Assembly (NCBI GenBank): GCA_022539475.1 | Contig: VCMS01000238.1 | Location: 62,001 to 126,000, forward strand | From: Gracilaria domingensis | Lineage: Eukaryota; Rhodophyta; Florideophyceae; Gracilariales; Gracilariaceae | Length of the DNA stretch: 64,000 nucleotides | Direction: 5' to 3' | Part shown: one piece after another, positions 1-64,000 of the stretch | Numbering within the stretch: position 1 is the stretch's first letter | How the letters are laid out: each line of letters opens with the position of its first letter | The notes under the pieces: model-generated | The model's input: only the letters and a program-made list of their open reading frames with translations | The model's database searches: none | Told to the model about the DNA's origin: nothing | Made by a program: the position numbers and the translations under genes

Positions 1-170
1 TTGGGGAAAATTGGTTCTGACCACTTTTTTAAGCTTTTTTGAGGATTTTGTAGAAACTTAACTTCCTCGACAGTGCTCTGACATTTTAATGAGAAGCTTC
101 TATTTCATATAGGACCTCATGACCACTCAATGACAGTGGGTTTTGCTAGGGACCCCTAGTAAAACCTAAA
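1..170. repeat. Dispersed AT-rich repeat, copy 1
   Basis: This stretch aligns by eye with 6480-6660. Both have a T-rich run, then TTCCTCGA, an ATTTCATT block and a CAATGRCAGTGRGTTTTGCTA block. No ORF of note is present. It is probably non-coding debris of a dispersed repeat family whose boundaries I cannot define. Confidence 0.4.
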
Positions 171-224
171 TGTCAAAAATGGCAAACAAATGGTTTACAA
201 TTGTTACTTCAAATAGGCCGGGTG

Positions 225-1150
225 GTGGTGAGTGATGGCTTTAGCGAGCTTTCGGTTGAGGAAATATTGACACTTCCAAACTAGTTTTCGGCATTAAGGG
301 CGGAGATGAGATATCATATGTATGGAAGAGTGCGATGTGCGGAAAGGGAGGTAGGGGAGTTGAGGCAGAAGAATAAGGTTCTTAGGAAGATGCTGAAAGT
401 GCCCGAGAAGTAGCTGGGGAATATGAGAAGTAGGCAGGTATTGGTGCAAGATGGGAAGGTAAAGTAAGGAAAGGGGAGTAACGGAAGTTCGGAAGGAGTA
501 GATGTGCCGGAGAGATTCCCTGCGAAACCGAACACGAAGGGTGGTAGGGCTGGAGATTGAAGGACAGATGTGAGGAAGAGACGTAAGGAGGAAATTGGTG
601 AAGAGTTGCCGCGGGACGGATCCGAGGCCTAGGTGCTGACTGGGTCTCGGAGTGCAGCAGACGCACCGCAGATGTCAGGCCGGATTCTGAGCGCTCGAAA
701 AGAGAGAGAGGAATGGGGGCATTGGAAGACGCCTTGGGGGCGTGGCGAGTGTATAAGGATAGGGAGTGTTTCCCTCAGCACTTCCGCGGAATGACCTTTT
801 TGGAAACGGAGACGGAGGAACTGATCATCTGAAAGGTGGAAATCGGGTAAATAGTTGGTCCAGTTTGGAAGAGAATCAATGGTGAGATGTTCGATGGGAC
901 ACAAATTACGAATTGCATTACAACCTGGAAGCAAATGAAAGAGCACAGTATCAAAAGCGCGGATTCAGGATATGCTCGCAGTAAAGAAAGGAATGGATCC
1001 TACAAGAAAGCAAAATTTCAAGAATGTTCCATAATTACTTAAATTATTGAGTGCTAGCCTCTGACACCGCTTCATGCACGCTAAATTGGCCTAAACTATT
1101 TCTTCACATTTATTAACAACTTTTTCAGTTTGCAGAACAACGACAAGAAC
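225..1150 (+). pseudogene. Relic of the coiled-coil repeat gene (cf. 51382-52311)
   Basis: The sequence follows the 3' half of the coiled-coil gene at 51382-52311 and its trailer in the same order. It shows the segment around GTTTCGGTTGAGG, the leucine-zipper-like part (GAGTTGAGGCAGAAGAATAA), the basic AGGAAGAGACGTAAGGAGG block, and a trailer ending in a GAGTGCYAGCCTCTG motif (about 1050; compare 52648). Frame is lost through stops and indels. It is an old third copy, which shows that this gene belongs to a dispersed repeat family rather than to a single-copy locus. Confidence 0.55.
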
Positions 1151-2027
1151 GATTCTACCAGGATATATTTATGACCTAGTTATGATTCTTTTATATTATT
1201 GAAGTCTCCGTCATAGAGCTCAGATGCAGCTTTTTATCAGATAGAACTTTGTAAGCATACAAGAAGCATACATAATTCCTTCTGGGGGAATATAGCGCCC
1301 ATACATTTGCTAATTGATGTGTTAATGGCTGGTACTTATTCTTCAAAACCATGTGAATTATTAGAGCATAAATATTGAATATATAAGTCAGGCATATTTG
1401 GTAGATATCATTTCATGTAAATCCCAATGTGCTCACTTTAAATTTTATATGAACGGGTTAAATAAATATCTAAATGACATTATTGTATTTCCTAAAGTGT
1501 TTGCCCGAATCAAACTGGATGAAGCTCAAAACATAGATATACCGCTTCTCAGCAAAAATTGATGCCCATCAGTTAAGATTAAATTTAGTATTCCACATAC
1601 GATTCCATACGGGGTTTCAAGAAAGTGTCTCTGAGCAGACAATTTGCGAAAACCGATGTATGTGTTATAAATTGTAGTTCTGAATCAGAGCTTTAAATTT
1701 TTTTCAACTTGATTATGTGTGCCTAACGTATTTATCTAAGCTTTCGTTTAAGTGCTTCACATATGATGACGTTGAATTCTTATGTAGTATTTTAAGAAAC
1801 GTTCTGAGAGAATTAACTGGATGAGGAATGTGTTGGTTTATTTAGTATAATAACAAGAAACTGAGATTTAAAGGAAGGTGTTGCATGACTTGGATTTGCT
1901 TTACGATTTCGAAACGAACGTTGGATGTAGAATAACGAAAAAGGAAAAAATCAAAGCACACATTCGAAATCATATGTTGAAGTTTAGAAAAAGCTCCCAG
2001 TTGGTGTCCCTGTCTCAATTCTAAGAT
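1151..2027. other. AT-rich intergenic DNA, no gene seen
   Basis: Low-complexity AT-rich sequence without a convincing ORF, RNA gene or repeat array. Confidence 0.5.
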
Positions 2028-3326
2028 ATGTTCGTATTAAAGCGCATTCTTGAAAAGAGAGGAATTTTTTTATACATACTTTTTTTTTTTGGGTGTTTCT
2101 GCTGTGGGAAGATTGAATTTAAGGTCTTCCACCACGGTGGTGAATGGCATACGAGGCTACAATATGGAAGAAAACTTTTCAAACTTCATGGCATGCTTAA
2201 TTTTACTTTGACATCGAGGAGCGTACGGATATGGTGGAGAAGTCACGCGTTAGCTTTAGAGATCCACAAACCCTTTGACGTCGTGGGGTTCACGTTTCTG
2301 CTTGTAGTTTTGTTCTTGAAGCGAAGAGTTTTAACGATTTTGCTCTGGATCATGCTATTTTGGGGAGAGGAAGGTGTAAAAGACTTAAAGTTGAAAAGAA
2401 GACTTGTGCGGAGTGTTCGATGGGACTGTGCAGTTGTCACAGTGAATGCTTTCAATTTGCACCAGCCTGCATGGCTGATGTGCGAATGGATAAATCTAAG
2501 AGTGAATGATGCTGCAAACCATTCCGAACCAGAGCAGATTCGAGTTTATAGAGAAAGAATGAACGCATTGGGGTCAATCAGAATTGACGAGACTCAGAAA
2601 GTTTACTTCATTGATAGAGATATGGTAGATTATTGGAGTGCTCCAGAAATGCTACGCCCTCTATCACCTCTTACGTTCGTTGGAGCCAAATCGTACTTCC
2701 CTCATGTACGTGATAATCAAATATTCATAAAAGGAGCTTCTGGAATGAAGCTCTACTTGGAAGTCATGAAGAAGTGTGAGGCTGCTTCCAATGGAACGCC
2801 AGAAACGGGATTGTCCAAACTTTATAAAAGCGGATATTTCAAGGAGAAGAATATAAGTATTCTGGACGTTCCTAGCAATGTTCTGCACTGTCCCAGCACT
2901 GAATGGGATCGTTCTTCTTGTTTGCTTCAGAAGTTAGAACGCAGATCCTTACCAATTAGAATCATTTTTTTGGAAACGACGTATCTTTCTTTTAATCGCT
3001 TTCTCATTTCAGTATCCTCCACCTACTTCTCGGGTACTTACGTTCCTGCTTACACCAAAAATCTACTTTCTGATCTCTGGATATCCGGTTTGATTGAGAT
3101 GGTGGTTTTTTCCAGGATGCAGAACATTGACGTTAATTCAAGCTTTATATTTGTTTACGTCCTGATCTGGATAGGTGTTGAAAAGCTTTTTGCGTATCTT
3201 AAAAATCAAAATGTAAAAGTAATCAGCTTTTTAACGGTCTCAAGAGTATTAAATTCCAAAAGAATAGAGAAGAGAAAAGCCTCAGGGCCCTTATCGTTCA
3301 TTCCAAATGATATGAATAGCGAATAG
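2028..3326 (+). pseudogene. Hypothetical 432-aa ORF, possibly a decayed transposase
   Basis: An ATG-started ORF of 432 codons. I do not recognise its product, and its N-terminal part, rich in F, L and W, does not look like a normal soluble protein. In another frame at about 2395-2480 there is a compact cysteine/histidine cluster (CxxC, then LCxCHxxECF, preceded by a basic KKT). This resembles the C-terminal zinc finger of piggyBac-type transposases and suggests the true coding frame switches here. The middle of the annotated frame (about residues 150-290) is hydrophilic and protein-like. Taken together this may be a frameshifted transposon gene. A translated search of all three frames would settle it. 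Confidence 0.25.
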
Positions 3327-5563
3327 AATCCAACCGCAGTAAAAGAACCTAGTGCAAATCAAGTGTACTTGCACCTTCCCTCTATGAATCGAATCCAAAG
3401 ATTTAAAACGTTGCAGATTGGGAGAGACAACCGCTCATGTAAATACTACAAGAAACATTTGTGTTCTATTTAAAAGTTTTTCTAGAGATTCTGTGCGTGA
3501 ACGAATGTGATTGAAGTAACTCGCACATTCTTTTGGCCCCATTGTTTCAGAGTCATGTTCCTGACTCCTAATCATTGGTTCAAGTTTCAAGAAGGCAAAG
3601 ATATATAAGATGGGTGTGAAAAACAACAGCAAGTCTCAGGAGGACACGAAAAGGATGTAATGCAAAAAGGAGAATTCTTTACGACATTAGGTCGTAACTC
3701 AGATTTCGTTTTAGATTGCTCGTATGGAATGCAGGATACAATTTAAGACTCATTTCCGCACTGGTTCGAGTTACTGAACCGGATGATATACAGGAAAAGT
3801 GCATTTCTGAATTCAATCTTCCCTAAGCTTGTAAAAGGATGAATGAAAATCAGTTCAAGTGGAAGATGTACATAACGGTCCAGGAAAGGATTTTAAAACT
3901 TCCTGATACTCAAATATTAATAAACGAAGTATCGAGAACCTGCGTAGAAAAACCAGGTAATGTTAACAAATTCATTCCTGGGCTTTCGCTTTTCATGAAC
4001 AATGAAGAGTCAAGCTCTCCTTAGGAACTAGATCTCATTCCTCAATCTGGATGATTGTGCGATAATCCAGATTATAATTCTAGGATACCACATATACCGG
4101 TGGTTTCAAAATTAAACGAGCAACCTCGATTTTGATTTTATGAGTCTTCTATTGCACCAGTAAGTTTAAGTATGGAAAACGTTTTTCCAATGATAAAAAA
4201 TTGGACAACGAGAGAGCAGAGGTTTTTCAAAACCATCTCATTTCGTATTACGAATGACCCCAAAAATGCATCCAAGTATCTACGAAGACATTTTCTTGCT
4301 TTGCCCATTTTATTCAAAAGAGCACAATGAGACTCGTTTTTAGCTATATTAGAGCTTCAGACCTCTTTGTATCCGTGGTGTCTGTTGATATCCTGCTTTC
4401 AAATGATCCGATTTCAAACGGCTAAATGATGTTATTAAACGAAATCTCTTTTTGAATTTCTCTTCAATGGGACCCAAAAGCCGATATGGATTCGGAAGAA
4501 GTACACGGGGAAAACGCATCACATTATTTACGCCCAATGACGAACTGCGACGTAGCCCAGCAAACTCGTGCCCTCGAATTTAATGCGAATACCAGAGGAT
4601 TTCCAATCTTTGCTCGGTCGGTGTTATTCAAACCAAGGAGCTCGTCATTAGTCTTCATTTTACCAACATCTAACAGAAATCTATTGAAGTTAAGTTTTCT
4701 AAACTTGTTACCATCATAAATAACTTGAGCATAAAGAAATTTAAGATCCAGAGAGGTCTCTTTAGATGACCCGATTACTACGTGTTCATTTTGGGCTTGA
4801 AGATGCAATATATGAGGAGTATATACAAGTTAATTCCTGTCAAGTAATTACTTAAGGTTTATGGAAGAACCTCTGTTTATGGTTTACCAAGGTTTATGGA
4901 AAACCTCTGTTGCATGTCTGGTTTTGAGCTGGCAGAAAATAGTGAAGTGTCCAGCGGAGAGATCGACATGAAGTGGATATACATTTAGAGCTAAAAGAAG
5001 AAGAAAATTAGCGGAAACAGTATAAATAGAATCTTGGCAATCACGACCCCAACTTCTCCAGGTAACGATCAAGTAAAACAATAAATTTCAACTATCAGGA
5101 ATAACGTATAATGCAGGGGACTTTGCAACAGTGTGGGAATCACTTGTAGTAAGTTCAAAAACAAGGAGGCGTTATACACCAACCTTGCGTTTGTTTTGAT
5201 CTCTTGTACGTGTAGAATAGACAGATCCGTTCTAGTACAGCCCCACTGGGGGCCGTGAATAAAGCTCTTTGTTGAATTGTCATCACGCCCTGGCCCATTG
5301 GCAGCCCAGATTTTGACAGTATATGAGTTTTCGGAAACAGAAATTTTGGCGAAGGGAGCAGAATGCGGCGATCATTTTCTTGCCTAGTGCCTAATGCCGA
5401 TGTAGGTGACGGGGTGCAGAGAAACGAAAATGGGCGATCGGGTTGTGGAGATGATGAACTTGGCCCTTGAAGATAATCGTGCTCAGTGCGGGTCCTCCAA
5501 ACACGGATCTCTAGACGTGCATGGGGTCGACGGCAGAACCAACTTGATTCCGATGGGCTCCAT
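3327..5563. other. AT-rich region with only short, unrecognised ORFs
   Basis: No ORF exceeds about 95 codons up to 5155. Two minus-strand ORFs (4808-4524 and 4537-4349) abut in different frames and may be one broken gene, but I recognise neither. Part of a long minus-strand ORF (5880-5155) is only a translation of the repeat array starting at 5564. Its remaining C-terminal half (5155-5560) shows no known motif. Confidence 0.4.
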
Positions 5564-6010
5564 CCCAGAAAGGTGAATTGATGTCCGTATGATGTCCCCC
5601 AGATAACCCATATTAGAATTACGAGACCTGAAGATGTCCGTTTGATCTCCTTAAGATGTCCATATGATGTACGTGAATGATGCTCAGATGATGTATTAAT
5701 TATATCCAAATGATGGCCGCCTGATACGCGCATGATGTACGGAGAGATGTTCATTGGATTTTGTGATGTCCAAATGATGCACAGCGGATTTCCGGACATC
5801 CATGGGACATATCTTCGTGCATCATATGAATATCTTTGGAATAGTTTTTGTACATCCAAAGGACATGTAAAGGACATCAATTAAGCGCATCCAACGGGGT
5901 ACCATGGCATATCAATCGGATATCCTGGATGTGCAGAAGATATCCAACTGATATCCCATAGATGTCCTAATTTTTCATCCGATGGACATCCATTGCGCAT
6001 CACTTTATCT
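5564..6010 (+). mobile_element. Orphan terminus of a relative of the 16-kb transposon
   Basis: At 5564 the sequence CCCAGAAAGGTGAATTGAT matches the terminal inverted repeats of the transposon at 11886-28138 (consensus CCCAGARAGGYR, two variable bases, TTGAT). Behind it, as in that element, comes an array of short degenerate repeats in both orientations around GGATRTCC and GGACATCC, reaching to about 6010. I found no matching opposite terminus nearby, so this is a truncated end or a decayed non-autonomous relative. There is no coding capacity. Confidence 0.65.
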
Positions 6011-6734
6011 CGCAGAGCATTGTCGCGCAGCAATAAGAAGTATAGTGCAATGTCCGATAGAAAAAGAGGCATATAGAACCAAAGATACGAATAGAACGAA
6101 GCGATATCATAATTGGAATGACCTAAACCAGCACTACGTTTCCACTCGATGAAGGCTAGTTCCCCACAGAAAGGAATGCATAATGTGTAGTTTTATGGAA
6201 ATGGAACCTAGATTTGCTAGAAATTCTTTGGAGGCATCCATAGCCCCGGGGACTCAGGTTATGTGGCAAACTGAGCATTATTTTCTACTCAGATATCCTG
6301 GACGACCGAGGAAAACTTCTACAGGCTCGAATAATGAATATGAAAACAAGAACTGAACGACCCTTCCCAAAACCTAGCGCACATATAAAGAACCCAGGCA
6401 AAACTCGTTAAGGGAAAACTGAAAGGGTTTTAAGTAGACTTGCATACATGGTGACTGGTGTAGTAAGGTAATATGACCAACATCATTGAAAAATAAGTAA
6501 GTTTTTGTTTCACTGACATTTCCATGAGTGAGATTTTTTAAAAAAGTTAAATTCCTCGAAATTGCCCTTATATTTTATTTTAAGGGCATCAATTTCATTT
6601 ATCGACACATGATGATTCAATGGCAGTGAGTTTTGCTAAGGGAAGCGCTAAGATTTTGCAATTGCTCTTCGTGCGATACTATGTTAAGCTTGATATTTCC
6701 GAAAACGAACCCTAATAGAAAACATTCATAACTA
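6011..6734. other. Non-coding DNA with a dispersed repeat copy
   Basis: Nothing coding is seen. Positions 6480-6660 form a second copy of the AT-rich repeat at 1-170. Confidence 0.4.
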
Positions 6735-7470
6735 TTGGCGTACTAGCAAGTTTAATTTGTAACAAATGGCGCTCTAATGGCGTACAACTCTTTCGACAAC
6801 TGGCGTACAATTTCGAGCTTGTGTGCCATTTGTTTGCCATTTGTAGCCAATAGTACGCCATTCGTAGCGTTTTGCACGATACTCGCACAACTGGCGTACT
6901 CTTCTAGTTCAGAGTTTGTACACCAATTGTAGTAAATGCAACAAATGGCGTACTTCTGGGTACAAATGGCAAACAACTGGCGGACAAGCCTAAAATTGTA
7001 CGCCACTTTTCAGAAGAACTGTACGCCATTAGAACGACATTCGTCAAAATTCAAAGGTATTAGTACGCCAGTTGCATCATATTTTTTCTTCTAGGGAAGT
7101 CACTAGGTGAATAAATAGACAATGCAATGAACAGATAAACTCTCAGAGGAACTCTGACGCCATGAGTGCCATACAAGTGTCCTTGAAATCTGTTTCATTG
7201 GGGATTTGTAGGCGTGCATTAGCTCGAAAGATTGGCGTACAATTTTGGCCTTACTACGCCATTTGTACGCAGGAGGACGTAGTTGTTACAAATGACGTCC
7301 CAATGGCAAGCATATACGGTACGAGAGTAGTCTTGTTTTTTTCTTTGATGCTATTACTGGCGGTCACTGGCGTAGGAGCCCTAGGTTGTACGCCAATGGC
7401 TCGACCTAGCGTAATTGTATATAACGTCAGTGATTCATATTTCATGGTTAACTGTACGCCACTCGTGGCG
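6735..7470. repeat. Array of inverted and direct GGCGTAC heptamers
   Basis: About a dozen exact copies of GGCGTAC or its complement GTACGCC, usually within TGGCGTACAA, are scattered over about 740 bp in both orientations (for example near 6737, 6779, 6822, 6850, 6893, 6946, 6997, 7021, 7063, 7231, 7385 and 7454). Degenerate copies lie between them. This is what the subterminal binding-site region of a CACTA-type transposon looks like, but the motif differs from that of the 16-kb element, so it points to a different family. ORFs here are by-products of the repeat. Confidence 0.6.
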
Positions 7471-8025
7471 TTCAAATTCTTCTAGGACGCTCAGTCAGTA
7501 AGAGAGAAAGTCAAGTACCAAACTGTAGTCAGAAATTTTTCTATTAGAAAAGGAATTTATGCTTTTATCTTGACAAAATCTAAGACTTTTAAGTTTCTTG
7601 CACTAACCTACAAAACAGAAATTCTTCGGAAGCATCATACGTCACTACCAAGGTATAGTAGACGTTTGAATCTGGCTTACTCGAGGTCTATAGGCGTGCC
7701 ATTGGGTAAACAGGTGGCCTTCAATTTTGGTCTGTCATGGAAGCATCATGAGACGATAAATCAAAGATTTCTTTCATTGAAATGTCACGGCACTTTCTCC
7801 GAAGTAAAATTTCTCAACAAAATAACAGCTTTAAAAATCACTGCCTTATGAACACTGATTCTAGACACATTGAGGACAAATGTTTGCCCTAGTGTAATAC
7901 AACAGTTTGATATGGGCACACCGTGTGTCTCCAAAATTGGCATTGGGCTTTAATGGGGCTGTCGATTAGAGTTAATGCCCGGATATACCAGACGTGGATG
8001 CTTCAAGAGGCACATATACCTGCCC
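7471..8025. other. No supported feature
   Basis: Only short ORFs without recognisable motifs. The sequence leads into the tnp2-relic repeat at 8026. Confidence 0.4.
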
Positions 8026-10824
8026 TTCTTCCACCGTCCAATTGTTTTCAACGCCAAGCTGTTTGGGGATGACATAACCCACTTTTGGTCCTCAACTGCA
8101 GAGAGCCGCAGCATTTTTTTTAATATCCCCCGAGATCGAGACTATATAGGGCATTTTTCCTCGTTTCTGCAGAATCACATATGCGACCATTTCCAGCCTG
8201 TCGCACCAGACCGCTGAGAACTCCTTCTGTTTCAGTGTTATAACGCTTGCAGTGCTTCAAATGGCATATACAATAGATCGATTTGGCTCAACACACAACG
8301 TTTCATAGTTCGAGGTTGAACGAGTATCCGCGCGCGTCGGCTACTTGGGCCAGTAAAGAATTCATCCAGGTCTTCATCAAAACTCTCAGGTTGTTTGCGC
8401 TGCGTTTGCTGCATGGGCGGCTGGAAGATGATTCTATTTTTAATTGCGCAGCAGTGCTAGAAGGTACTAGCAGCGCTCCAGGGAACCAGCCCTACACCTC
8501 AGAAATGGTTGCGTTACATTGGGGCATGTGTGTTCACTAGTTATGTGTTTCAAAACTGGTACTCTTACATCTGAACCCTATCTCGGCTATAGATCATTAA
8601 AACCAACTCAATGAATGTCACCAGCTAGTAGATTTGTAAAAATGGATCTCACCGCTATGACGGAGAGATAAAAGCTGGAGGTTATAAGCAGTCCGGTGTG
8701 ATACTTTGAAATTTTTTCTCCAACATCTTTTGCCGCAGTACAATTGCTGGCACACTAAGGCGCTCAATTATCGTGCTTCGACATAGGGGTTCTTCCTTCG
8801 CGCCGTATTCATACTTTTATTAAAATTTGCTCTCGAATTGAATGAAGGATTGGCATGAAAGGTTAACGAAAAAGTTGCGAATATTTCTCATATGTTGAAC
8901 ATCATTTGAACAGCCTTTCATGCTCTCAGCCATGCCATTCTCCTAACCGCGCCATTGAAACCGCCAGATTGTGAGCATGAGGGAAAGAAAATATGAAAGT
9001 TTAAGAGGCCCAATGTGGCATGGTGCAAGGCTGGAACCCAGGTTTAAAGCCGGGATCCACGAGATGCGGCTCTCACTTACAATTTTCAACCTCAAGTATG
9101 AGTCTGGTGTAGTGTGCAACACGACTTGTAGCGAACAAACAGGACGCAGCAAACTGCAAACATAAAAACAGACGCCGAGGCATATCCATGCATCGCGTGC
9201 TTGTTGGAACGACAGTAGTTCTGAGGTCAACCAGACACAGATCTTCACAACCTCAAATGCAAGAAATGTACTTCTTGCTCTTCTGCACGAAAGACTAGAA
9301 TCAACTGATACAACACATAGGATGGCTTACAAGGAAGCGAGGACATCAACCAATGTTACTATCAGAGATTGTGTCGAGCCCAGTTCTTCCACTACATTGT
9401 TGAGGCCACAAAGAGACTAACCCTGACTTCAATCGCTTCGATTCGCGTGATTGACAAGAACACCAATAGGCTCAGAACCATGGCAACGGAAGAAGCGCAC
9501 AGTGGCGCACCGGCGGAGATTGGCTGCGTAAAACCTGAACTCAGATCACCAGCTTGCTCTTCCTTTCGGAGAAGGAGGGACTGGCGTTCATGATCAATTT
9601 AATCTCTTCGAACTCGAAAGAATACCACTCATGCGCTGAGAGGGCTTTGCCAAAAGTGTTGTGATACGGCATTTTCATTACGAGTATTATACGGATAGGT
9701 TGCGCAAGTTTGTGACGCAGAACGATACTGTCATGCACCACGGTGCAATTGGAGAAATGTATTACTAATTATATAATTAAATTATTGAATTTATTTATTA
9801 TTTGCTTAATTATTAATGTATTAAATTAATAAAAGGATTTCATCTTTTCTAATACTACAGTACGTCAACTGATTTAGTACTGCTATTAACATATCTATAT
9901 AGTAATGGTATATTGCAGCCAGCAGCTCTTTCTAGGGACCCGATGGTCCTCATTAAAAGTCGTACAAGGTTGAAACACGGCAAGAAAGTCGTCTGAAAAC
10001 GAACATCCAGAGGTACTGGCACAACACGTTGGCGAAAAGTACCTTTCGTAGAACTCATGCAGGTTGTCTGCAAGCATTAGAGCAGCGAAGAAGAGCTGTT
10101 TGCGAAGTTCAGAATGCCAAAATGGGCATTGGAGATGTTTCGGGGAAGAAGAGGCTCACGTCCAGTGTGGTCAGTGGCGTCTGTGAACCCTAACCAACAG
10201 CCAGTACTACGTTTGACGGCATTAAGTACCACCCAAGCCCACTTCCTTGCAGCGTTCCAAGACTGGGACTACTTCGATTCGTTCTTGATTCCACTATTTC
10301 AAGATCTCCTCGATCTTTAACGAGGAATGGCACGATGCTGTGCAGATGGTGTATCCAGAAAGCTCTATGTAATGGTGCTTTCAGTTGTGGTGGCTTGGTC
10401 GGGCGCTTCAGACCTGCTGGATTTTGTGCCCCACAACGAGCTCACGCCGCGCGGAAGGAGTATCACACAGCCAAGCCGAGGTGCGAGGCACGGAATGGAT
10501 CTGGCTGGTTCCACCCTTTGGATACATTGTCCAGAAAAATGCACAAAAGTTTTCTTTGATCTATGTCATCGAGATCTGATTCACGACGAAATACTGCACC
10601 CGAGAAATGTGAGGGATATGGAATGAACATGGGCCGAACTGGATAGGGCGCTGAAGATACAACGAGCGGTTCAGCCGCACATATGGTGAGGAAAACGCGA
10701 GTGATGAGAAAGCCAATAGTGCAAATCTGTTCTTCGACAGAAGCATATGAGCACCATGCGATTATATGCACCAACGGGGTTTATGTTGGGTAAGACATCT
10801 CATTGCACTGTGCGAGGGAGCCCA
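8026..10824 (+). repeat. tnp2-transposon relic, copy A (uninterrupted)
   Basis: This unit recurs almost base for base at 11017-11885 (offset 2991) and 28142-30071 (offset 19247). The difference between offsets, 16256, equals the 16253-bp transposon plus its 3-bp target duplication, so copy A preserves the empty insertion site (junction between 8894 and 8895). The unit holds an AT-rich spacer (about 9765-9850) and, at its right end, the remains of a transposase gene. Copy A ends at 10824, where similarity to copy B stops inside the transposase motif. Confidence 0.85.
10095..10824 (+). pseudogene. Decayed tnp2-family transposase fragment (copy A)
   Basis: Fragments in several frames follow the intact transposase at 24387-27662 in order. 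A piece ending FDSFLIPLFQD parallels its FDSFLSPLIED. A CRWC cysteine pair parallels its CRKC. A WAELDRA piece parallels WIELERA. A piece with MHQRGLCWVRHLIAL parallels MHQWLLGWVKHLVAL around the third catalytic region. Stops and frameshifts separate them, so the gene is dead. Many substitutions from the intact transposase show this is an older, separate lineage of the superfamily. Confidence 0.6.
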
Positions 10825-10907
10825 TCCAAAGTGCCGTTCCGGATTCTATATTACTTTGTTTTGTAGAGCAAAGTGCAGTAGCAACTCAAAACAACTTTTT
10901 AACATGG

Positions 10908-10931
10908 AGCACATGGTACGTACCATGTGCT
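10908..10931. repeat. Perfect 24-bp palindrome
   Basis: AGCACATGGTAC followed directly by its exact reverse complement. It lies in the short unique stretch (10825-11016) between the two relic copies. Function unknown. Confidence 0.7.
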
Positions 10932-11016
10932 ACGTACCGCGTCTACATGGGGTATACCAGCTTAGTCTTTTGATCACATTTCAGCGTACAGAGCTGAGTC
11001 GCAGAAAAACCTGGCT

Positions 11017-11885
11017 TTCTTCCACCGTTCAATTGTTTTCAACGCAAACCTGTTTGGGGATGACATAACCCACTTTTGGTCCTCAACTGCAGAGAGCCCC
11101 AGCATTTTCTTTGATATCCTACCAGATCGAGACTGTATAATGCATCTTTCCTCGCTTCTGCAGAATCTTACATGCGACCCTTTCCAGCTTGTCGCACCAG
11201 ACCGCTGAGAACTCCTTCTGTTTCAGTGTTATAACGCTTGCAGTGCTTCAAATGGCATATACAATAGATCGATTTGGCTCAACACACAACGTTTCATAGT
11301 TCGAGGTTGAACGAGTAGCCGCGCGCGTCGGCTACTTGGGCCGGTAAAGAATTCATCCAGGTCTTCATCAAAACTCTCAGGTTGTTTGCGCTGCGTTTGC
11401 TGCATGAGCGGCTGGAAGATGATTCTAGTTTTAATTGCGCAGCAGTGCTAGAAGGTACTAGCAGCGCTCCAGGGAACCAGTCCTACACCTCAGAAATGGT
11501 TGCGTTACATTGGGGCATGTGTGTTCACTAGTTATGTGTTTCAAAACTGGTACTTTTACATCTGAACCCTATCTCGGCTATAGATCATTAAAACCAACTC
11601 AATGAATGTCACCAGCTAGTAGATTTGTAAAAATGGATCTCACCGCTATGACGGAGAGATAAAAGCTGGAGCTTATAAGCAGTCCGGTGTGATACTTTGA
11701 AATTTTTTCTCCAACATCTTTTGCCGCAGTACAATTGCTGGCACACTAAGGCGCTCAATTATCGTGCTTCGACATAGGGGTTCTTCCTTCGCGCCGTATT
11801 CATACTTTTATTAAAATTTGCTCTCGAATTGAATGAAGGATTGGCATGAAAGGTTAACGAAAAAGTTGCGAATATTTCTCATATG
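11017..11885 (+). repeat. tnp2-transposon relic, copy B, left part
   Basis: Nearly identical to 8026-8894. The match stops at ATG (11883-11885), the left target-site duplicate of the 16-kb transposon, and resumes at 28142. Confidence 0.85.
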
Positions 11886-11904
11886 CCCAGAGAGGCACCT
11901 TGAT
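11886..11904 (+). repeat. Left terminal inverted repeat of the 16-kb transposon
   Basis: CCCAGAGAGGCACCTTGAT, preceded by the target duplicate ATG. It matches the inverted right end at 16 of 19 bases. Confidence 0.85.
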
Positions 11905-12060
11905 GCGCCAGGAACGTCCCGATGATGCACGTTGGATGTCTTGGCGGTCAATATGATGCGCCAATGATGCACATTGGAAGAAAGTTCATTTTTTGGAAAG
12001 GAAATAGGCGCAGCCTGGATGCGCCCAAGATACGCCTCATGTGTCTTCGTGCGCATTTAA
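11905..12060. repeat. Left subterminal repeats
   Basis: Short degenerate repeats in both orientations built on TTGGATGTC, GGATGCGCC and GATGATGCAC. They correspond to the right-end GGATATCC/GGACATCC array and to the array behind the orphan end at 5564. In CACTA elements such arrays bind the TnpA-type protein. That role is inferred here. Confidence 0.6.
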
Positions 12061-14154
12061 AATCGCTCTGAGCTGCTCGGAGCCATGCGGTGCCCTGCCA
12101 GTGCTTCACTGCTCACTGAAGAGTGCGCTACTAACAGCTCTTGAGCTGAAACTAGCTACTCTCTATTCGTAGAAGGCTACTTGTTCGCCCAGTCGCTTTC
12201 GCATTGAGACGGCGCGTAACGCAAGCCATTCAACATACTCAAAGAGTGACGAACAGCGCCACCCTGATACGCACACCCCACGCGTGGCGTCGTCGACCAC
12301 TGCCAGCGGATGGCGTGGTGGCCGTACCTCGCCGGCCGCGCTCTGACGCAAACCGACCATCTGAATCCTTCCCCGCTTCACGCGGCGCGCGTAATGCGAG
12401 CACACATTTGGCCCGCTGAACGAGCGGCGCAGGACGCACGCACAGTTAGAAACCGCACCGCCCGCTGCGTGCAACACAGGCGGTCGGTCCTGCGCTGGCG
12501 CGAGGCCGGTGCGTACTCGAGTGCATTGATGTGGCGCAGGCGCGCGCGCAATGGCAGACGCACGTCTCCAGTCGACAGTCTCACCTTCAGTATGGGGGCG
12601 TGGGCCATTATGTCGCGCAGCGGCTGCATCAGCAGCAGGCGCTCCTGCGGCGCGCCGTACGTGGCATCGTCCATGATGGCGGCGCGAAGCAGCGAGCATT
12701 GCAGACGTAGCTGGTGGCGGCGCCCGCTCTCACGGCGCAGCTGCGCCGGGCTTACCTTGCCCCCGTGCGGCATGCTGTACGCGAGCACGAAGACTTGCAT
12801 GGGGGAAGCGCGGCCGTTTGGGGTGAGCGACAAACGGATGTCACCAATGAGCGATCCGATGGACGCGCGCACATGCCGGTCTGTAGCCCAGACGTGCCTG
12901 TGCACCAGCGGTACGTAACACGGCGTGGTGTGCGGCGCCTTCTCGGCCGCTGCCACACAAAGTGCTGCACCTGCTTGGCCATGATGAGCTTGGAGTCGCC
13001 GTCGATGCGAACGTCAGATTGCATGACAACAAACGTCAGATTGCATGACAACAGCCGCTTTCGCGCGCGCAATGGGAGAGCAGCGCCTCCAGGTGGGGCG
13101 CCACTTGCGGCGCTTTGCGGACGCTGCGCGTAGCATCCTCGTCATCGTGCTGGCGCGGTGGCAGCCCGCTATCCGACGGTGCGTCGAGAGCCACGCATCG
13201 AGAGCCGCCTGTATGACAGTGGGTACAAGCCGATTTGGGCCGCACGGTGGCTGCGGCAAAGGGGTCAGCGAAGGCGGCAGCCAAGGCGGCGGCCCTGACT
13301 GCGGCGGCTATGACAGAAACGCTTGCGCAACCCGTGCCACGTGCTAGATTACATGACACGCTTGGGAAGCGGGTCGATATGTGACATCGGCTTCGCTTGC
13401 TGCACCGCGCCTCGTCACGCAGCGCCACGAACCCCCTTATGTCCGTTACTGTCGGGCACGCACACGGGTTTGGGAAACACAGCTGCTGCCTTCCACCTCG
13501 ATCAGCGCCGCCATGTCCACCGTTACGGCCCTCCTCTCCGCCGCGTTGCTGGCCCTCAGCGTGGCCTCTTCCTTCTTCCCGCACGCGCGTGCGCATGGCG
13601 AGCGGCTGAAAATCGCCGGGAACCTGCTGCTCAGCTCTGAGGTGCACGAATCATCTCCAACCAGATACCGCGCGAGCAGCGCTGTAACAAACAGTTTCGC
13701 ACCTTTGATTGCGCTTGCAACAATGTTCAAAACGCGCCCTAGGGCTATGCCACTTCCAGTCGTCTTTCGCCTTGAGATCTTTATGTAATGCAAGGCGTTT
13801 TTCAGATCCTTTCCGGCACCCATGGTCAAGTTTTTCTCTCGCACTTCATCTCCACTTTCGCTCGATAGTGTGGTGTCATCGCCCCCCAGCACCCCGCCCA
13901 AGACTTGCTTGCACTCGCCCCTGCGTGGGGAGCGTCTTCGCCACAGTGCCCCGCCCTTTTTCGAGGGCTGGGCCAACTTTAGGGTTCTTCCTGCCTGAAA
14001 GGCGCATCTTCGATGTTGCAATTTATCCGGCCCATACCCCAGATACTCCGCCACTCCTGACCATCCCATTCTTGGGGGCTGCATCACCGTGTATGGCGCT
14101 CAGGTGGCCAGTGAAGAGTTCATCACGGTCTGAATCTCTTTAAAGACCTCGCAG
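12061..14154. other. GC-rich block with overlapping ORFs, coding strand unresolved
   Basis: This block is much more GC-rich than its surroundings, and all six frames stay open for long stretches, so ORF length is uninformative. A 22-bp unit (CGTCAGATTGCATGACAACA core) is repeated in tandem at about 13010-13050. The best-looking ORF is the signal-peptide ORF at 13513. A minus-strand ORF (14087-13446) is an alternative. The base composition suggests promoter/first-exon DNA captured from host genes. Confidence 0.35.
13513..13788 (+). CDS. Putative secreted-protein first exon (91-aa ORF)
   Basis: The ATG at 13513 opens with MSTVTALLSAALLALSVASS, a typical signal peptide: short N-region, a run of A/L/V, then a cleavage-like A-x-A before the following His-Gly. 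The mature part does not resemble a known family, and the frame may be valid only up to a splice donor soon after LLLSSE (GAG/GTGCAC at about 13640). It lies in the GC-rich block of the transposon, upstream of the kinase-like gene, and could be the N-terminal exon of a captured gene. The opposite strand is also open, so confidence is low. Confidence 0.3.
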   Translation: MSTVTALLSAALLALSVASSFFPHARAHGERLKIAGNLLLSSEVHESSPTRYRASSAVTNSFAPLIALATMFKTRPRAMPLPVVFRLEIFM

Positions 14155-15270
14155 GCTCGAATTTATACATACGCGGAGTCGAGACAGGATCATGTTCACT
14201 TTTTCCAGCAGTTGCTCTCGGCGTCCAATCGAAGCTTGACCAGTGTGTACAAGTTTCGCAATGATCTACGTGACTCGGGGTTGGGACGATGTAGTGCTGC
14301 CGTCGATTTGCACACGGGGCTTTCTGTTTGTGTCAAGGTTACTAACAAGGCAAAACGAAGCGCTTCACAGGTCGCACAGGCCATGAACGAGGCCGTTACA
14401 CTGCTTTGTATGCCTGATCACCGCAATATCGTTCCAATTCTCGATGTGTTCGAGAGTGCGCGTACTCTGTACCTCGTTACCGACTATGCTGATGCTAACA
14501 CCCTAACGGAGGTGGTTCAGTATCGAGGTATGCTATGTGAGGCTGATGTGGCTACAATTGTATCTGGTTTGCTTCGCGCTTTGGTCCATATGCAGCACTC
14601 ACAACTCGTTCACAGACTCATCTGTCCCGATAATATATTGTTGTTACCACATCATGACAACATCGCCGTGCCTGTTTTGCACAACTTCGAGTATGCCGTA
14701 TCAAACGCCGACCTAAAGGATAGCACAAGTATGTCGAAGTGCTATTCAGAACATGGACCTTTATCATTATCGCAGCTGGCCTATATAGCTCCGGAAGTTG
14801 CACGAGGTGACGTTGGTGATTCTCAACAAGATGTGTGGTCAGTCGGCATTCTTATGCATTTTTTGCTTGTCGGATGCACTCCGTTTGACGATAATCTATC
14901 AAGTTTGGACAACCTTACCCGCACAATTGCGTCCACCAGGGGGAAACCTACTTTTTCGGGTGCGCTATGGGGCGGAGTTACTTCTGGAGCGAAAGATCTT
15001 TGTGCTAGTTTGTTACATTCGAATGCTAAGTACCGTGTTAGTGCGTCGGACGCACTACTTCACCCTTGGCTTAACTTATACAACAGTATTGCCTCACACT
15101 CTCTCCTCTCCATGTGCAATACCTTCTTCATTATTCATATTCCTGTATGTCGCGTTTTGTTGCTCTATATCTTACCCTCATTTCTCGCAGAGCTTAGTTC
15201 CTTTCCCCTTGATATACCTTTTACGCTCCTGACTTTTGTGCAACTATTCCCTACGAGCTATAAGAGTTGA
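14155..15270 (+). CDS. Protein kinase-like domain, predicted pseudokinase
   Basis: Numbering starts at the TTG at 14212. A CAMK-like kinase domain spans about residues 13-287. It has a reduced glycine loop (GLG at 23-25), the beta-3 lysine (VKV, K42), a possible alpha-C glutamate (E60), the APE motif (IAPE, 192-195), the F-helix Asp (DVWS, 207-210) and the closing HPWL (284-287). Two catalytic motifs are altered: HRD reads HRL (134-136) and DFG reads HNF (157-159). Both key aspartates are therefore absent, and a pseudokinase is predicted. No in-frame ATG exists. The frame opens after a TGA (14131) and a plausible acceptor (CTCGCAG, ending 14154), so an upstream exon is likely missing. The hydrophobic tail after HPWL is probably intron or UTR read-through. 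It is transposon cargo. Confidence 0.6.
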   Translation, partial: ARIYTYAESRQDHVHFFQQLLSASNRSLTSVYKFRNDLRDSGLGRCSAAVDLHTGLSVCVKVTNKAKRSASQVAQAMNEAVTLLCMPDHRNIVPILDVFESARTLYLVTDYADANTLTEVVQYRGMLCEADVATIVSGLLRALVHMQHSQLVHRLICPDNILLLPHHDNIAVPVLHNFEYAVSNADLKDSTSMSKCYSEHGPLSLSQLAYIAPEVARGDVGDSQQDVWSVGILMHFLLVGCTPFDDNLSSLDNLTRTIASTRGKPTFSGALWGGVTSGAKDLCASLLHSNAKYRVSASDALLHPWLNLYNSIASHSLLSMCNTFFIIHIPVCRVLLLYILPSFLAELSSFPLDIPFTLLTFVQLFPTSYKS

Positions 15271-15419
15271 AGGCGCCTCTCCTTTGTACAAAGTATATAA
15301 CTGAAATGCTCCTGGTCTCCTCTCATCACCTAGTCAGCGCTCGCCTTGTTTCCCCTCATAACGTGGCCCGCAACAGATAAACTTCACACTGAACAGGCAC
15401 ATCGTTCCATTCTGCTTGT

Positions 15420-15891
15420 TCAGACATCAGCTCGCTTGCTTGGAGATACAGCGGGCGACGCAGAAACACTGCCTCGTTGTTCCGATGAGCCTTCCACATT
15501 CTTTGAAAGACTGACAAAGGTCGCATCCAACTCGCTTATCTTGGCTTCCATCTGGTCGATCTGAGTAAATACGTTGTCCGAAAACGATTTGAAACTTGAT
15601 TGCATCTCGGATAACAGTTGTTGTCACTCACGTCCAATTTGTCTGTACGACTCGATTTCGGCGTTATTCACTGTCGAACTGGCGGGAATGTCCGTCGACT
15701 TCACTGGCTGTGCTTCATCTTGAACTCGCTTTGGTTCAACGGAGTTCATTGTAGCGGTGTCGAAGCGGGGAGACTCGGACGGAACGGCGCTTAACCGCTC
15801 CGCAAGCTGGCACCTTCGCTGTGGTTGCGGGTGAGACGGTAGTCGCGGCGCCCAGCAGTGATGGGGACGTGAAGGCGAGCTGTGACGTCAT
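15420..15891 (-). pseudogene. Coiled-coil gene piece with transit-peptide-like start
   Basis: The minus-strand ATG at 15891 opens a frame starting MTSQLAFTSPSLLG. It continues rich in S, T, A and basic residues (KRRSVRV) without acidic residues, as plastid transit peptides do. A neighbouring frame then continues as a hydrophilic stretch (TATMNSVEPKRVQ onward), meets a TGA beside a GTGAGT donor-like site, and resumes as a coiled coil (SSFKSFSDNVFTQIDQMEAK) to a stop at 15420. This needs one frame change and either an intron or a stop. It may be a captured and broken nuclear gene for a plastid protein. The host function is not recognised. Confidence 0.35.
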
Positions 15892-18668
15892 TGTTGATGG
15901 AATTGGCTTTTCTTAGGACAGAATTGCATTACACGTGGATCTGCGCTGGCCATTCCTCGCCTCGCGCTTCCGTTGTTGGGGTTTGATGATGCGCTCATCG
16001 GTCACGGCGACGGCGATGATGGTGGAATACGGCCACCGACAAGTGGTGAGATCTCATCATCGTCCATGCCATTCCCGTCACTTCACCGGTACCGTTGGTA
16101 CCAACTTGCACAGTATCAACGTGTTTGTTTGCTTCACGCAAATTCATCAGCGCAAGCATCAGCGTTTTGCAGCTGGGACCGTCGTAGCAAAACAGCAACA
16201 CAACGGCTATTTCCGTCAGTTGGTCGGACACGAGTGGCGCAAGAAGAGAGGCCCATCTGAGAGAAAACTACCGCTGGCCCCGTTCTTTACGCTAGCATTT
16301 ATCGGTCGACTGTTCTCTTTGCTCTTAAAGCCAAACTGGTTCCCATTTGGATTCATTACCGTTGAAGATAGAGATTCAACTTCCTCAGGCGAATATTTGT
16401 TCAGCAGCTTCCTTTTATGGTTCAAGTGCTTGGCTCCTGCATCGATGGATCTATTCCAACTAGAAACACATGAGTTCTACATCTTGGTTAGCATAGCAAC
16501 TATACGCTATGTGACATAAGTCGGTGAGTCTTCTTCCCATAGATGCTCTCGAGTGATTCCACTCAGAATTACATCAGACGGTTACATTTTGCAGCTGCTT
16601 TCCTCAATCTACTTGGATTGAGGCCTATGGTCTGTTACTTCGTTTGTGCTTCTCTTGTCGGGAAGATCTCCACTCCTTCCACCAAATGAGGTTTGGTGGT
16701 GAGGCCTTCATGGTGAGCATTTCCATGAAATGCGCTCGGAATGCTTACAACGTTGTCACTCTGTCTTGTAACAGTTACATTAACTACATCGGATTGCGAT
16801 ATCATGGATCCAGATCACTGCACCTTTGAACACAGAAGTTTCTATTAGGTCCACCGAGGCCCCTTCTATAGTGTTTTGTTTACTGCTCTATACCGTCATT
16901 CCTCTTATCACTTGTTACCAAGAGAAGATGTCGTTACTACAAACCCATGGTACTGCTGTAGTCTGTGAGTTGATTTTCGAAGATGCTGGAGTATCTATAC
17001 TATTGACAACTGATCTGGTATGTGTTTGGGCCCCATCTCTTCTGGTGCTCTTGTCCAACATGGATGCGCTATTGCATGACGCCATCTTATGAGCACAAAT
17101 CACGAATTCAACAATATCAAACAAACAGTGTGGTGGAGTAATATGGACGAGTGGACCTACCATGAACCCATGAACGTGAACACATCCGTGCGTGTACGGA
17201 CGCATCCGTCATCATCTCGTTTGCAACATTCCACTATCTCCCCCCCCGCAGGAGTACGTCATTTCCCCTTCCTAACGGTCAAAACAATATATTGGTGCGA
17301 ACTGCAAACCATGAGTTGGTTTTCGTGCAGCGGCGAATACGTAATCTGCGTCAAAAAACACGATATCGTGTACTCGGCCATGAGTAGCGACATGTTTACG
17401 TTGTCAACTATCAAACATGTGAGCAGTCCGCGAAACGGTGTGCAGACCATGAAACGGTCGGGTAAACGGCACTCTTACTACATTGCAATAATGTGTACCT
17501 TCGTATATAAAACTCGCAGTGGTGTCGTTTAAGAACTCGAACGTCTCTGCCATTGTCAATCAGAGATGTTAATTCTTTGATGTAGTGCTTATTAAGCTAT
17601 TGAGTTGTGTCAACTGTGGCTTCTGTTCTCGATCACTCATATCTTAATATGAGGAACGATCCCTCTACTGATCGTAACGCACCGCGTTTTGGCGGGCAAA
17701 AGTCCAAATGAACTCCAAATACGCTTGAAGTACTTCCCGCTAGCAGTGGGCTTATTGCTTGCAAAAGCTTTGGTCTTTCTGTCACAAGTCCGTTGTCGTC
17801 TCGGCAGAAAATTTCCCGCCTTCATTATCCCTCGTGCGTATCAAACGCTTGCTTCAGCCAGGTATCTCGTGACTTTCATTGTGACCATGTGTATGAAAAC
17901 ATATATTTCTGTTGACTGATGTACAACGTGCATGTCTTTAACTCTCAGGACATTTCAATTGGTCTCACTCTATAATATAATATCTGCGCGTATCTTGTAC
18001 ACACTCGTGCTTTCACAGACGAAAAGCTCATGGGCGCCGACACGGGCAGCGCGCCACACGCAAGCGAATGGGACACCAGCTCTGCTTCTGTTTGTACGAG
18101 AGAATCTGCATGTCTCGAGCCAAGAGGTAGTGCGAAACTATTGAAGGTGCTCTAATGCATGCGGAACAAGGCGTTTCAGGACGTCTTTTTCCAATTCCCG
18201 TCAGGCAGGGAACGTGGAAAGTGTATGTCACGTTCCTATACACATCAGATCCAGAGTTCTTGAAACTAATACGTCTTCGCTTTGAAAAGAGTATAACGAC
18301 AAAGTCCGTCGAATATGGGGCGCGGAGTAGAAAAATAGTAGAGGTGTTCCAACATGTGGTGACCAATGTCACCTCACTACAGAAGCGGGAAGGTTAGCAC
18401 AAGCCTGTCCTGCAACTGTCACACTATAAGTGCACTTATCTAGAACGAGAGCCAGCACCAGTAGTCACGAGACATGTAGTAGTCTCGGTAAACATAATTT
18501 TACTCAAATGACAATCTCATGTACAATGGAGCGTTATCAGCTTCATATCAACAGTCTAATGGTACAAGTGGATTTGTATCACAAGGGTAGACTTCTACTA
18601 CCCCGTAACCTATGTTGGCACCAGTCGGGACATAGCTATATGATATGCTTAACATGGGGAAAAGACAA
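15892..18668. other. Transposon interior with unassigned exon-like pieces
   Basis: No long ORF. Splice-acceptor-like sites followed by short open stretches occur on the plus strand. One follows a run of C at about 17253 (frame with NILVRTANHELVFVQRRIRN). Another follows GTGCTTTCACAG at about 18020 (frame with DEKLMGADTGSAPHASEWD). An 80-codon ORF lies at 18155-18397. On the minus strand, 16425-15995 holds hydrophilic ORFs. These could be exons of an intron-bearing cargo gene, perhaps the 3' exons of the kinase-like gene, but I cannot assemble a model. Confidence 0.3.
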
Positions 18669-20524
18669 TCAAATGGAGCGCAAGATAATGTGCCCCACGG
18701 CTAGAAGATAGCGGGGTACTGCGGTCGTCATCTCCTTGAATTGTCGCACGATTATAGCCGCCGAGCGTTCGTGCAACCAATGCACCCTACCCAGAAAGAA
18801 ACGTCCAAATGTCGAGTGCTGGTACAAAGCACGCAGCGGCGACAACATAGCGACTGCCATGGGCTTTGGTATGATGTCTGTATAGACAGATACAATGATA
18901 CCGTCGACTGACAGAGAACCTGACATAGTAATAGGGGAATACATACCCTTCATCATATGCTCCTCAATGGCCAGTACGAGTGCAAGACCGCCTTCATCAG
19001 TGAAAAGTTTGTCACCGACAGTTACCAGACGAGCTGGCACTTCACCACGCCCGGCGACTGGGAGAAAATGTGATTCACTAATATGCAAAGTATATGTCTG
19101 CTCTTGAGCTGTTTCATAGTTTTTGGCTATTATCCTTCTGTAAAGCGCCCATTGAGACTCAGACTTGTGACCGAAAAAGAACACGTCTGAAGCAACCGAA
19201 TCAGAACCGTGAATCACAGCATCTCCGAAATTGAGCTCACTCATAGGTTTGGGCCGAGCATGTCCCAGAGGCGTTACTGTTTTTACAAGTGACAGCGCGG
19301 GGAAACACGAGTCCTTTGCATTCACGTTTACCGTAGAATTGCCCCGGGGACACACCACTGACTCATGAGAGATATCACACATGCAACCAGATTCCAAACA
19401 TGATAGTGTACAACATTCCTTATTGATGACCTCCTGACTGAAGATCGTGCCAGTAAGATCAATGTCCTTGCTTGATATAGATACATTTATAAACATAATC
19501 CCTTTAAGGAACTTTGCACCCGCCATAGTAACCTCTGTTGTGTTAATGTCTGCTACGGTTTTGCCGTCCACAATCGCATCTGCAAGTGAAAACGTGCTGC
19601 AGACATTCTCTGTATACGAGGTCACATTGTTGATAACAAGATTGGTGATATCTGACTTTGAAAGATCAATATAGTTTCTAATCTTCACGTCCAGCAGGTG
19701 GAGGCCAGTTATTTCAGTTTTATCGCAATAGAAACCATCCGTAAAAGAGACGTTCTTAAACATCGCCGTTTGCAATGAAATCTTCTTCTTTGGGATTGCA
19801 CCAGCTTTAACCTCCTCATGACACATCACACTACTAATTCTAGACGATTGCACTTCAAAATCCTCCACCGAAGCACTCTGAAAACGAATATATCCGGACC
19901 CGTTCGTGTGATGAACTAAAGCGCGACTGAGAGACATGTCGGACATGAGAATCTCTCCTCCGTCATTTGGGCTGCCACTAGAAGAGTGAGTGCCCAATGT
20001 TGCGTGAGAAATCGTTATACGTTTCACATCACCATGGCTAAATCGCATGTGATTGTTGAATGTGTAATTCTTGAAGGTAACGCTGTCTAACGCAAACTTC
20101 TCGAACATGACATCAAGCGAACTTTCGAAGGTGCAGTTCTCAAATAGCACGTTGTGCATGGTAGTATGCGTGAACATGCCTTCTCTTTCTGGTTCCCTTT
20201 CGCAGTTCCGAAAGTACAAGCTTTGAAAGAAACATCGTGCCAAGTCGTACCGTCAAGAGGGTCATCTCTTTCCGCTGGGAAATGGAAACCGCAGTTTGTA
20301 AAACGTGTATTCTTGATACGAGATTTGGTGAATACCCAGCTGTGAGTGCGATTGATGAAATGCTCGTCCTGTACGCAGAGATTGAAGAAAAAGCCCTTGT
20401 TTCCTTGTTTTCTTATATCAGCTGGTCCTTGGCAATGTTTGTAGCTTATTTCAGTGATGCTTTGTTGCACGAGGCACAGAATAATAAAGATGAAGAGCGG
20501 AGCACGAAAGACAGAGTACGCCAT
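18669..20524 (-). CDS. Secreted protein with C-terminal Hog (Hedgehog-type Hint) domain
   Basis: The ATG at 20524 is followed by a signal peptide (a hydrophobic run of F, I and L through about residue 20). Next come pentapeptide-like beta-helix repeats with recurring F-x-N-C-x-F spacing, then a Cys-rich linker (CCTLSCLESGCMCD). The Hog domain starts at the conserved Cys-Phe-Pro (residues 313-315 of the downstream frame), followed by LNFGDAV, the His of the S-E-S-H block (392), GDKLF, the GMYSPITMSG signature and a late LSVDGIIVSVYTD strand. Known Hog domains self-cleave at that Cys; activity here is inferred. Two frames (20524-20087 and 20243-18669) must be joined by one extra base near 20208; adding G to TTCGG works. 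It is cargo of the 16-kb transposon. Hog proteins outside animals are known but poorly understood. Confidence 0.7.
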
Positions 20525-21349
20525 TACTGAATGTCCTTCCTTACCAAAGAATAGTAGCTAAACGCCGACAACCAGAAACGAATGAATAATCTAAAGACCT
20601 CGTCCACCGATCAATGTACTGAGTAACGTCCTTCAAAAAGTTTAGCGTAGCAGAACGTGGAAGATGTAAAGAAGAAGTTGTGGATTAAGACCGCAGCAGG
20701 TGAGAAGAATGAAGGGAAAGTCGGGGAGCGATCATCGGTGTGCTTTGCATATGTTTCCATTCTGCGAAAAGCGTAGCCAAGCCGTGTTGATTTTGTTACT
20801 AGAGTGGGTAGCAGATTCAAAGTCTCACTCTATCATACTGAATGCCTGAGCACCATTATAGAACGTGGTTCGCTGAAGAAGAATGCTGGTTAAGATCGTA
20901 CATGAAGAACGGGCACCGGCATTTGACATGAAAGAAGAGCCTAAACCCAATTCATACTAGAAACTGTATACCCCGAAGAGGAAACAAAGGCACCTCCAGC
21001 GTTCTTCCCATTTCCACACATTATTCACCGCAAAGCAGCCTCACGGTTACATATCTTTTCGCCAAAATCTTGAAACGAATGCGTTAACCATTATTAGTAG
21101 TATTGGTGAGGGCAAAAAGTGGCTGGGCGGACTCAGCTAAACTGTTTCAGAACCCTTTAGAATTGATCAATTCAATTGTCTTTCGAACAGCCATGTTTGC
21201 GATTACTTAAAAAGGTGATGCAATATATCAGTTGAGCAGCGCAAACTCACGTAGATTATGGCGAAGATGAGACTGAACGTAGGTTTCACGGAACTTGCTT
21301 AGAAGTAGTGGGATGCCCTGTTGGTCAAGAAACGCACCAGTTTAGGGGA
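20525..21349. other. Intergenic DNA upstream of the Hog gene
   Basis: No supported ORF or repeat. It probably contains the Hog gene promoter, but no element stands out. Confidence 0.35.
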
Positions 21350-21550
21350 TCATCGATCATGTTCTAGACCATAGTAGCTATCCACATCCACCATCCATCC
21401 GCCAATGTGTACCACTACTTCGATTGCAAAATAGTACTTAAGCCGCGGATGCAAAACATCACAGCGTATGCAGGATATCAAGGCGAGCGGCAGCACCATC
21501 AACAGCAGAGTCTGTGCTTGCGCGCTCGCGAGCTGGCTGCCGGAGGCCAT
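21350..21550 (-). CDS. Putative signal-peptide first exon (66-aa ORF)
   Basis: The minus-strand ATG at 21550 begins MASGSQLASAQAQTLLLMVL and continues PLALISCIRC, a signal-peptide-like N-terminus with a cysteine near the expected cleavage site. The ORF soon ends, so if real it is a first exon with its promoter in the GC-rich DNA to the right. Function unknown. It resembles the situation at 13513, where a GC-rich block also leads into a signal peptide. Confidence 0.3.
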   Translation of the reverse strand: MASGSQLASAQAQTLLLMVLPLALISCIRCDVLHPRLKYYFAIEVVVHIGGWMVDVDSYYGLEHDR

Positions 21551-23109
21551 TCTGCTGTGCGCTGCTCAGGTCATCGGGCTGGTGCTGTGGCGCTTCGCCA
21601 TGATGCGCAGGCCGGGACGGTTTGCACGGCGCGTCGGGAACAGGCAATCACGGCGGCGATAAAGACATGCTGCGCACATGCTCGGATTACAGCTTTTGTG
21701 CCGACAGCGACGCGGGAGAGAACGACGCGCCGCACTTTTTCGCTCGAACTAAGATGGGGATCATCCGATGGCCGGAGAAGAAACAACCGTTTCTCACAGT
21801 CCGCTGCGTCGTCGAAGCTGACGGATATTTGCCTCGCGTTATTAGCGCGGGTCGGGTAAGGCCGATTTTTGCAGCGTGACGGAACAATTTGGTGTGAAAG
21901 AGCACGTGGCTTTTATTTTGAAAACATCATCCTGATGACGTCATGATGAAGTCATGGCGGAGCCAGGCACGTGACCGGTTTACGAGTCGCACGGGCCGTA
22001 TCTTACTAATCACTGTAATTGCCTGCCGCTGCCCCCACTGCTGCGCTCGAGCTCCGGCGCTCGAGCCCTGGCGCATACGGCGCCGCGAACTGCACGAGGG
22101 AGAAAATGCGCAAGATATACTGCCCTCGGAGAGTGAGCGCCGCGCCTCGTCGACCGGAGCGCAATCACTTCTGAACCGTGAGAGGCCGTTGGGCGCCGCG
22201 CCCGCGTCTGTCCGCCTTCGAATCGAGCTCGTCCCTGGCCGTACCCACCTGTCGCCCCCCACGCCGCTCACCTCAACACTTTCACACCACTTTCCAGCTG
22301 CCCGCTGCTATGCCCGCGCCCACGTCCCATACAATAATTAAGCCCTCCTCCTTCGCGGCAACCCCCAGCCCATCGTAATCAGTACCCTACCTCCCCTGAG
22401 CTTCTGCTCACCTCCGCACAAGCACTGGCTACCTTCCACTCATCATCTACCACTCTCTTCTACGCGTTGATCTCAATCATCTCGACTTTCACTGTTCCAC
22501 TCCTTTTTCACACTCCGGCCTCCACCCTCTCTGTCTCCTGACTCCTCCCAGCGCCAAAAACTCCCCCTGCACCTTCCCGGCGACTCTGTGCAAACTTCTT
22601 GCTGCTAAAGCCTCACTCTTCTGCTGGTTTACCAACCCACGCACAATGCCATCATCAAGTCGCCACGGCACTCCGTGCCCGGCACCAGCACCCTCCGTTC
22701 CCCCGCTCGCACCGCCGACATGCGCTCATCGAAATTCTTTTCCGGCTACCGCACACGTACCACGATGGCGCGCAACCTATGAAGTCCGATGCGCAACTGC
22801 AACGACAAACAACTGTTTACCACAACATGTAAGCTTCTTTCAAAAACATTGTCTCAGTCTTCAACAAAGACGCACCTATCGCATTGTATGCATTGTTCTC
22901 CAAATTTATTTCCTTATCAATAAGTGACTTCACCCGGTACGGTCTTTGCTAATCAGGAACAAGAACGGTCATGAATGTGAAAGTACTGACATGGCATCAA
23001 TCTCTTGTACTTACTTCAAACAATTTTCTACCGGCAGTATATGATCCGTGGCGAACATGAAACGAATTACATCTCATATATAACTTATGTACGTCTCATA
23101 ATTACTTCA
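21551..23109. other. Second GC-rich block of the transposon, no firm gene
   Basis: 21400-22800 is GC-rich with mutually overlapping ORFs on both strands and no recognisable domain. The sequence then becomes AT-rich towards the minus-strand gene ending at 23110. Confidence 0.35.
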
Positions 23110-24066
23110 CTAACGTCTTCCCTGAGCAGACGGCCTACTGACTCTCTTGTTTACGCGACCACGGATACCACGTCGAGAATGCAATGCACGACGACGATGC
23201 ACAATGTTTGGAGTATTGTTTTCATTGGTATCGGTCCTGCTTGCAGAAAGCATCTGGAGACCGGGGCGAGGCAAAACACGAAATGAAACAGTTCGAGAAT
23301 TTGCGACAGAAAACTCTTCCTGATCTGTCCCACGTTGGACATCGCGGTTCTGCTGTACGTCTTGCACCTCCGTGTGCAAAGAAGGGGCTGGACCAGGTAA
23401 TATCTCATCATCATTATCACCTACCGTATCTGTCACTTCATGCCGGGGCTCAGACGTGTTTTCTTCCAAATTAACTGCGTGTGCAGGTTGGTTCTGGGAT
23501 AGCGCAGGATTCATGTAAGTTGAAGCTTGCTGGTCATCTGGCAATGCATTGGGCGCTACACGTGATTCTGTTTGCGACTCGTTGGCCTGTTCCAAACCTG
23601 GAGCACTGCGGTACTTACGATCGCGTCTAAGGCTTTCTTGAATAAGCATATTTACAGCCCACTGACCCTCTGCCTTCCTCAAAATGCGGTAATGTCTTTC
23701 GACTCTTGAACGGAGCTCAACGACAATTGTCGGATGGTCGCGAACCAGTTTACGGTACGTGAGAGTTCCATCGTCAGGAACGGAGCGAGTAAAGTAGATG
23801 TACTCTCGAATACTGCTCGTGGCTGAGAAGATAAATTCTTCCGATATGGGCAGCTGCGGATCATATTCACGACCTTCATACACAGCCATCTTTCGGTTAA
23901 ATATTTCACGCATGCGACGTTGTGATCCTTTACCCTCCACCCCATGCTTGTCTTTGCGACGAGATTCAATGCGAGTCGGAATGGATAAAACGCGCTCCCC
24001 TGAAGGTAAGGAGTCCGTATTCCCACTCTGCTGATTTGAGCGAGTTGACTGACCTTGTGCAAACAT
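23110..24066 (-). CDS. Transposon accessory protein (TnpA-like by position)
   Basis: The ORF opens upstream, but the first ATG is at 24066 (MFAQGQSTRSNQQSG), giving about 318 aa. The N-terminal half is basic and helical (RRKDKHGVEGKGSQRRMREI; RSRVERHYRILRKAEG), the middle is acidic and disordered, and the C-terminus is very Arg-rich (RRRALHSRRGIRGRVNKR), consistent with a nucleic-acid-binding protein. It is divergently transcribed from the tnp2 transposase, about 320 bp away. Plant CACTA elements carry a second protein (TnpA) that binds subterminal repeats. That role is inferred from position and charge only; I see no homology. Confidence 0.55.
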   Translation of the reverse strand: MFAQGQSTRSNQQSGNTDSLPSGERVLSIPTRIESRRKDKHGVEGKGSQRRMREIFNRKMAVYEGREYDPQLPISEEFIFSATSSIREYIYFTRSVPDDGTLTYRKLVRDHPTIVVELRSRVERHYRILRKAEGQWAVNMLIQESLRRDRKYRSAPGLEQANESQTESRVAPNALPDDQQASTYMNPALSQNQPAHAVNLEENTSEPRHEVTDTVGDNDDEILPGPAPSLHTEVQDVQQNRDVQRGTDQEEFSVANSRTVSFRVLPRPGLQMLSASRTDTNENNTPNIVHRRRALHSRRGIRGRVNKRVSRPSAQGRR

Positions 24067-24386
24067 GGGGAACGAGAAACCGTACGGGTGCAATGCAGCG
24101 ACGAATCCTCAAACACAACGAATCAGGGATGAATTGTGACACAGAGTTGGGGCTCAGGGAAGACCATAGAAGGTCAGCATGGTATCATGGGAGAAGAGAG
24201 AGATGCGCAGGTTGACGGGTATTTATACGAATTTGTCGCATACAGTTTCGTTTCGTTTAAGGCGGGAAGATAACTGCTCTTCATCCAATGATTTTGTCAC
24301 TTGCGTTTGTTTCCCACCTGCTCCCCCATCTTTACCCAAGGTTCTGAGTGCGTTGATTCAGCAGCAACAGTCTGTGTTTTCAAAGT
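24067..24386. promoter_or_regulatory. Divergent promoter of the two transposon genes
   Basis: A 320-bp interval between the start codons at 24066 (minus) and 24387 (plus). A TATA-like TATTTATAC lies near 24218. It is the only intergenic space serving both genes, so shared control is likely. Confidence 0.45.
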
Positions 24387-27300
24387 ATGGCTCCAAGAAA
24401 GCGGTTTCGTCAAAATCCTGGGTCACGCGCGAGGGAAGGGTATCTGCCGCCTCCAATCCCAGCTAATATCAACGCTCAGGACAGCAACGAATCTCAGAGG
24501 AGCTCATTCAATACTGGTTCTGAAGCTATCAAAGCGCCGGGACATGATGACCAGGGAGATCTTGCTGAGGCGCATGGGAACCGGAAAAAACACGTCCATA
24601 TCTCGCATGCTCAAAGCTCCGTGTTGGGGCAAGAAATATACCCAGTTCACGATCATACAGCCAAAGGTATTAGACTAAGCTCCAGTGAGGAGAGAAACAA
24701 AGAAAATAACCAACTTCCGCGAGAAGCCAGCAGTGTGGTTCAAGGAAATGATCTGTTCAAATTTGACATCTGTACTGATGCTAGTGCATTGTACACGGAC
24801 GTTCAACACAATGATAATACGATAACTGGAACCATGGCCGTAGTGAACAGTGTTGAACAAGAGGAGGTTGGAAATATGGAGAACGTGAATCATATTCAGA
24901 AACAACATGGCTTATCTGTTCCACATTTTGAGCACACCGACTCTGGTCCGGTAATAGATGAAAGTGAATACGACGAGGTCGTTGTTTCTTATCCGGAGGG
25001 TAATGTAGGCTCTGTACAAGAACTTGATGGCTCCGCTCCTTTTCATGCAATTTCTGGGGATCGAAAACACATCGAGACACAGCGCCTACTGGAGGTTCTG
25101 GCTATAATTGAGTACGGTGGACTTTCCGAAAACCAAGCTAGACGTTTGTTGAAAACCAGTGTGGTACGATCCAAGTACAGCTATGACTCCGTCATCAACT
25201 ACGTGCGCAGTCGCTCGGGAGTTCGGCGCAGATTTGGTTTCATGTGCAATGAAGAGCACGCTCCATATTTTGGAAAGTATAGGTCCGACCTCCAATGTCC
25301 GAGCAGCAAATGCAATCTGGCATTGTCTGCACATCGACGGTATTGGTACAGACTGCTCTCAGAGCAGATCTCTGCGTTGTGTCGGGAGCGTGATTCCTTT
25401 CAAGAGTTATTGGAGGGATGTAACAGAGCCTACAAAGCTGCTGCCACGAATGACGAAAATGAAGTTTCTTATCTTGAGGACTATTACCACGGCACATATT
25501 TTCGTAATCAGCATGGAGAACGGATGCGCACTTGGAACGAAGACCACGAATTGTATGTGTTTCTTTCATTTTCATCCGATGGGGTTGAGGTGTTTAAAGG
25601 GCGAAAAGTCACAAAATCTATGTGGCCACTGATGTTCACCATCCTCAACTACAGTCCAGAGAACCGCTTCAAAGCCGCGAATGTACTCTTGTCTGCATTT
25701 GTTCCTGGCTCACACGACACGAAGCTCTTCGACAGTTTTCTATCCCCTCTCATCGAGGATATAGTGCAATTGCAAAACGGGGTGAGAGTACGTTGCAATG
25801 ACGGAAAATTACGTACCGTTTATGCCCATATCGTGTTTATCACAGCTGATTGGCCTGCAGCAAGCAAACTGCTTGGCATGAAGGGCCATAATGCCGAACG
25901 TCCGTGCCGGAAGTGTCACAAAAAAGCTGGAAGAACGGTCGGAGGAGGAACCCATTTGTGGATGATACCGGAACCTGGAAACGTGGGCACGGTTCGTGAA
26001 GTAAACCTGCAGAGAAGTCCAGATCTCTATATTAACCTTGAATGCAATCGTTTGCGCAGTGCGCAGCAGTTTTCAAGGACATGGATAGAGTTGGAAAGGG
26101 CGCGGACTCAGGCCGCGAGGCAAATTCTAATGAAGAATACAGGAATCAAGCGCCGTCCTTTGTTGGGAAAACTCGACCTTGATATAGTCCAGTGTGCTCC
26201 CTATGATCCCATGCATCAATGGCTTCTGGGATGGGTTAAACATCTCGTTGCTTTAACAATTGGCTCCCATCCCAAATGCGATTCATCCAAACATAGGTTT
26301 GTCATTGAGCAAGGGGCCTTGGATATCATCAATGACACGCTTTCAGTTGGATACAAGGGGATTCCGGCGGTTTGGGGGCGGCCTCCTGAGTCATTTAAAC
26401 ACATAGGTGGATTCAAAGCAGAAGATTTTCAGAATCTGGCGTTGTTCTATGGCCCTTGTGTGTTTAACCACACATCGATTGACAGAAGAGTAACGAAAAT
26501 ATGGAGCATTACTTCGAAGATCACTTACATTCTCTTCGACACAAATCCACGAAGAGATGAAATAGCTCGATTAAGGAACCTTGTGGTACAGCTTCATTCG
26601 ATGTTTGTGGACTTTGTATTTGACGGGAGCTCTACTGCGTTCTGTCTGACCCCAACGACGCACTGCATGTTGCACTTCCCTGAAATGCTACAGGAGTGTG
26701 GGCCTTTGAGAAATGTGTCGCAGTTCATAGCCGAACGCGTGGCCGGGACGCTGGCTGAAATGCGGAGATCTACGCAGCGGCCCGAAGCGAATCTATTTCA
26801 TAAAACTCATACCCTATTTGGTCTCCAGTTACTAGGTGGTGGAATGGGGTTAGGGTTGGAGAAAGACGGGTACGGAGGCGAGGCAGGATTTGGTAATAAT
26901 TCGGCAGATTCGGATCGGCATTCATTGAACAGCGCAGATTCGCAGGAGCGGAGCGAGGAAAGCCTCTTAGTGGAACACACCACAGCACGTAAGGGAGAAA
27001 CAGCAGTTGTGAAGGTCATGGGTGTTCGTCGCAGCCTGGGTGGGGCGGAGCGCATGAGACAAGTGAAGGAATATGTCTTGACAACGCTCCCGATCACTGC
27101 GTTTGACGTTCAAGTCTTGAGCCTGCACATACTTCCTGCGATATCAATCAAAACGAAAGGCACTTGTCTTCAAGTAGAATCTCAGGCACATTTTGTTCAT
27201 CGTGAAAAACAGAACTTGCACAAAGCCCGCCAGCGATGCTGGATTGCCGCACACTTTCACTCTGGAGGAACAGATGACTCGAATGCGTCCATATTGTCAC

Positions 27301-27662
27301 AGTTCGATGTTTACTATGGTGTTGTCGACGAGATGCTTCAAACGACATTCTCCTATCGCTCTCCCGGAGAACAACACACGCAAACAGAAACACAAACGCT
27401 TTGTCGGGTTAGCTGGATGTATGGACTGTTGTGCGACCGTCAAACTGGACAAACGTACACTCGACTATCAGCGCCACAGAGAAGAGGTACAGTTCGAGAC
27501 TCACGGAACTCGTTTGAAGACATCAAATTTATGAAGAGAAACATCGGTTTCTTGGACTTTAACGGGCGGCGTACCTTTCTTGATCCATTCGGTGACAGAA
27601 TTGTGGATGAGACCGGACGGGAAGGGCGCTTGAGGGGGTTCGTGAGGGGCGACGGTTCTTGA
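24387..27662 (+). CDS. tnp2-family (CACTA/EnSpm-like) transposase, 1091 aa
   Basis: An intact ATG-to-TGA ORF. Residues 1-225 are low-complexity and acidic. The tnp2 core follows, with SFSSDGVEVF (Asp398) and the adjoining WPLMFTILNYSPENRFKAAN block typical of the family, TADWPA (Asp488), a zinc-binding CRKCHKK (507-513) and YDPMHQWLLGWVKHL (Asp607, His610). These are candidate RNase-H-fold catalytic positions by family comparison. The C-terminal 300 residues are less conserved, with a Gly/Ser/Asp linker around 820-870. AATAAA signals follow at 27737 and 27752. The gene lies 0.5 kb from the right end of its transposon. The full-length frame suggests the element is, or recently was, autonomous. 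Confidence 0.85.
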   Translation: MAPRKRFRQNPGSRAREGYLPPPIPANINAQDSNESQRSSFNTGSEAIKAPGHDDQGDLAEAHGNRKKHVHISHAQSSVLGQEIYPVHDHTAKGIRLSSSEERNKENNQLPREASSVVQGNDLFKFDICTDASALYTDVQHNDNTITGTMAVVNSVEQEEVGNMENVNHIQKQHGLSVPHFEHTDSGPVIDESEYDEVVVSYPEGNVGSVQELDGSAPFHAISGDRKHIETQRLLEVLAIIEYGGLSENQARRLLKTSVVRSKYSYDSVINYVRSRSGVRRRFGFMCNEEHAPYFGKYRSDLQCPSSKCNLALSAHRRYWYRLLSEQISALCRERDSFQELLEGCNRAYKAAATNDENEVSYLEDYYHGTYFRNQHGERMRTWNEDHELYVFLSFSSDGVEVFKGRKVTKSMWPLMFTILNYSPENRFKAANVLLSAFVPGSHDTKLFDSFLSPLIEDIVQLQNGVRVRCNDGKLRTVYAHIVFITADWPAASKLLGMKGHNAERPCRKCHKKAGRTVGGGTHLWMIPEPGNVGTVREVNLQRSPDLYINLECNRLRSAQQFSRTWIELERARTQAARQILMKNTGIKRRPLLGKLDLDIVQCAPYDPMHQWLLGWVKHLVALTIGSHPKCDSSKHRFVIEQGALDIINDTLSVGYKGIPAVWGRPPESFKHIGGFKAEDFQNLALFYGPCVFNHTSIDRRVTKIWSITSKITYILFDTNPRRDEIARLRNLVVQLHSMFVDFVFDGSSTAFCLTPTTHCMLHFPEMLQECGPLRNVSQFIAERVAGTLAEMRRSTQRPEANLFHKTHTLFGLQLLGGGMGLGLEKDGYGGEAGFGNNSADSDRHSLNSADSQERSEESLLVEHTTARKGETAVVKVMGVRRSLGGAERMRQVKEYVLTTLPITAFDVQVLSLHILPAISIKTKGTCLQVESQAHFVHREKQNLHKARQRCWIAAHFHSGGTDDSNASILSQFDVYYGVVDEMLQTTFSYRSPGEQHTQTETQTLCRVSWMYGLLCDRQTGQTYTRLSAPQRRGTVRDSRNSFEDIKFMKRNIGFLDFNGRRTFLDPFGDRIVDETGREGRLRGFVRGDGS

Positions 27663-27736
27663 AGAATGGTGAGGCGTAGATGTGCTACTAGCGGGCAGCG
27701 ACGATGTAACGCAACGTGACAAGGACGGACCCATGT

Positions 27737-27757
27737 AATAAAATAATAAGGAATAAA
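27737..27757 (+). terminator. Polyadenylation signals of the transposase gene
   Basis: Two AATAAA hexamers (27737-27742 and 27752-27757), 75-95 bp after the stop codon. Confidence 0.5.
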
Positions 27758-27889
27758 ATATGGTGCAATACGTATTCAAAAAAATTTAGTATTTTACTCA
27801 ATTACATTTCACGTCTATGATACAAGGGCACGAAAAGGCACAAAATCATGACCATTGAAAGAACCAATGCGGATATCTACTGGTGTGAT

Positions 27890-28119
27890 CTTCTTAACAG
27901 TGGACAGCCAATGCATATCTAATGCACATATTGTTGGACATCATCAGCAAGTCTTACGTGCATCCAAGGCACAAACACCGGACATCTGTGACACCTACCG
28001 TAGGATATCTGTGGCATAGTTTAGGGACATCCAATGAACATCTATAACGCATCCAAAACCCCGCAAATCAGAGCAAAATTAGGGTATGCGCGCGCACATC
28101 TAATGGATATCCATTGGAT
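27890..28119. repeat. Right subterminal repeats
   Basis: At least ten degenerate copies of GGATATCY, GGACATCY and GCATCC in both orientations fill the last about 230 bp before the right end. They parallel 11905-12060 and 5583-6010. Confidence 0.65.
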
Positions 28120-28138
28120 ATCAACTTGCCTTTCTGGG
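28120..28138 (-). repeat. Right terminal inverted repeat of the 16-kb transposon
   Basis: On the minus strand it reads CCCAGAAAGGCAAGTTGAT. It is followed on the plus strand by the target duplicate ATG (28139-28141). Confidence 0.85.
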
Positions 28139-28141
28139 ATG

Positions 28142-30071
28142 TTGAACATCATTTGAACAGCCTTTCATGCTCTCAGCCATGCCATTCTCCTAACCGCGCC
28201 ATTGAAACCGCCAGATTGTGAGCATGAGGGAAAGAAAATATGAAAGTTTAAGAGGCCCAATGTGGCATGGTGCAAGGCTGGAACCCAGGTTTAAAGCCGG
28301 GATCCACGAGATGCGGCTCTCACTTACAATTTTCAACCTCAAGTATGAGTCTGGTGTAGTGTGCAACACGACTTGTAGCGAACAAACAGGACGCAGCAAA
28401 CTGCAAACATAAAAACAGACGCCGAGGCATATCCATGCATCGCGTGCTTGTTGGAACGACAGTAGTTCTGAGGTCAACCAGACACAGATCTTCACAACCT
28501 CAAATGCAAGAAATGTACTTCTTGCTCTTCTGCACGAAAGACTAGAATCAACTGATACAACACATAGGATGGCTTACAAGGAAGCGAGGACATCAACCAA
28601 TGTTACTATCAGAGATTGTGTCGAGCCCAGTTCTTCCACTACATTGTTGAGGCCACAAAGAGACTAACCCTGACTTCAATCGCTTCGATTCGCGTGATTG
28701 ACAAGAACACCAATAGGCTCAGAACCATGGCAACGGAAGAAGCGCACAGTGGCGCACCGGCGGAGATTGGCTGCGTAAAACCTGAACTCAGATCACCAGC
28801 TTGCTCTTCCTTTCGGAGAAGGAGGGACTGGCGTTCATGATCAATTTAATCTCTTCGAACTCGAAAGAATACCACTCATGCGCTGAGAGGGCTTTGCCAA
28901 AAGTGTTGTGATACGGCATTTTCATTACGAGTATTATACGGATAGGTTGCGCAAGTTTGTGACGCAGAACGATACTGTCATGCACCACGGTGCAATTGGA
29001 GAAATGTATTACTAATTATATAATTAAATTATTGAATTTATTTATTATTTGCTTAATTATTAATGTATTAAATTAATAAAAGGATTTCATCTTTTCTAAT
29101 ACTACAGTACGTCAACTGATTTAGTACTGCTATTAACATATCTATATAGTAATGGTATATTGCAGCCAGCAGCTCTTTCTAGGGACCCGATGGTCCTCAT
29201 TAAAAGTTGTACAAGGTTGAAACACGGCAAGAAAGTCGTCTGAAAACGAACATCCAGAGGTACTGGCACAACACGTTGGCGAAAAGTACCTTTCGTAGAA
29301 CTCATGCAGGTTGTCTGCAAGCATTAGAGCAGCGAAGAAGAGCTGTTTGCGAAGTTCAAAATGCCAAAATGGGCATTGGAGATGTTTCGGGGAAGAAGAG
29401 GCTCACGTCCAGTGTGGTCAGTGGCGTCTGTGAACCCTAACCAACAGCCAGTACTACGTTTGACGGCATTAAGTACCACCCAAGCCCACTTCCTTGCAGC
29501 GTTCCAAGACTGGGACTACTTCGATTCGTTCTTGATTCCACTATTTCAAGATCTCCTCGATCTTTAACGAGGAATGGCACGATGCTGTGCAGATGGTGTA
29601 TCCAGAAAGCTCTATGTAATGGTGCTTTCAGTTGTGGTGGCTTGGTCGGGCGCTTCAGACCTGCTGGATTTTGTGCTCCACAACGAGCTCACGCCGCGCG
29701 GAAGGAGTATCACACAGCCAAGCCGAGGTGCGAGGCACGGAATGGATCTGGCTGGTTCCACCCTTTGGATACATTGTCCAGAAAAATGCACAAAAGTTTT
29801 CTTTGATCTATGTCATCGAGATCTGATTCACGACGAAAAACTGCACCCGAGAAATGTGAGGGATATGGAATGAACATGGGCCGAACTGGATAGGGCGCTG
29901 AAGATACAACGAGCGGTTCAGACGCACATATGGTGAGGAAAACGCGAGTGATGAGAAAGCCAATAGTGCAAATCTGTTCTTCGACAGAAGCATATGAGCA
30001 CCATGCGATTATATGCACCAACGGGGTTTATGTTCGGTAAGACATCTCATTGCACTGTGCGAGGGAGCCCA
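28142..30071 (+). repeat. tnp2-transposon relic, copy B, right part
   Basis: Continues copy B after the 16-kb insertion. It matches 8895-10824 with a few substitutions and no length change. The end (about 29342-30071) repeats the decayed transposase fragment. At 30071 the similarity to copy A ends after GAGGGAGCCCA. Confidence 0.85.
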
Positions 30072-30088
30072 CCTCTGTCTCTTGCAGA

Positions 30089-30345
30089 TGCTAGTTTTTG
30101 GCGAGGGTCGTCTAGTAAATTTTTTGAAAAAATATCGAGATCAATTATTTCAAAATTTGGAGATAATTGCTTGGGTCGTCCAGAATCGCTGTGCAGTAAA
30201 TACTGGTGGGTTTTCCACTCGTGCTAGTTCTTTAGTCGAGGGCTACCTGAACTGTATTTCGCGAAGTCTAGGTTCAGTTTCCATTAAGGTGCACATTACA
30301 CGATACCTTCTGCGGAATGATACCCTGCAACGCATGGAATACTAG
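30089..30345 (+). CDS. Unrecognised exon-like ORF (85 aa)
   Basis: Immediately after a good acceptor-like site (CCTCTGTCTCTTGCAG, ending 30088), a frame runs from ATG through about 85 codons with normal protein composition (LVFGEGRLVNFLKKYRDQLF; TGGFSTRASSLVEGYLN). I do not recognise the family. It may be the last exon of a gene whose upstream part was lost where copy B was broken. Confidence 0.35.
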
Positions 30346-30547
30346 TGCTAGTACAGATGATGCCCATTATGAAATCATACCGTTTTATTCGTATCTATTC
30401 TTCTATCGACCGCTTTTGCTAACCACTACTTCGCTATATTACATGTACCATATCCCCATGATGGAGCGGGTGTAGGCGCAATCTGCGGCAGATGCCGCAG
30501 ACTGCACGTCCACCATCGGCTGTATCGGTAGAACAAATACGCACTCC

Positions 30548-30580
30548 GAGAGGATGAGGCGCGAAGCGCGTCATCCTCTC
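30548..30580. repeat. Hairpin
   Basis: GAGAGGATGA and its complement TCATCCTCTC flank an inner GCGC-GAA-GCGC stem-loop. Confidence 0.6.
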
Positions 30581-30584
30581 CATT

Positions 30585-30630
30585 CCTCATGTAGGGAACC
30601 ATGCCCAGATGCATGGTTCCCTACTTGAGG
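30585..30630. repeat. Hairpin
   Basis: The perfect 14-bp stem GTAGGGAACCATGC (loop CCAGAT) is extended outward by CCTCA/TGAGG after one mismatch. Confidence 0.65.
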
Positions 30631-30674
30631 AACCTGCACCTGCAACTCGTGAGCTACGTCCGCATCAAAAGTCA

Positions 30675-31191
30675 TTTACCTTTATACGCAAGCGGAAAGT
30701 ATCCATAAGTTAGTCAATGATCCGTTGGATACATTTGAAATGCGATGGAACGTACCATTGATAAAGCAAAACAGAAACGTTGCGCTAGAAAAGTCGAGGG
30801 ACCTAGTAACTCGCAAAATGAAAAAGAAGAAGGAAAGGGATCGGTTAGATTACCAGCCCACCATCATCGTAAAGCGCGAAAGGTGTCGAAGCGAGAACTC
30901 ACAACCAAGGACACCAAGAATGCCCATGCAGCAAATATACCGCAAGATGCGATAAACGAAAGAGCCGCCTATGTCCCAACCAAGTACCAGAATCGCCTAT
31001 CCCGAACAGCCAGAGATCGATCTTGAGAGACGAAATGAAATTGGTCGTTTACCTGTACACGCAAGCAGAAAGTATCCATACGTTAGTCAATGCTCCGTTG
31101 GATACATTTGAAATGCGATGGAACGTACCATTGATAAGCGAAAACAGAAACGTTGCGCTAGAAAAGTCGAGGGACCTAGTAACTCGCAAAA
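30675..31191 (+). repeat. Pair of about 145-bp direct repeats
   Basis: 30675-30818 and 31049-31191 are near-identical (shared blocks include GAAAGTATCCATA and GTCGAGGGACCTAGTAACTC). A 230-bp unrelated stretch lies between them. Function unknown. Confidence 0.7.
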
Positions 31192-31455
31192 GTAACCTAA
31201 AGCCTTTTTCCTGCCGTTTACATGTCGCAGAGCGCGAAGAGACGCGGTGAGGATTGATTAGTTTAGAACAAAGATACGTAGAAGGAAATGGAAGCACGTA
31301 CGAAAAGACTGCACGGAAAGACTGCACGGAATACATCCGTGAGATACGGATGCTGTCCGCTTTATGGAGGCGTCCGACGAGGGCGGAGAAAGAGAATGAG
31401 GTACGCTTCATGTCCGCTTAATGGAATCCATTCTCATCACGCTACTTCGTAATCC

Positions 31456-31515
31456 GTCGTACTTTTTTCCGCCCTCGCACTTCGTAGCGAGTGCGAGGGC
31501 GGAAAAAAGTACGAC
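31456..31515. repeat. 26-bp-stem perfect hairpin
   Basis: The stem begins GTCGTACTTTTTTCCGCCC and is exactly complementary on the far side, with an 8-nt loop TCGTAGCG. It is 365 bp upstream of the transposase start. Confidence 0.75.
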
Positions 31516-31879
31516 AGAGCGGAGTAAAACGCGAGGATGGCACGGATCACGACGGTAACAAAAGGTCGGACGTCGAACGGGCGGGGGCGGCGGCGGAGGG
31601 AAGAGATTTATTTTTCTGTGCGAGATTGGACAAGTGTACAGCGTACAACGTTGGGAAACCACAGGTTTATAACCAGTGGTAGATAATACGAGAAGTACAC
31701 CCTTGTGTTGAGGTCGACGTGTACCTACGTTCCTTTTTGAACGAAAGCACGTTTAAACTCAAAATATATTCTCTGTTCTGAGAAACACGTCGATATTGAC
31801 TGTCGCTCGACCTCCTTCTCCCTTCGGACGCCCTTCCCTTGCAGTCTTTGTCGTCGTTTCTCGTTCATTTCTTCTTCCC

Positions 31880-34800
31880 ATGGTCTACTACTGTACACAC
31901 AAGAAGCGTGGGTGCCCCTTCGTTACTCGCCGAGGAGTCTTATCTCTTCAACAGCATGTCAACCATTGCCCGTTTCGTCTGAAGGCAGCGCTGGAAGACG
32001 AGAATAGCCGGCCCATTCGGAGAAGCAAGCGTCTCAAGCTTTCCGCGCCCGCGCCCGCATCTTCCGAAACGGTCACTGCCCCTTGTCGCCTTCCCGAGCC
32101 TTCGGTGTGCGAGGACATCGTCGACCCCACTCCGTGCGCCCCTCCCATTCCGGACACTTCGCACTGTGTTTCTCCTTCCCCGGGTCCCGCGTCATTAGAG
32201 CGAGAACACGGAAGCAGTTCCCGCCCAGTGCCTTCTGAGGAGACCCTCGGTGATTTGCATATGGATTATCTCACGGTTTGTCTGGCTTCAGTAGCTTCCA
32301 ACCTTGGTCATCGTGAGGCTGACGAGCTAATTGGGCTACCTCGGGACCCGCGATTCTCGCAAAAGCGATTCAACGAGACCATAACAAGTTCCAAGCGCTG
32401 TACAGAACTGAAGAACGCCATTTTCGAACGATACGCCTCAAAGGACGGTTTCAATCGAAGAACTGTCTCGCCAGAAGGATGTAAGTTCAGCGCCACCCTC
32501 TACACGAGAGACCCCGTTCAGACACTTGTGAAACAGCTCTAGTTGGCTAACAACGAAAACACATTCTTCCACCCTATACCTCAGACCCACTCCACGAAAA
32601 TATCTCACCCCATGTCCGGCTCTCTCTCAAGAGACGCCACCTCAAAACTTAAGGAAATGGTCATGGGCTCTTTGGATAGTAGAATAGTGTGGTCCTCCCA
32701 AGAAATGAGTTACAGTGAATCTTTCGTAGGTCTTCTGCAGGTATACACCGATAAGTCTTCAACAACTCTAAAGCAAACATCGGTTACCGCCTATCCTCTT
32801 CACCTCATATTTCTCAACTTCTCTGACGAGCTTCGCCGTAAGTGTATCCGTGATGACTTCACAGTAGTGGCATACTTCCCTACCACACTGATCGAGGTTT
32901 CCGTATCTGAAGCAGACGCAATGCCATTCGTTTCTAGCAAGTCTCTACGCGAGTCCAGGATGCAAATCCTTCAAGAATCTCTTCGTCAAGTCCTGGAGCC
33001 AATTCTAAATCTCACGCAGAAAGGTTTTCAGTTCATCGGCGAAGACAAACTAAGTCGAGTGTGCCATCCTCTGCTTGCAAGTTATTGTGCGGATATTCCT
33101 GAGGCTAAGGACATTCTGTCCATTCTTCATGGGACCAAAACGGAAAGCCCGTGTCATAGATGCAAAGCCCCTCGCTCATCTTTATGCAGTCCTATTCCCA
33201 CCTCATTCAACGGACGTTCTCAAAAGCACACGAAAAGCATCCGAAAGACATACACAGCTATCTTGCAACATGCACAAAAAGACGAGGCGGAAAGACGTCC
33301 ACGTCGTGCGAGGGAGAGGAGATCTCAAGCGGATACTCTGATGCGTTCAAATTCCATATCTCTCATTCCTTCGTTCCTCGAAACTTCCGTAAGCCTTGGA
33401 ATGATCCCGGGATTGTCTCCATACAGTCTGTTCTCATTCGAACCATTACACAACTTGCATCTCGGCATCTCAAAGTTGATAAAAACGGCCACAATCGAGA
33501 GACTGCAGTCAGACACCCTGTGCACCACAATAGGAACATCTGCATCGCGTTCATTTCGAACGATACGCACCCAACTCCTCAACCATGCAAACGCAATTCT
33601 AGCTGCCACAGAACGCGATTCTCCTGCCAAAGGTTTACATATCGATTTCTCCACGCAGGAGAAAGGCAAATCTTTGAATGGTATCTTCACGAAAGACGGT
33701 CTCCGTGGAATGCTGGAGGCCAAAAACTACAAAGCACTTGACATGGTCTTCCCCTTCATAGGAGCATTCTTTGACATATGCTGTGGAGAACAGGACGTTG
33801 CCCCAATCACAACCGTTTTCTCTCAGTACTCGGACTTGCTTTCGACCTTATTCAGATACAATCGTGACCCGTATTGGACTGAAAGCTCTCTCCTGTGTCT
33901 TAGTTCGGAGATTGAAGCCTTCAAGCGTTTCGCAACAAAGACTCTGGCGGATTTTCATCCCTCCAGACTGAGAACTCTGAAGTTTCATCTTCTCGATCAT
34001 CTCGTGGACGATATTCGCCGTCTGGGAAGTATCAAGTACTACGACGCAGGCATATACGAACATGCACACCTGCTATTTAAAAGACACTACAAAAAGACGT
34101 CCAGAAGAACAGCAACGGCTGTGGAGGAGACTATTCGCTCCATTGAGCACGGACATGTTAGAAAGCAATGGAATGGCAATACTCCTTACCAGCGTAATCC
34201 AGGTTTACCAGGAACTTCCACACAGCTTCCTCGGTTTGCAATGAGAGGGCGTTCTTTCACTTTACGAGCTCTTCAACAATTTGTTTCACGTATGTCCAGT
34301 TCAAAAACATGGACTGCTGTTAGAGAGATGTTCTCAAGTACGGACACAAGGTCGATTCTTGACCAAATTGGTGAACAGGCCCTTCCTCCTTTCCTCAGTC
34401 TCGTGAAAGAAACACTGGATGAGCACTCTATTACATACTTCCCAGAAAAGACAAGGATAACTCTGGTGAATTCGGCCCTCGTGAAAGGCGGTTTCGTTCC
34501 GACTCTTGAACACTTCGATTCGTCTTCTAAGGCACTTAAGCTGGGACGACCCAAATACCCCATCATCCAACGTGTCTTCGCTTCTCCAGCATTTGGTCCC
34601 AGTAGAAAGCCAAAGTTTTCCACTGTATTGGTAAGCGGAGAAGATTCAGAGACTTGGGTTGCCCAGGTAGTCGCTCTGATTCGAATATCTCTCCTTGATT
34701 CTGCACTTACCGCACCAGAGGTGGCATTCGTCCGGTATTTCGAGGTTTTACCCCCCGCAACAAACATCGACCACATATTGAAATGCATATCTTTACGGTG

Positions 34801-35059
34801 GGCTACAAACGATGAAAACAACCACACTCTTCCGTTCCCTCGTCATTCCAAAGCGGAGACTATCGTAGAGTTAACTCCTTGGTACGGGATGGTTCCGGCT
34901 TCTGCACTACAGGGAACTGTCCATGTTGTTCGATCAAACTACCCTGCTCCACCTTTTTGTCCTCCACTTCAATGGTTCCAACACCGATTCTACATCAATC
35001 GATTCTATCATGATTCAGATGAAGGACCAACTGAGCACGTTGATCTTGTACAGCCTTAA
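31880..35059 (+). CDS. Second tnp2/Plavaka-like transposase, one in-frame TAG
   Basis: From ATG 31880 the frame runs 220 codons to a single TAG (32540-32542) and continues in the same frame for 838 codons, about 1059 in all, close to the length of the transposase at 24387. The N-terminus has a C/H zinc-finger pattern (YYCTHKKRGCPF ... LQQHVNHC). The second part has the R-R-K 'NFSDELRRK' block, ADIPEAKDIL followed by CHRC, EPLHNLHLGISK (an aromatic-leucine-His block like the third catalytic region), and a C-terminal FHLLDHLVDDIRRLGS ... YEHAHLLFKRHYKK block typical of these transposases. The upstream ATG choice is favoured over the open TTG at 31796. The TAG could be a mutation, a sequence error or a read-through site. 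Its stop overlaps the convergent gene at 35056 by 4 bp. Confidence 0.75.
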
Positions 35060-37451
35060 ACATTAAGGGCTCCATCTTCTACATGTTCACCTTGTGGTGC
35101 CTTTTCTTGTGATCCTGTGTTAAATCCGAAATCGTTCATGTCCATTTCCTTGAACTCCATATCCCCTTCCTCGCATTCACCAACGAAGCAATCGCTAATA
35201 GACCCCAATCTTCGGCTCACACTGTCAATAAAAAATTGTTCTTTCACAGTGAGGTAAAGTCTTCCGTTCGACGGCATTCGATATCCAAATGTAGCCTCTC
35301 TCATGTCATTACCAAGAACCTTAGTCCAATCTTCCGTTGTCGTTCCAAAATTATGAAACTCGCTGGAATTGGTCCTCAAGACATGTTGCCTAACATCCCC
35401 CAGAACATTCTTTAAACACAGAGGTAGCAGTTCAGCAAACTTCTTTGTAAACAGTTTCTGTCTCTGGCCACCCCTTGACACATCCGTACTTAGAAGGCTC
35501 ACAACCGTCAACACCCAAGCGTCCAAACGTGCGAGCAACAGTATTGTGCCATCTAAAAAGGTGCCCGTATCCTTGTCTTCCACATCATACCCAATAAACT
35601 CCTTCAGCACTTGTACCCCGACACGGTTTCGGAAGAACAAGTCTTGATCTTCCGTCGGCATATCCTCGACATTGTCCGCATTGGAGTACTTTAGACGAAC
35701 AAATGGGGCTTTTCTCCACCATGAAGTGTTCGGTACACCATTTTCGTCAAGACGCAGTATGTTCTCCTGCGCTTCCTTCAACTGCATTATGAGTTCGTCA
35801 GCATTCTCTTCTACCAGCTTTGTTCTTCTCCAAATCAGATCGTAACCCAGGAGCAGAAATAGTTTATCCCTCGTATTTCTCTTACGAACGCCCACGACGT
35901 CACTCATGGTCTGCCGCATTCTCTGCCTAAGGCACATATCTGCACAAAGTTCCAGTATAAACCTGTCGGTAAGAGATGCTTTTCTAATACCTTCCCAGCT
36001 CAACTCCTTCAACTCGCTTTCAACCATTTTCTCCAGCAAAGCATCCGGCCCCCCCTCTACCGACGGTGTGAACATGCCAAAACTGCCCAAGAGCTCCACG
36101 GGGTTTTTAGGAACCATGTATGAACCACCTTCCTCCGGCTCAATAAGCCCTTTCCCCCCACTCTCAGTTGCGTCTTCCACCTTCTCGGCACGGTTACCCC
36201 AATTTCGGGTTAGCGACTCACCTTCGAGCCATAGCTCACTTGTTTCTCTCCTTGCCCACGTCAGCATGTTGTGATACACTGCTCGAGCAACCCCTCGAAA
36301 CTCGTCGCACACCTCAATTTTATGCTTCTTTCGACCTGTCTGCCCAGGTTCACCAGCACGTGTACTCCTATCTCCCTCCTGTTTCAGTGCCCCTCTTAGC
36401 CCTTCAATGACTAGATCCTTCTCTTCAAGCCTCTTTTTCAAAGCCGTACTCTGCTCTTGGGCGACCTTCACTAGAATTCCCCGAACCATCAAGTTCTCTT
36501 GTAGCGTCTTAACCTTTTCTTTCAAGCAATTCAGTTCATTTAAAAGATCACGTCTGTTCATAGAGGTTGATTTCACACCAGTGTGGATATCTTCCGGTAT
36601 TTCCCTAGCCTCTTCGGCGACAGGCCCCGGTAATGCCGCAAGATTCGGTGTTATTTCGTTATCGGAACTATCCTCATGTGCCATAGCCTTAGACACGAGA
36701 GGCTGCAGGCGTTCTGTGTCCACCCTTGGCACGGCTCCGAGCTCCAACTCCCGTGTCTGTCCTCCTTCATGGCATGGTATATCAGATGAATTGGGCCTCG
36801 TACGAGCTGCAACGGCCCCCGTTCTTGGAAAGAGGGGAAGGTCGAGAGTAACTCGTCTATCAGTTGTCTCTCGATTTCTTATTGTCCTTCTCCCTTGTCC
36901 GGACCCATTGCGAGGCATGATACGATTCATAGCGGCCCCAGTTCTAGAAGACAGGGATGGACGTGACGATCTTAATATACTAGGGCTCTCACGACTTCTC
37001 GTCATTGTCCCTTGTTGTCCAGATCCACTGGGCGGCGTAACCCGCGCCCCAGTAGCTCCGGTCTTCGATATCGGCCGGGGACATGAAGGTTTTGGTGTCA
37101 TACGAACCTCTTCAGTTCCAGTTGTGATGCCCTCCTGTCCTGACCCGCTGGGCCGAGTTACCTCATCTTCTTGAGGAGCAGAGACAGATGCACGATTTGC
37201 ATTATCAGCAGTTGACGGCACGACATCGTTCGCTGATCCACGAATTCTTGACGCAATCCCGGAAGACGCTCCGCTGCGAGATGGGCGAGAGAGTCCTGTA
37301 GAAGGACGCTCACTGACTCTCTCCTTCGTCGAGGACGACTTCCGTTTAGGAAGTGCGGTGTTGTAGCCTGATTCGTATCATCCGATCTCTTCTCTTCTTC
37401 TGTCCACTCTTGTTCGCTGCGTACTATTTCGCTTTCTGGCGTTATACCCAT
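35056..37451 (-). CDS. Coiled-coil accessory protein, about 800 aa
   Basis: The main frame (37221-35056) has 721 codons. It stays open upstream, and one extra G near 37367 joins it to an ATG at 37451 (MGITPESEIVRSEQEW). The N-terminal third is low-complexity with three spaced SGSGQ-type repeats and many Pro/Arg residues. A coiled coil follows (about residues 222-288: RDLLNELNCLKEKVKTLQEN). The C-terminal 430 residues are globular-looking and Leu-rich with no motif I know. It ends convergently with the transposase and could be the TnpA-like partner of that transposase. That is inferred from position and architecture. Confidence 0.55.
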
Positions 37452-37698
37452 GTTGTGGAGATAAACAGGGTAATGAAACGCAATTGTTGGGGAGGGGGGG
37501 AGGGGGTGGGGGGGGGTGCATGGTTCAGATATTCCGGGAGACTCCGCAGTTCCTGCTTTTTAGGAATTTGAGGTGCCCAATGGGTCGCAAATATCGCCGT
37601 TACAGATGAAGAGCTCCAGTGTACATGTACAACAACGAGTATTGCAGGCAGCTGCAACACTCACAAGCATATTTACTTTCTATTCGTACTGAACTCAT

Positions 37699-38303
37699 CT
37701 ATTGCTCCAATGTCAGAGCCCAGTCCCAGGCGTACTGCTCTCCGTAGTTGAAATACAACTCTTCGCCCCTCTCAATATCTCTTACTGCTCTACAACGAAG
37801 TAGAGCATAGTTAGAAAGGTCTGACTTAACTGTATCACGGACTTCGCTTCCACCACCTGCACATTGGCACTTCGAGTCCTGTTTGACCGGGGCTCCGATA
37901 AATCGGGATCCCCGGCATGATATCCGGCGTCGTTAATGTAGCCCTCGATACAAAAAGGCGCCGGGACAATGTAGACCTCGCTCTCCTTTCTATCCTGAGC
38001 CTGTTCTGGTCTGTTCCTCAGGTGCAGAAACTCCGTACCAGTCACAGTGACCATCATAGAAAACAACTTGTACCGCACTGGAGTTGCTCCGAGACAGCCA
38101 CTTCCATACGTTAAGTGTCTTTCCTTCCGGTTCGTCAGATCCGTGTATACCAAAGTTCCATAGAAATGACAGATAGTTTCCCCAGCCAATATCTTATGTT
38201 CCGTGAACACCCCCATACCAGCACGGGGATGTCGAATCTTAGAAGATGCTATATGTAAGCGATAGCGATTGGCTTCAACAGTCAACAGCATATGCATATC
38301 CAT
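37699..38303 (-). CDS. SET-domain (lysine methyltransferase-like) protein
   Basis: The domain opens with SSKIRHPRAGMGVFTEHKI and ILAGETICHFYGTLV, the usual SET N-terminal block (GxGVF, then GExI ... YxG). A YINDAGYH block follows in place of the usual N-H-S/x-C motif. The ORF ends at 37782, but one frame over the classic end RDIERGEELYFNYGEQYAW is present and runs to a TAG at 37699. Adding one G near 37850 joins the two. SET enzymes methylate lysines of histones or other proteins using AdoMet. The ATG at 38303 overlaps the upstream DNA methyltransferase by 29 bp in another frame, so both are probably translated from one transcript or were once fused. Confidence 0.65.
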
Positions 38304-40833
38304 AAGATTCAGAGCTCCTCGTACTTCCCTCCCAAAGATCTACAGTACGCTGTCCACACTTCTCGACAAAGTCCCAGTCCTTCCAGTATCTTCCTAGGAA
38401 CTGAGTAATATGTCCAGGCATCACTTGGTACTGGGGGTAACCAAATGGAGCCTCCCATTCAAGCCGACCTCGGTCCCGATGTGGAACCCGTTCATAAGTC
38501 GTTGAAGCCGCATCCACCACCTCCTGTTCAACCAGGATGTCATTCTTCCCCCCGCGAATAACTTCGGCCATAAGAGTCGTTAGATGGTGCTTCGCATGGC
38601 TGAAGCATGGCCTATTCTTCTCGCACCCCAAGAACTTCCTATGCTTTGTCAGCGATAGGCACGCCATACCCGTAGAAAAAGTTCCCGCGAACATGTCCAT
38701 GACAAGATCACCCGGTCTTGTGAAGCGACATATCAACTCCTTCATCAACTCCCTCGACTTCTGCTCCGGTCTTATGTACTGCCCACCTGGTACTGAACTA
38801 CCTGGCTCATGTACCTTCCATGTCAACCACTCCCCCGCTCTCGGTTTGGGCACCCGGTCAATTACATTCCTGTTAGCCGGGAAAGTGGAAGGAATGAAAT
38901 TGTTCTCCTCAAATGGAGTAAGACTGGCTTCCTCCGATGGTCGCAATCCACGCTTCACCCCATGAACGGCGTACTCCGTTACGGGCTGTATCCCAAACTT
39001 CCGTGGATTCCCTCCAACATTACTGCGATCCCGGATGAACACCAGTGGATTCGCATCCACTTTAAACGAAGGCATGAGTTCTGGTTTACCTTCGCTTCCA
39101 GCTTCATCTTTCGTACTCGCCGTTTCCGAAAGTATCCTGTGCCACACATGAAACTGTGCCATGGCACAGAATATAATGAAGTGCCCACCTGACCGAAGCG
39201 CGGAACTTATTAAGTCAGCCGTACGGATCATGTCTTCCTCACTGAAGACATCGTGACCACTATTCCGTTTGTTCCTCTTCCTTCGAGTGTTAAAGGGAGG
39301 GTCTGTTAGGACAAGCTGTGCCTCACCCCATAAAATCTCACTCTGATTCACAAACGTTTCGTGTGTGTGCCTCAGGTCCTTCATGTCACAGTTGTACGCT
39401 ACAAAGTGTGACTTTCTCATCCCCTTCCACACCTTGTCCATATTCATTCGAAGGAGACTGGATATCCCCTTCATGGGCGGCTCAATACCAGTCTTTTGGA
39501 TGTTGTAACCAGCAACCCGAGATTCATGCTCCGCAAGATTCACCGGCTTCTCGAACTCGTCGCTATCGGAGCTCACGAGGTTCATATACTCTCGACGAGG
39601 TGGGGGTGGGGCAGACTTGGTCGAAGAAGGTTCGGCATTACCGGAAGTTTTAGGGGTTTTCGTCAGTTCAATATCAGGTTTCGCGTGAATGCCGACATGG
39701 AACCCTGCCGCATGACGCATATCCTGTATCGGTTTCCATAGCAACTCCGAAAACTTCTGAAATCGAGCAGGCAACTCACCGGAGTCAGAGCTAGATACGG
39801 TATCCATCCGTATCTCCGAAAACTCTATCCAGTTCCTCATCTGATCAACCCGTAAGCTATAGAGGCTATCGTGGGTGCATATGGTTTCGAGGTCTGTCAA
39901 AAACTCCTTAGCCAGTATTCGCAGGTTTGTATCGCATTCATCACTCAAGGTCTCCACCGATCCACTAGTACTGCTCTGTGGCACATCCTTTGTGTTGAAT
40001 CGAGTACTCTGGCTCGGCGGGGCATAACCAGACTCCCGTGTCTCTAGCGCTGTATACTTCAACGTCTGCATATTCATGTAAATGTATGGTTTCACCATGT
40101 GCTGAACGTTCGTGTATCCAAGATGAGCCGCAAAACAACTCCATGCCCATACGACCTCACTGATAGCGAATCCCAGTCGATCACAGTTGTCTTTGGAGAA
40201 CGACGTAAAAGTGGGTATGTACACAGCTGGTGCATGGTTCACTTTTCGTTTCTTTTTCGGTTGTTTCTTCTTCATCATTCGGATGTTGTCGTTCTCTCCC
40301 ATTATGTGGCCGAGGTATGATAAGTATATAACGACCTCAAATGGGTTCACAGCTGTTGGTGGGATGAACACTGTCGTCTTCAGAACCTGCTTTCTCCTGG
40401 TCATGAAATAACCAACCAGGCATCGCACCGGTAGGTATATACCCATATCCATAGAGAGAAGGAAAAAATCGCGCAGTCTCTGGTCCTCATCCCCGTCCTT
40501 CTTGTCAAGAAGCTTCGTTACAAGATATCGCTGTTCCACAGGTTTGTTATTCACAACACTCTTTCGCAGCTGTTGCAGTGTCAAGTTCTGCAGGTTCTTG
40601 GAGTTAGTGGCCTCCTCAAACATCTTCCTTGCCTCCGGAATATCCTTATAGTTCTCGGCGCAGAACTCTATTAACCCTCTAAACCCCACGTCCCGTGGCC
40701 GATCAGGGCCTCCATCGCTGTTTGCCAAAGCATCGCGAAGAACCAAGAAAAGTCTGACATATGCATGGAACGCCGGAGGCGGAGCACTCATGTCGATAGG
40801 ATGTATCTCCTCTCCAACATCGGTGGAATCCAT
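38275..40833 (-). CDS. Beta-class DNA amino-methyltransferase, nuclear, 852 aa
   Basis: The C-terminal half is an AdoMet-dependent amino-methyltransferase. Motif IV TDPPF (510-514) precedes motif I PGDLVMDMFAGTFSTGMACL (707-726), followed by FLGCEKN. That order defines the beta class of N6-adenine/N4-cytosine DNA methyltransferases, and the DPPF form favours adenine. Residues 1-480 are not recognised. They include PKKKRKV (192-198), identical to a classical nuclear localisation signal, and acidic linkers (MNLVSSDSDEFEKP). Such bacterial-type enzymes are rare in eukaryotic nuclei. The gene faces the palindrome hub, with a TTTAAA box about 30 bp before the ATG, and is followed by the overlapping SET gene. 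It could mark the element's own DNA. That role is inferred. The ORF is intact. Confidence 0.8.
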   Translation of the reverse strand: MDSTDVGEEIHPIDMSAPPPAFHAYVRLFLVLRDALANSDGGPDRPRDVGFRGLIEFCAENYKDIPEARKMFEEATNSKNLQNLTLQQLRKSVVNNKPVEQRYLVTKLLDKKDGDEDQRLRDFFLLSMDMGIYLPVRCLVGYFMTRRKQVLKTTVFIPPTAVNPFEVVIYLSYLGHIMGENDNIRMMKKKQPKKKRKVNHAPAVYIPTFTSFSKDNCDRLGFAISEVVWAWSCFAAHLGYTNVQHMVKPYIYMNMQTLKYTALETRESGYAPPSQSTRFNTKDVPQSSTSGSVETLSDECDTNLRILAKEFLTDLETICTHDSLYSLRVDQMRNWIEFSEIRMDTVSSSDSGELPARFQKFSELLWKPIQDMRHAAGFHVGIHAKPDIELTKTPKTSGNAEPSSTKSAPPPPRREYMNLVSSDSDEFEKPVNLAEHESRVAGYNIQKTGIEPPMKGISSLLRMNMDKVWKGMRKSHFVAYNCDMKDLRHTHETFVNQSEILWGEAQLVLTDPPFNTRRKRNKRNSGHDVFSEEDMIRTADLISSALRSGGHFIIFCAMAQFHVWHRILSETASTKDEAGSEGKPELMPSFKVDANPLVFIRDRSNVGGNPRKFGIQPVTEYAVHGVKRGLRPSEEASLTPFEENNFIPSTFPANRNVIDRVPKPRAGEWLTWKVHEPGSSVPGGQYIRPEQKSRELMKELICRFTRPGDLVMDMFAGTFSTGMACLSLTKHRKFLGCEKNRPCFSHAKHHLTTLMAEVIRGGKNDILVEQEVVDAASTTYERVPHRDRGRLEWEAPFGYPQYQVMPGHITQFLGRYWKDWDFVEKCGQRTVDLWEGSTRSSESYGYAYAVDC

Positions 40834-40845
40834 CGCTTCAGCGCA

Positions 40846-40943
40846 AACAACGGAGGCGAGCCTTTAAATGGCGACTTACGCTGGGCACCCCCGCTTTCGG
40901 CAGCTCCTCCCAGCGCACTGCCAGTCTCGTCCGTGTCCGTGTC
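40846..40943 (-). promoter_or_regulatory. Duplicated promoter module, methyltransferase side
   Basis: About 98 bp that recur in inverted orientation at 42209-42307 with very few differences. Both contain TTTAAA (40863-40868 here), the TAAGTCGCC-type block and GGACGAGACTGGCAGTGCG. The module directly precedes the methyltransferase ATG at 40833. Confidence 0.7.
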
Positions 40944-41099
40944 CGCTCGGAGCGATAGCGTCGCGTGTCGGAGCGATAGCGTCGCGTGTCGGCCACGTCG
41001 CGATTCGGAGCTATTGCAACGGTCCCGTATTGTGCTAAAAGTCGCGGATCAAGTGGGTGTGAAGCGCTAGTTTTCTCTAGTTTGATATATGTGTACGGC

Positions 41100-42010
41100 G
41101 TGTGCAGCGAAATCACTGCCGGAAGTGCCGGGAGGAGTGTTTTGGGAGGTCTCCGGAAGGCGCCGGAATGTGACCAGAACGTGCCCGCGGGCGGGGGGGT
41201 CCGGTCGTGTTAGGGTAGGTACCCTAACACAACCGGACCCCCCCGCCCGCGGGCATAAAATCGCACATTTTTCAAAAAATCGTCCAAAATGTGCCCGCGG
41301 GCGGGGGGGTCCAGTCGTGTTAGGGTACCTACCCTAACACGACCGGACCCCCCCGCCCGCGGGCACGTTTTCGACGATTTTTTGGCACCCTCCGGAGACC
41401 TCCCAAAACACTCCTCCCGGCACTTCTTGTACCCACTGCGTCACCTCAGTGAACCATCCCGGAAATTAGGGAGTGTCTGGAGGGTGGAGAAGACGGGATG
41501 GTCACCTCAGTGCACCATCCCGGAAATTAGGGAGTGTCTGGAGGGTTAAGATGACGGGATGGTGCACTAAGGTGACGCAGTGGGTACAGGAAGTGCCGGG
41601 AGGAGTGTTTTGGGAGGTCTCGGAGGGTGCCAGAATGTGGCCAGAACGTGCCCGCGGGCGGGGGGGGTCGGTCGTGTTAGGGTAGGTACCCTAACACAAC
41701 CGACCCCCCCCGCCCGCGGGCACGTTTTGGGCGATTTTTTGAAAAATGTGCGATTTTATGCCCGCGGGCGGGGGGGGTCGGTCGTGTTAGGGTACCTACC
41801 CTAACACGACCGACCCCCCCCGCCCGCGGGCACGTTTTGGGCGATTTTTTGAAAAATGTGCGATTTTATGCCCGCGGGCGGGGGGGTCCGGTCGTGTTAG
41901 GGTACCTACCCTAACACGACCGACCCCCCCCGCCCGCGGGCATAATCGCAACATTCCGGTGCCTTCCCGGGACCTCCCAAAACACGCCGCCGCGCAGTGA
42001 TTTCGCTACA
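41100..42010. repeat. Array of five long GC-rich hairpins in nested inverted repeats
   Basis: Five almost perfect palindromes of about 74 nt begin near 41182, 41291, 41649, 41760 and 41869. Each runs GCCCGCGGGCGGGGGGG, a short CGGTCGTG, then TTAGGGTA and the mirror image. Spacers share AAAATCGCACATTTTTCAAA in either orientation. Outer segments (about 41100-41170 and 41945-42010, with GGGAGGAGTGTTTTGGGAGG) are also inverted copies, and 41380-41490 mirrors 41550-41640. A 61-bp direct repeat carrying CCATCCCGGAAATTAGGGAG lies in the middle. The array separates the divergent methyltransferase and ParB-like genes. It could be a regulatory hub, protein-binding centre or replication site; the sequence does not say which. 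Confidence 0.85.
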
Positions 42011-42208
42011 CCCGGCCGCCGGTACGTTGGCGCCGCTGTCCACGTGTATTGGCGGGAGTAGGCTGTACATGGAAGTGAATGAGTGTACTCTTGACTACTA
42101 TGCAAAGCATTTGAAGAGCATGATTAGAGAACGCGACCATTGCTCGCGTGAGTCATCATTGCGCGAACTCCACGACTCTAAAGCGTACAATCAGCGTGCG
42201 AGCGGCCA

Positions 42209-42307
42209 CGGACAGGACACGGACGAGACTGGCAGTGCGCTGGGAGGAGCTGCCGAAAGCGGGGGTGCCCAGCGTAAGTCGCCTTTTAAAGGCTCGCCTC
42301 CGTTGTT
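42209..42307 (+). promoter_or_regulatory. Duplicated promoter module, ParB-like side
   Basis: Inverted copy of 40846-40943, with TTTAAA at 42285-42290, 77 bp before the ParB-like ATG (42367). The matched modules imply co-regulation of the two divergent transcription units. Confidence 0.7.
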
Positions 42308-42366
42308 GTATCGTCCCGAGCGAGCGTATTGTTGATATACACCTTTCACTGCAATAGCTGTTCAAC

Positions 42367-44766
42367 ATGAAGCCAACTCGTGTTCGAAAGCGTACGCAAA
42401 GCGTGACTCCTCGCACTCGGCGGAGCACTCGATTATTGCAAGGTGGAATGCGGGTTTCTCTGCAGATGGATATTGAGGATGAAGGAAAGGTGATAGTCGG
42501 GGAAGCGTTGTTGCATGGAATTGGAAGTGTTCTACGCCGCGAGTTGCACGGGAAGCAATTGGACACAGGTCTTGTGGTGGTTCATAATATTCTCATCAGT
42601 CGAAGCGGTCAGACGTTCTACCCTTACCGGGCGGAGGGCCTGGATCTTCCACAATATATCCAGGATCTCCGGACGGCCGCTCCTTGGGATGAGAAAATGA
42701 TGGAACCGGTGGCAGCCAGCATTCCGGCGTCGAAGCGAGGAACGGTGAGCGCTATGAGTGAGGTGATGACGCCGACAAGCCGCACGGAGCCAATTCGAAG
42801 TTCATCAACACCGAGAGGTAGCGCATCAGTAGCACCTCCGCGGGCAGGTCCGTCGTCTATTACGAAGCGGTCTATGGAGACGAGAGCATCCCCAGCTACG
42901 AAGCGGACAGGTCAAACAAAGTCTACCTCCGCTACGAAGCCCACTGCGTCGAAAAGGGCTTCTCCTGCGATGAATCAGACCGTCGACACAAGGGGAACTT
43001 CTGCGTCGAAACAGACGGTTCAGCAGGGGACGGCTGTGCAAGAGGAGGAAGATGAGATCATGAAAGGTCCCCTTCCAGACGCGGATGCGCAATCCGCGCA
43101 AGGAGCTGGTCCATCTGTACCCCAAACTGCACCAGAAACTGCGGAGCAGCAGGACGATGACGTTGTGCTTCTGTCCGCAAGAATGGCACGTTCAAGTGTT
43201 TCTGGCGAGCGGTCTGGAACACAAGGGACACCTACTCGGAGCAAGACGTACAGACGAATTCGTCAGAAGGTACCAAAGGTGAACCTCAATCAGTATCGGA
43301 TGGTTGTTGTTACTGTTGACATCACTCTGGTGGACACTCCGCCCAATTTACTCCGTGGAGTAAGTAAACGCCACGTTGAAGCCCTTGTGAAGAGTATGGA
43401 GGAGCGGGGGATATTGCAGTCGATGGGTTCTCCAGTGGTGGCCTTACAAGATGCTACTACGGGAGAGAGGGATACTGACAAGGGACGCCTAACGAAGAAG
43501 TGCTTCATTGTAGATGGTTTGCATCGTCTGAAAGCTATACAATATTTGGCAGGACTGGTGCACCGAAGTGGAAGCGATTAGCCAAGTTTTGGCGTTGCAA
43601 TCTGCTGATACGAAGAGATGGGAGGCCCATTGGGATGAAGGAATTGTTATGTGTTGCTTCGTACCTCAATGAGTCGACGAGTACCATGCGAAGGATGATG
43701 TTTGCAGACAAGATACACTCTATAGTTAGTGTGGTCGCCATTCTAATTGAAGATGTTGAGGGGGTGACGCCGGCAGACGTGGATCCTGCAGAAGTGACAG
43801 AAGTGTTGAAGGAGAGCCAACTGATTGGGACTGTGCAAGAGCGTCAGTACCTGAGATATGCCAATGTCGCCCTGCAACTCATGTCTCGTGAGGGAATGCT
43901 GGCCCATTTCGAGGATATATGTGAGACTGTGAGTGACATAGGTCTCACACATCTGTCCCATACTCCGCTATATGTTTTGGATGCCGAGGAGTTTTCCTTC
44001 ATTCTTGATTGTCTTCAGATGTTTCTATTGAAGGGCAAGTCGACGAAGACAAAGCAATGGAAAAGCTTTGAGGAGGTTCGAGGTTTCTTTTATGATAGAG
44101 CAGTGTCTCTGTTCCGCGCGGCTAGAGCAGTGAGGAATGAACTGAACGAGGAAGAGTCCATGGAAGTGTTCCTGAAACGCGAAGTCAGTCTTTCTACTCC
44201 ATCGAATGAAGATGACGTTGAAGACCCAGACAACAACGCAGCTGTGTATCAGTTCCTTTTGGGACAAGTTGTGAACTTCAACACTTTGCCGCGTGTTCGG
44301 AGCAGGACGAACTCAATTAGAACTGCCACGACTTCCGTTCAGAATCGATTGCGGACGATGCTCAAGGTAATTCCGCCCCCTGCACCAGTGAAGCAGTCCG
44401 TGACAAAGAGGAGGACTCCCGCTGCTGCTGCTGCAACATCTGCCAGTGAAGAAGGGGAGCCGCGAAGAAGTGCACGAGAACGGGCGCAGGTGAGTTATAG
44501 GGAAATGACACGGCCGAAATCGAGGTGCCATAGAAGTTCTGGATAGCTCTGAAGAAGAACAGCGGGCTCCGCCGAAGAAGAANGCTGCAACATCTGGCAG
44601 TGAAAGAAGGGGACCGCGAAGAAGTGCACGAGAACGGGCGCAGGTGAGTTATAGGGAAATCGAACACGGCCGAAGTCGAGGTGCCATAGAAGTTCTGGAT
44701 AGCTCTGAAGAAGAACAGCGGGCTCCGCCGAGGAAGAAACGGAGAAAGACTTCACACAACAGATGA
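42367..44766 (+). CDS. ParB/sulfiredoxin-fold-like nuclear protein
   Basis: The ATG at 42367 starts a basic N-terminus (MKPTRVRKRTQSVTPRTRRS). About residues 140-225 are Ser/Thr/Lys-rich tandem-like repeats (SATKRTGQTKS, SATKPTASKR). A ParB-like core then follows: the VTVDITLVDTPPNLLRGVSK segment, SMEERGILQS and IVDGLHRLKAIQ, the equivalent of the ParB 'GxRRxxA' motif. The frame ends at 43581 but continues one frame over (WKRLAKFWRCNLLIRRDGRP) if one G is added near 43552. A long helical region and a basic tail (PPRKKRRKTSHNR) end at TGA 44766. Bacterial ParB-like domains bind DNA or CTP, or act as nucleases, and are often found beside DNA methyltransferases. The role here is inferred. The C-terminal part crosses the duplicated sequence around the N at 44583. 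Confidence 0.6.
44427..44740 (+). other. Contig-overlap duplication around a single N
   Basis: 44427-44582 and 44584-44740 are two versions of the same about 155 bp, both starting GCTGCAACATCTG, separated only by the N at 44583 and differing by a few small indels. This is what two overlapping contig ends look like when left unmerged. If so, the ParB-like protein has one copy of the RRSARERAQVSYRE segment, not two. Confidence 0.7.
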
Positions 44767-44783
44767 GATCTACTCTGAACAGC

Positions 44784-46404
44784 ATGACACCGGATGACCT
44801 GATGTCTCAACTAAATGAACATGTGCTGAGAGGAAGGTCGATGAAGGTTCAGTTCGTGGCATTGGAGAGGGAGCGAATGCAGAGAACGCAGGCAGTTCTG
44901 CATTTGTGGATGACGAAGAGCTTCTTTCTGTGACAGTTCCACGGGTTGTCACCGTCGAGAAAGATGCTGCGCCAGACGATCAGCAAGAGACAGGTGGGGG
45001 GTCATTTGATGACGAGTTACCTACAGCTCTTCCGGAATCTGAGGAGCACGGACTTGTTCGAGGTGACCCATATGATGGCCCACTGAACCCATCATGGTGC
45101 GGGTATGCCAGGCTGAGACCGCAGGAATGGCAAGGGAAGAACGTAATTGAGCACAAGGACCCCTGGCTCAGAGTCATTCACTTGCCGAAGGGACATAGGT
45201 CGGAGCTGCTAAGTGTCTCGAATCTTAGAGATGTACACCATCTTGTCTTTTGGCACGCTGCAAGGGCTGAACATCGCCTACGGGCGGAGACATTTGGTAT
45301 GCAGTATCCTCGTACTCGACCGACAGGTATGGATGATGAAGAGGTGCTGTGGGTTGCTGCAAAGGAGCATGACGAATTTGGGCAAATGTTCTTCGCCCGA
45401 ATGCAAGCTGAGCTAAGGCAGAATGGATATTGCGTGCTTGATGGCTTTGCGACGGATAATGGTGTCCCTAAATGGGAGGAGTTGGAAGAAGTTCGGGAGT
45501 TCGGAGATGTGTCGGGGAAGTTGGTGGACTTCTTCGAGAATGAGTATGGAGCGATGCCGGATATACGGAAAGGAGAGGAACAGAAGTCGTTTGTTCAAAT
45601 AATCAACGATGATGAAGGATGGAAGGACGGTAGCGATGGACCATTTGAGGGGAGAGTGATGTCGACACGTTGGGGTACGGTGGAGAAGCCGGAGGATAAT
45701 GAGGAGCTCAGGTGGGTTGTAAGGTCGCGTGCTTTACTTGATGTTCGAATGGGTACAATTGCTGCGGCTTTGGGACTATGGGACAATGAAAGGGAAGCTG
45801 TGAAGATGTACACTCCGAAAACTGGTGGTCGATTTCTGGGGACGACGAGAAAGTGCAAGCGCCAGACGCTGCACACCGACTTCAGTGGTCTGGTTACGAA
45901 GGAAACAATGAATACTGGCAACCCCGGATACTTTGTAATGGCCTCTGGGAAAGAGGGCTTCCTCTCTGGGTGAGCGCTGGAAGCCATCAACTGGTGGGGA
46001 TGAACAACCAACAGTTGCGAGTGATGTCGGAGGTGTATCCAGCGAAGAAGATAATCATCCCACCGTACTCTGTATTCGTGGGCCGTGGTGATGTGACACA
46101 TGCTGGAGCAAGTGGGAAGGACAAGGTGGATAGGCCCGAGTCTATGGATTTGCTGGTTAGATACCACATGTACATGGTACCAGAGGGCTACGCACTACCT
46201 GATGCTGTTCATCGGGTGCGGGATTTCCGACCCACGTTTGTCAATGGTGACGAGGAGGAGGAGGCGGAGGATGAACTGTTGTCCGATAAGGAGGTTGGGC
46301 GGTTGACATGGACGAAGACCAAGTGGTCGTGGAGATTGGTGTGGAAGCGGACGCCGGTAGAACCGAAGTGCTCGAGAGTAGTAGTGATGACGATTTGCCA
46401 ATAA
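44784..46404 (+). CDS. 2-oxoglutarate/Fe(II) dioxygenase-like protein
   Basis: The ATG at 44784 (MTPDDLMSQLNEHVLRGR) joins the main frame with one G near 44836. The main frame (stop at 45973) contains YCVLDGFA, a common dioxygenase N-terminal block, and LHTDFSG, the H-x-D iron ligands. After one more G near 45955 the next frame supplies LPLWVSAGSHQ, RGDVTHAG (third iron ligand His) and LLVRYHMY (Arg for 2-oxoglutarate). The full facial triad is therefore present. The C-terminus is acidic. The substrate is unknown; relatives hydroxylate or demethylate nucleic acids, proteins or small molecules. Next to a DNA methyltransferase, a demethylase is an attractive inference only. The start lies just 17 bp after the ParB-like stop. 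Confidence 0.6.
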
Positions 46405-46754
46405 TGAGGCTGCGAGCGCCTCGAAGTGGATGAGAATGAGATGATTAGTAAATTATGTGTGTCTTGCGAGTATTAAGAGTAGTATACTATTACAAGGCTA
46501 TACATATGAACATAGAAAAGGTGCGGCAGGCTGGTAATTGAACAAATGTCATACGTCTTTGGTCCAGTTGCGTCTAATTGCAACATGCCAAATGCTCGGT
46601 ATCGTTAACATCATTGGTGGCACCAGTCAATTCGCAATTGAACATGTAGCGTCCTAACACTTCTGAAACTGCACTTAAGGTTGCTTTTAAGAGAAGTATA
46701 TGCAGTTCCTGTCTATGCGGTACTTGTGGCAGTATGGTGACTGTATCAGGAAAA
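46405..46754. other. Intergenic region, probable edge of the methylation element
   Basis: 350 bp without ORFs. No terminal inverted repeat matching 30-31.8 kb was found by eye. Confidence 0.35.
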
Positions 46755-47588
46755 ATGGCAGAGGAACAGAGAGACTTGGCGGAAATTTCACCAAATACCT
46801 TGTCTAAGTTCATATATGCCAATGGTTACGGTATATTAAGTTCCGTTGATGGAACGTTGAGAGAGAAGGAGAGTCAATTCCAGAAGAAGTTGTGAAGTGT
46901 ATGAAGTTCATTGACGAACGTGTTGGTTTCGGACTTGTCACAGGGGGTGATGTGGGCGACGTGGAGGGGAAAATGGAAGGACTCGGAGACTATAAGTTTG
47001 GTGTCTCGGCGAATCATGGAGCTTTCATGCGTTTCTCTGACGAGAGGGAAATTAAGGGTGCATTCAATGATCACACCCTTGACCACACTGTTGACGGACT
47101 ACTGTTCCTGGCAAGGATTTGAATAGGAGGCATGGTATTGTGAATGATGATGACAAGGGGTTCGTGGAGACCAGAAGTGATAGTGGCCTTCCCAATTTCG
47201 TGTACAACAAACTGTGCAGTGGAAAGAAGAAGTGGATTCTGCTATTGGGACCTGTTGCAGAAGATGGATGCGTTTGTTATCTATCCCGGCGATAAAAGTT
47301 GCGAAATTGTGGACAAGCGATACACAAAAGGAAGCGGAGGAGAAAATCTTGTGGATAATGAACCGAGATTTATTGATACGGATGACGTCGTGACGTTCGG
47401 AAGTGCTTTGAGCGACGGCCTTTGCATGAGGTAGGCGTGTACGGCGTTCACGTCAAAGAAGATTGTATCCCGCGTGGAGTACACAACCTGTTCGAAAGCG
47501 TGGAGGATGTACATTCGACAATTATGTTGGTGGCTCTGTTGTACGGCTACGAGGAAAAGCAGCACGATAAAAACCACCATGAATCATA
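46755..47588 (+). CDS. HAD-superfamily protein, copy 2 (left arm), four frameshifts
   Basis: Starts MAEEQRDLAEISPNTLSKF, then YGILSSVDGTL (motif I), VGFGLVTGG (motif II) and VTFGSALSDGP (motif IV). It is a paralogue of the HAD gene at 47620-48513, with which it converges. The nucleophile Asp of the D-x-D-G-T motif reads Ser (SVDGT), so phosphatase activity is doubtful. Four frame breaks (near 46868, 47115, 47215 and 47417) are each cured by one G. At the last three the otherwise near-identical right-arm copy (63297-64000) has that G. The breaks are therefore either recent mutations or sequence errors. Confidence 0.6.
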
Positions 47589-47619
47589 GAAGGGTATTGA
47601 GATATATACGACACTTTTA

Positions 47620-48513
47620 TTACTGAGATCTCATATCATAGCTAAGTATTACAGGCATCGTAGCACTGGAAACAAATTCCAAGAGCATTTCTAAACCATT
47701 GACACTTGCATTTCTGTACCCGTACAGTTCTGCCACCCTTCTGATGGTCTCATGCACGTCCTCCACCCCATCAACAAGATATGTTACCGCTGGTGGAGGG
47801 TCGTCTCCCTTCACATGAACTGCGAGGGTTGCCATTTCATATAGAGGACCATCATTGGAAGCATTCCCGAAAGCAACGATTAAATGTGTGTCGAACTGGG
47901 GGTCGTTTTCAACCAAGGCTAGCGCCCCACTATTTTTCGTGAAACGAATGTCCCCTATGTCACAGTTTTCATCTTGAGGGTACGCAACCAGGTTCGGAAA
48001 GGATGTCAACACTTTTGAAATACCGGAGTTAACTTCTGTTTTCCACTTCGATAGTCCATTGTACGTGAAGTTAGGGAGTCCACTGTCTTTTCTAGTGCTC
48101 ACCACTGCTTGTTGACGCTCTTCGTGAAGTCCGTGCGATTCATTTAAGGAGAGTGCAAGTCTCTCAAGTTCGGCTGCACATCTTTCGTAACCTTCCCTGT
48201 CAAGGTCCTGATCAATTTCGGTGCCATTGGATAATCTCACCCGTGCGCCTTGGTTTCCAGAGATGCCAAAAGTGTAGCCACCCAGGTGCTCCATGAAACT
48301 CTCGGCATCCTCTATATCTCGCCCAGTAGCAATTCCGAAACCAACGCGTGCGTTGATGTACTTCATGCATTTGACTGTTTCGGCAGGAATGTTCTCCCCA
48401 GCTCTTTTCAGAGTACCGTCAACATCACTAATCACGGCGTAGCCATTTTCGAATATTTCGTTAGCCAGCTGCTGAGGAGTTACTTCTTGGGCTCTAACTT
48501 CCGAGTTATACAT
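47620..48513 (-). CDS. HAD-superfamily (Cof-type) sugar-phosphatase-like hydrolase
   Basis: About 297 aa from the first ATG (48513, MYNSEVRAQEVTPQQ). It has all HAD landmarks: ISDVDGTL (motif I, with both Asp), FGIATGRD (motif II Thr), a basic/polar cap region, and IVAFGNASNDGPLYEMA (motif IV, with Asn-Asp). The spacing and the 'VDGVEDVHETIRRV' tail fit the Cof/sucrose-phosphatase-like branch, which dephosphorylates small phosphorylated metabolites. The substrate cannot be told. It converges on the broken paralogue, 31 bp away. Confidence 0.75.
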   Translation of the reverse strand: MYNSEVRAQEVTPQQLANEIFENGYAVISDVDGTLKRAGENIPAETVKCMKYINARVGFGIATGRDIEDAESFMEHLGGYTFGISGNQGARVRLSNGTEIDQDLDREGYERCAAELERLALSLNESHGLHEERQQAVVSTRKDSGLPNFTYNGLSKWKTEVNSGISKVLTSFPNLVAYPQDENCDIGDIRFTKNSGALALVENDPQFDTHLIVAFGNASNDGPLYEMATLAVHVKGDDPPPAVTYLVDGVEDVHETIRRVAELYGYRNASVNGLEMLLEFVSSATMPVILSYDMRSQ

Positions 48514-49109
48514 GTTTTGAAAGCTTTCGAAAGGGTTCGTTTTGCAAATGGGTGTGGGTATACGAATGAGAAGGATGTGATTGATGTTCACAACGTGTTT
48601 CGTAGTATAAAAAGAGTCTAAGAACGACCATATACGGGTATTGTAGTACTGTTTTAAAACGTTACTAGGAGGAGAAGTTTTTGCATCGATTTGAAGTAAA
48701 GAAAGGATGATTTAGTCATAAATTATATGTACGGGTTCAAGTGGGTAAAGAAAACTGTAAATATCTTTAACATGAGCTTAGAAATCAAGAAGAGTAAAAC
48801 AATCTCCATTATGGGTTGAAACCCATAAAAGGTATACCTTACTTTATACGGGTGCCCCAAGTAATGCAAACGCTTAGTTCTTCAGAAATATCACAATTTT
48901 TGTACTTGTTTCGTTACTAGTATCGTGCACTTTAATGATATGGAATGACCATTTTCTATCTAGCAAAATCTTAGCGAAGTATTAGTGATAACGGATGTAG
49001 GATTTAAAGGGGCATATTTGAACCACAGAAGGACGAACAATATAAGTAATGTAATAGGAACAGGTCATTTCGATAAAGTAACTTTTATGTCTAACTATGT
49101 CTAAAAGGT
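48514..49109. other. AT-rich spacer between HAD and reductase genes
   Basis: No ORF or repeat of note. It probably carries the HAD gene promoter. Confidence 0.4.
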
Positions 49110-50030
49110 TCAGAACACCGAAAAGTCATGTGTTCTAACCTCAAAGCTGGGGGATAACTTTTCCTTAACAACGTTGACGTAGTTTGTATGAAAAGGAGCG
49201 GGGTCACCGCCTACAATGTTTCTTTCTTGGCGGGAAAAGTCGTAGAAGTACGCGTTCCTAAACTGAAAGTCGGAGAAAGAAGTAGGGAAGCCAATGAGAG
49301 TTTTCCCATATGCAAGAAGTCGCCCAACGGTCTCTTCCAGGTTGAAAGTAGTACCTGTCTTAAGCGAAACTATCTTCAACAGCTCTTTCATTATTGTGAG
49401 CACAACCGTACTGCACTCCGTAGCGACTACGTCCATAGGAATGAGACCTCTTGAGGCCCCGACGATGTTGAACGCTGATAGCCACACGAGCTTCTCATAA
49501 TAGCTTACGAGAAATGTGTCTTCGTCGACAACCCCGCAAGTGAGACCCATAGACCTAAACCTGTCTGCAACGTTGGAGGCCCACTTTCCTGTTGCGACAG
49601 TGAGACCATCCGGACTTTGAGGAGTGACACCATCCTGCGGAGCTGCGTTTCTTGAGGGGACACCAACGTATAGGACAACTTTTGAACATTTGTCCACACC
49701 GAGCTTCGAAAGCAATGGTATGATGTATCCATTCTGGAAGAAAACGAGATTCTCTCTGAGCGAATAAGGGCAAGCCTGAATTACGGTCTCCAGGGTGTTC
49801 GTTCTTCCACAAACTAGTATCGGTACATCAGAAAGATGAGAGGTAGCAGCCATGCTGCAGAATTCGTGTGCGGAAATGACCGTATCTTCTTCGTTCGCCA
49901 GCATGGTACCTATACGCCCCCTTCCAACAATAACGGCCCGAGTCCTTCGGGCGGGAGATGAGGCCTGAGGGACGTCAGAGTATCTGGGACTCGGAGGCGG
50001 AGTCGGAGGCATGTCGGACTGGGAGTTCAT
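49110..50030 (-). CDS. Ketopantoate reductase-like (ApbA/PanE family) oxidoreductase
   Basis: The ATG at 50030 (MNSQSDMPPTPPPSPRY) gives 306 aa, the usual length. After a Pro/Ser leader, a Rossmann dinucleotide-binding turn AVIVGRGRIGTML (G-x-G-x-x-G) follows. Further on are ENLVFFQNGYIIP, a VLYVGVPSRNAAP strand, and the family C-terminal block YEKLVWLSAFNIVGA, with the conserved Lys and Asn that bind substrate in PanE. PanE-type enzymes reduce 2-dehydropantoate to pantoate with NADPH, but the family is wide and the true substrate may differ. An intact copy exists only in this arm; the right-arm copy is truncated and fused. Confidence 0.7.
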   Translation of the reverse strand: MNSQSDMPPTPPPSPRYSDVPQASSPARRTRAVIVGRGRIGTMLANEEDTVISAHEFCSMAATSHLSDVPILVCGRTNTLETVIQACPYSLRENLVFFQNGYIIPLLSKLGVDKCSKVVLYVGVPSRNAAPQDGVTPQSPDGLTVATGKWASNVADRFRSMGLTCGVVDEDTFLVSYYEKLVWLSAFNIVGASRGLIPMDVVATECSTVVLTIMKELLKIVSLKTGTTFNLEETVGRLLAYGKTLIGFPTSFSDFQFRNAYFYDFSRQERNIVGGDPAPFHTNYVNVVKEKLSPSFEVRTHDFSVF

Positions 50031-50427
50031 TGCAAGTGTTCGATTGTTTTTGTGTGACGATAAAAAGGGAAGATGGGGCGGAGAACTGCTGGGGTAAAGA
50101 GTGATACGTAAGTACAAACGGTTGGGAAGCGCAGAACGGGAACATGGTTCACTTTGTGAAAGTGAGCGAAATGTATGATATGTGATTGTACTGAATGAAT
50201 GATAGGGCTTGTATGAGACGACAAGCCACAAAGTGTGATGATGTTTTATGAAAGGTAGGTGGAAGAGTAGAAAGTGTGCAATGAATGAAACTGATTTCGA
50301 ACCTGAGTTGTAAAGTAGTTGTAAAGTACGAGTTACGGGGAGCTTGAATACAGGATGAAAGGAGCCATTTTGGCTTCATAAATGACGTGAACGGGTTCTA
50401 TAGCTTCACTTGGATTGCCATAATTAA

Positions 50428-50748
50428 AAGGATGGAGTTGGATTGCGCCCGAATACGTCTATAAAGGTCGTAGAAGCACTTATGAAGGAAGGAGTTGTAG
50501 ACATGTTATTGTTGATGACGGTGGAGCCAGGGTTTGGAGGACAGGCGTTTATGGAGGGTGTTCTTGATAAGGTGCGACATGCAAGGGAGTTGTACCCAAG
50601 AATAGGGATACAGGTGGATGGAGGTATTGGACTGAGTACTGTGAAAGCAGTAGTGAAGGCCGGTGCAAACATTTCAGTTGCAGGATCTGCCATCTTTGGC
50701 TCGAGTAACCCAGCTCATGTCATAGCTGGTTTTCGAAAGGTTGGTTAG
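50428..50748 (+). pseudogene. rpe: Ribulose-phosphate 3-epimerase, C-terminal half only
   Basis: Contains DGVGLRPNTSIKVV, LLMTVEPGFGGQAFM, IQVDGGIGLSTV and AGANISVAGSAIFGS, the strongly conserved second half of Rpe (about 105 of 220 residues), including the VEPGFGGQ phosphate/loop motif and the metal-binding Asp of VDGG. The N-terminal half (first metal ligands) is missing. A TAA lies just upstream, followed by AAAAG directly before the codon for Asp-Gly-Val-Gly, so either this is a truncated copy or an intron acceptor lies there and its 5' exons are not nearby. The same fragment is in the right arm (62340-62020). Confidence 0.75.
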
Positions 50749-50821
50749 AGATAGTAGCATAAATTTATTGTTTATTACATTGTTACCTTTACGTGTTATC
50801 ACGACTATATTCTCCGTCTCC

Positions 50822-51180
50822 ATTGGAGATGTATTTCTCTTGTATGACAACCGGGAAAGGATGTGAGAGAACATAAATATATCCCCAGTGGACGCTGAGA
50901 GGGAGGATGAACTACTCTACGTGCTACCATTGTTACCCATCCGGTGTCGAGTGGTGACATATTCTTTTTTTGTCACAACCCACAAAGGATGTGACGGAAG
51001 AAGAACATGCCCCCAGTCGAGACAGAGGGTGAGCAACTCTAAGTACAATCACTAGTCCCTAGCTTGCCTCCACTGGCAATATCTTCCTGTTTTGCTATAA
51101 CCATCGAGTGGGGTTATGGTGGAAGAGAAAAATATCGCCGGTCGAGGCGAGGTGGGTGGGGACTATGTGAAGAGGGGACA
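50822..51180 (+). repeat. Three degenerate tandem units of about 125 bp
   Basis: Units start near 50824, 50952 and 51074. Each carries a CAACC-type word, AAAGGATGTGA (or a variant), a CCCCAGT-type word and a GAGGG block. They lie between the Rpe fragment and the coiled-coil gene in both arms. They may be promoter repeats of the coiled-coil gene. Confidence 0.45.
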
Positions 51181-51381
51181 GAGAGATGGCGCTTAAATAG
51201 TGGAAGGTGCGGAGGTGTACAGTGGATGTTTTGGCGGGAAATGGGATGAGGGAAACAGGGACAATCATGGTGCTGGATATAGCCCGTGTGGTTGGACAGT
51301 GGGGGTGGACAGCACAGTTTAGCTCGATTGCACTGTATCGCAGCGGAAACTTCGATCCAACTACTACTTCTTTTTCTGAAG

Positions 51382-52311
51382 ATGTCGAACGGATACGTGA
51401 AGGATGAGGAGCTGTGGGTGCTGTTGGAGGGGAAGGAGGTACCGCAGACGCCGTCACCAAAGCGGGAAGAGGACGTGATTACGGCGGCTGGTCGGATGTC
51501 GCAGAAGAAGGAAGTGGCTGAGGAAGGAAAGAAGTGTGAGGCGAGGAGAGGGGATGGTGATGAGGTGGAGAAGGGGGTAGAATTGGAGGTGGAGGGGGTC
51601 GCAATGGAGAGAAGGGGTGCGGTGCATCTGAGTCAGTTAGAGGTTGGAGACCAGATAGAGAGTGGGGGCGGAGAGGGTGACAGGGAGATGCGGTTTGTGG
51701 GGGAGATGAAGGCGAGGGTGGGGATGTTGGGGTTGGTGATGAAGGAGCAACTGGACGATGGAATTGTGGAGATTGTAACGGAAATGGGCGGTGTGGTGCT
51801 GAGTGGGGGTGGTAGTGGTGTTTCGGTTGAGGCGATTTCGAGCTTGCGGAATTCGTTGTCGGTATTGGGAGTGGAGATGAGAAATCATGTGTATGGGATA
51901 GTGGAGTGTGCGGGAAGGGAGGTTGGAGAGTTGCGGGAGGAGAATAGGGTTCTGAACGAGAGGTTGGACGTGCTGGAGAAGGAGGTGAAGGAGCTGTGCA
52001 AGAGGCAAAGATTGGTGGAAGAGGAGACGGTGAAAGGAGGTGTGGAGGGAAAGACGGAGAAGGGAAGTGTGGGAAGGGTGGCGGTGCAGAAGGGGTCTCC
52101 TGTGACACCGAAGACAAAGGGTGGTGGGGTTGGGGATGGGAAGAGCCGTCTGAAGAAGAGGCGTAAGGAGATGAAGAAGGTGGTGGAGGAGGTGCCGCGG
52201 GAGGGAGTGGGAGCTCCGGTGGTGACTGGGTTTAGGAGTGCGGCGGAGGTAGCGCGGACTGCGAAGGGGATTCTGAGGGGACAGGAGGAGAGAAGGATGG
52301 GAGGGATTTGA
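51382..52311 (+). CDS. Coiled-coil protein of a dispersed repeat family, 309 aa
   Basis: The ATG at 51382 (MSNGYVKDEELWVLLEGKEV) is preferred over upstream start-like codons in the same frame. The protein is rich in Glu, Gly, Val and Lys. A leucine-zipper-like coiled coil (about residues 195-240: VGELREENRVLNERLDVLEK) is followed by a very basic stretch (KSRLKKRRKEMKKV) suited to nucleic-acid binding or nuclear import. An identical ORF is in the right arm and a relic lies at 225-1150. The shared trailer extends to 52751. It is probably a protein of a mobile or satellite-like repeat; no known family. Confidence 0.55.
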   Translation: MSNGYVKDEELWVLLEGKEVPQTPSPKREEDVITAAGRMSQKKEVAEEGKKCEARRGDGDEVEKGVELEVEGVAMERRGAVHLSQLEVGDQIESGGGEGDREMRFVGEMKARVGMLGLVMKEQLDDGIVEIVTEMGGVVLSGGGSGVSVEAISSLRNSLSVLGVEMRNHVYGIVECAGREVGELREENRVLNERLDVLEKEVKELCKRQRLVEEETVKGGVEGKTEKGSVGRVAVQKGSPVTPKTKGGGVGDGKSRLKKRRKEMKKVVEEVPREGVGAPVVTGFRSAAEVARTAKGILRGQEERRMGGI

Positions 52312-52743
52312 AGCCGTTTTGGGGCGAGGCGGGTATACGAGAAGGGGGAGAGTTGTGCACCTGACTTCTACAAAATGAACGCGTGATGGGCGAGAAATGC
52401 GTAAATAGCGGGGATGGTGTGGACTGGGAAGAAGTGATGGGATGATTGAGGTGGGATGAGTTGCGATTGGCATTGCAACATGGGAGAAAATGGAAACGCA
52501 AACTAGCACGAGTGCAGTTTTGAGAGAGGGTCGCGGAAAAGAGTGAATGGGGTGGTGCGGCGAAGTAGAACCTCTACAAAAACTAGGGGACCCAAGCACT
52601 AAACTGCGCGAAATGGAATTTAATATTCCAAAATTTCTTAATTTTTTGAGTGCCAGCCTCTGCTACCCCCTCGCGCGCCCCAAATAGCCCCAAAACTAGC
52701 TTAGTTTCCAAAGCGAACAGACTATATTCCACTTTGCAGAACA

Positions 52744-55176
52744 CAGACGAAATCTCGCCGCAGGCCAAAGGTCAAGGAGGACAATCAGTACTCCGACTCG
52801 GACTCGAGTTCGTCAGACGCCGAACCGCATGTTCCGGATAGTTCGGATTCATCCGATTCCTCATCCGACAATGGTCGTGCAGGGCACTCATCAAGCTCTA
52901 AGCGGTCATCGGTCACCCAAGGTGTTGTTCGTACCCGGTCGAAGGGACGGAAGCACTCCGGGATGAAGGAGCTGAAGCCGACGGACCCGATGTATCGGAA
53001 GTTACTTTCATACCGGTACTACCGTTTGGAGGATTCCTCATTGGATCGCACACCCTGTGGGAGGGGTAAGGTGAAGGACCGCATCCGCCGTATGCAGCTC
53101 TCACTGCGTAACCAGGCCTTTTCTGGAAACGACCCAGTCCTGGTGCTTGATTTTCTCGCCCGTTTCGTGGCGTAGGCCGATGTTCTCGGGATGAACGAAG
53201 GCCAGGCCTACATTGCGTTACCGTATTTCTTACGGGGAGTGGCCGAAGACCAGTTCAACTCTGTAAGAGGCTCACCCCATGCCTTCGAAGGCCTCCGAAG
53301 GAGGGGTTACGTGCTGGCCAGAAGCGGTCCAGTACTTGCTGCGCTCGTACGCAACCAACGACGCAATCGGTACGGCCATCCTGGCACTCCGGGACACCCG
53401 GCAGAAGTCTGGAGAGGCGGAAACCGACTAATCGGTACGCCTGAACAAGGCTTTCCACCGTTGTGCTAATGTCTACTGTGGTGGAAACCCCTGCAAAGGG
53501 AGAAGACACGAAAGGCGTTCGGGACCTTCCCTCGAAGAGGGAAGCACAGCAGATAGAGCGCTCCAAGGAATGGTGCGACGAGTCGGGTGTAAGCCGATAC
53601 CAAACCGTCATGGCGGGCGTAGGGAGCTCAAGAGAGTCTGCCTGCAAGTCGGGGGTGTTGTGTAGAGAACGGCGATGCCGGGCGTGAGATGTCACGAGAC
53701 AGACACACACACACTGATGTGGTGCGGGCCGCGGCGAGCGGGGCGAGCCACCAGATCAGCAAGACGGGGCAGAAAGAAACACCGGCACACGGGTCGTGCG
53801 CACCTCTTCAATAGTGACGAAAACAAAGGAAACAAGTAAAACAATACACACAGTAGTGGCGGAAAGCTCCACAAGGTGGATAACTAGTCCCTCATCAGGT
53901 AATGACTCTCCGCGAGGAGTCTATCACGCACCAGGGGTTCCTGAGTCAGAGCCAACACTTGCTTAGTGCGCTTATTTGCCCAGTGTGGGTCGAGCTCACC
54001 TACCTAAGTAGGGTGGCCGACCGCACTGTCAGGGTGAAAATTAGTAGAATATTGTAAATATCTAAAACGTTAGAAATAATACTAGTTCTCCCTATGAATG
54101 GGCGTAGCAAGCACTACATTTGTGTGAAGAATCGAGCAAGGCTATGTACAGGACCGTGACCAATTCCCATTGTGACCATTCCAGAGTAATATGCAAATCC
54201 ACGTATAACTCATAAAGAGCTATACCTCACCTCCGTACCGAAGCGATTAGTATGAATCGCATAAGCGACAAAGTTCCGCGAAACGCGTTGCTCTACATCT
54301 ACCACGCAGGGGAACGTTCTACGATGTTCGTCGACGGTCTCGACCCGGCCATCAAGACCTTGGTCGCCCGTTAACGCGAGGATAGGCGGAAGATCACCTA
54401 CCTCAAGATATTCCAGTACGCTCGAGCGGAGGGCGATGGACTTCGTGCACGAGGTCCTGTAACCAGGTCGAAGCCCGCTAAGCCGTGATGATGGAAGCTG
54501 GCTTCCCATCTTTGTCGCTGCTAGCGAGCGAGGCCTCCGCTAAAAAGTATGACAACCTTCAGTTGGCCCAGGAGGTCCTGAGTTCCATTCCAACTACGGA
54601 ACTACCGTCGACGACGGATGCCTCCTTCGATACTGCTCGGAACGGTACGCTGCTTTACGCAGATTCCAACCGTGTGAACGGAGCCAGAATCCCGTATGCA
54701 AACGGAGCAACCCGTTTTCAACGGCCTGGATGGAAGGACACGCGCCCCAGATTGGTGTTCACCGATTCTCGGAATGGTACCCCGCGTTTGGGAATGGCAA
54801 CGCCGATCTGTCACCTTTGCTATACGCATGGTCACATTTCGCCGCATTGCCTTCTCTCGATTAGAGATATGCCCATGGTCACCGTGCAATATGAAGATTT
54901 GACTCTGGAGGAGAAGAAAACCGTCGCTATGACGTCGTACTTCCGTGCGAAGACGGACTTCTCTCACGCTGTCGCAGCCCTCCGCCGCAGCGGAATGTAC
55001 AAGCACCGTCCGTGCATCCAAACCCTCGGTCTGTTGCCGAACACCATACCACTAACGCAGGACCCCGCGGCCAGCGAGCCCAAGCACTCGTTGCCGAGGA
55101 ACCTGAGCAGCCGCCGCAGGCGGAAGTTCAGGGAAACTGAACCAGGGAGTCTCCCTTTCAGGAGGGGTCCTCAGAG
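52744..55176 (+). pseudogene. Ty3/gypsy-type gag, decayed and interrupted
   Basis: Reading across frames gives a Ser/Asp-rich leader (YSDSDSSSSDAEP), a capsid-like region (NDPVLVLDFLARFV ... GQAYIALPYFLRGVAEDQF; AIGTAILALRDTRQKSGEAE), a VDGLDPAIKTLVAR block, and a zinc knuckle CHLCYTHGHISPHC (C-x2-C-x4-H-x4-C, near 54810). Stops (for example TAG at 53173 and TAA near 53430) and frameshifts abound, and a solo LTR splits it at 53477-54297. The 5' part and 5' LTR are missing: similarity starts exactly where the inverted-repeat arm ends. Confidence 0.7.
53477..54297 (+). mobile_element. Solo LTR, 821 bp, inserted in gag
   Basis: It begins TGTGGTGG and ends GCTCTACA (TGT...ACA termini). It is flanked by the direct repeat TCTAC (53472-53476 and 54298-54302). 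Removing it with one TCTAC restores the gag frame across the site. There is no coding capacity. This is what remains after recombination between the two LTRs of a full retrotransposon. Confidence 0.8.
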
Positions 55177-55986
55177 TTGAGGCTGTTGACGCCCGAGGCG
55201 TCGTCGCCTCGCTCCCCGGTGAAAGTCCTCTCGAGGAAAGACGCCGCAGACGCGGATTCGGAGCACCTCCGTGTTCTGCGTCGACCGTGGATACGGGCAA
55301 GGAATAACCGGATCCCGGACCGAATCATGGTGATGGCCAAGCGAAACTATAAGGTGTACGCTGACCTTGGCCTGAGCCCCCAGTTTATGGTGCGTTACCT
55401 GACTGTACTAGACACAGGTGCAGGTCCGAACTTCTTCGTGAAGTTCCTTCTCACACCGCAATTGCGGGAACGTATCCGCCGCAGCGTGCTTTCTGATGTT
55501 GCTGACGCAAATAAGAACCGGTTAACAACGGTAGGAACAATCGATCTAGTCGTGCGTTTAGGAACTTCCATGGTGAAGGTCGACTTCATCGTTTGTCGGT
55601 CATTGGCTGCTCCAGCCATCTTGGGTTGCGATTACTTTGACAGGTTTGTCTATGCAATCCGGCCCCGCCTGAGGTGTGTAGAACTCGACGATGGTTCGTC
55701 GGTTCCGATCGCCCGTCGTCCGCTGAAGCGGTCCTCGCGGAAGCAAGTTCCACTCCCTGCTGCGCAGGCCCCAGCACCAGCGTTGCGCGAGTCCACCAAG
55801 CTCCGCGTCGCTTTGTCGATTCGTATCCCGACTGAGTCCCAAGTTATGATGTCAGTTAATTCCCTTCAACACGGTCTTCGAGTTATTCAACCACTTACCT
55901 CGTTGTACGAGAAATGCCGACTCGCTGTCGCGAATGGTGTCGTGCAAGTCACACCAACGAAGCAGGTCGTGAGCAACAGGTATTAG
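55177..55986 (+). pseudogene. Ty3/gypsy-type aspartic protease region, RT missing
   Basis: A 269-codon frame with TVLDTGAGPNFF (retropepsin D-T-G-A active site) and, about 65 residues on, AILGCDYFDRF (the I-L-G-x-D-x-F flap/psi-loop signature). A linker follows (about residues 175-265), as is normal before reverse transcriptase. The frame stops at 55986, and no reverse transcriptase, RNase H or integrase motif follows, so the element is truncated at the protease/RT boundary. Confidence 0.75.
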
Positions 55987-57957
55987 AGAGTACCGCAGGC
56001 CGTCAGTAGCGGAGATTACGCTGGATGGAGAAGACTTCAAGGAAGAAGTACTTACGGCACCCAGTCTGCCATATATGTGCAAATAACGTTCCTGCGCCAT
56101 GCACGCTGTTTTCATTCAGTGACCTCCTGAAATTGCAAATTTTTAGTACTGGTTTTGCTCTATCTCTTGTTGATTTCCACGACCCTATGCGTACAATGAA
56201 ATGTCACAGTACAAGGGTACTTTGTACGTGTAGAGTGAAACATTAGATCATCGCCACCGAGGGTCCAAAGCTTCGCTCCAATCCATTTGACTGACGCATT
56301 GTTTTCATAAGAGAACATTGCGGCCTAAATGGCTCAGCCGACCATAGAAAAAATAATCTCGTAATTCTTTGCTCGTCACCAATCAACGGCTCCTATTAGT
56401 TCTTACGCCTACTTTCGGCTCGAATCCGCGAGCCCCAATGATACTTCTGCGCGTCGTTCTTGTGGCATCAGCGCTTCTACATGGATGGATTGAATTGCGG
56501 TATGGGTGGCCATGCTCTTAATTTCAAGAAAAGCGCTTTATTTGCTCAAGAACCTTATTTTCTTTAAGACGTTGAAATTTTAATAGATTTCAATAAAGAT
56601 TTTAGGTCCGATTTACACTGCACGTAGCTGTTTCGCAAGGTTCAATCAAAATTTCTTCCAGGTTCTGCTTCTGAGTACAGGTACATTCCAATTAAAGAAA
56701 AAATCCTACATTGAAATAAACGTGAACATGTTCTTCTTGCGTTGAACGACGCCCTTTTTACAGGCGACGAGTAACACACTTGTGGCAGAAGCTGTCAATA
56801 TTTCTGCCCTGGTCAAAATATTCACGTCTTCTCTATGCGCGAACTTCGATACTAGGGGTATGGCCGGAGGGTTAAGGATACCCACTTACGTACGTGATCA
56901 CACCAAACGTGACTGTATTTCTGTACCGAGGGTTTCGGTTACAGCCGGGAATCTGGGGAATTCAGTGCACGTCCCCCCAAAACTCAACACACCCACTTCG
57001 AGCAGATCGACCCACTTCGATCTGCTCGAATTGAAACTACGTGGTGGCGACCAGTCTGACTTCAAGCTTCCTAATAATCCACGCTGCTAACAAGGGATTC
57101 GTGAGTTCTCGAAATTTGATTTCTGTCTCACCATTGTTGGAATGCAGCAGTGAAATGTCACATCTCCCCTAGGTTTAATTCTTTCGCAAGAGTGCGGGAT
57201 TTTACCAAAACAGCTCAAAACTCGTTTAAACATTACTCATCAGTTCTTGAGAGATTCTATCATCGATTTGGAAAGGCCGTTGATGTTATGAACTACCCAG
57301 GACTGCCCAGTGATGAGGAAATTCAGATCGCGAGAGATGAGTATAAGAAAGCGACAATCCTTGTGGGAAAGCTACTGTGAGGTATCTTAGCTTACTTCTT
57401 GAGTTATTCCTCAAGTTGAAGATTACGCCCAGCTTGGCCTCGCGTGTGTTGAAAGAAGAGATAAACGGGCAGGCTCAAAGAGAACAAGATGCTGAGAAGC
57501 AAGAGAAGTAACGATGACTCGAAGGTATCTAGAACCTTTGTAGCAAAGGCTTCGTTACACCGGGAGGTTCTCTTTATTGGGGTTTTTGGGTTTTTGCAAA
57601 CCTTCGGTCACGAGCAAGCTAACGTTACGGTTTCATAAATGGGAGAGACGCACCGCCTATGGCAACGAAGTTGAGCCAGTTACTCAGAATAAAGCTATCT
57701 TCAGGAGCAACCTACCTCTATTTCTATTCGATGATCAGTTTAGCCTCGCTGGTTTTCGAGAATATTTTGATCCCTATCACGACGAATCTTACTCTGAGAA
57801 ATATTTCTGTAGAAAAAGATCTCCTCAGCACTTCAAAAGTCTTGTAAGCTCCTTGCCTGCCGCCCCATGTACTGCAGATCCATGTACTCCGGTCGGCTTC
57901 TTCACTTGAACAGAAGCCGTATTCATGTAACGAGCCATGGAATCAAGAACTCTGCCT
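55987..57957. other. AT-rich spacer with unrecognised short ORFs
   Basis: Plus-strand ORFs at 56782-57090, 57150-57380 and 57577-57909 are hydrophilic but match nothing I know. They could be pieces of another decayed element. One exact hairpin is listed separately. Confidence 0.35.
56997..57030. repeat. 14-bp-stem perfect hairpin
   Basis: TTCGAGCAGATCGA, loop CCCACT, then the exact complement. Confidence 0.7.
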
Positions 57958-59405
57958 TCAGAATGGGATTTGAGTAACTTTCCTTAACGAAATCTGATTA
58001 TGAATAGTTCCAAACAAAGTCTTCTCATGTCTCTCATCGAAAAAAAACAGTTTCGCGTTGCAATTTGCCAGGACGAACTTTCGAAACTGATATGAAATCG
58101 CTGGAGAATTGAAATCCTCACCAGTGCTTTTGTTGACTAACAAAGTCCTTAAACATTGCTGTGAACCAATGCTCTTTGTGTTTGATATTATCAGGGGGTG
58201 CACGACAGCAACTCGGAAGCGAAAGATTCTAACCAAAACGAGTGAACGCTTCACAGTCGGATGATCAAGAGGGTCGATCCTTTTGCCATTAAGCGTTGTG
58301 CGCTCCACGAACCCGGTTTTGGCTGCTTTCGCAACGGCATTTTAAAGCTTTGCAATGCTTTTAACTTCAATTCCCGCTATAGCCTGTGGGCACTGTCCTC
58401 CAAAACCGACTAAGATGAAAGTAACCAATGCTCTTGACCAAGAGGAAATGAACTGTATAAGTGGTTGACCAGTCAACTGCGCTTCAGGATCCTTCGAATA
58501 GTAGCGAGTCATAAGACCTTCAAGCTGAATCAAAGAATTTTGAAAGCATAGTTTCATAAACGGAAGCCCGTCCAGAAGCCGCCGTCGTGATTCTTGAAGA
58601 ATAATTGGCTTATCGTTCCTGTTTGCCTTTATGATCATATCCAAGAACTTCGACGCTCTTGTGATACCTGCTGATCCTGTTGGTTCTTCGGCCGTAATTT
58701 TGAAGGATGGAGCCAAAGCACATAACTTTTTCAGCTGCCGCGATTTTCGTTGCACGACGTTATAATAACGATTCTTCAGATGGAAGTTGATAAAACGTTC
58801 TACAGCCTCAAACTTTTCGATGCACTAAAAGATAATGTTTGTTTTGTATACTTCATGCGTTTCGCAAATTCTATTAGCTTCACAAAGCCTAAGAAAGTGA
58901 AAGACAGTGTTACAAAGGCGCTGAAAGCCCTCATTATCTATTAAAGTAAATCGTTGCCGGGGCTTGAAGTAGACATTGTGCATTACGCTGAGTGCGAGGC
59001 AGTTGTTCTCGGTTGTCTTCAAACCTGGATACGCCTTTCCCTCCTTCCGAGTCCTAGATGTGCGTGACAGCCGTGCATCAGCAGTATCGAAAAACTTAGG
59101 TTGTTCGCGAATAATCTGATCCAGTTTCCGCTCCCACAAGCTCCGAACAGTGAGAGCGTCTCCGAGTGCACTATAGCTGTTCACATCTCTGTGAGCCCCC
59201 AAGATCGAAGAGATCTCTCTAACCTGTGATTTGCATAAAGATTCTTTTTGCCCTGGCGAGCGACGCCAGTTGAAGGAAACATCAGACATCCCAACTTTCT
59301 ACGCTTCTTAAATCGATCGTTTTCCAAAGCGTGGTCCATTTCACATCTCTTAAAACGGCATTCGCCACAAGCTAACGTAGACCTCTGATGTATATCAGAT
59401 GCCAT
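57958..59405 (-). pseudogene. Decayed tyrosine-recombinase-like (Crypton-type) gene
   Basis: Successive minus-strand ORFs (59405, 59289, 58755 and 58308, in order) appear to be one broken gene. The first has a CGECRFKRC cysteine cluster. The third has FISSWSRALVTFILVGFGGQCPQAI, resembling the helix with the first catalytic Arg of tyrosine recombinases (usual G-G-Q-R-P, here with Cys for Arg). The last has LRTLLVNKSTGEDFNSPAISYQF, resembling the strand-helix before the H-x-x-R box. I see no intact H-x-x-R...Y set. The assignment rests on these resemblances only. Confidence 0.35.
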
Positions 59406-60016
59406 GGTGACTGCGTTAGGTTCTAGTGTGTGTCTTTGAAGGGTTTAGAACCGATACAAGGGAGACTGATAAGTTGTTCTCTCAAAAAAAGTGAGTCGGT
59501 CGACGGTTCTCGGAGACAGATGTGAGGGCAGTGAGTTGTGGACAAGAAGGGTGCTGAACGATATCGATCTTGTTCTTATAAATCGTAACTCGACTAAATG
59601 CTCCAACAGAGTACACCCAGTGTCAACGACGAAGGAAGATCGCGGGCGATCTGCTGTTGTGTGGATGTGTATGAAATCGTTCAAAACTATTGGATCAAAA
59701 ATGGACAAAAGTTGGGGCGTTCCAGTGGGTCTGCGCACATTTGGCCACTCGCTGCACTCTGCGCTCATTAGAGAAGCTCCTCCGTTCTGCCTGTTGAATA
59801 ATGAGAGCCAACGGTATTCCCATGTCTACGATTCGGAGCGTGTGATGATCCAAGGATCATCACACGGAGGTTAAAGCCGGAAGTTCATTCATCGCCCTGC
59901 TGTCGCGTTGCTTCACACGTTAATAGAAAGCCGTTCCGTAAAAGTGTACAAGCGTCTTCGTCTTCTCGGTCCCCTCCACCCCTCCCGCCCCACGCCCCAG
60001 CTATCTCTCTGAGATA
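59406..60016. other. Spacer up to the right arm
   Basis: Contains a 127-codon plus-strand ORF (59491-59874) without known motif. No other feature. Confidence 0.35.
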
Positions 60017-60456
60017 TTCGTCTGTGTTCTGCAAAGTGGAATATAGTCTGTTCGCTTTGGAAACTAAGCTAGTTTTGGGGCTATTTGGGGCGCGCGAGGG
60101 GGTAGCAGAGGCTGGCACTCAAAAAATTAAGAAATTTTGGAATATTAAATTCCAGTTCGCGCAGTTTAGTGCTTGGATCCCCTAGTTTTTGTAGAGGTTC
60201 TACTTCGCCGCACCACCCCATTCACTCTTTTCCGCGACCCTCTCTCAAAACTGCACTCGTGCTAGTTTGCGTTTCCATTTTCTCCCATGTTGCAATGCCA
60301 ATCGCAACTCATCCCACCTCAATCATCCCATCACTTCTTCCCAGTCCACACCACCCCCGCTATTTACGCATTTCTCGCCCATCACGCGTTCATTTTGTAG
60401 AAGTCAGGTGCACAACTCTCCCCCTTCTCGTATACCCGCCTCGCCCCAAAACGGCT

Positions 60457-61386
60457 TCAAATCCCTCCCATCCTTCTCTCCTCCTGTCCCCTCAGAATCC
60501 CCTTCGCAGTCCGCGCTACCTCCGCCGCACTCCTAAACCCAGTCACCACCGGAGCTCCCACTCCCTCCCGCGGCACCTCCTCCACCACCTTCTTCATCTC
60601 CTTACGCCTCTTCTTCAGACGGCTCTTCCCATCCCCAACCCCACCACCCTTTGTCTTCGGTGTCACAGGAGACCCCTTCTGCACCGCCACCCTTCCCACA
60701 CTTCCCTTCTCCGTCTTTCCCTCCACACCTCCTTTCACCGTCTCCTCTTCCACCAATCTTTGCCTCTTGCACAGCTCCTTCACCTCCTTCTCCAGCACGT
60801 CCAACCTCTCGTTCAGAACCCTATTCTCCTCCCGCAACTCTCCAACCTCCCTTCCCGCACACTCCACTATCCCATACACATGATTTCTCATCTCCACTCC
60901 CAATACCGACAACGAATTCCGCAAGCTCGAAATCGCCTCAACCGAAACACCACTACCACCCCCACTCAGCACCACACCGCCCATTTCCGTTACAATCTCC
61001 ACAATTCCATCGTCCAGTTGCTCCTTCATCACCAACCCCAACATCCCCACCCTCGCCTTCATCTCCCCCACAAACCGCATCTCCCTGTCACCCTCTCCGC
61101 CCCCACTCTCTATCTGGTCTCCAACCTCTAACTGACTCAGATGCACCGCACCCCTTCTCTCCATTGCGACCCCCTCCACCTCCAATTCTACCCCCTTCTC
61201 CACCTCATCACCATCCCCTCTCCTCGCCTCACACTTCTTTCCTTCCTCAGCCACTTCCTTCTTCTGCGACATCCGACCAGCCGCCGTAATCACGTCCTCT
61301 TCCCGCTTTGGTGACGGCGTCTGCGGTACCTCCTTCCCCTCCAACAGCACCCACAGCTCCTCATCCTTCACGTATCCGTTCGACAT
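60457..61386 (-). CDS. Coiled-coil repeat-family protein, right-arm copy
   Basis: Encodes the same 309 residues as the left-arm gene at 51382-52311 (start at 61386). The intact duplicate frame supports it being a real coding sequence. The long proline-rich ORFs on the opposite strand are by-products of its biased composition. Confidence 0.55.
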   Translation of the reverse strand: MSNGYVKDEELWVLLEGKEVPQTPSPKREEDVITAAGRMSQKKEVAEEGKKCEARRGDGDEVEKGVELEVEGVAMERRGAVHLSQLEVGDQIESGGGEGDREMRFVGEMKARVGMLGLVMKEQLDDGIVEIVTEMGGVVLSGGGSGVSVEAISSLRNSLSVLGVEMRNHVYGIVECAGREVGELREENRVLNERLDVLEKEVKELCKRQRLVEEETVKGGVEGKTEKGSVGRVAVQKGSPVTPKTKGGGVGDGKSRLKKRRKEMKKVVEEVPREGVGAPVVTGFRSAAEVARTAKGILRGQEERRMGGI

Positions 61387-62019
61387 CTTCAGAAAAAGAA
61401 GTAGTAGTTGGATCGAAGTTTCCGCTGCGATACAGTGCAATCGAGCTAAACTGTGCTGTCCACCCCCACTGTCCAACCACACGGGCTATATCCAGCACCA
61501 TGATTGTCCCTGTTTCCCTCATCCCATTTCCCGCCAAAACATCCACTGTACACCTCCGCACCTTCCACTATTTAAGCGCCATCTCTCTGTCCCCTCTTCA
61601 CATAGTCCCCACCCACCTCGCCTCGACCGGCGATATTTTTCTCTTCCACCATAACCCCACTCGATGGTTATAGCAAAACAGGAAGATATTGCCAGTGGAG
61701 GCAAGCTAGGGACTAGTGATTGTACTTAGAGTTGCTCACCCTCTGTCTCGACTGGGGGCATGTTCTTCTTCCGTCACATCCTTTGTGGGTTGTGACAAAA
61801 AAAGAATATGTCACCACTCGACACCGGATGGGTAACAATGGTAGCACGTAGAGTAGTTCATCCTCCCTCTCAGCGTCCACTGGGGATATATTTATGTTCT
61901 CTCACATCCTTTCCCGGTTGTCATACAAGAGAAATACATCTCCAATGGAGACGGAGAATATAGTCGTGATAACACGTAAAGGTAACAATGTAATAAACAA
62001 TAAATTTATGCTACTATCT

Positions 62020-62340
62020 CTAACCAACCTTTCGAAAACCAGCTATGACATGAGCTGGGTTACTCGAGCCAAAGATGGCAGATCCTGCAACTGAAATGTT
62101 TGCACCGGCCTTCACTACTGCTTTCACAGTACTCAGTCCAATACCTCCATCCACCTGTATCCCTATTCTTGGGTACAACTCCCTTGCATGTCGCACCTTA
62201 TCAAGAACACCCTCCATAAACGCCTGTCCTCCAAACCCTGGCTCCACCGTCATCAACAATAACATGTCTACAACTCCTTCCTTCATAAGTGCTTCTACGA
62301 CCTTTATAGACGTATTCGGGCGCAATCCAACTCCATCCTT
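62020..62340 (-). pseudogene. rpe: Ribulose-phosphate 3-epimerase fragment, right-arm copy
   Basis: Same C-terminal half as at 50428-50748, with the same upstream TAA. The truncation therefore predates the arm duplication. Confidence 0.75.
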
Positions 62341-62737
62341 TTAATTATGGCAATCCAAGTGAAGCTATAGAACCCGTTCACGTCATTTATGAAGCCAAAA
62401 TGGCTCCTTTCATCCTGTATTCAAGCTCCCCGTAACTCGTACTTTACAACTACTTTACAACTCAGGTTCGAAATCAGTTTCATTCATTGCACACTTTCTA
62501 CTCTTCCACCTACCTTTCATAAAACATCATCACACTTTGTGGCTTGTCGTCTCATACAAGCCCTATCATTCATTCAGTACAATCACATATCATACATTTC
62601 GCTCACTTTCACAAAGTGAACCATGTTCCCGTTCTGCGCTTCCCAACCGTTTGTACTTACGTATCACTCTTTACCCCAGCAGTTCTCCGCCCCATCTTCC
62701 CTTTTTATCGTCACACAAAAACAATCGAACACTTGCA

Positions 62738-63244
62738 ATGAACTCCCAGTCCGACATGCCTCCGACTCCGCCTCCGAGTCCCAGATACTCTGACGTCCCT
62801 CAGGCCTCATCTCCCGCCCGAAGGACTCGGGCCGTTATTGTTGGAAGGGGGCGTATAGGTACCATGCTGGCGAACGAAGAAGATACGGTCATTTCCGCAC
62901 ACGAATTCTGCAGCATGGCTGCTACCTCTCATCTTTCTGATGTACCGATACTAGTTTGTGGAAGAACGAACACCCTGGAGACCGTAATTCAGGCTTGCCC
63001 TTATTCGCTCAGAGAGAATCTCGTTTTCTTCCAGAATGGAGACATCATACCATTGGTTTCGAAGCTCGGTGTGGAGGGAGACGACCCTCCACCAGCGGTA
63101 ACATATCTTGTTGATGGGGTGGAGGACGTGCATGAGACCATCAGAAGGGTGGCAGAACTGTACGGGTACAGAAAATGCAAGTGTCAATGGTTTAGAAATG
63201 CTCTTGGAATTTGTTTCCAGTGCTACGATGCCTGTAATACTTAG
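62738..63244 (+). pseudogene. Deletion fusion of reductase N-terminus to HAD C-terminus
   Basis: From ATG 62738 the frame encodes the ketopantoate-reductase-like Rossmann part up to VSKLGVE, then at 63079 switches to the tail of the HAD gene (GDDPPPAVTYLVDGVEDV). The two parents are about 1.87 kb apart and on the same strand in the left arm, so one deletion explains it. A single extra A in the codons after YGYR shifts the final 20 residues. Neither parent domain is complete, so function is unlikely. Confidence 0.75.
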
Positions 63245-63296
63245 CTATGATATGAGATCTCAGTAATAAAAGTGTCGTATATATCTCAATACCCTT

Positions 63297-64000
63297 CTAT
63301 GATTCATGGTGGTTTTTATCGTGCTGCTTTTCCTCGTAGCCGTACAACAGAGCCACCAACATAATTGTCGAATGTACATCCTCCACGCTTTCGAACAGGT
63401 TGTGTACTCCACGCGGGATACAATCTTCTTTGACGTAAACGCCGTACACGCCTACCTCATGCAAAGGCCCGTCGCTCAAAGCACTTCCGAACGTCACGAC
63501 GTCATCCGTATCAATAAATCTCGGTTCATTATCCACAAGATTTTCTCCTCCGCTTCCTTTTGTGTATCGCTTGTCCACAATTTCGCAACTTTTATCGCCG
63601 GGATAGATAACAAACGCATCCATCTTCTGCAACAGGTCCCCAATAGCAGAATCCACTTCTTCTTTCCACTGCCACAGTTTGTTGTACACGAAATTGGGAA
63701 GGCCACTATCACTTCTGGTCTCCACGAACCCCTTGTCATCATCATTCACAATACCATGCCTCCTATTCAAATCCCTTGCCAGGAACAGTAGTCCGTCAAC
63801 AGTGTGGTCAAGGGTGTGATCATTGAATGCACCCTTAATTTCCCTCTCGTCAGAGAAACGCATGAAAGCTCCATGATTCGCCGAGACACCAAACTTATAG
63901 TCTCCGAGTCCTTCCATTTTCCCCTCCACGTCGCCCACATCACCCCCTGTGACAAGTCCGAAACCAACACGTTCGTCAATGAACTTCATACACTTCACAA
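63297..64000 (-). CDS. HAD-superfamily protein, copy 2 (right arm), partial at window edge
   Basis: A continuous frame of 233 codons in the window, from the cap region (VGFGLVTGGDVGDVEGKM) to the stop at 63297, including FGSALSDGPLHEVG (motif IV). The N-terminal motif I lies outside the window. It is the unbroken counterpart of 46755-47588 and shows that gene to be full-length in at least one copy. Confidence 0.7.
   Translation of the reverse strand, partial: VKCMKFIDERVGFGLVTGGDVGDVEGKMEGLGDYKFGVSANHGAFMRFSDEREIKGAFNDHTLDHTVDGLLFLARDLNRRHGIVNDDDKGFVETRSDSGLPNFVYNKLWQWKEEVDSAIGDLLQKMDAFVIYPGDKSCEIVDKRYTKGSGGENLVDNEPRFIDTDDVVTFGSALSDGPLHEVGVYGVYVKEDCIPRGVHNLFESVEDVHSTIMLVALLYGYEEKQHDKNHHES

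Follow-up and report, generated by a model that had tools for sequence, protein, structure and literature searches.

A giant DNA transposon of Gracilaria domingensis with two fusion genes and a possible epigenetic control module

The element and its boundaries

F1 is a transposon of 22,678 bp (positions 30072-52749) in the window, the whole 64,000-nucleotide stretch of Gracilaria domingensis DNA analysed here, and its boundaries are common to its copies. The first-pass annotation had marked out the block 31880-46404 as a candidate mobile element; this block does lie inside a real transposon, but the element itself extends beyond it on both sides. The termini read CGTCTGTCTCTTGCAG.. on the left, where the window copy has CC for CG, and ..CTTTGCAGAACACAGACG on the right, and form imperfect terminal inverted repeats (CGTCTGT..ACAGACG). 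Comparison of the C63 insertion with three fetched empty sites reveals a target site duplication of 2 bp, GG; terminal repeats and an empty site are what the annotation had proposed to look for. Five insertions have flanks on both sides, and the other four of them (C120, C100, C71 and the window) are without a duplication. CG was dropped as a candidate duplication since the empty site shows that CG is the end of the element, and two adjoining elements at the block are ruled out by copies that are colinear across it.

The genome holds 487 exact F1 left ends, of which 465 are preceded by CG, and a reversed-pattern control gave none. At the transposase end and the dioxygenase end the scored copies show 97-100% identity (40 scored out of 733 candidates and 40 out of 297, respectively). 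F1 occurs in hundreds of copies, complete or partial, and has apparently been active recently. The number of left ends, the common termini and the empty site clearly contradict the idea of a block without a second copy, made of unrelated host genes. The right part of another F1 copy lies in the window itself (60019-64000, minus strand), tail-to-tail with the first and without the part matching 47815-49693. A single N at 44583 stands between duplicates of about 153 bp (44430-44582 and 44584-44738); N and duplicate are missing from all seven fetched copies that cover the site and are probably an assembly artefact. An Rfam search of the window returned nothing at gathering scores.

Transposase and coiled-coil protein

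The transposase (31880-35059, plus strand) is a protein of 1059 aa in unbroken copies, interrupted by a stop at 32540 in the window. It matches PF18759 with an E value of 1.4e-18 and 67.7 bits (cut-off 26.3), in agreement with the earlier tnp2/Plavaka-like call. Judged by this protein, F1 would belong to the Plavaka group, an assignment made at the level of the group and not of the PlavakaA or PlavakaB subgroup. The neighbouring coiled-coil protein (35056-37451, minus strand; 798 aa in unbroken copies, frame shifted in the window) matches no known family in profile searches and has a homologue in a second family, F2, with 36% identity over 383 columns.

The MTase-SET fusion

The MTase-SET gene (37699-40833, minus strand) encodes a beta-class N4/N6 DNA methyltransferase joined to a SET domain. 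The window retains an open methyltransferase reading frame of 852 aa (38278-40833, minus strand) and a frameshifted SET frame (37782-38303, minus strand), and the L042 copy has both in a single frame of 1055 aa, or 1045 aa counted from Met, the product of which matches PF01555 (3e-15) as well as PF00856 (2.4e-7). This frame of 1055 aa is free of stops in 8 of 150 scored methyltransferase matches. The F1 methyltransferase itself matches N6_N4_Mtase PF01555 with an E value of 2.3e-15, the score lies over the cut-off in all of F1-F4, and motif IV (DPPF/DPPY/NPPY/EPPY, EPPY being the form in F4) precedes motif I ([FY]xGT), these motifs being conserved across families. The prediction of a beta-class DNA amino-methyltransferase with a PKKKRKV motif is borne out, and from DPPF/DPPY its putative mark would more likely be 6mA than 4mC. 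Domains over the PF01555 cut-off occur at at least 150 places in the genome (150 scored of 328 candidates, some partial). The SET call likewise holds: PF00856 reaches no better than E 0.02 in the disrupted frame of the window, versus 7.3e-9 in an unbroken copy (36.4 bits, cut-off 22.4, profile positions 1-105), and F2, F3 and F4 are also over the cut-off. The SET core reads YINDA, with INDA in F1-F3 and INHF in F4, and is accompanied by ELYFDYG or ELYFNYG in F1 copies; histone methyltransferases usually carry NHxC in the SET core, and this departure, like the EPPY of F4, weighs against taking enzyme activity for granted.

The ParB-dioxygenase fusion

The second fusion gene (42367-46404, plus strand) reads through as one frame of about 1300 aa in certain copies and is frameshifted in the window. 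It combines a ParB-like domain (near 43290-43570, plus strand) with what is probably the core of a 2OG/Fe(II) dioxygenase (near 45870-46190, plus strand). In the L041 copy it forms one frame of 1298 aa, which is shifted near the C terminus relative to C591, and an open frame of 1294-1308 aa without stops is found in 7 of 63 scored ParB matches. The ParB-like domain matches PHROG phrog_3264 weakly (E 7.7e-4); Pfam scans gave no match to ParB_N PF02195, with GmrSD_N at E 0.11, and hhalign against the ParB_N domains of phage and bacterial ParB-MTase proteins gave E 0.0034 at a probability of only 9.5%. The domain is therefore named ParB-like and not ParB, and the earlier designation is weakly supported, the domain lying below Pfam detection. 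Of two PDB searches with the ParB-like protein, one found no match and the other only unrelated ones (best E 0.1), and fold prediction of the domain gave no usable model (pLDDT 41.8).

The C-terminal half is probably a 2OG/Fe(II) dioxygenase, judging from an HxD..H..R pattern common with a diverged family, since HTD, the H of THAGA/FHAGA and RYHMY are conserved between the F1 and F2 cores. The same call fails by profile: Pfam and NCBIfam gave nothing, PHROGs and PDB only meaningless matches at E 0.3 or worse, the sequence and profile searches of PDB reached an unrelated best E of about 0.6, and alignment in viral contigs revealed no conserved stretch. Among the protein types of the annotation, profile searches thus pass the Plavaka transposase, the methyltransferase and SET, give a weak result for ParB and leave the dioxygenase without a match. 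All six types are located where they had been placed, but they make up four proteins and not six, because methyltransferase and SET, and ParB and dioxygenase, are fused in unbroken copies. Six separate genes were accordingly rejected, as were introns, since those of the gene models vanish in unbroken copies, which give four intronless proteins.

One reading of the dioxygenase is that it acts as a TET-like 5mC oxidase which erases host 5mC, as has been proposed for TET+ fungal transposons, leaving the MTase-SET protein with a separate role. TET/JBP enzymes are indeed known from fungal transposons, among them Plavaka, Kyakuja and Zisupton, the PE-type enzymes being described as too distant for plain sequence search in the sections consulted (PMC12730594). 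The F1 motif is however HxD and not the HxE of the PE type, PF12851 finds no match in the genome (where 14 controls were silent too, which makes this weak) or in the F1 proteins, and the C5-methyltransferase domain PF00145 was not found in the genome by a search that detected 10 of 14 controls and that an intron-split gene could escape. In F1 the CpG observed/expected ratio stands at 0.92, against 0.98 for window positions 1-30000, with no sign of 5mC decay, and erasure of host 5mC is quite unlikely.

The divergent spacer and its palindromes

The two fusion genes diverge from a spacer (40850-42303) that is bounded by an inverted repeat of 89 nt and 99% identity, and for this reason they start from near-identical sequence. 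Within the spacer lie five 110-bp units (41182-41978) in two blocks, starting at 41182 and 41292 and at 41649, 41759 and 41869, which are 69-97% like the reference unit. Each unit contains a palindrome whose arms measure 36-55 nt, with a 2-nt spacer and the core GTGTTAGGGTA/TACCCTAACAC. At up to three mismatches the window has only these five cores, and F1 copies have 0-7 (none in C100, one in C169). Their location does not vary between F1 copies, and palindromes of other sequence are found upstream of the methyltransferase in F2, F2b and F3. As for a methylation target, GATC is seen 43 times versus 78 expected, a deficit that is mild after control for codons, with codon-shuffle z scores of -2.6 in F1 and -2.4 in other families, but CTAG (-4.4) and TTAA (-3.5) are both lower in F1, and a target-motif search in F1 and the other families found no motif that stands out.

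It is conceivable that the DNA mark signals the replication state and so times or limits transposition, with SET and dioxygenase modulating the transposase or the coiled-coil protein and not chromatin. Dam plays such a part for some bacterial elements, the substrates of SET domains can include proteins other than histones, and here a DNA methyltransferase travels with a transposase. Yet the palindromes sit in the promoter region and not at the ends of F1, and fusions of SET to methyltransferase and of ParB to dioxygenase exceed the needs of a timing device, making this explanation unlikely.

Captured sequences

Host-type sequences have been captured inside F1 between 46890 and 50745. They comprise a HAD-IIB phosphatase frame (47620-48513, minus strand; PF08282 E 2.7e-13, TIGR01484 2.3e-11), a decayed second HAD-like piece recognised by eye (near 46890-47600, plus strand), a ribulose-phosphate 3-epimerase fragment (50458-50745, plus strand; PF00834 E 1.1e-22) and a frame at 49110-50030 (minus strand) which, by resemblance, we take to be ketopantoate-reductase-like and which has no real match in Pfam and NCBIfam profile searches. 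A K/E-rich frame of 309 aa near the right end (51382-52311, plus strand) is full length in four of the five copies with a model (window, C22, C71 and C18, not C63). The captured host-type genes, together with the nuclear-signal motif of the methyltransferase, would suit enzymes that alter host chromatin or expression broadly and are retained through their effect on the host. Against this, the gene order around the transposase is kept in diverged families and the array that may be the target lies within F1; the idea is highly improbable.

Conservation in diverged families and selection

F2 keeps the gene set and order of F1 at 23-51% identity where compared: its C22 copy has Plavaka, coil, SET and MTase in the F1 order, and its C12 copy has the ParB homologue and the dioxygenase core on the other side. 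This supports the view that the genes are the element's own set, and its persistence in another family at such deep divergence suggests that the set does something for the element. F3 and F4 also have MTase and SET in one frame. Where methyltransferase and Plavaka genes lie within 12 kb of each other, 32 of 39 pairs are convergent as in F1 (7 otherwise), and MTase-ParB pairs are divergent in 41 of 45 cases (4 otherwise), one C22 pair in each set joining an F1 gene to an F2 gene. Among the best-scored matches, 113 of 150 methyltransferases are without a Plavaka match within 12 kb.

The window copy is broken: its transposase has a premature stop, while its coiled-coil, SET and ParB-dioxygenase frames are shifted, and in none of the fetched copies were the four genes all confirmed as unbroken. 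The possibility that inactive enzymes are mere relics which spread because the transposase does, and that the palindromes only serve as pieces of a promoter or give rise to hairpin RNA feeding host silencing, draws on the contrast between a transposase that is open in many copies and fusion genes that are gapped or stopped in nearly every one compared: MTase-SET in 9 of 9 copies, reference excluded, and ParB-dioxygenase in 9 of 9, where the reference L041 itself causes some of the gaps. The palindrome core also contains TTAGGG, a known telomere motif that is bound by host factors. The single-base gaps may however partly be assembly errors, and the pooled pN/pS among F1 copies (transposase 0.43, MTase-SET 0.51, ParB-dioxygenase 0.50) is a purifying signal in these sequences, with weak constraint in the coiled-coil gene (0.84). 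Between families pN is 0.22-0.52 and pS saturated; frames that stay open at such divergence, like the conserved methyltransferase motifs, make inactive relics very unlikely.

Comparison with known systems

Of three phage or bacterial methyltransferase relatives scanned, chosen as the longest of 13 frames viewed, two (L072 and L131) are ParB_N-N6_N4_Mtase fusions, and because of such relatives the ParB and beta-class methyltransferase pair is a known prokaryotic partnership. They resemble F1 in pairing a ParB fold with a beta-class amino-methyltransferase, but do so in one protein and without SET or dioxygenase, and phage and bacterial methyltransferases align with F1 only in the catalytic core (within about residues 484-790), at 23-51% identity. 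An algal-type ParB-MTase transposon is likewise a eukaryotic DNA transposon (21.5 kb) with a ParB-like domain as well as an N4/N6 DNA methyltransferase, for which the same self-marking idea has been proposed. There the two form one protein of 1104 aa, whereas in F1 they belong to two divergent genes, ParB-like joined to dioxygenase and MTase to SET, in a Plavaka-type element. HarbingerS transposons, of the Harbinger and not the Plavaka group, reportedly carry a SET domain as F1 does, and we know of no fusion of it to a DNA methyltransferase.

Plavaka elements including TET+ PlavakaB share with F1 the PF18759 transposase, the 2-bp duplication and a dioxygenase gene aboard, a probable one in F1, going by the sections consulted (Kojima 2025, PMC12730594). 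The same sections give termini of TGT..ACA for PlavakaA and CATCA..TGATG for PlavakaB, against CGTCTGT..ACAGACG in F1, and HxE as the iron motif of PE-type TET+ Plavaka, against HTD in F1 and F2. Their accounts of TET+ Plavaka are without an element-encoded DNA methyltransferase or palindrome array, unlike F1, and 'ParB' occurs 0 times in the main text, whereas the F1 dioxygenase is fused to a ParB-like domain. VANC of Arabidopsis VANDAL is described, in the parts consulted, as an element-encoded protein that binds its own element and counters silencing (PMC5735166, PMC10398659); the parallel with F1, for which enzymatic chemistry is proposed, would be functional only, with no sequence relation known. 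There is precedent for each part of F1, and none in the searched literature for the whole set or these fusions.

Proposed function and implications

There is about an even chance that F1 is a giant cut-and-paste Plavaka-group DNA transposon which carries its own epigenetic control module, and this module would likely serve self-marking or counter-silencing. What the sequences show is the anatomy of F1, its spread in many copies, a clean footprint at one insertion, the gene set with its two fusions and the survival of the module in diverged families; the activities that follow are inferred. The transposase, perhaps with the coiled-coil protein, would move the element. The ParB-like half may bind the palindromes arrayed between the divergent fusion genes, where the dioxygenase half would oxidise a methyl mark on DNA or protein and MTase-SET would write a DNA amino-methyl mark and a lysine methyl mark. 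Such marks could keep the F1 promoters active or recognisable as self, so that F1 would escape host silencing and go on being expressed and moving, as VANC achieves in VANDAL by another route. A switch of this kind fits because the genes of the putative writer and eraser begin in mirror-image sequence on either side of the presumed target. More tentatively, and with somewhat less confidence, a eukaryotic transposon may have split a phage-type pair of ParB and DNA methyltransferase, fusing either partner with an enzyme of chromatin type around its own palindromic address, with MTase-SET as a double writer and ParB-dioxygenase as a sequence-addressed eraser. If true, this would be a self-contained, heritable write/erase switch that is independent of host methylation.

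Whether nuclei have bacterial-type DNA amino-methylation is disputed, and the reports are mostly linked to MT-A70 enzymes (see also PMC13297926). In this genome it is now directly testable by long-read sequencing because PF01555 passes at so many places. Natural fusions of DNA methyltransferase to SET and of a ParB-like domain to an oxygenase would be new tools, and F1 would be a clear case of a transposon that encodes its own epigenetic control.

The F1 element and its insertion sites

The repeat to which the methylation genes belong is F1, a Plavaka-type transposon at 30072-52749 of the window, which a comparison of ten fetched copies with the window resolved as a single colinear unit from approximately 30098 to 52749 (window C238:62001-126000; genome size 77.9 Mb, 680 contigs). 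The first-pass annotation had proposed a mobile block at 31880-46404; the block does lie within a mobile element with sharp, common ends, but the element is larger than the block. The left end (CGTCTGTCTCTTGCAG) and the right end (CTTTGCAGAACACAGACG) form imperfect inverted repeats, and in the window copy the first CG of the left end is replaced by CC. The genome contains 487 exact matches to the 21-base left end (reversed control 0), a number that takes in deletion derivatives as well, and 465 of them are directly preceded by CG. For each of two queries, 2 kb and 1.6 kb long and taken from the two block ends, 40 first-look candidates were scored, out of 733 and 297, respectively, and showed identities of 98-100% and 97-100%. 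Full-length copies are difficult to count because many run into contig ends. Among the ten copies fetched, five (C120, C100, C71, C169 and C591, named after their contigs) span transposase to dioxygenase, some with small deletions; the rest are interrupted by a contig end or a gap, are truncated (C22) or carry large internal deletions (e.g. C63). The C63 copy (L010, C63:147753-157752, with L032) is a short internal-deletion derivative which retains both ends and the palindrome array.

The joined flanks of four insertions were searched in the genome, and the C63 junction is spanned by four uninterrupted relatives of 88-97% identity. Two of three fetched empty sites read CTCTACGGCCCGG and one reads CTCTACGACCCGG, while the filled site reads CTCTACGG-element-GGCCCGG, so that the target site duplication is GG and the element terminates in CG. 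C63 is the single clean case of a duplication; matching 2-bp flanks are absent at C120 (CT/TC), C100 (AG/AC), C71 (TG/TC) and the window copy, and the long copies that lack one may result from misassembly or recombination.

F1 has captured host-type pieces at 46890-50745 (a HAD phosphatase, a reductase-like frame and a ribulose-phosphate 3-epimerase fragment), part of which is missing from a second F1 copy at 60019-64000, separated from the first by about 7.3 kb and in tail-to-tail orientation to it. To the left of F1 is a second, different transposase frame of 1101 aa (24357-27659, plus strand; tnp2 PF02992, E 4.1e-15; Plavaka, 1.5e-7). A 1.93-kb direct repeat, 99.7% identical and with TG..CA-like ends, occupies 8892-10824 and 28139-30071, its second copy ending exactly at the F1 left end. 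The window also encodes a Hint-module protein (18672-20252, minus strand; PF01079, E 1.6e-13) and a protein kinase (14134-15267, plus strand; PF00069, E 7.5e-36).

Four genes and two enzyme fusions

All four F1 genes are present as open, intronless frames in individual natural copies, intactness being read gene by gene rather than for a whole copy. The transposase (PF18759, E 1.4e-18) has a frame of at least 1059 aa in four of the nine copies that cover the region (C120, C591, C187 and C8), and is free of stops and gaps in six further loci (L002-L007, of which L006 is the C120 copy again). The coiled-coil protein, for which no family was found, has a 798-aa frame in two of nine copies. The methyltransferase (MTase) and SET domains are fused in a single 1055-aa frame in C237 (L042; 1045 aa counted from the methionine), with N6_N4_Mtase at residues 506-743 and SET at 873-1032, each above cut-off; 8 of 150 scored MTase matches have this frame without a stop. 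The ParB-like domain and the probable dioxygenase share a single 1298-aa frame in C28 (L041), the C-terminal part of which is shifted relative to C591, and stop-free frames of 1294-1308 aa were found in 7 of the 63 matches scored among 860 candidates. For both fusion genes, MTase-SET and ParB-dioxygenase, all nine copies compared with the reference carry a stop or gap; in ParB-dioxygenase this is due in part to a shift within the reference L041.

The six separate proteins originally described are an artefact of breaks in the window copy, namely a premature stop at 32540 in the transposase and frameshifts in the coiled-coil, SET and ParB-dioxygenase genes; the methyltransferase frame is open (852 aa). 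An N at 44583 is flanked by two copies of a stretch of about 153 bp, which occurs once in all seven copies covering this position.

The ParB-like domain matches phrog_3264 at E 7.7e-4 and, in another search, 1.5e-3; a genome-wide profile search (10 of 14 controls detected) gave a best E of 7.0e-4, hhalign against ParB_N of the phage or bacterial proteins L131 and L072 gave E 0.0034 at 9.5% probability, and Pfam returned no ParB match. The dioxygenase had no match in any profile search. Motifs common to F1 and the diverged family F2 (HTD, GSH, GRGDV.HAGA and RYHMYMVPE) resemble the HxD..H..R signature of 2OG/Fe(II) enzymes. The putative enzyme is not the PE-type dioxygenase of TET+ Plavaka elements, which has HxE as its hallmark.

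A palindromic spacer between the fusion genes

The two divergent fusion genes are separated by five 110-bp units at 41182-41978, each with one palindrome (arms 36-55 nt, 2-nt spacer). An outer inverted repeat of 89 nt (99%) makes the starts of the two genes mirror images. Counted as a 26-nt core with up to three mismatches, palindromes number five in the window, four in C591 and C71, three in C120, C22 and C18, one in C169, none in C100 and seven in the C63 deletion derivative, while C187 and C8 stop short of the region. Palindromes unlike F1 in sequence also lie upstream of the MTase in F3 (arms 84-176 nt), F2 (48-nt arms, 96%) and F2b (33 nt, 88%). The F1 core contains TTAGGG/CCCTAA, which we take to be a telomere-like motif, and host factors could bind it.

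Conservation across diverged families

The gene set is conserved beyond F1. F2 in C22 has open frames for coiled-coil (822 aa), SET (200 aa) and MTase (830 aa) in the F1 order, with identities to F1 of 36%, 43% and 30%, respectively, and a Plavaka match adjoins them (C22:687175). On the other side, the F2 copy in C12 carries a ParB-like homologue in broken form (identities of 24% and 23% in its two long pieces) and a dioxygenase core, for which identity is 41% across 157 residues and 51% across a flanking 57. In F2b (C84) the MTase is followed by SET after a frame break, F3 (C6, 45-46%) has both in one frame that includes only the C-terminal part of the MTase, and F4 (C382, 24-29%) likewise joins the two in one frame.

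A script applied to lists of best-scored matches found 39 MTase-Plavaka pairs no more than 12 kb apart, 32 of them oriented as in F1, with 113 of 150 MTase matches having no listed Plavaka match within this distance; spacing is 5.3-5.9 kb in 27 of the 32, across F1-, F2- and F2b-type size classes. MTase-ParB pairs number 45, of which 41 are divergent, and one C22 pair in each set couples an F1 with an F2 gene. Pooled pN/pS among F1 copies, calculated against one reference copy and with common changes scored repeatedly, is 0.43 for the transposase, 0.51 for MTase-SET, 0.50 for ParB-dioxygenase and 0.84 for the coiled-coil gene; between families pN is 0.22-0.52 and pS is saturated. Near 4640-4750 of L038, a diverged methyltransferase gene of family F2b has the left-end repeat of F1 immediately upstream, which indicates that the families insert into or next to one another; F1 lies beside F2 on C22 as well.

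Prokaryotic relatives and the methylation setting

The MTase family alignment retrieved the best 80 of 92 loci from a viral collection and 40 loci from a prokaryotic one, and among the matches listed the catalytic core alone aligns. Two of three viral or prokaryotic proteins scanned with Pfam, the longest among 13 frames viewed, are ParB_N-MTase fusions, which makes ParB and methyltransferase a known phage and bacterial partnership. Whereas the two are fused in these proteins, F1 has them in separate genes, each joined to another enzyme, and we infer an origin by splitting of such a pair.

A C5-methyltransferase domain (PF00145) was not found in the genome by a search that detected 10 of 14 controls and that an intron-split gene could escape; such an absence would be unexpected in a mushroom-like genome. 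The observed/expected ratio of CpG is 0.92 within F1 and 0.93-1.07 for the other stretches, and together these results point weakly away from 5mC as the dioxygenase substrate. GATC occurs 43 times in F1 (30072-52749) against 78 expected, with lesser depletion in other stretches, and the depletion is mild under codon shuffles.

A putative self-marking module

Several components have precedents: Plavaka elements and TET+ transposons are known, algal transposons carry ParB-MTase, and HarbingerS has SET. Our searches of open-licence papers turned up neither of the two fusions, MTase-SET and ParB-dioxygenase, nor their pairing, nor the palindrome spacer. Passages of a review published in 2026 on DNA methylation in fungi name a bacterial-type N6-methylase, MetB, of another Pfam family (PF02384), and contain no mention of PF01555 enzymes (PMC13297926).

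The first-pass annotation had the element marking its own DNA or chromatin, and the chances that the F1 module, whose anatomy is established, serves putative self-marking or counter-silencing appear evenly balanced. In the reading we favour, MTase-SET would write marks on DNA and on lysine, the putative ParB-like half would address the palindromes, and the probable dioxygenase would strip a methyl mark there. Writer and eraser would then stand under one common mirror-image switch, and this complete write/erase arrangement is a more tentative proposal, which we consider somewhat less probable than self-marking as such.
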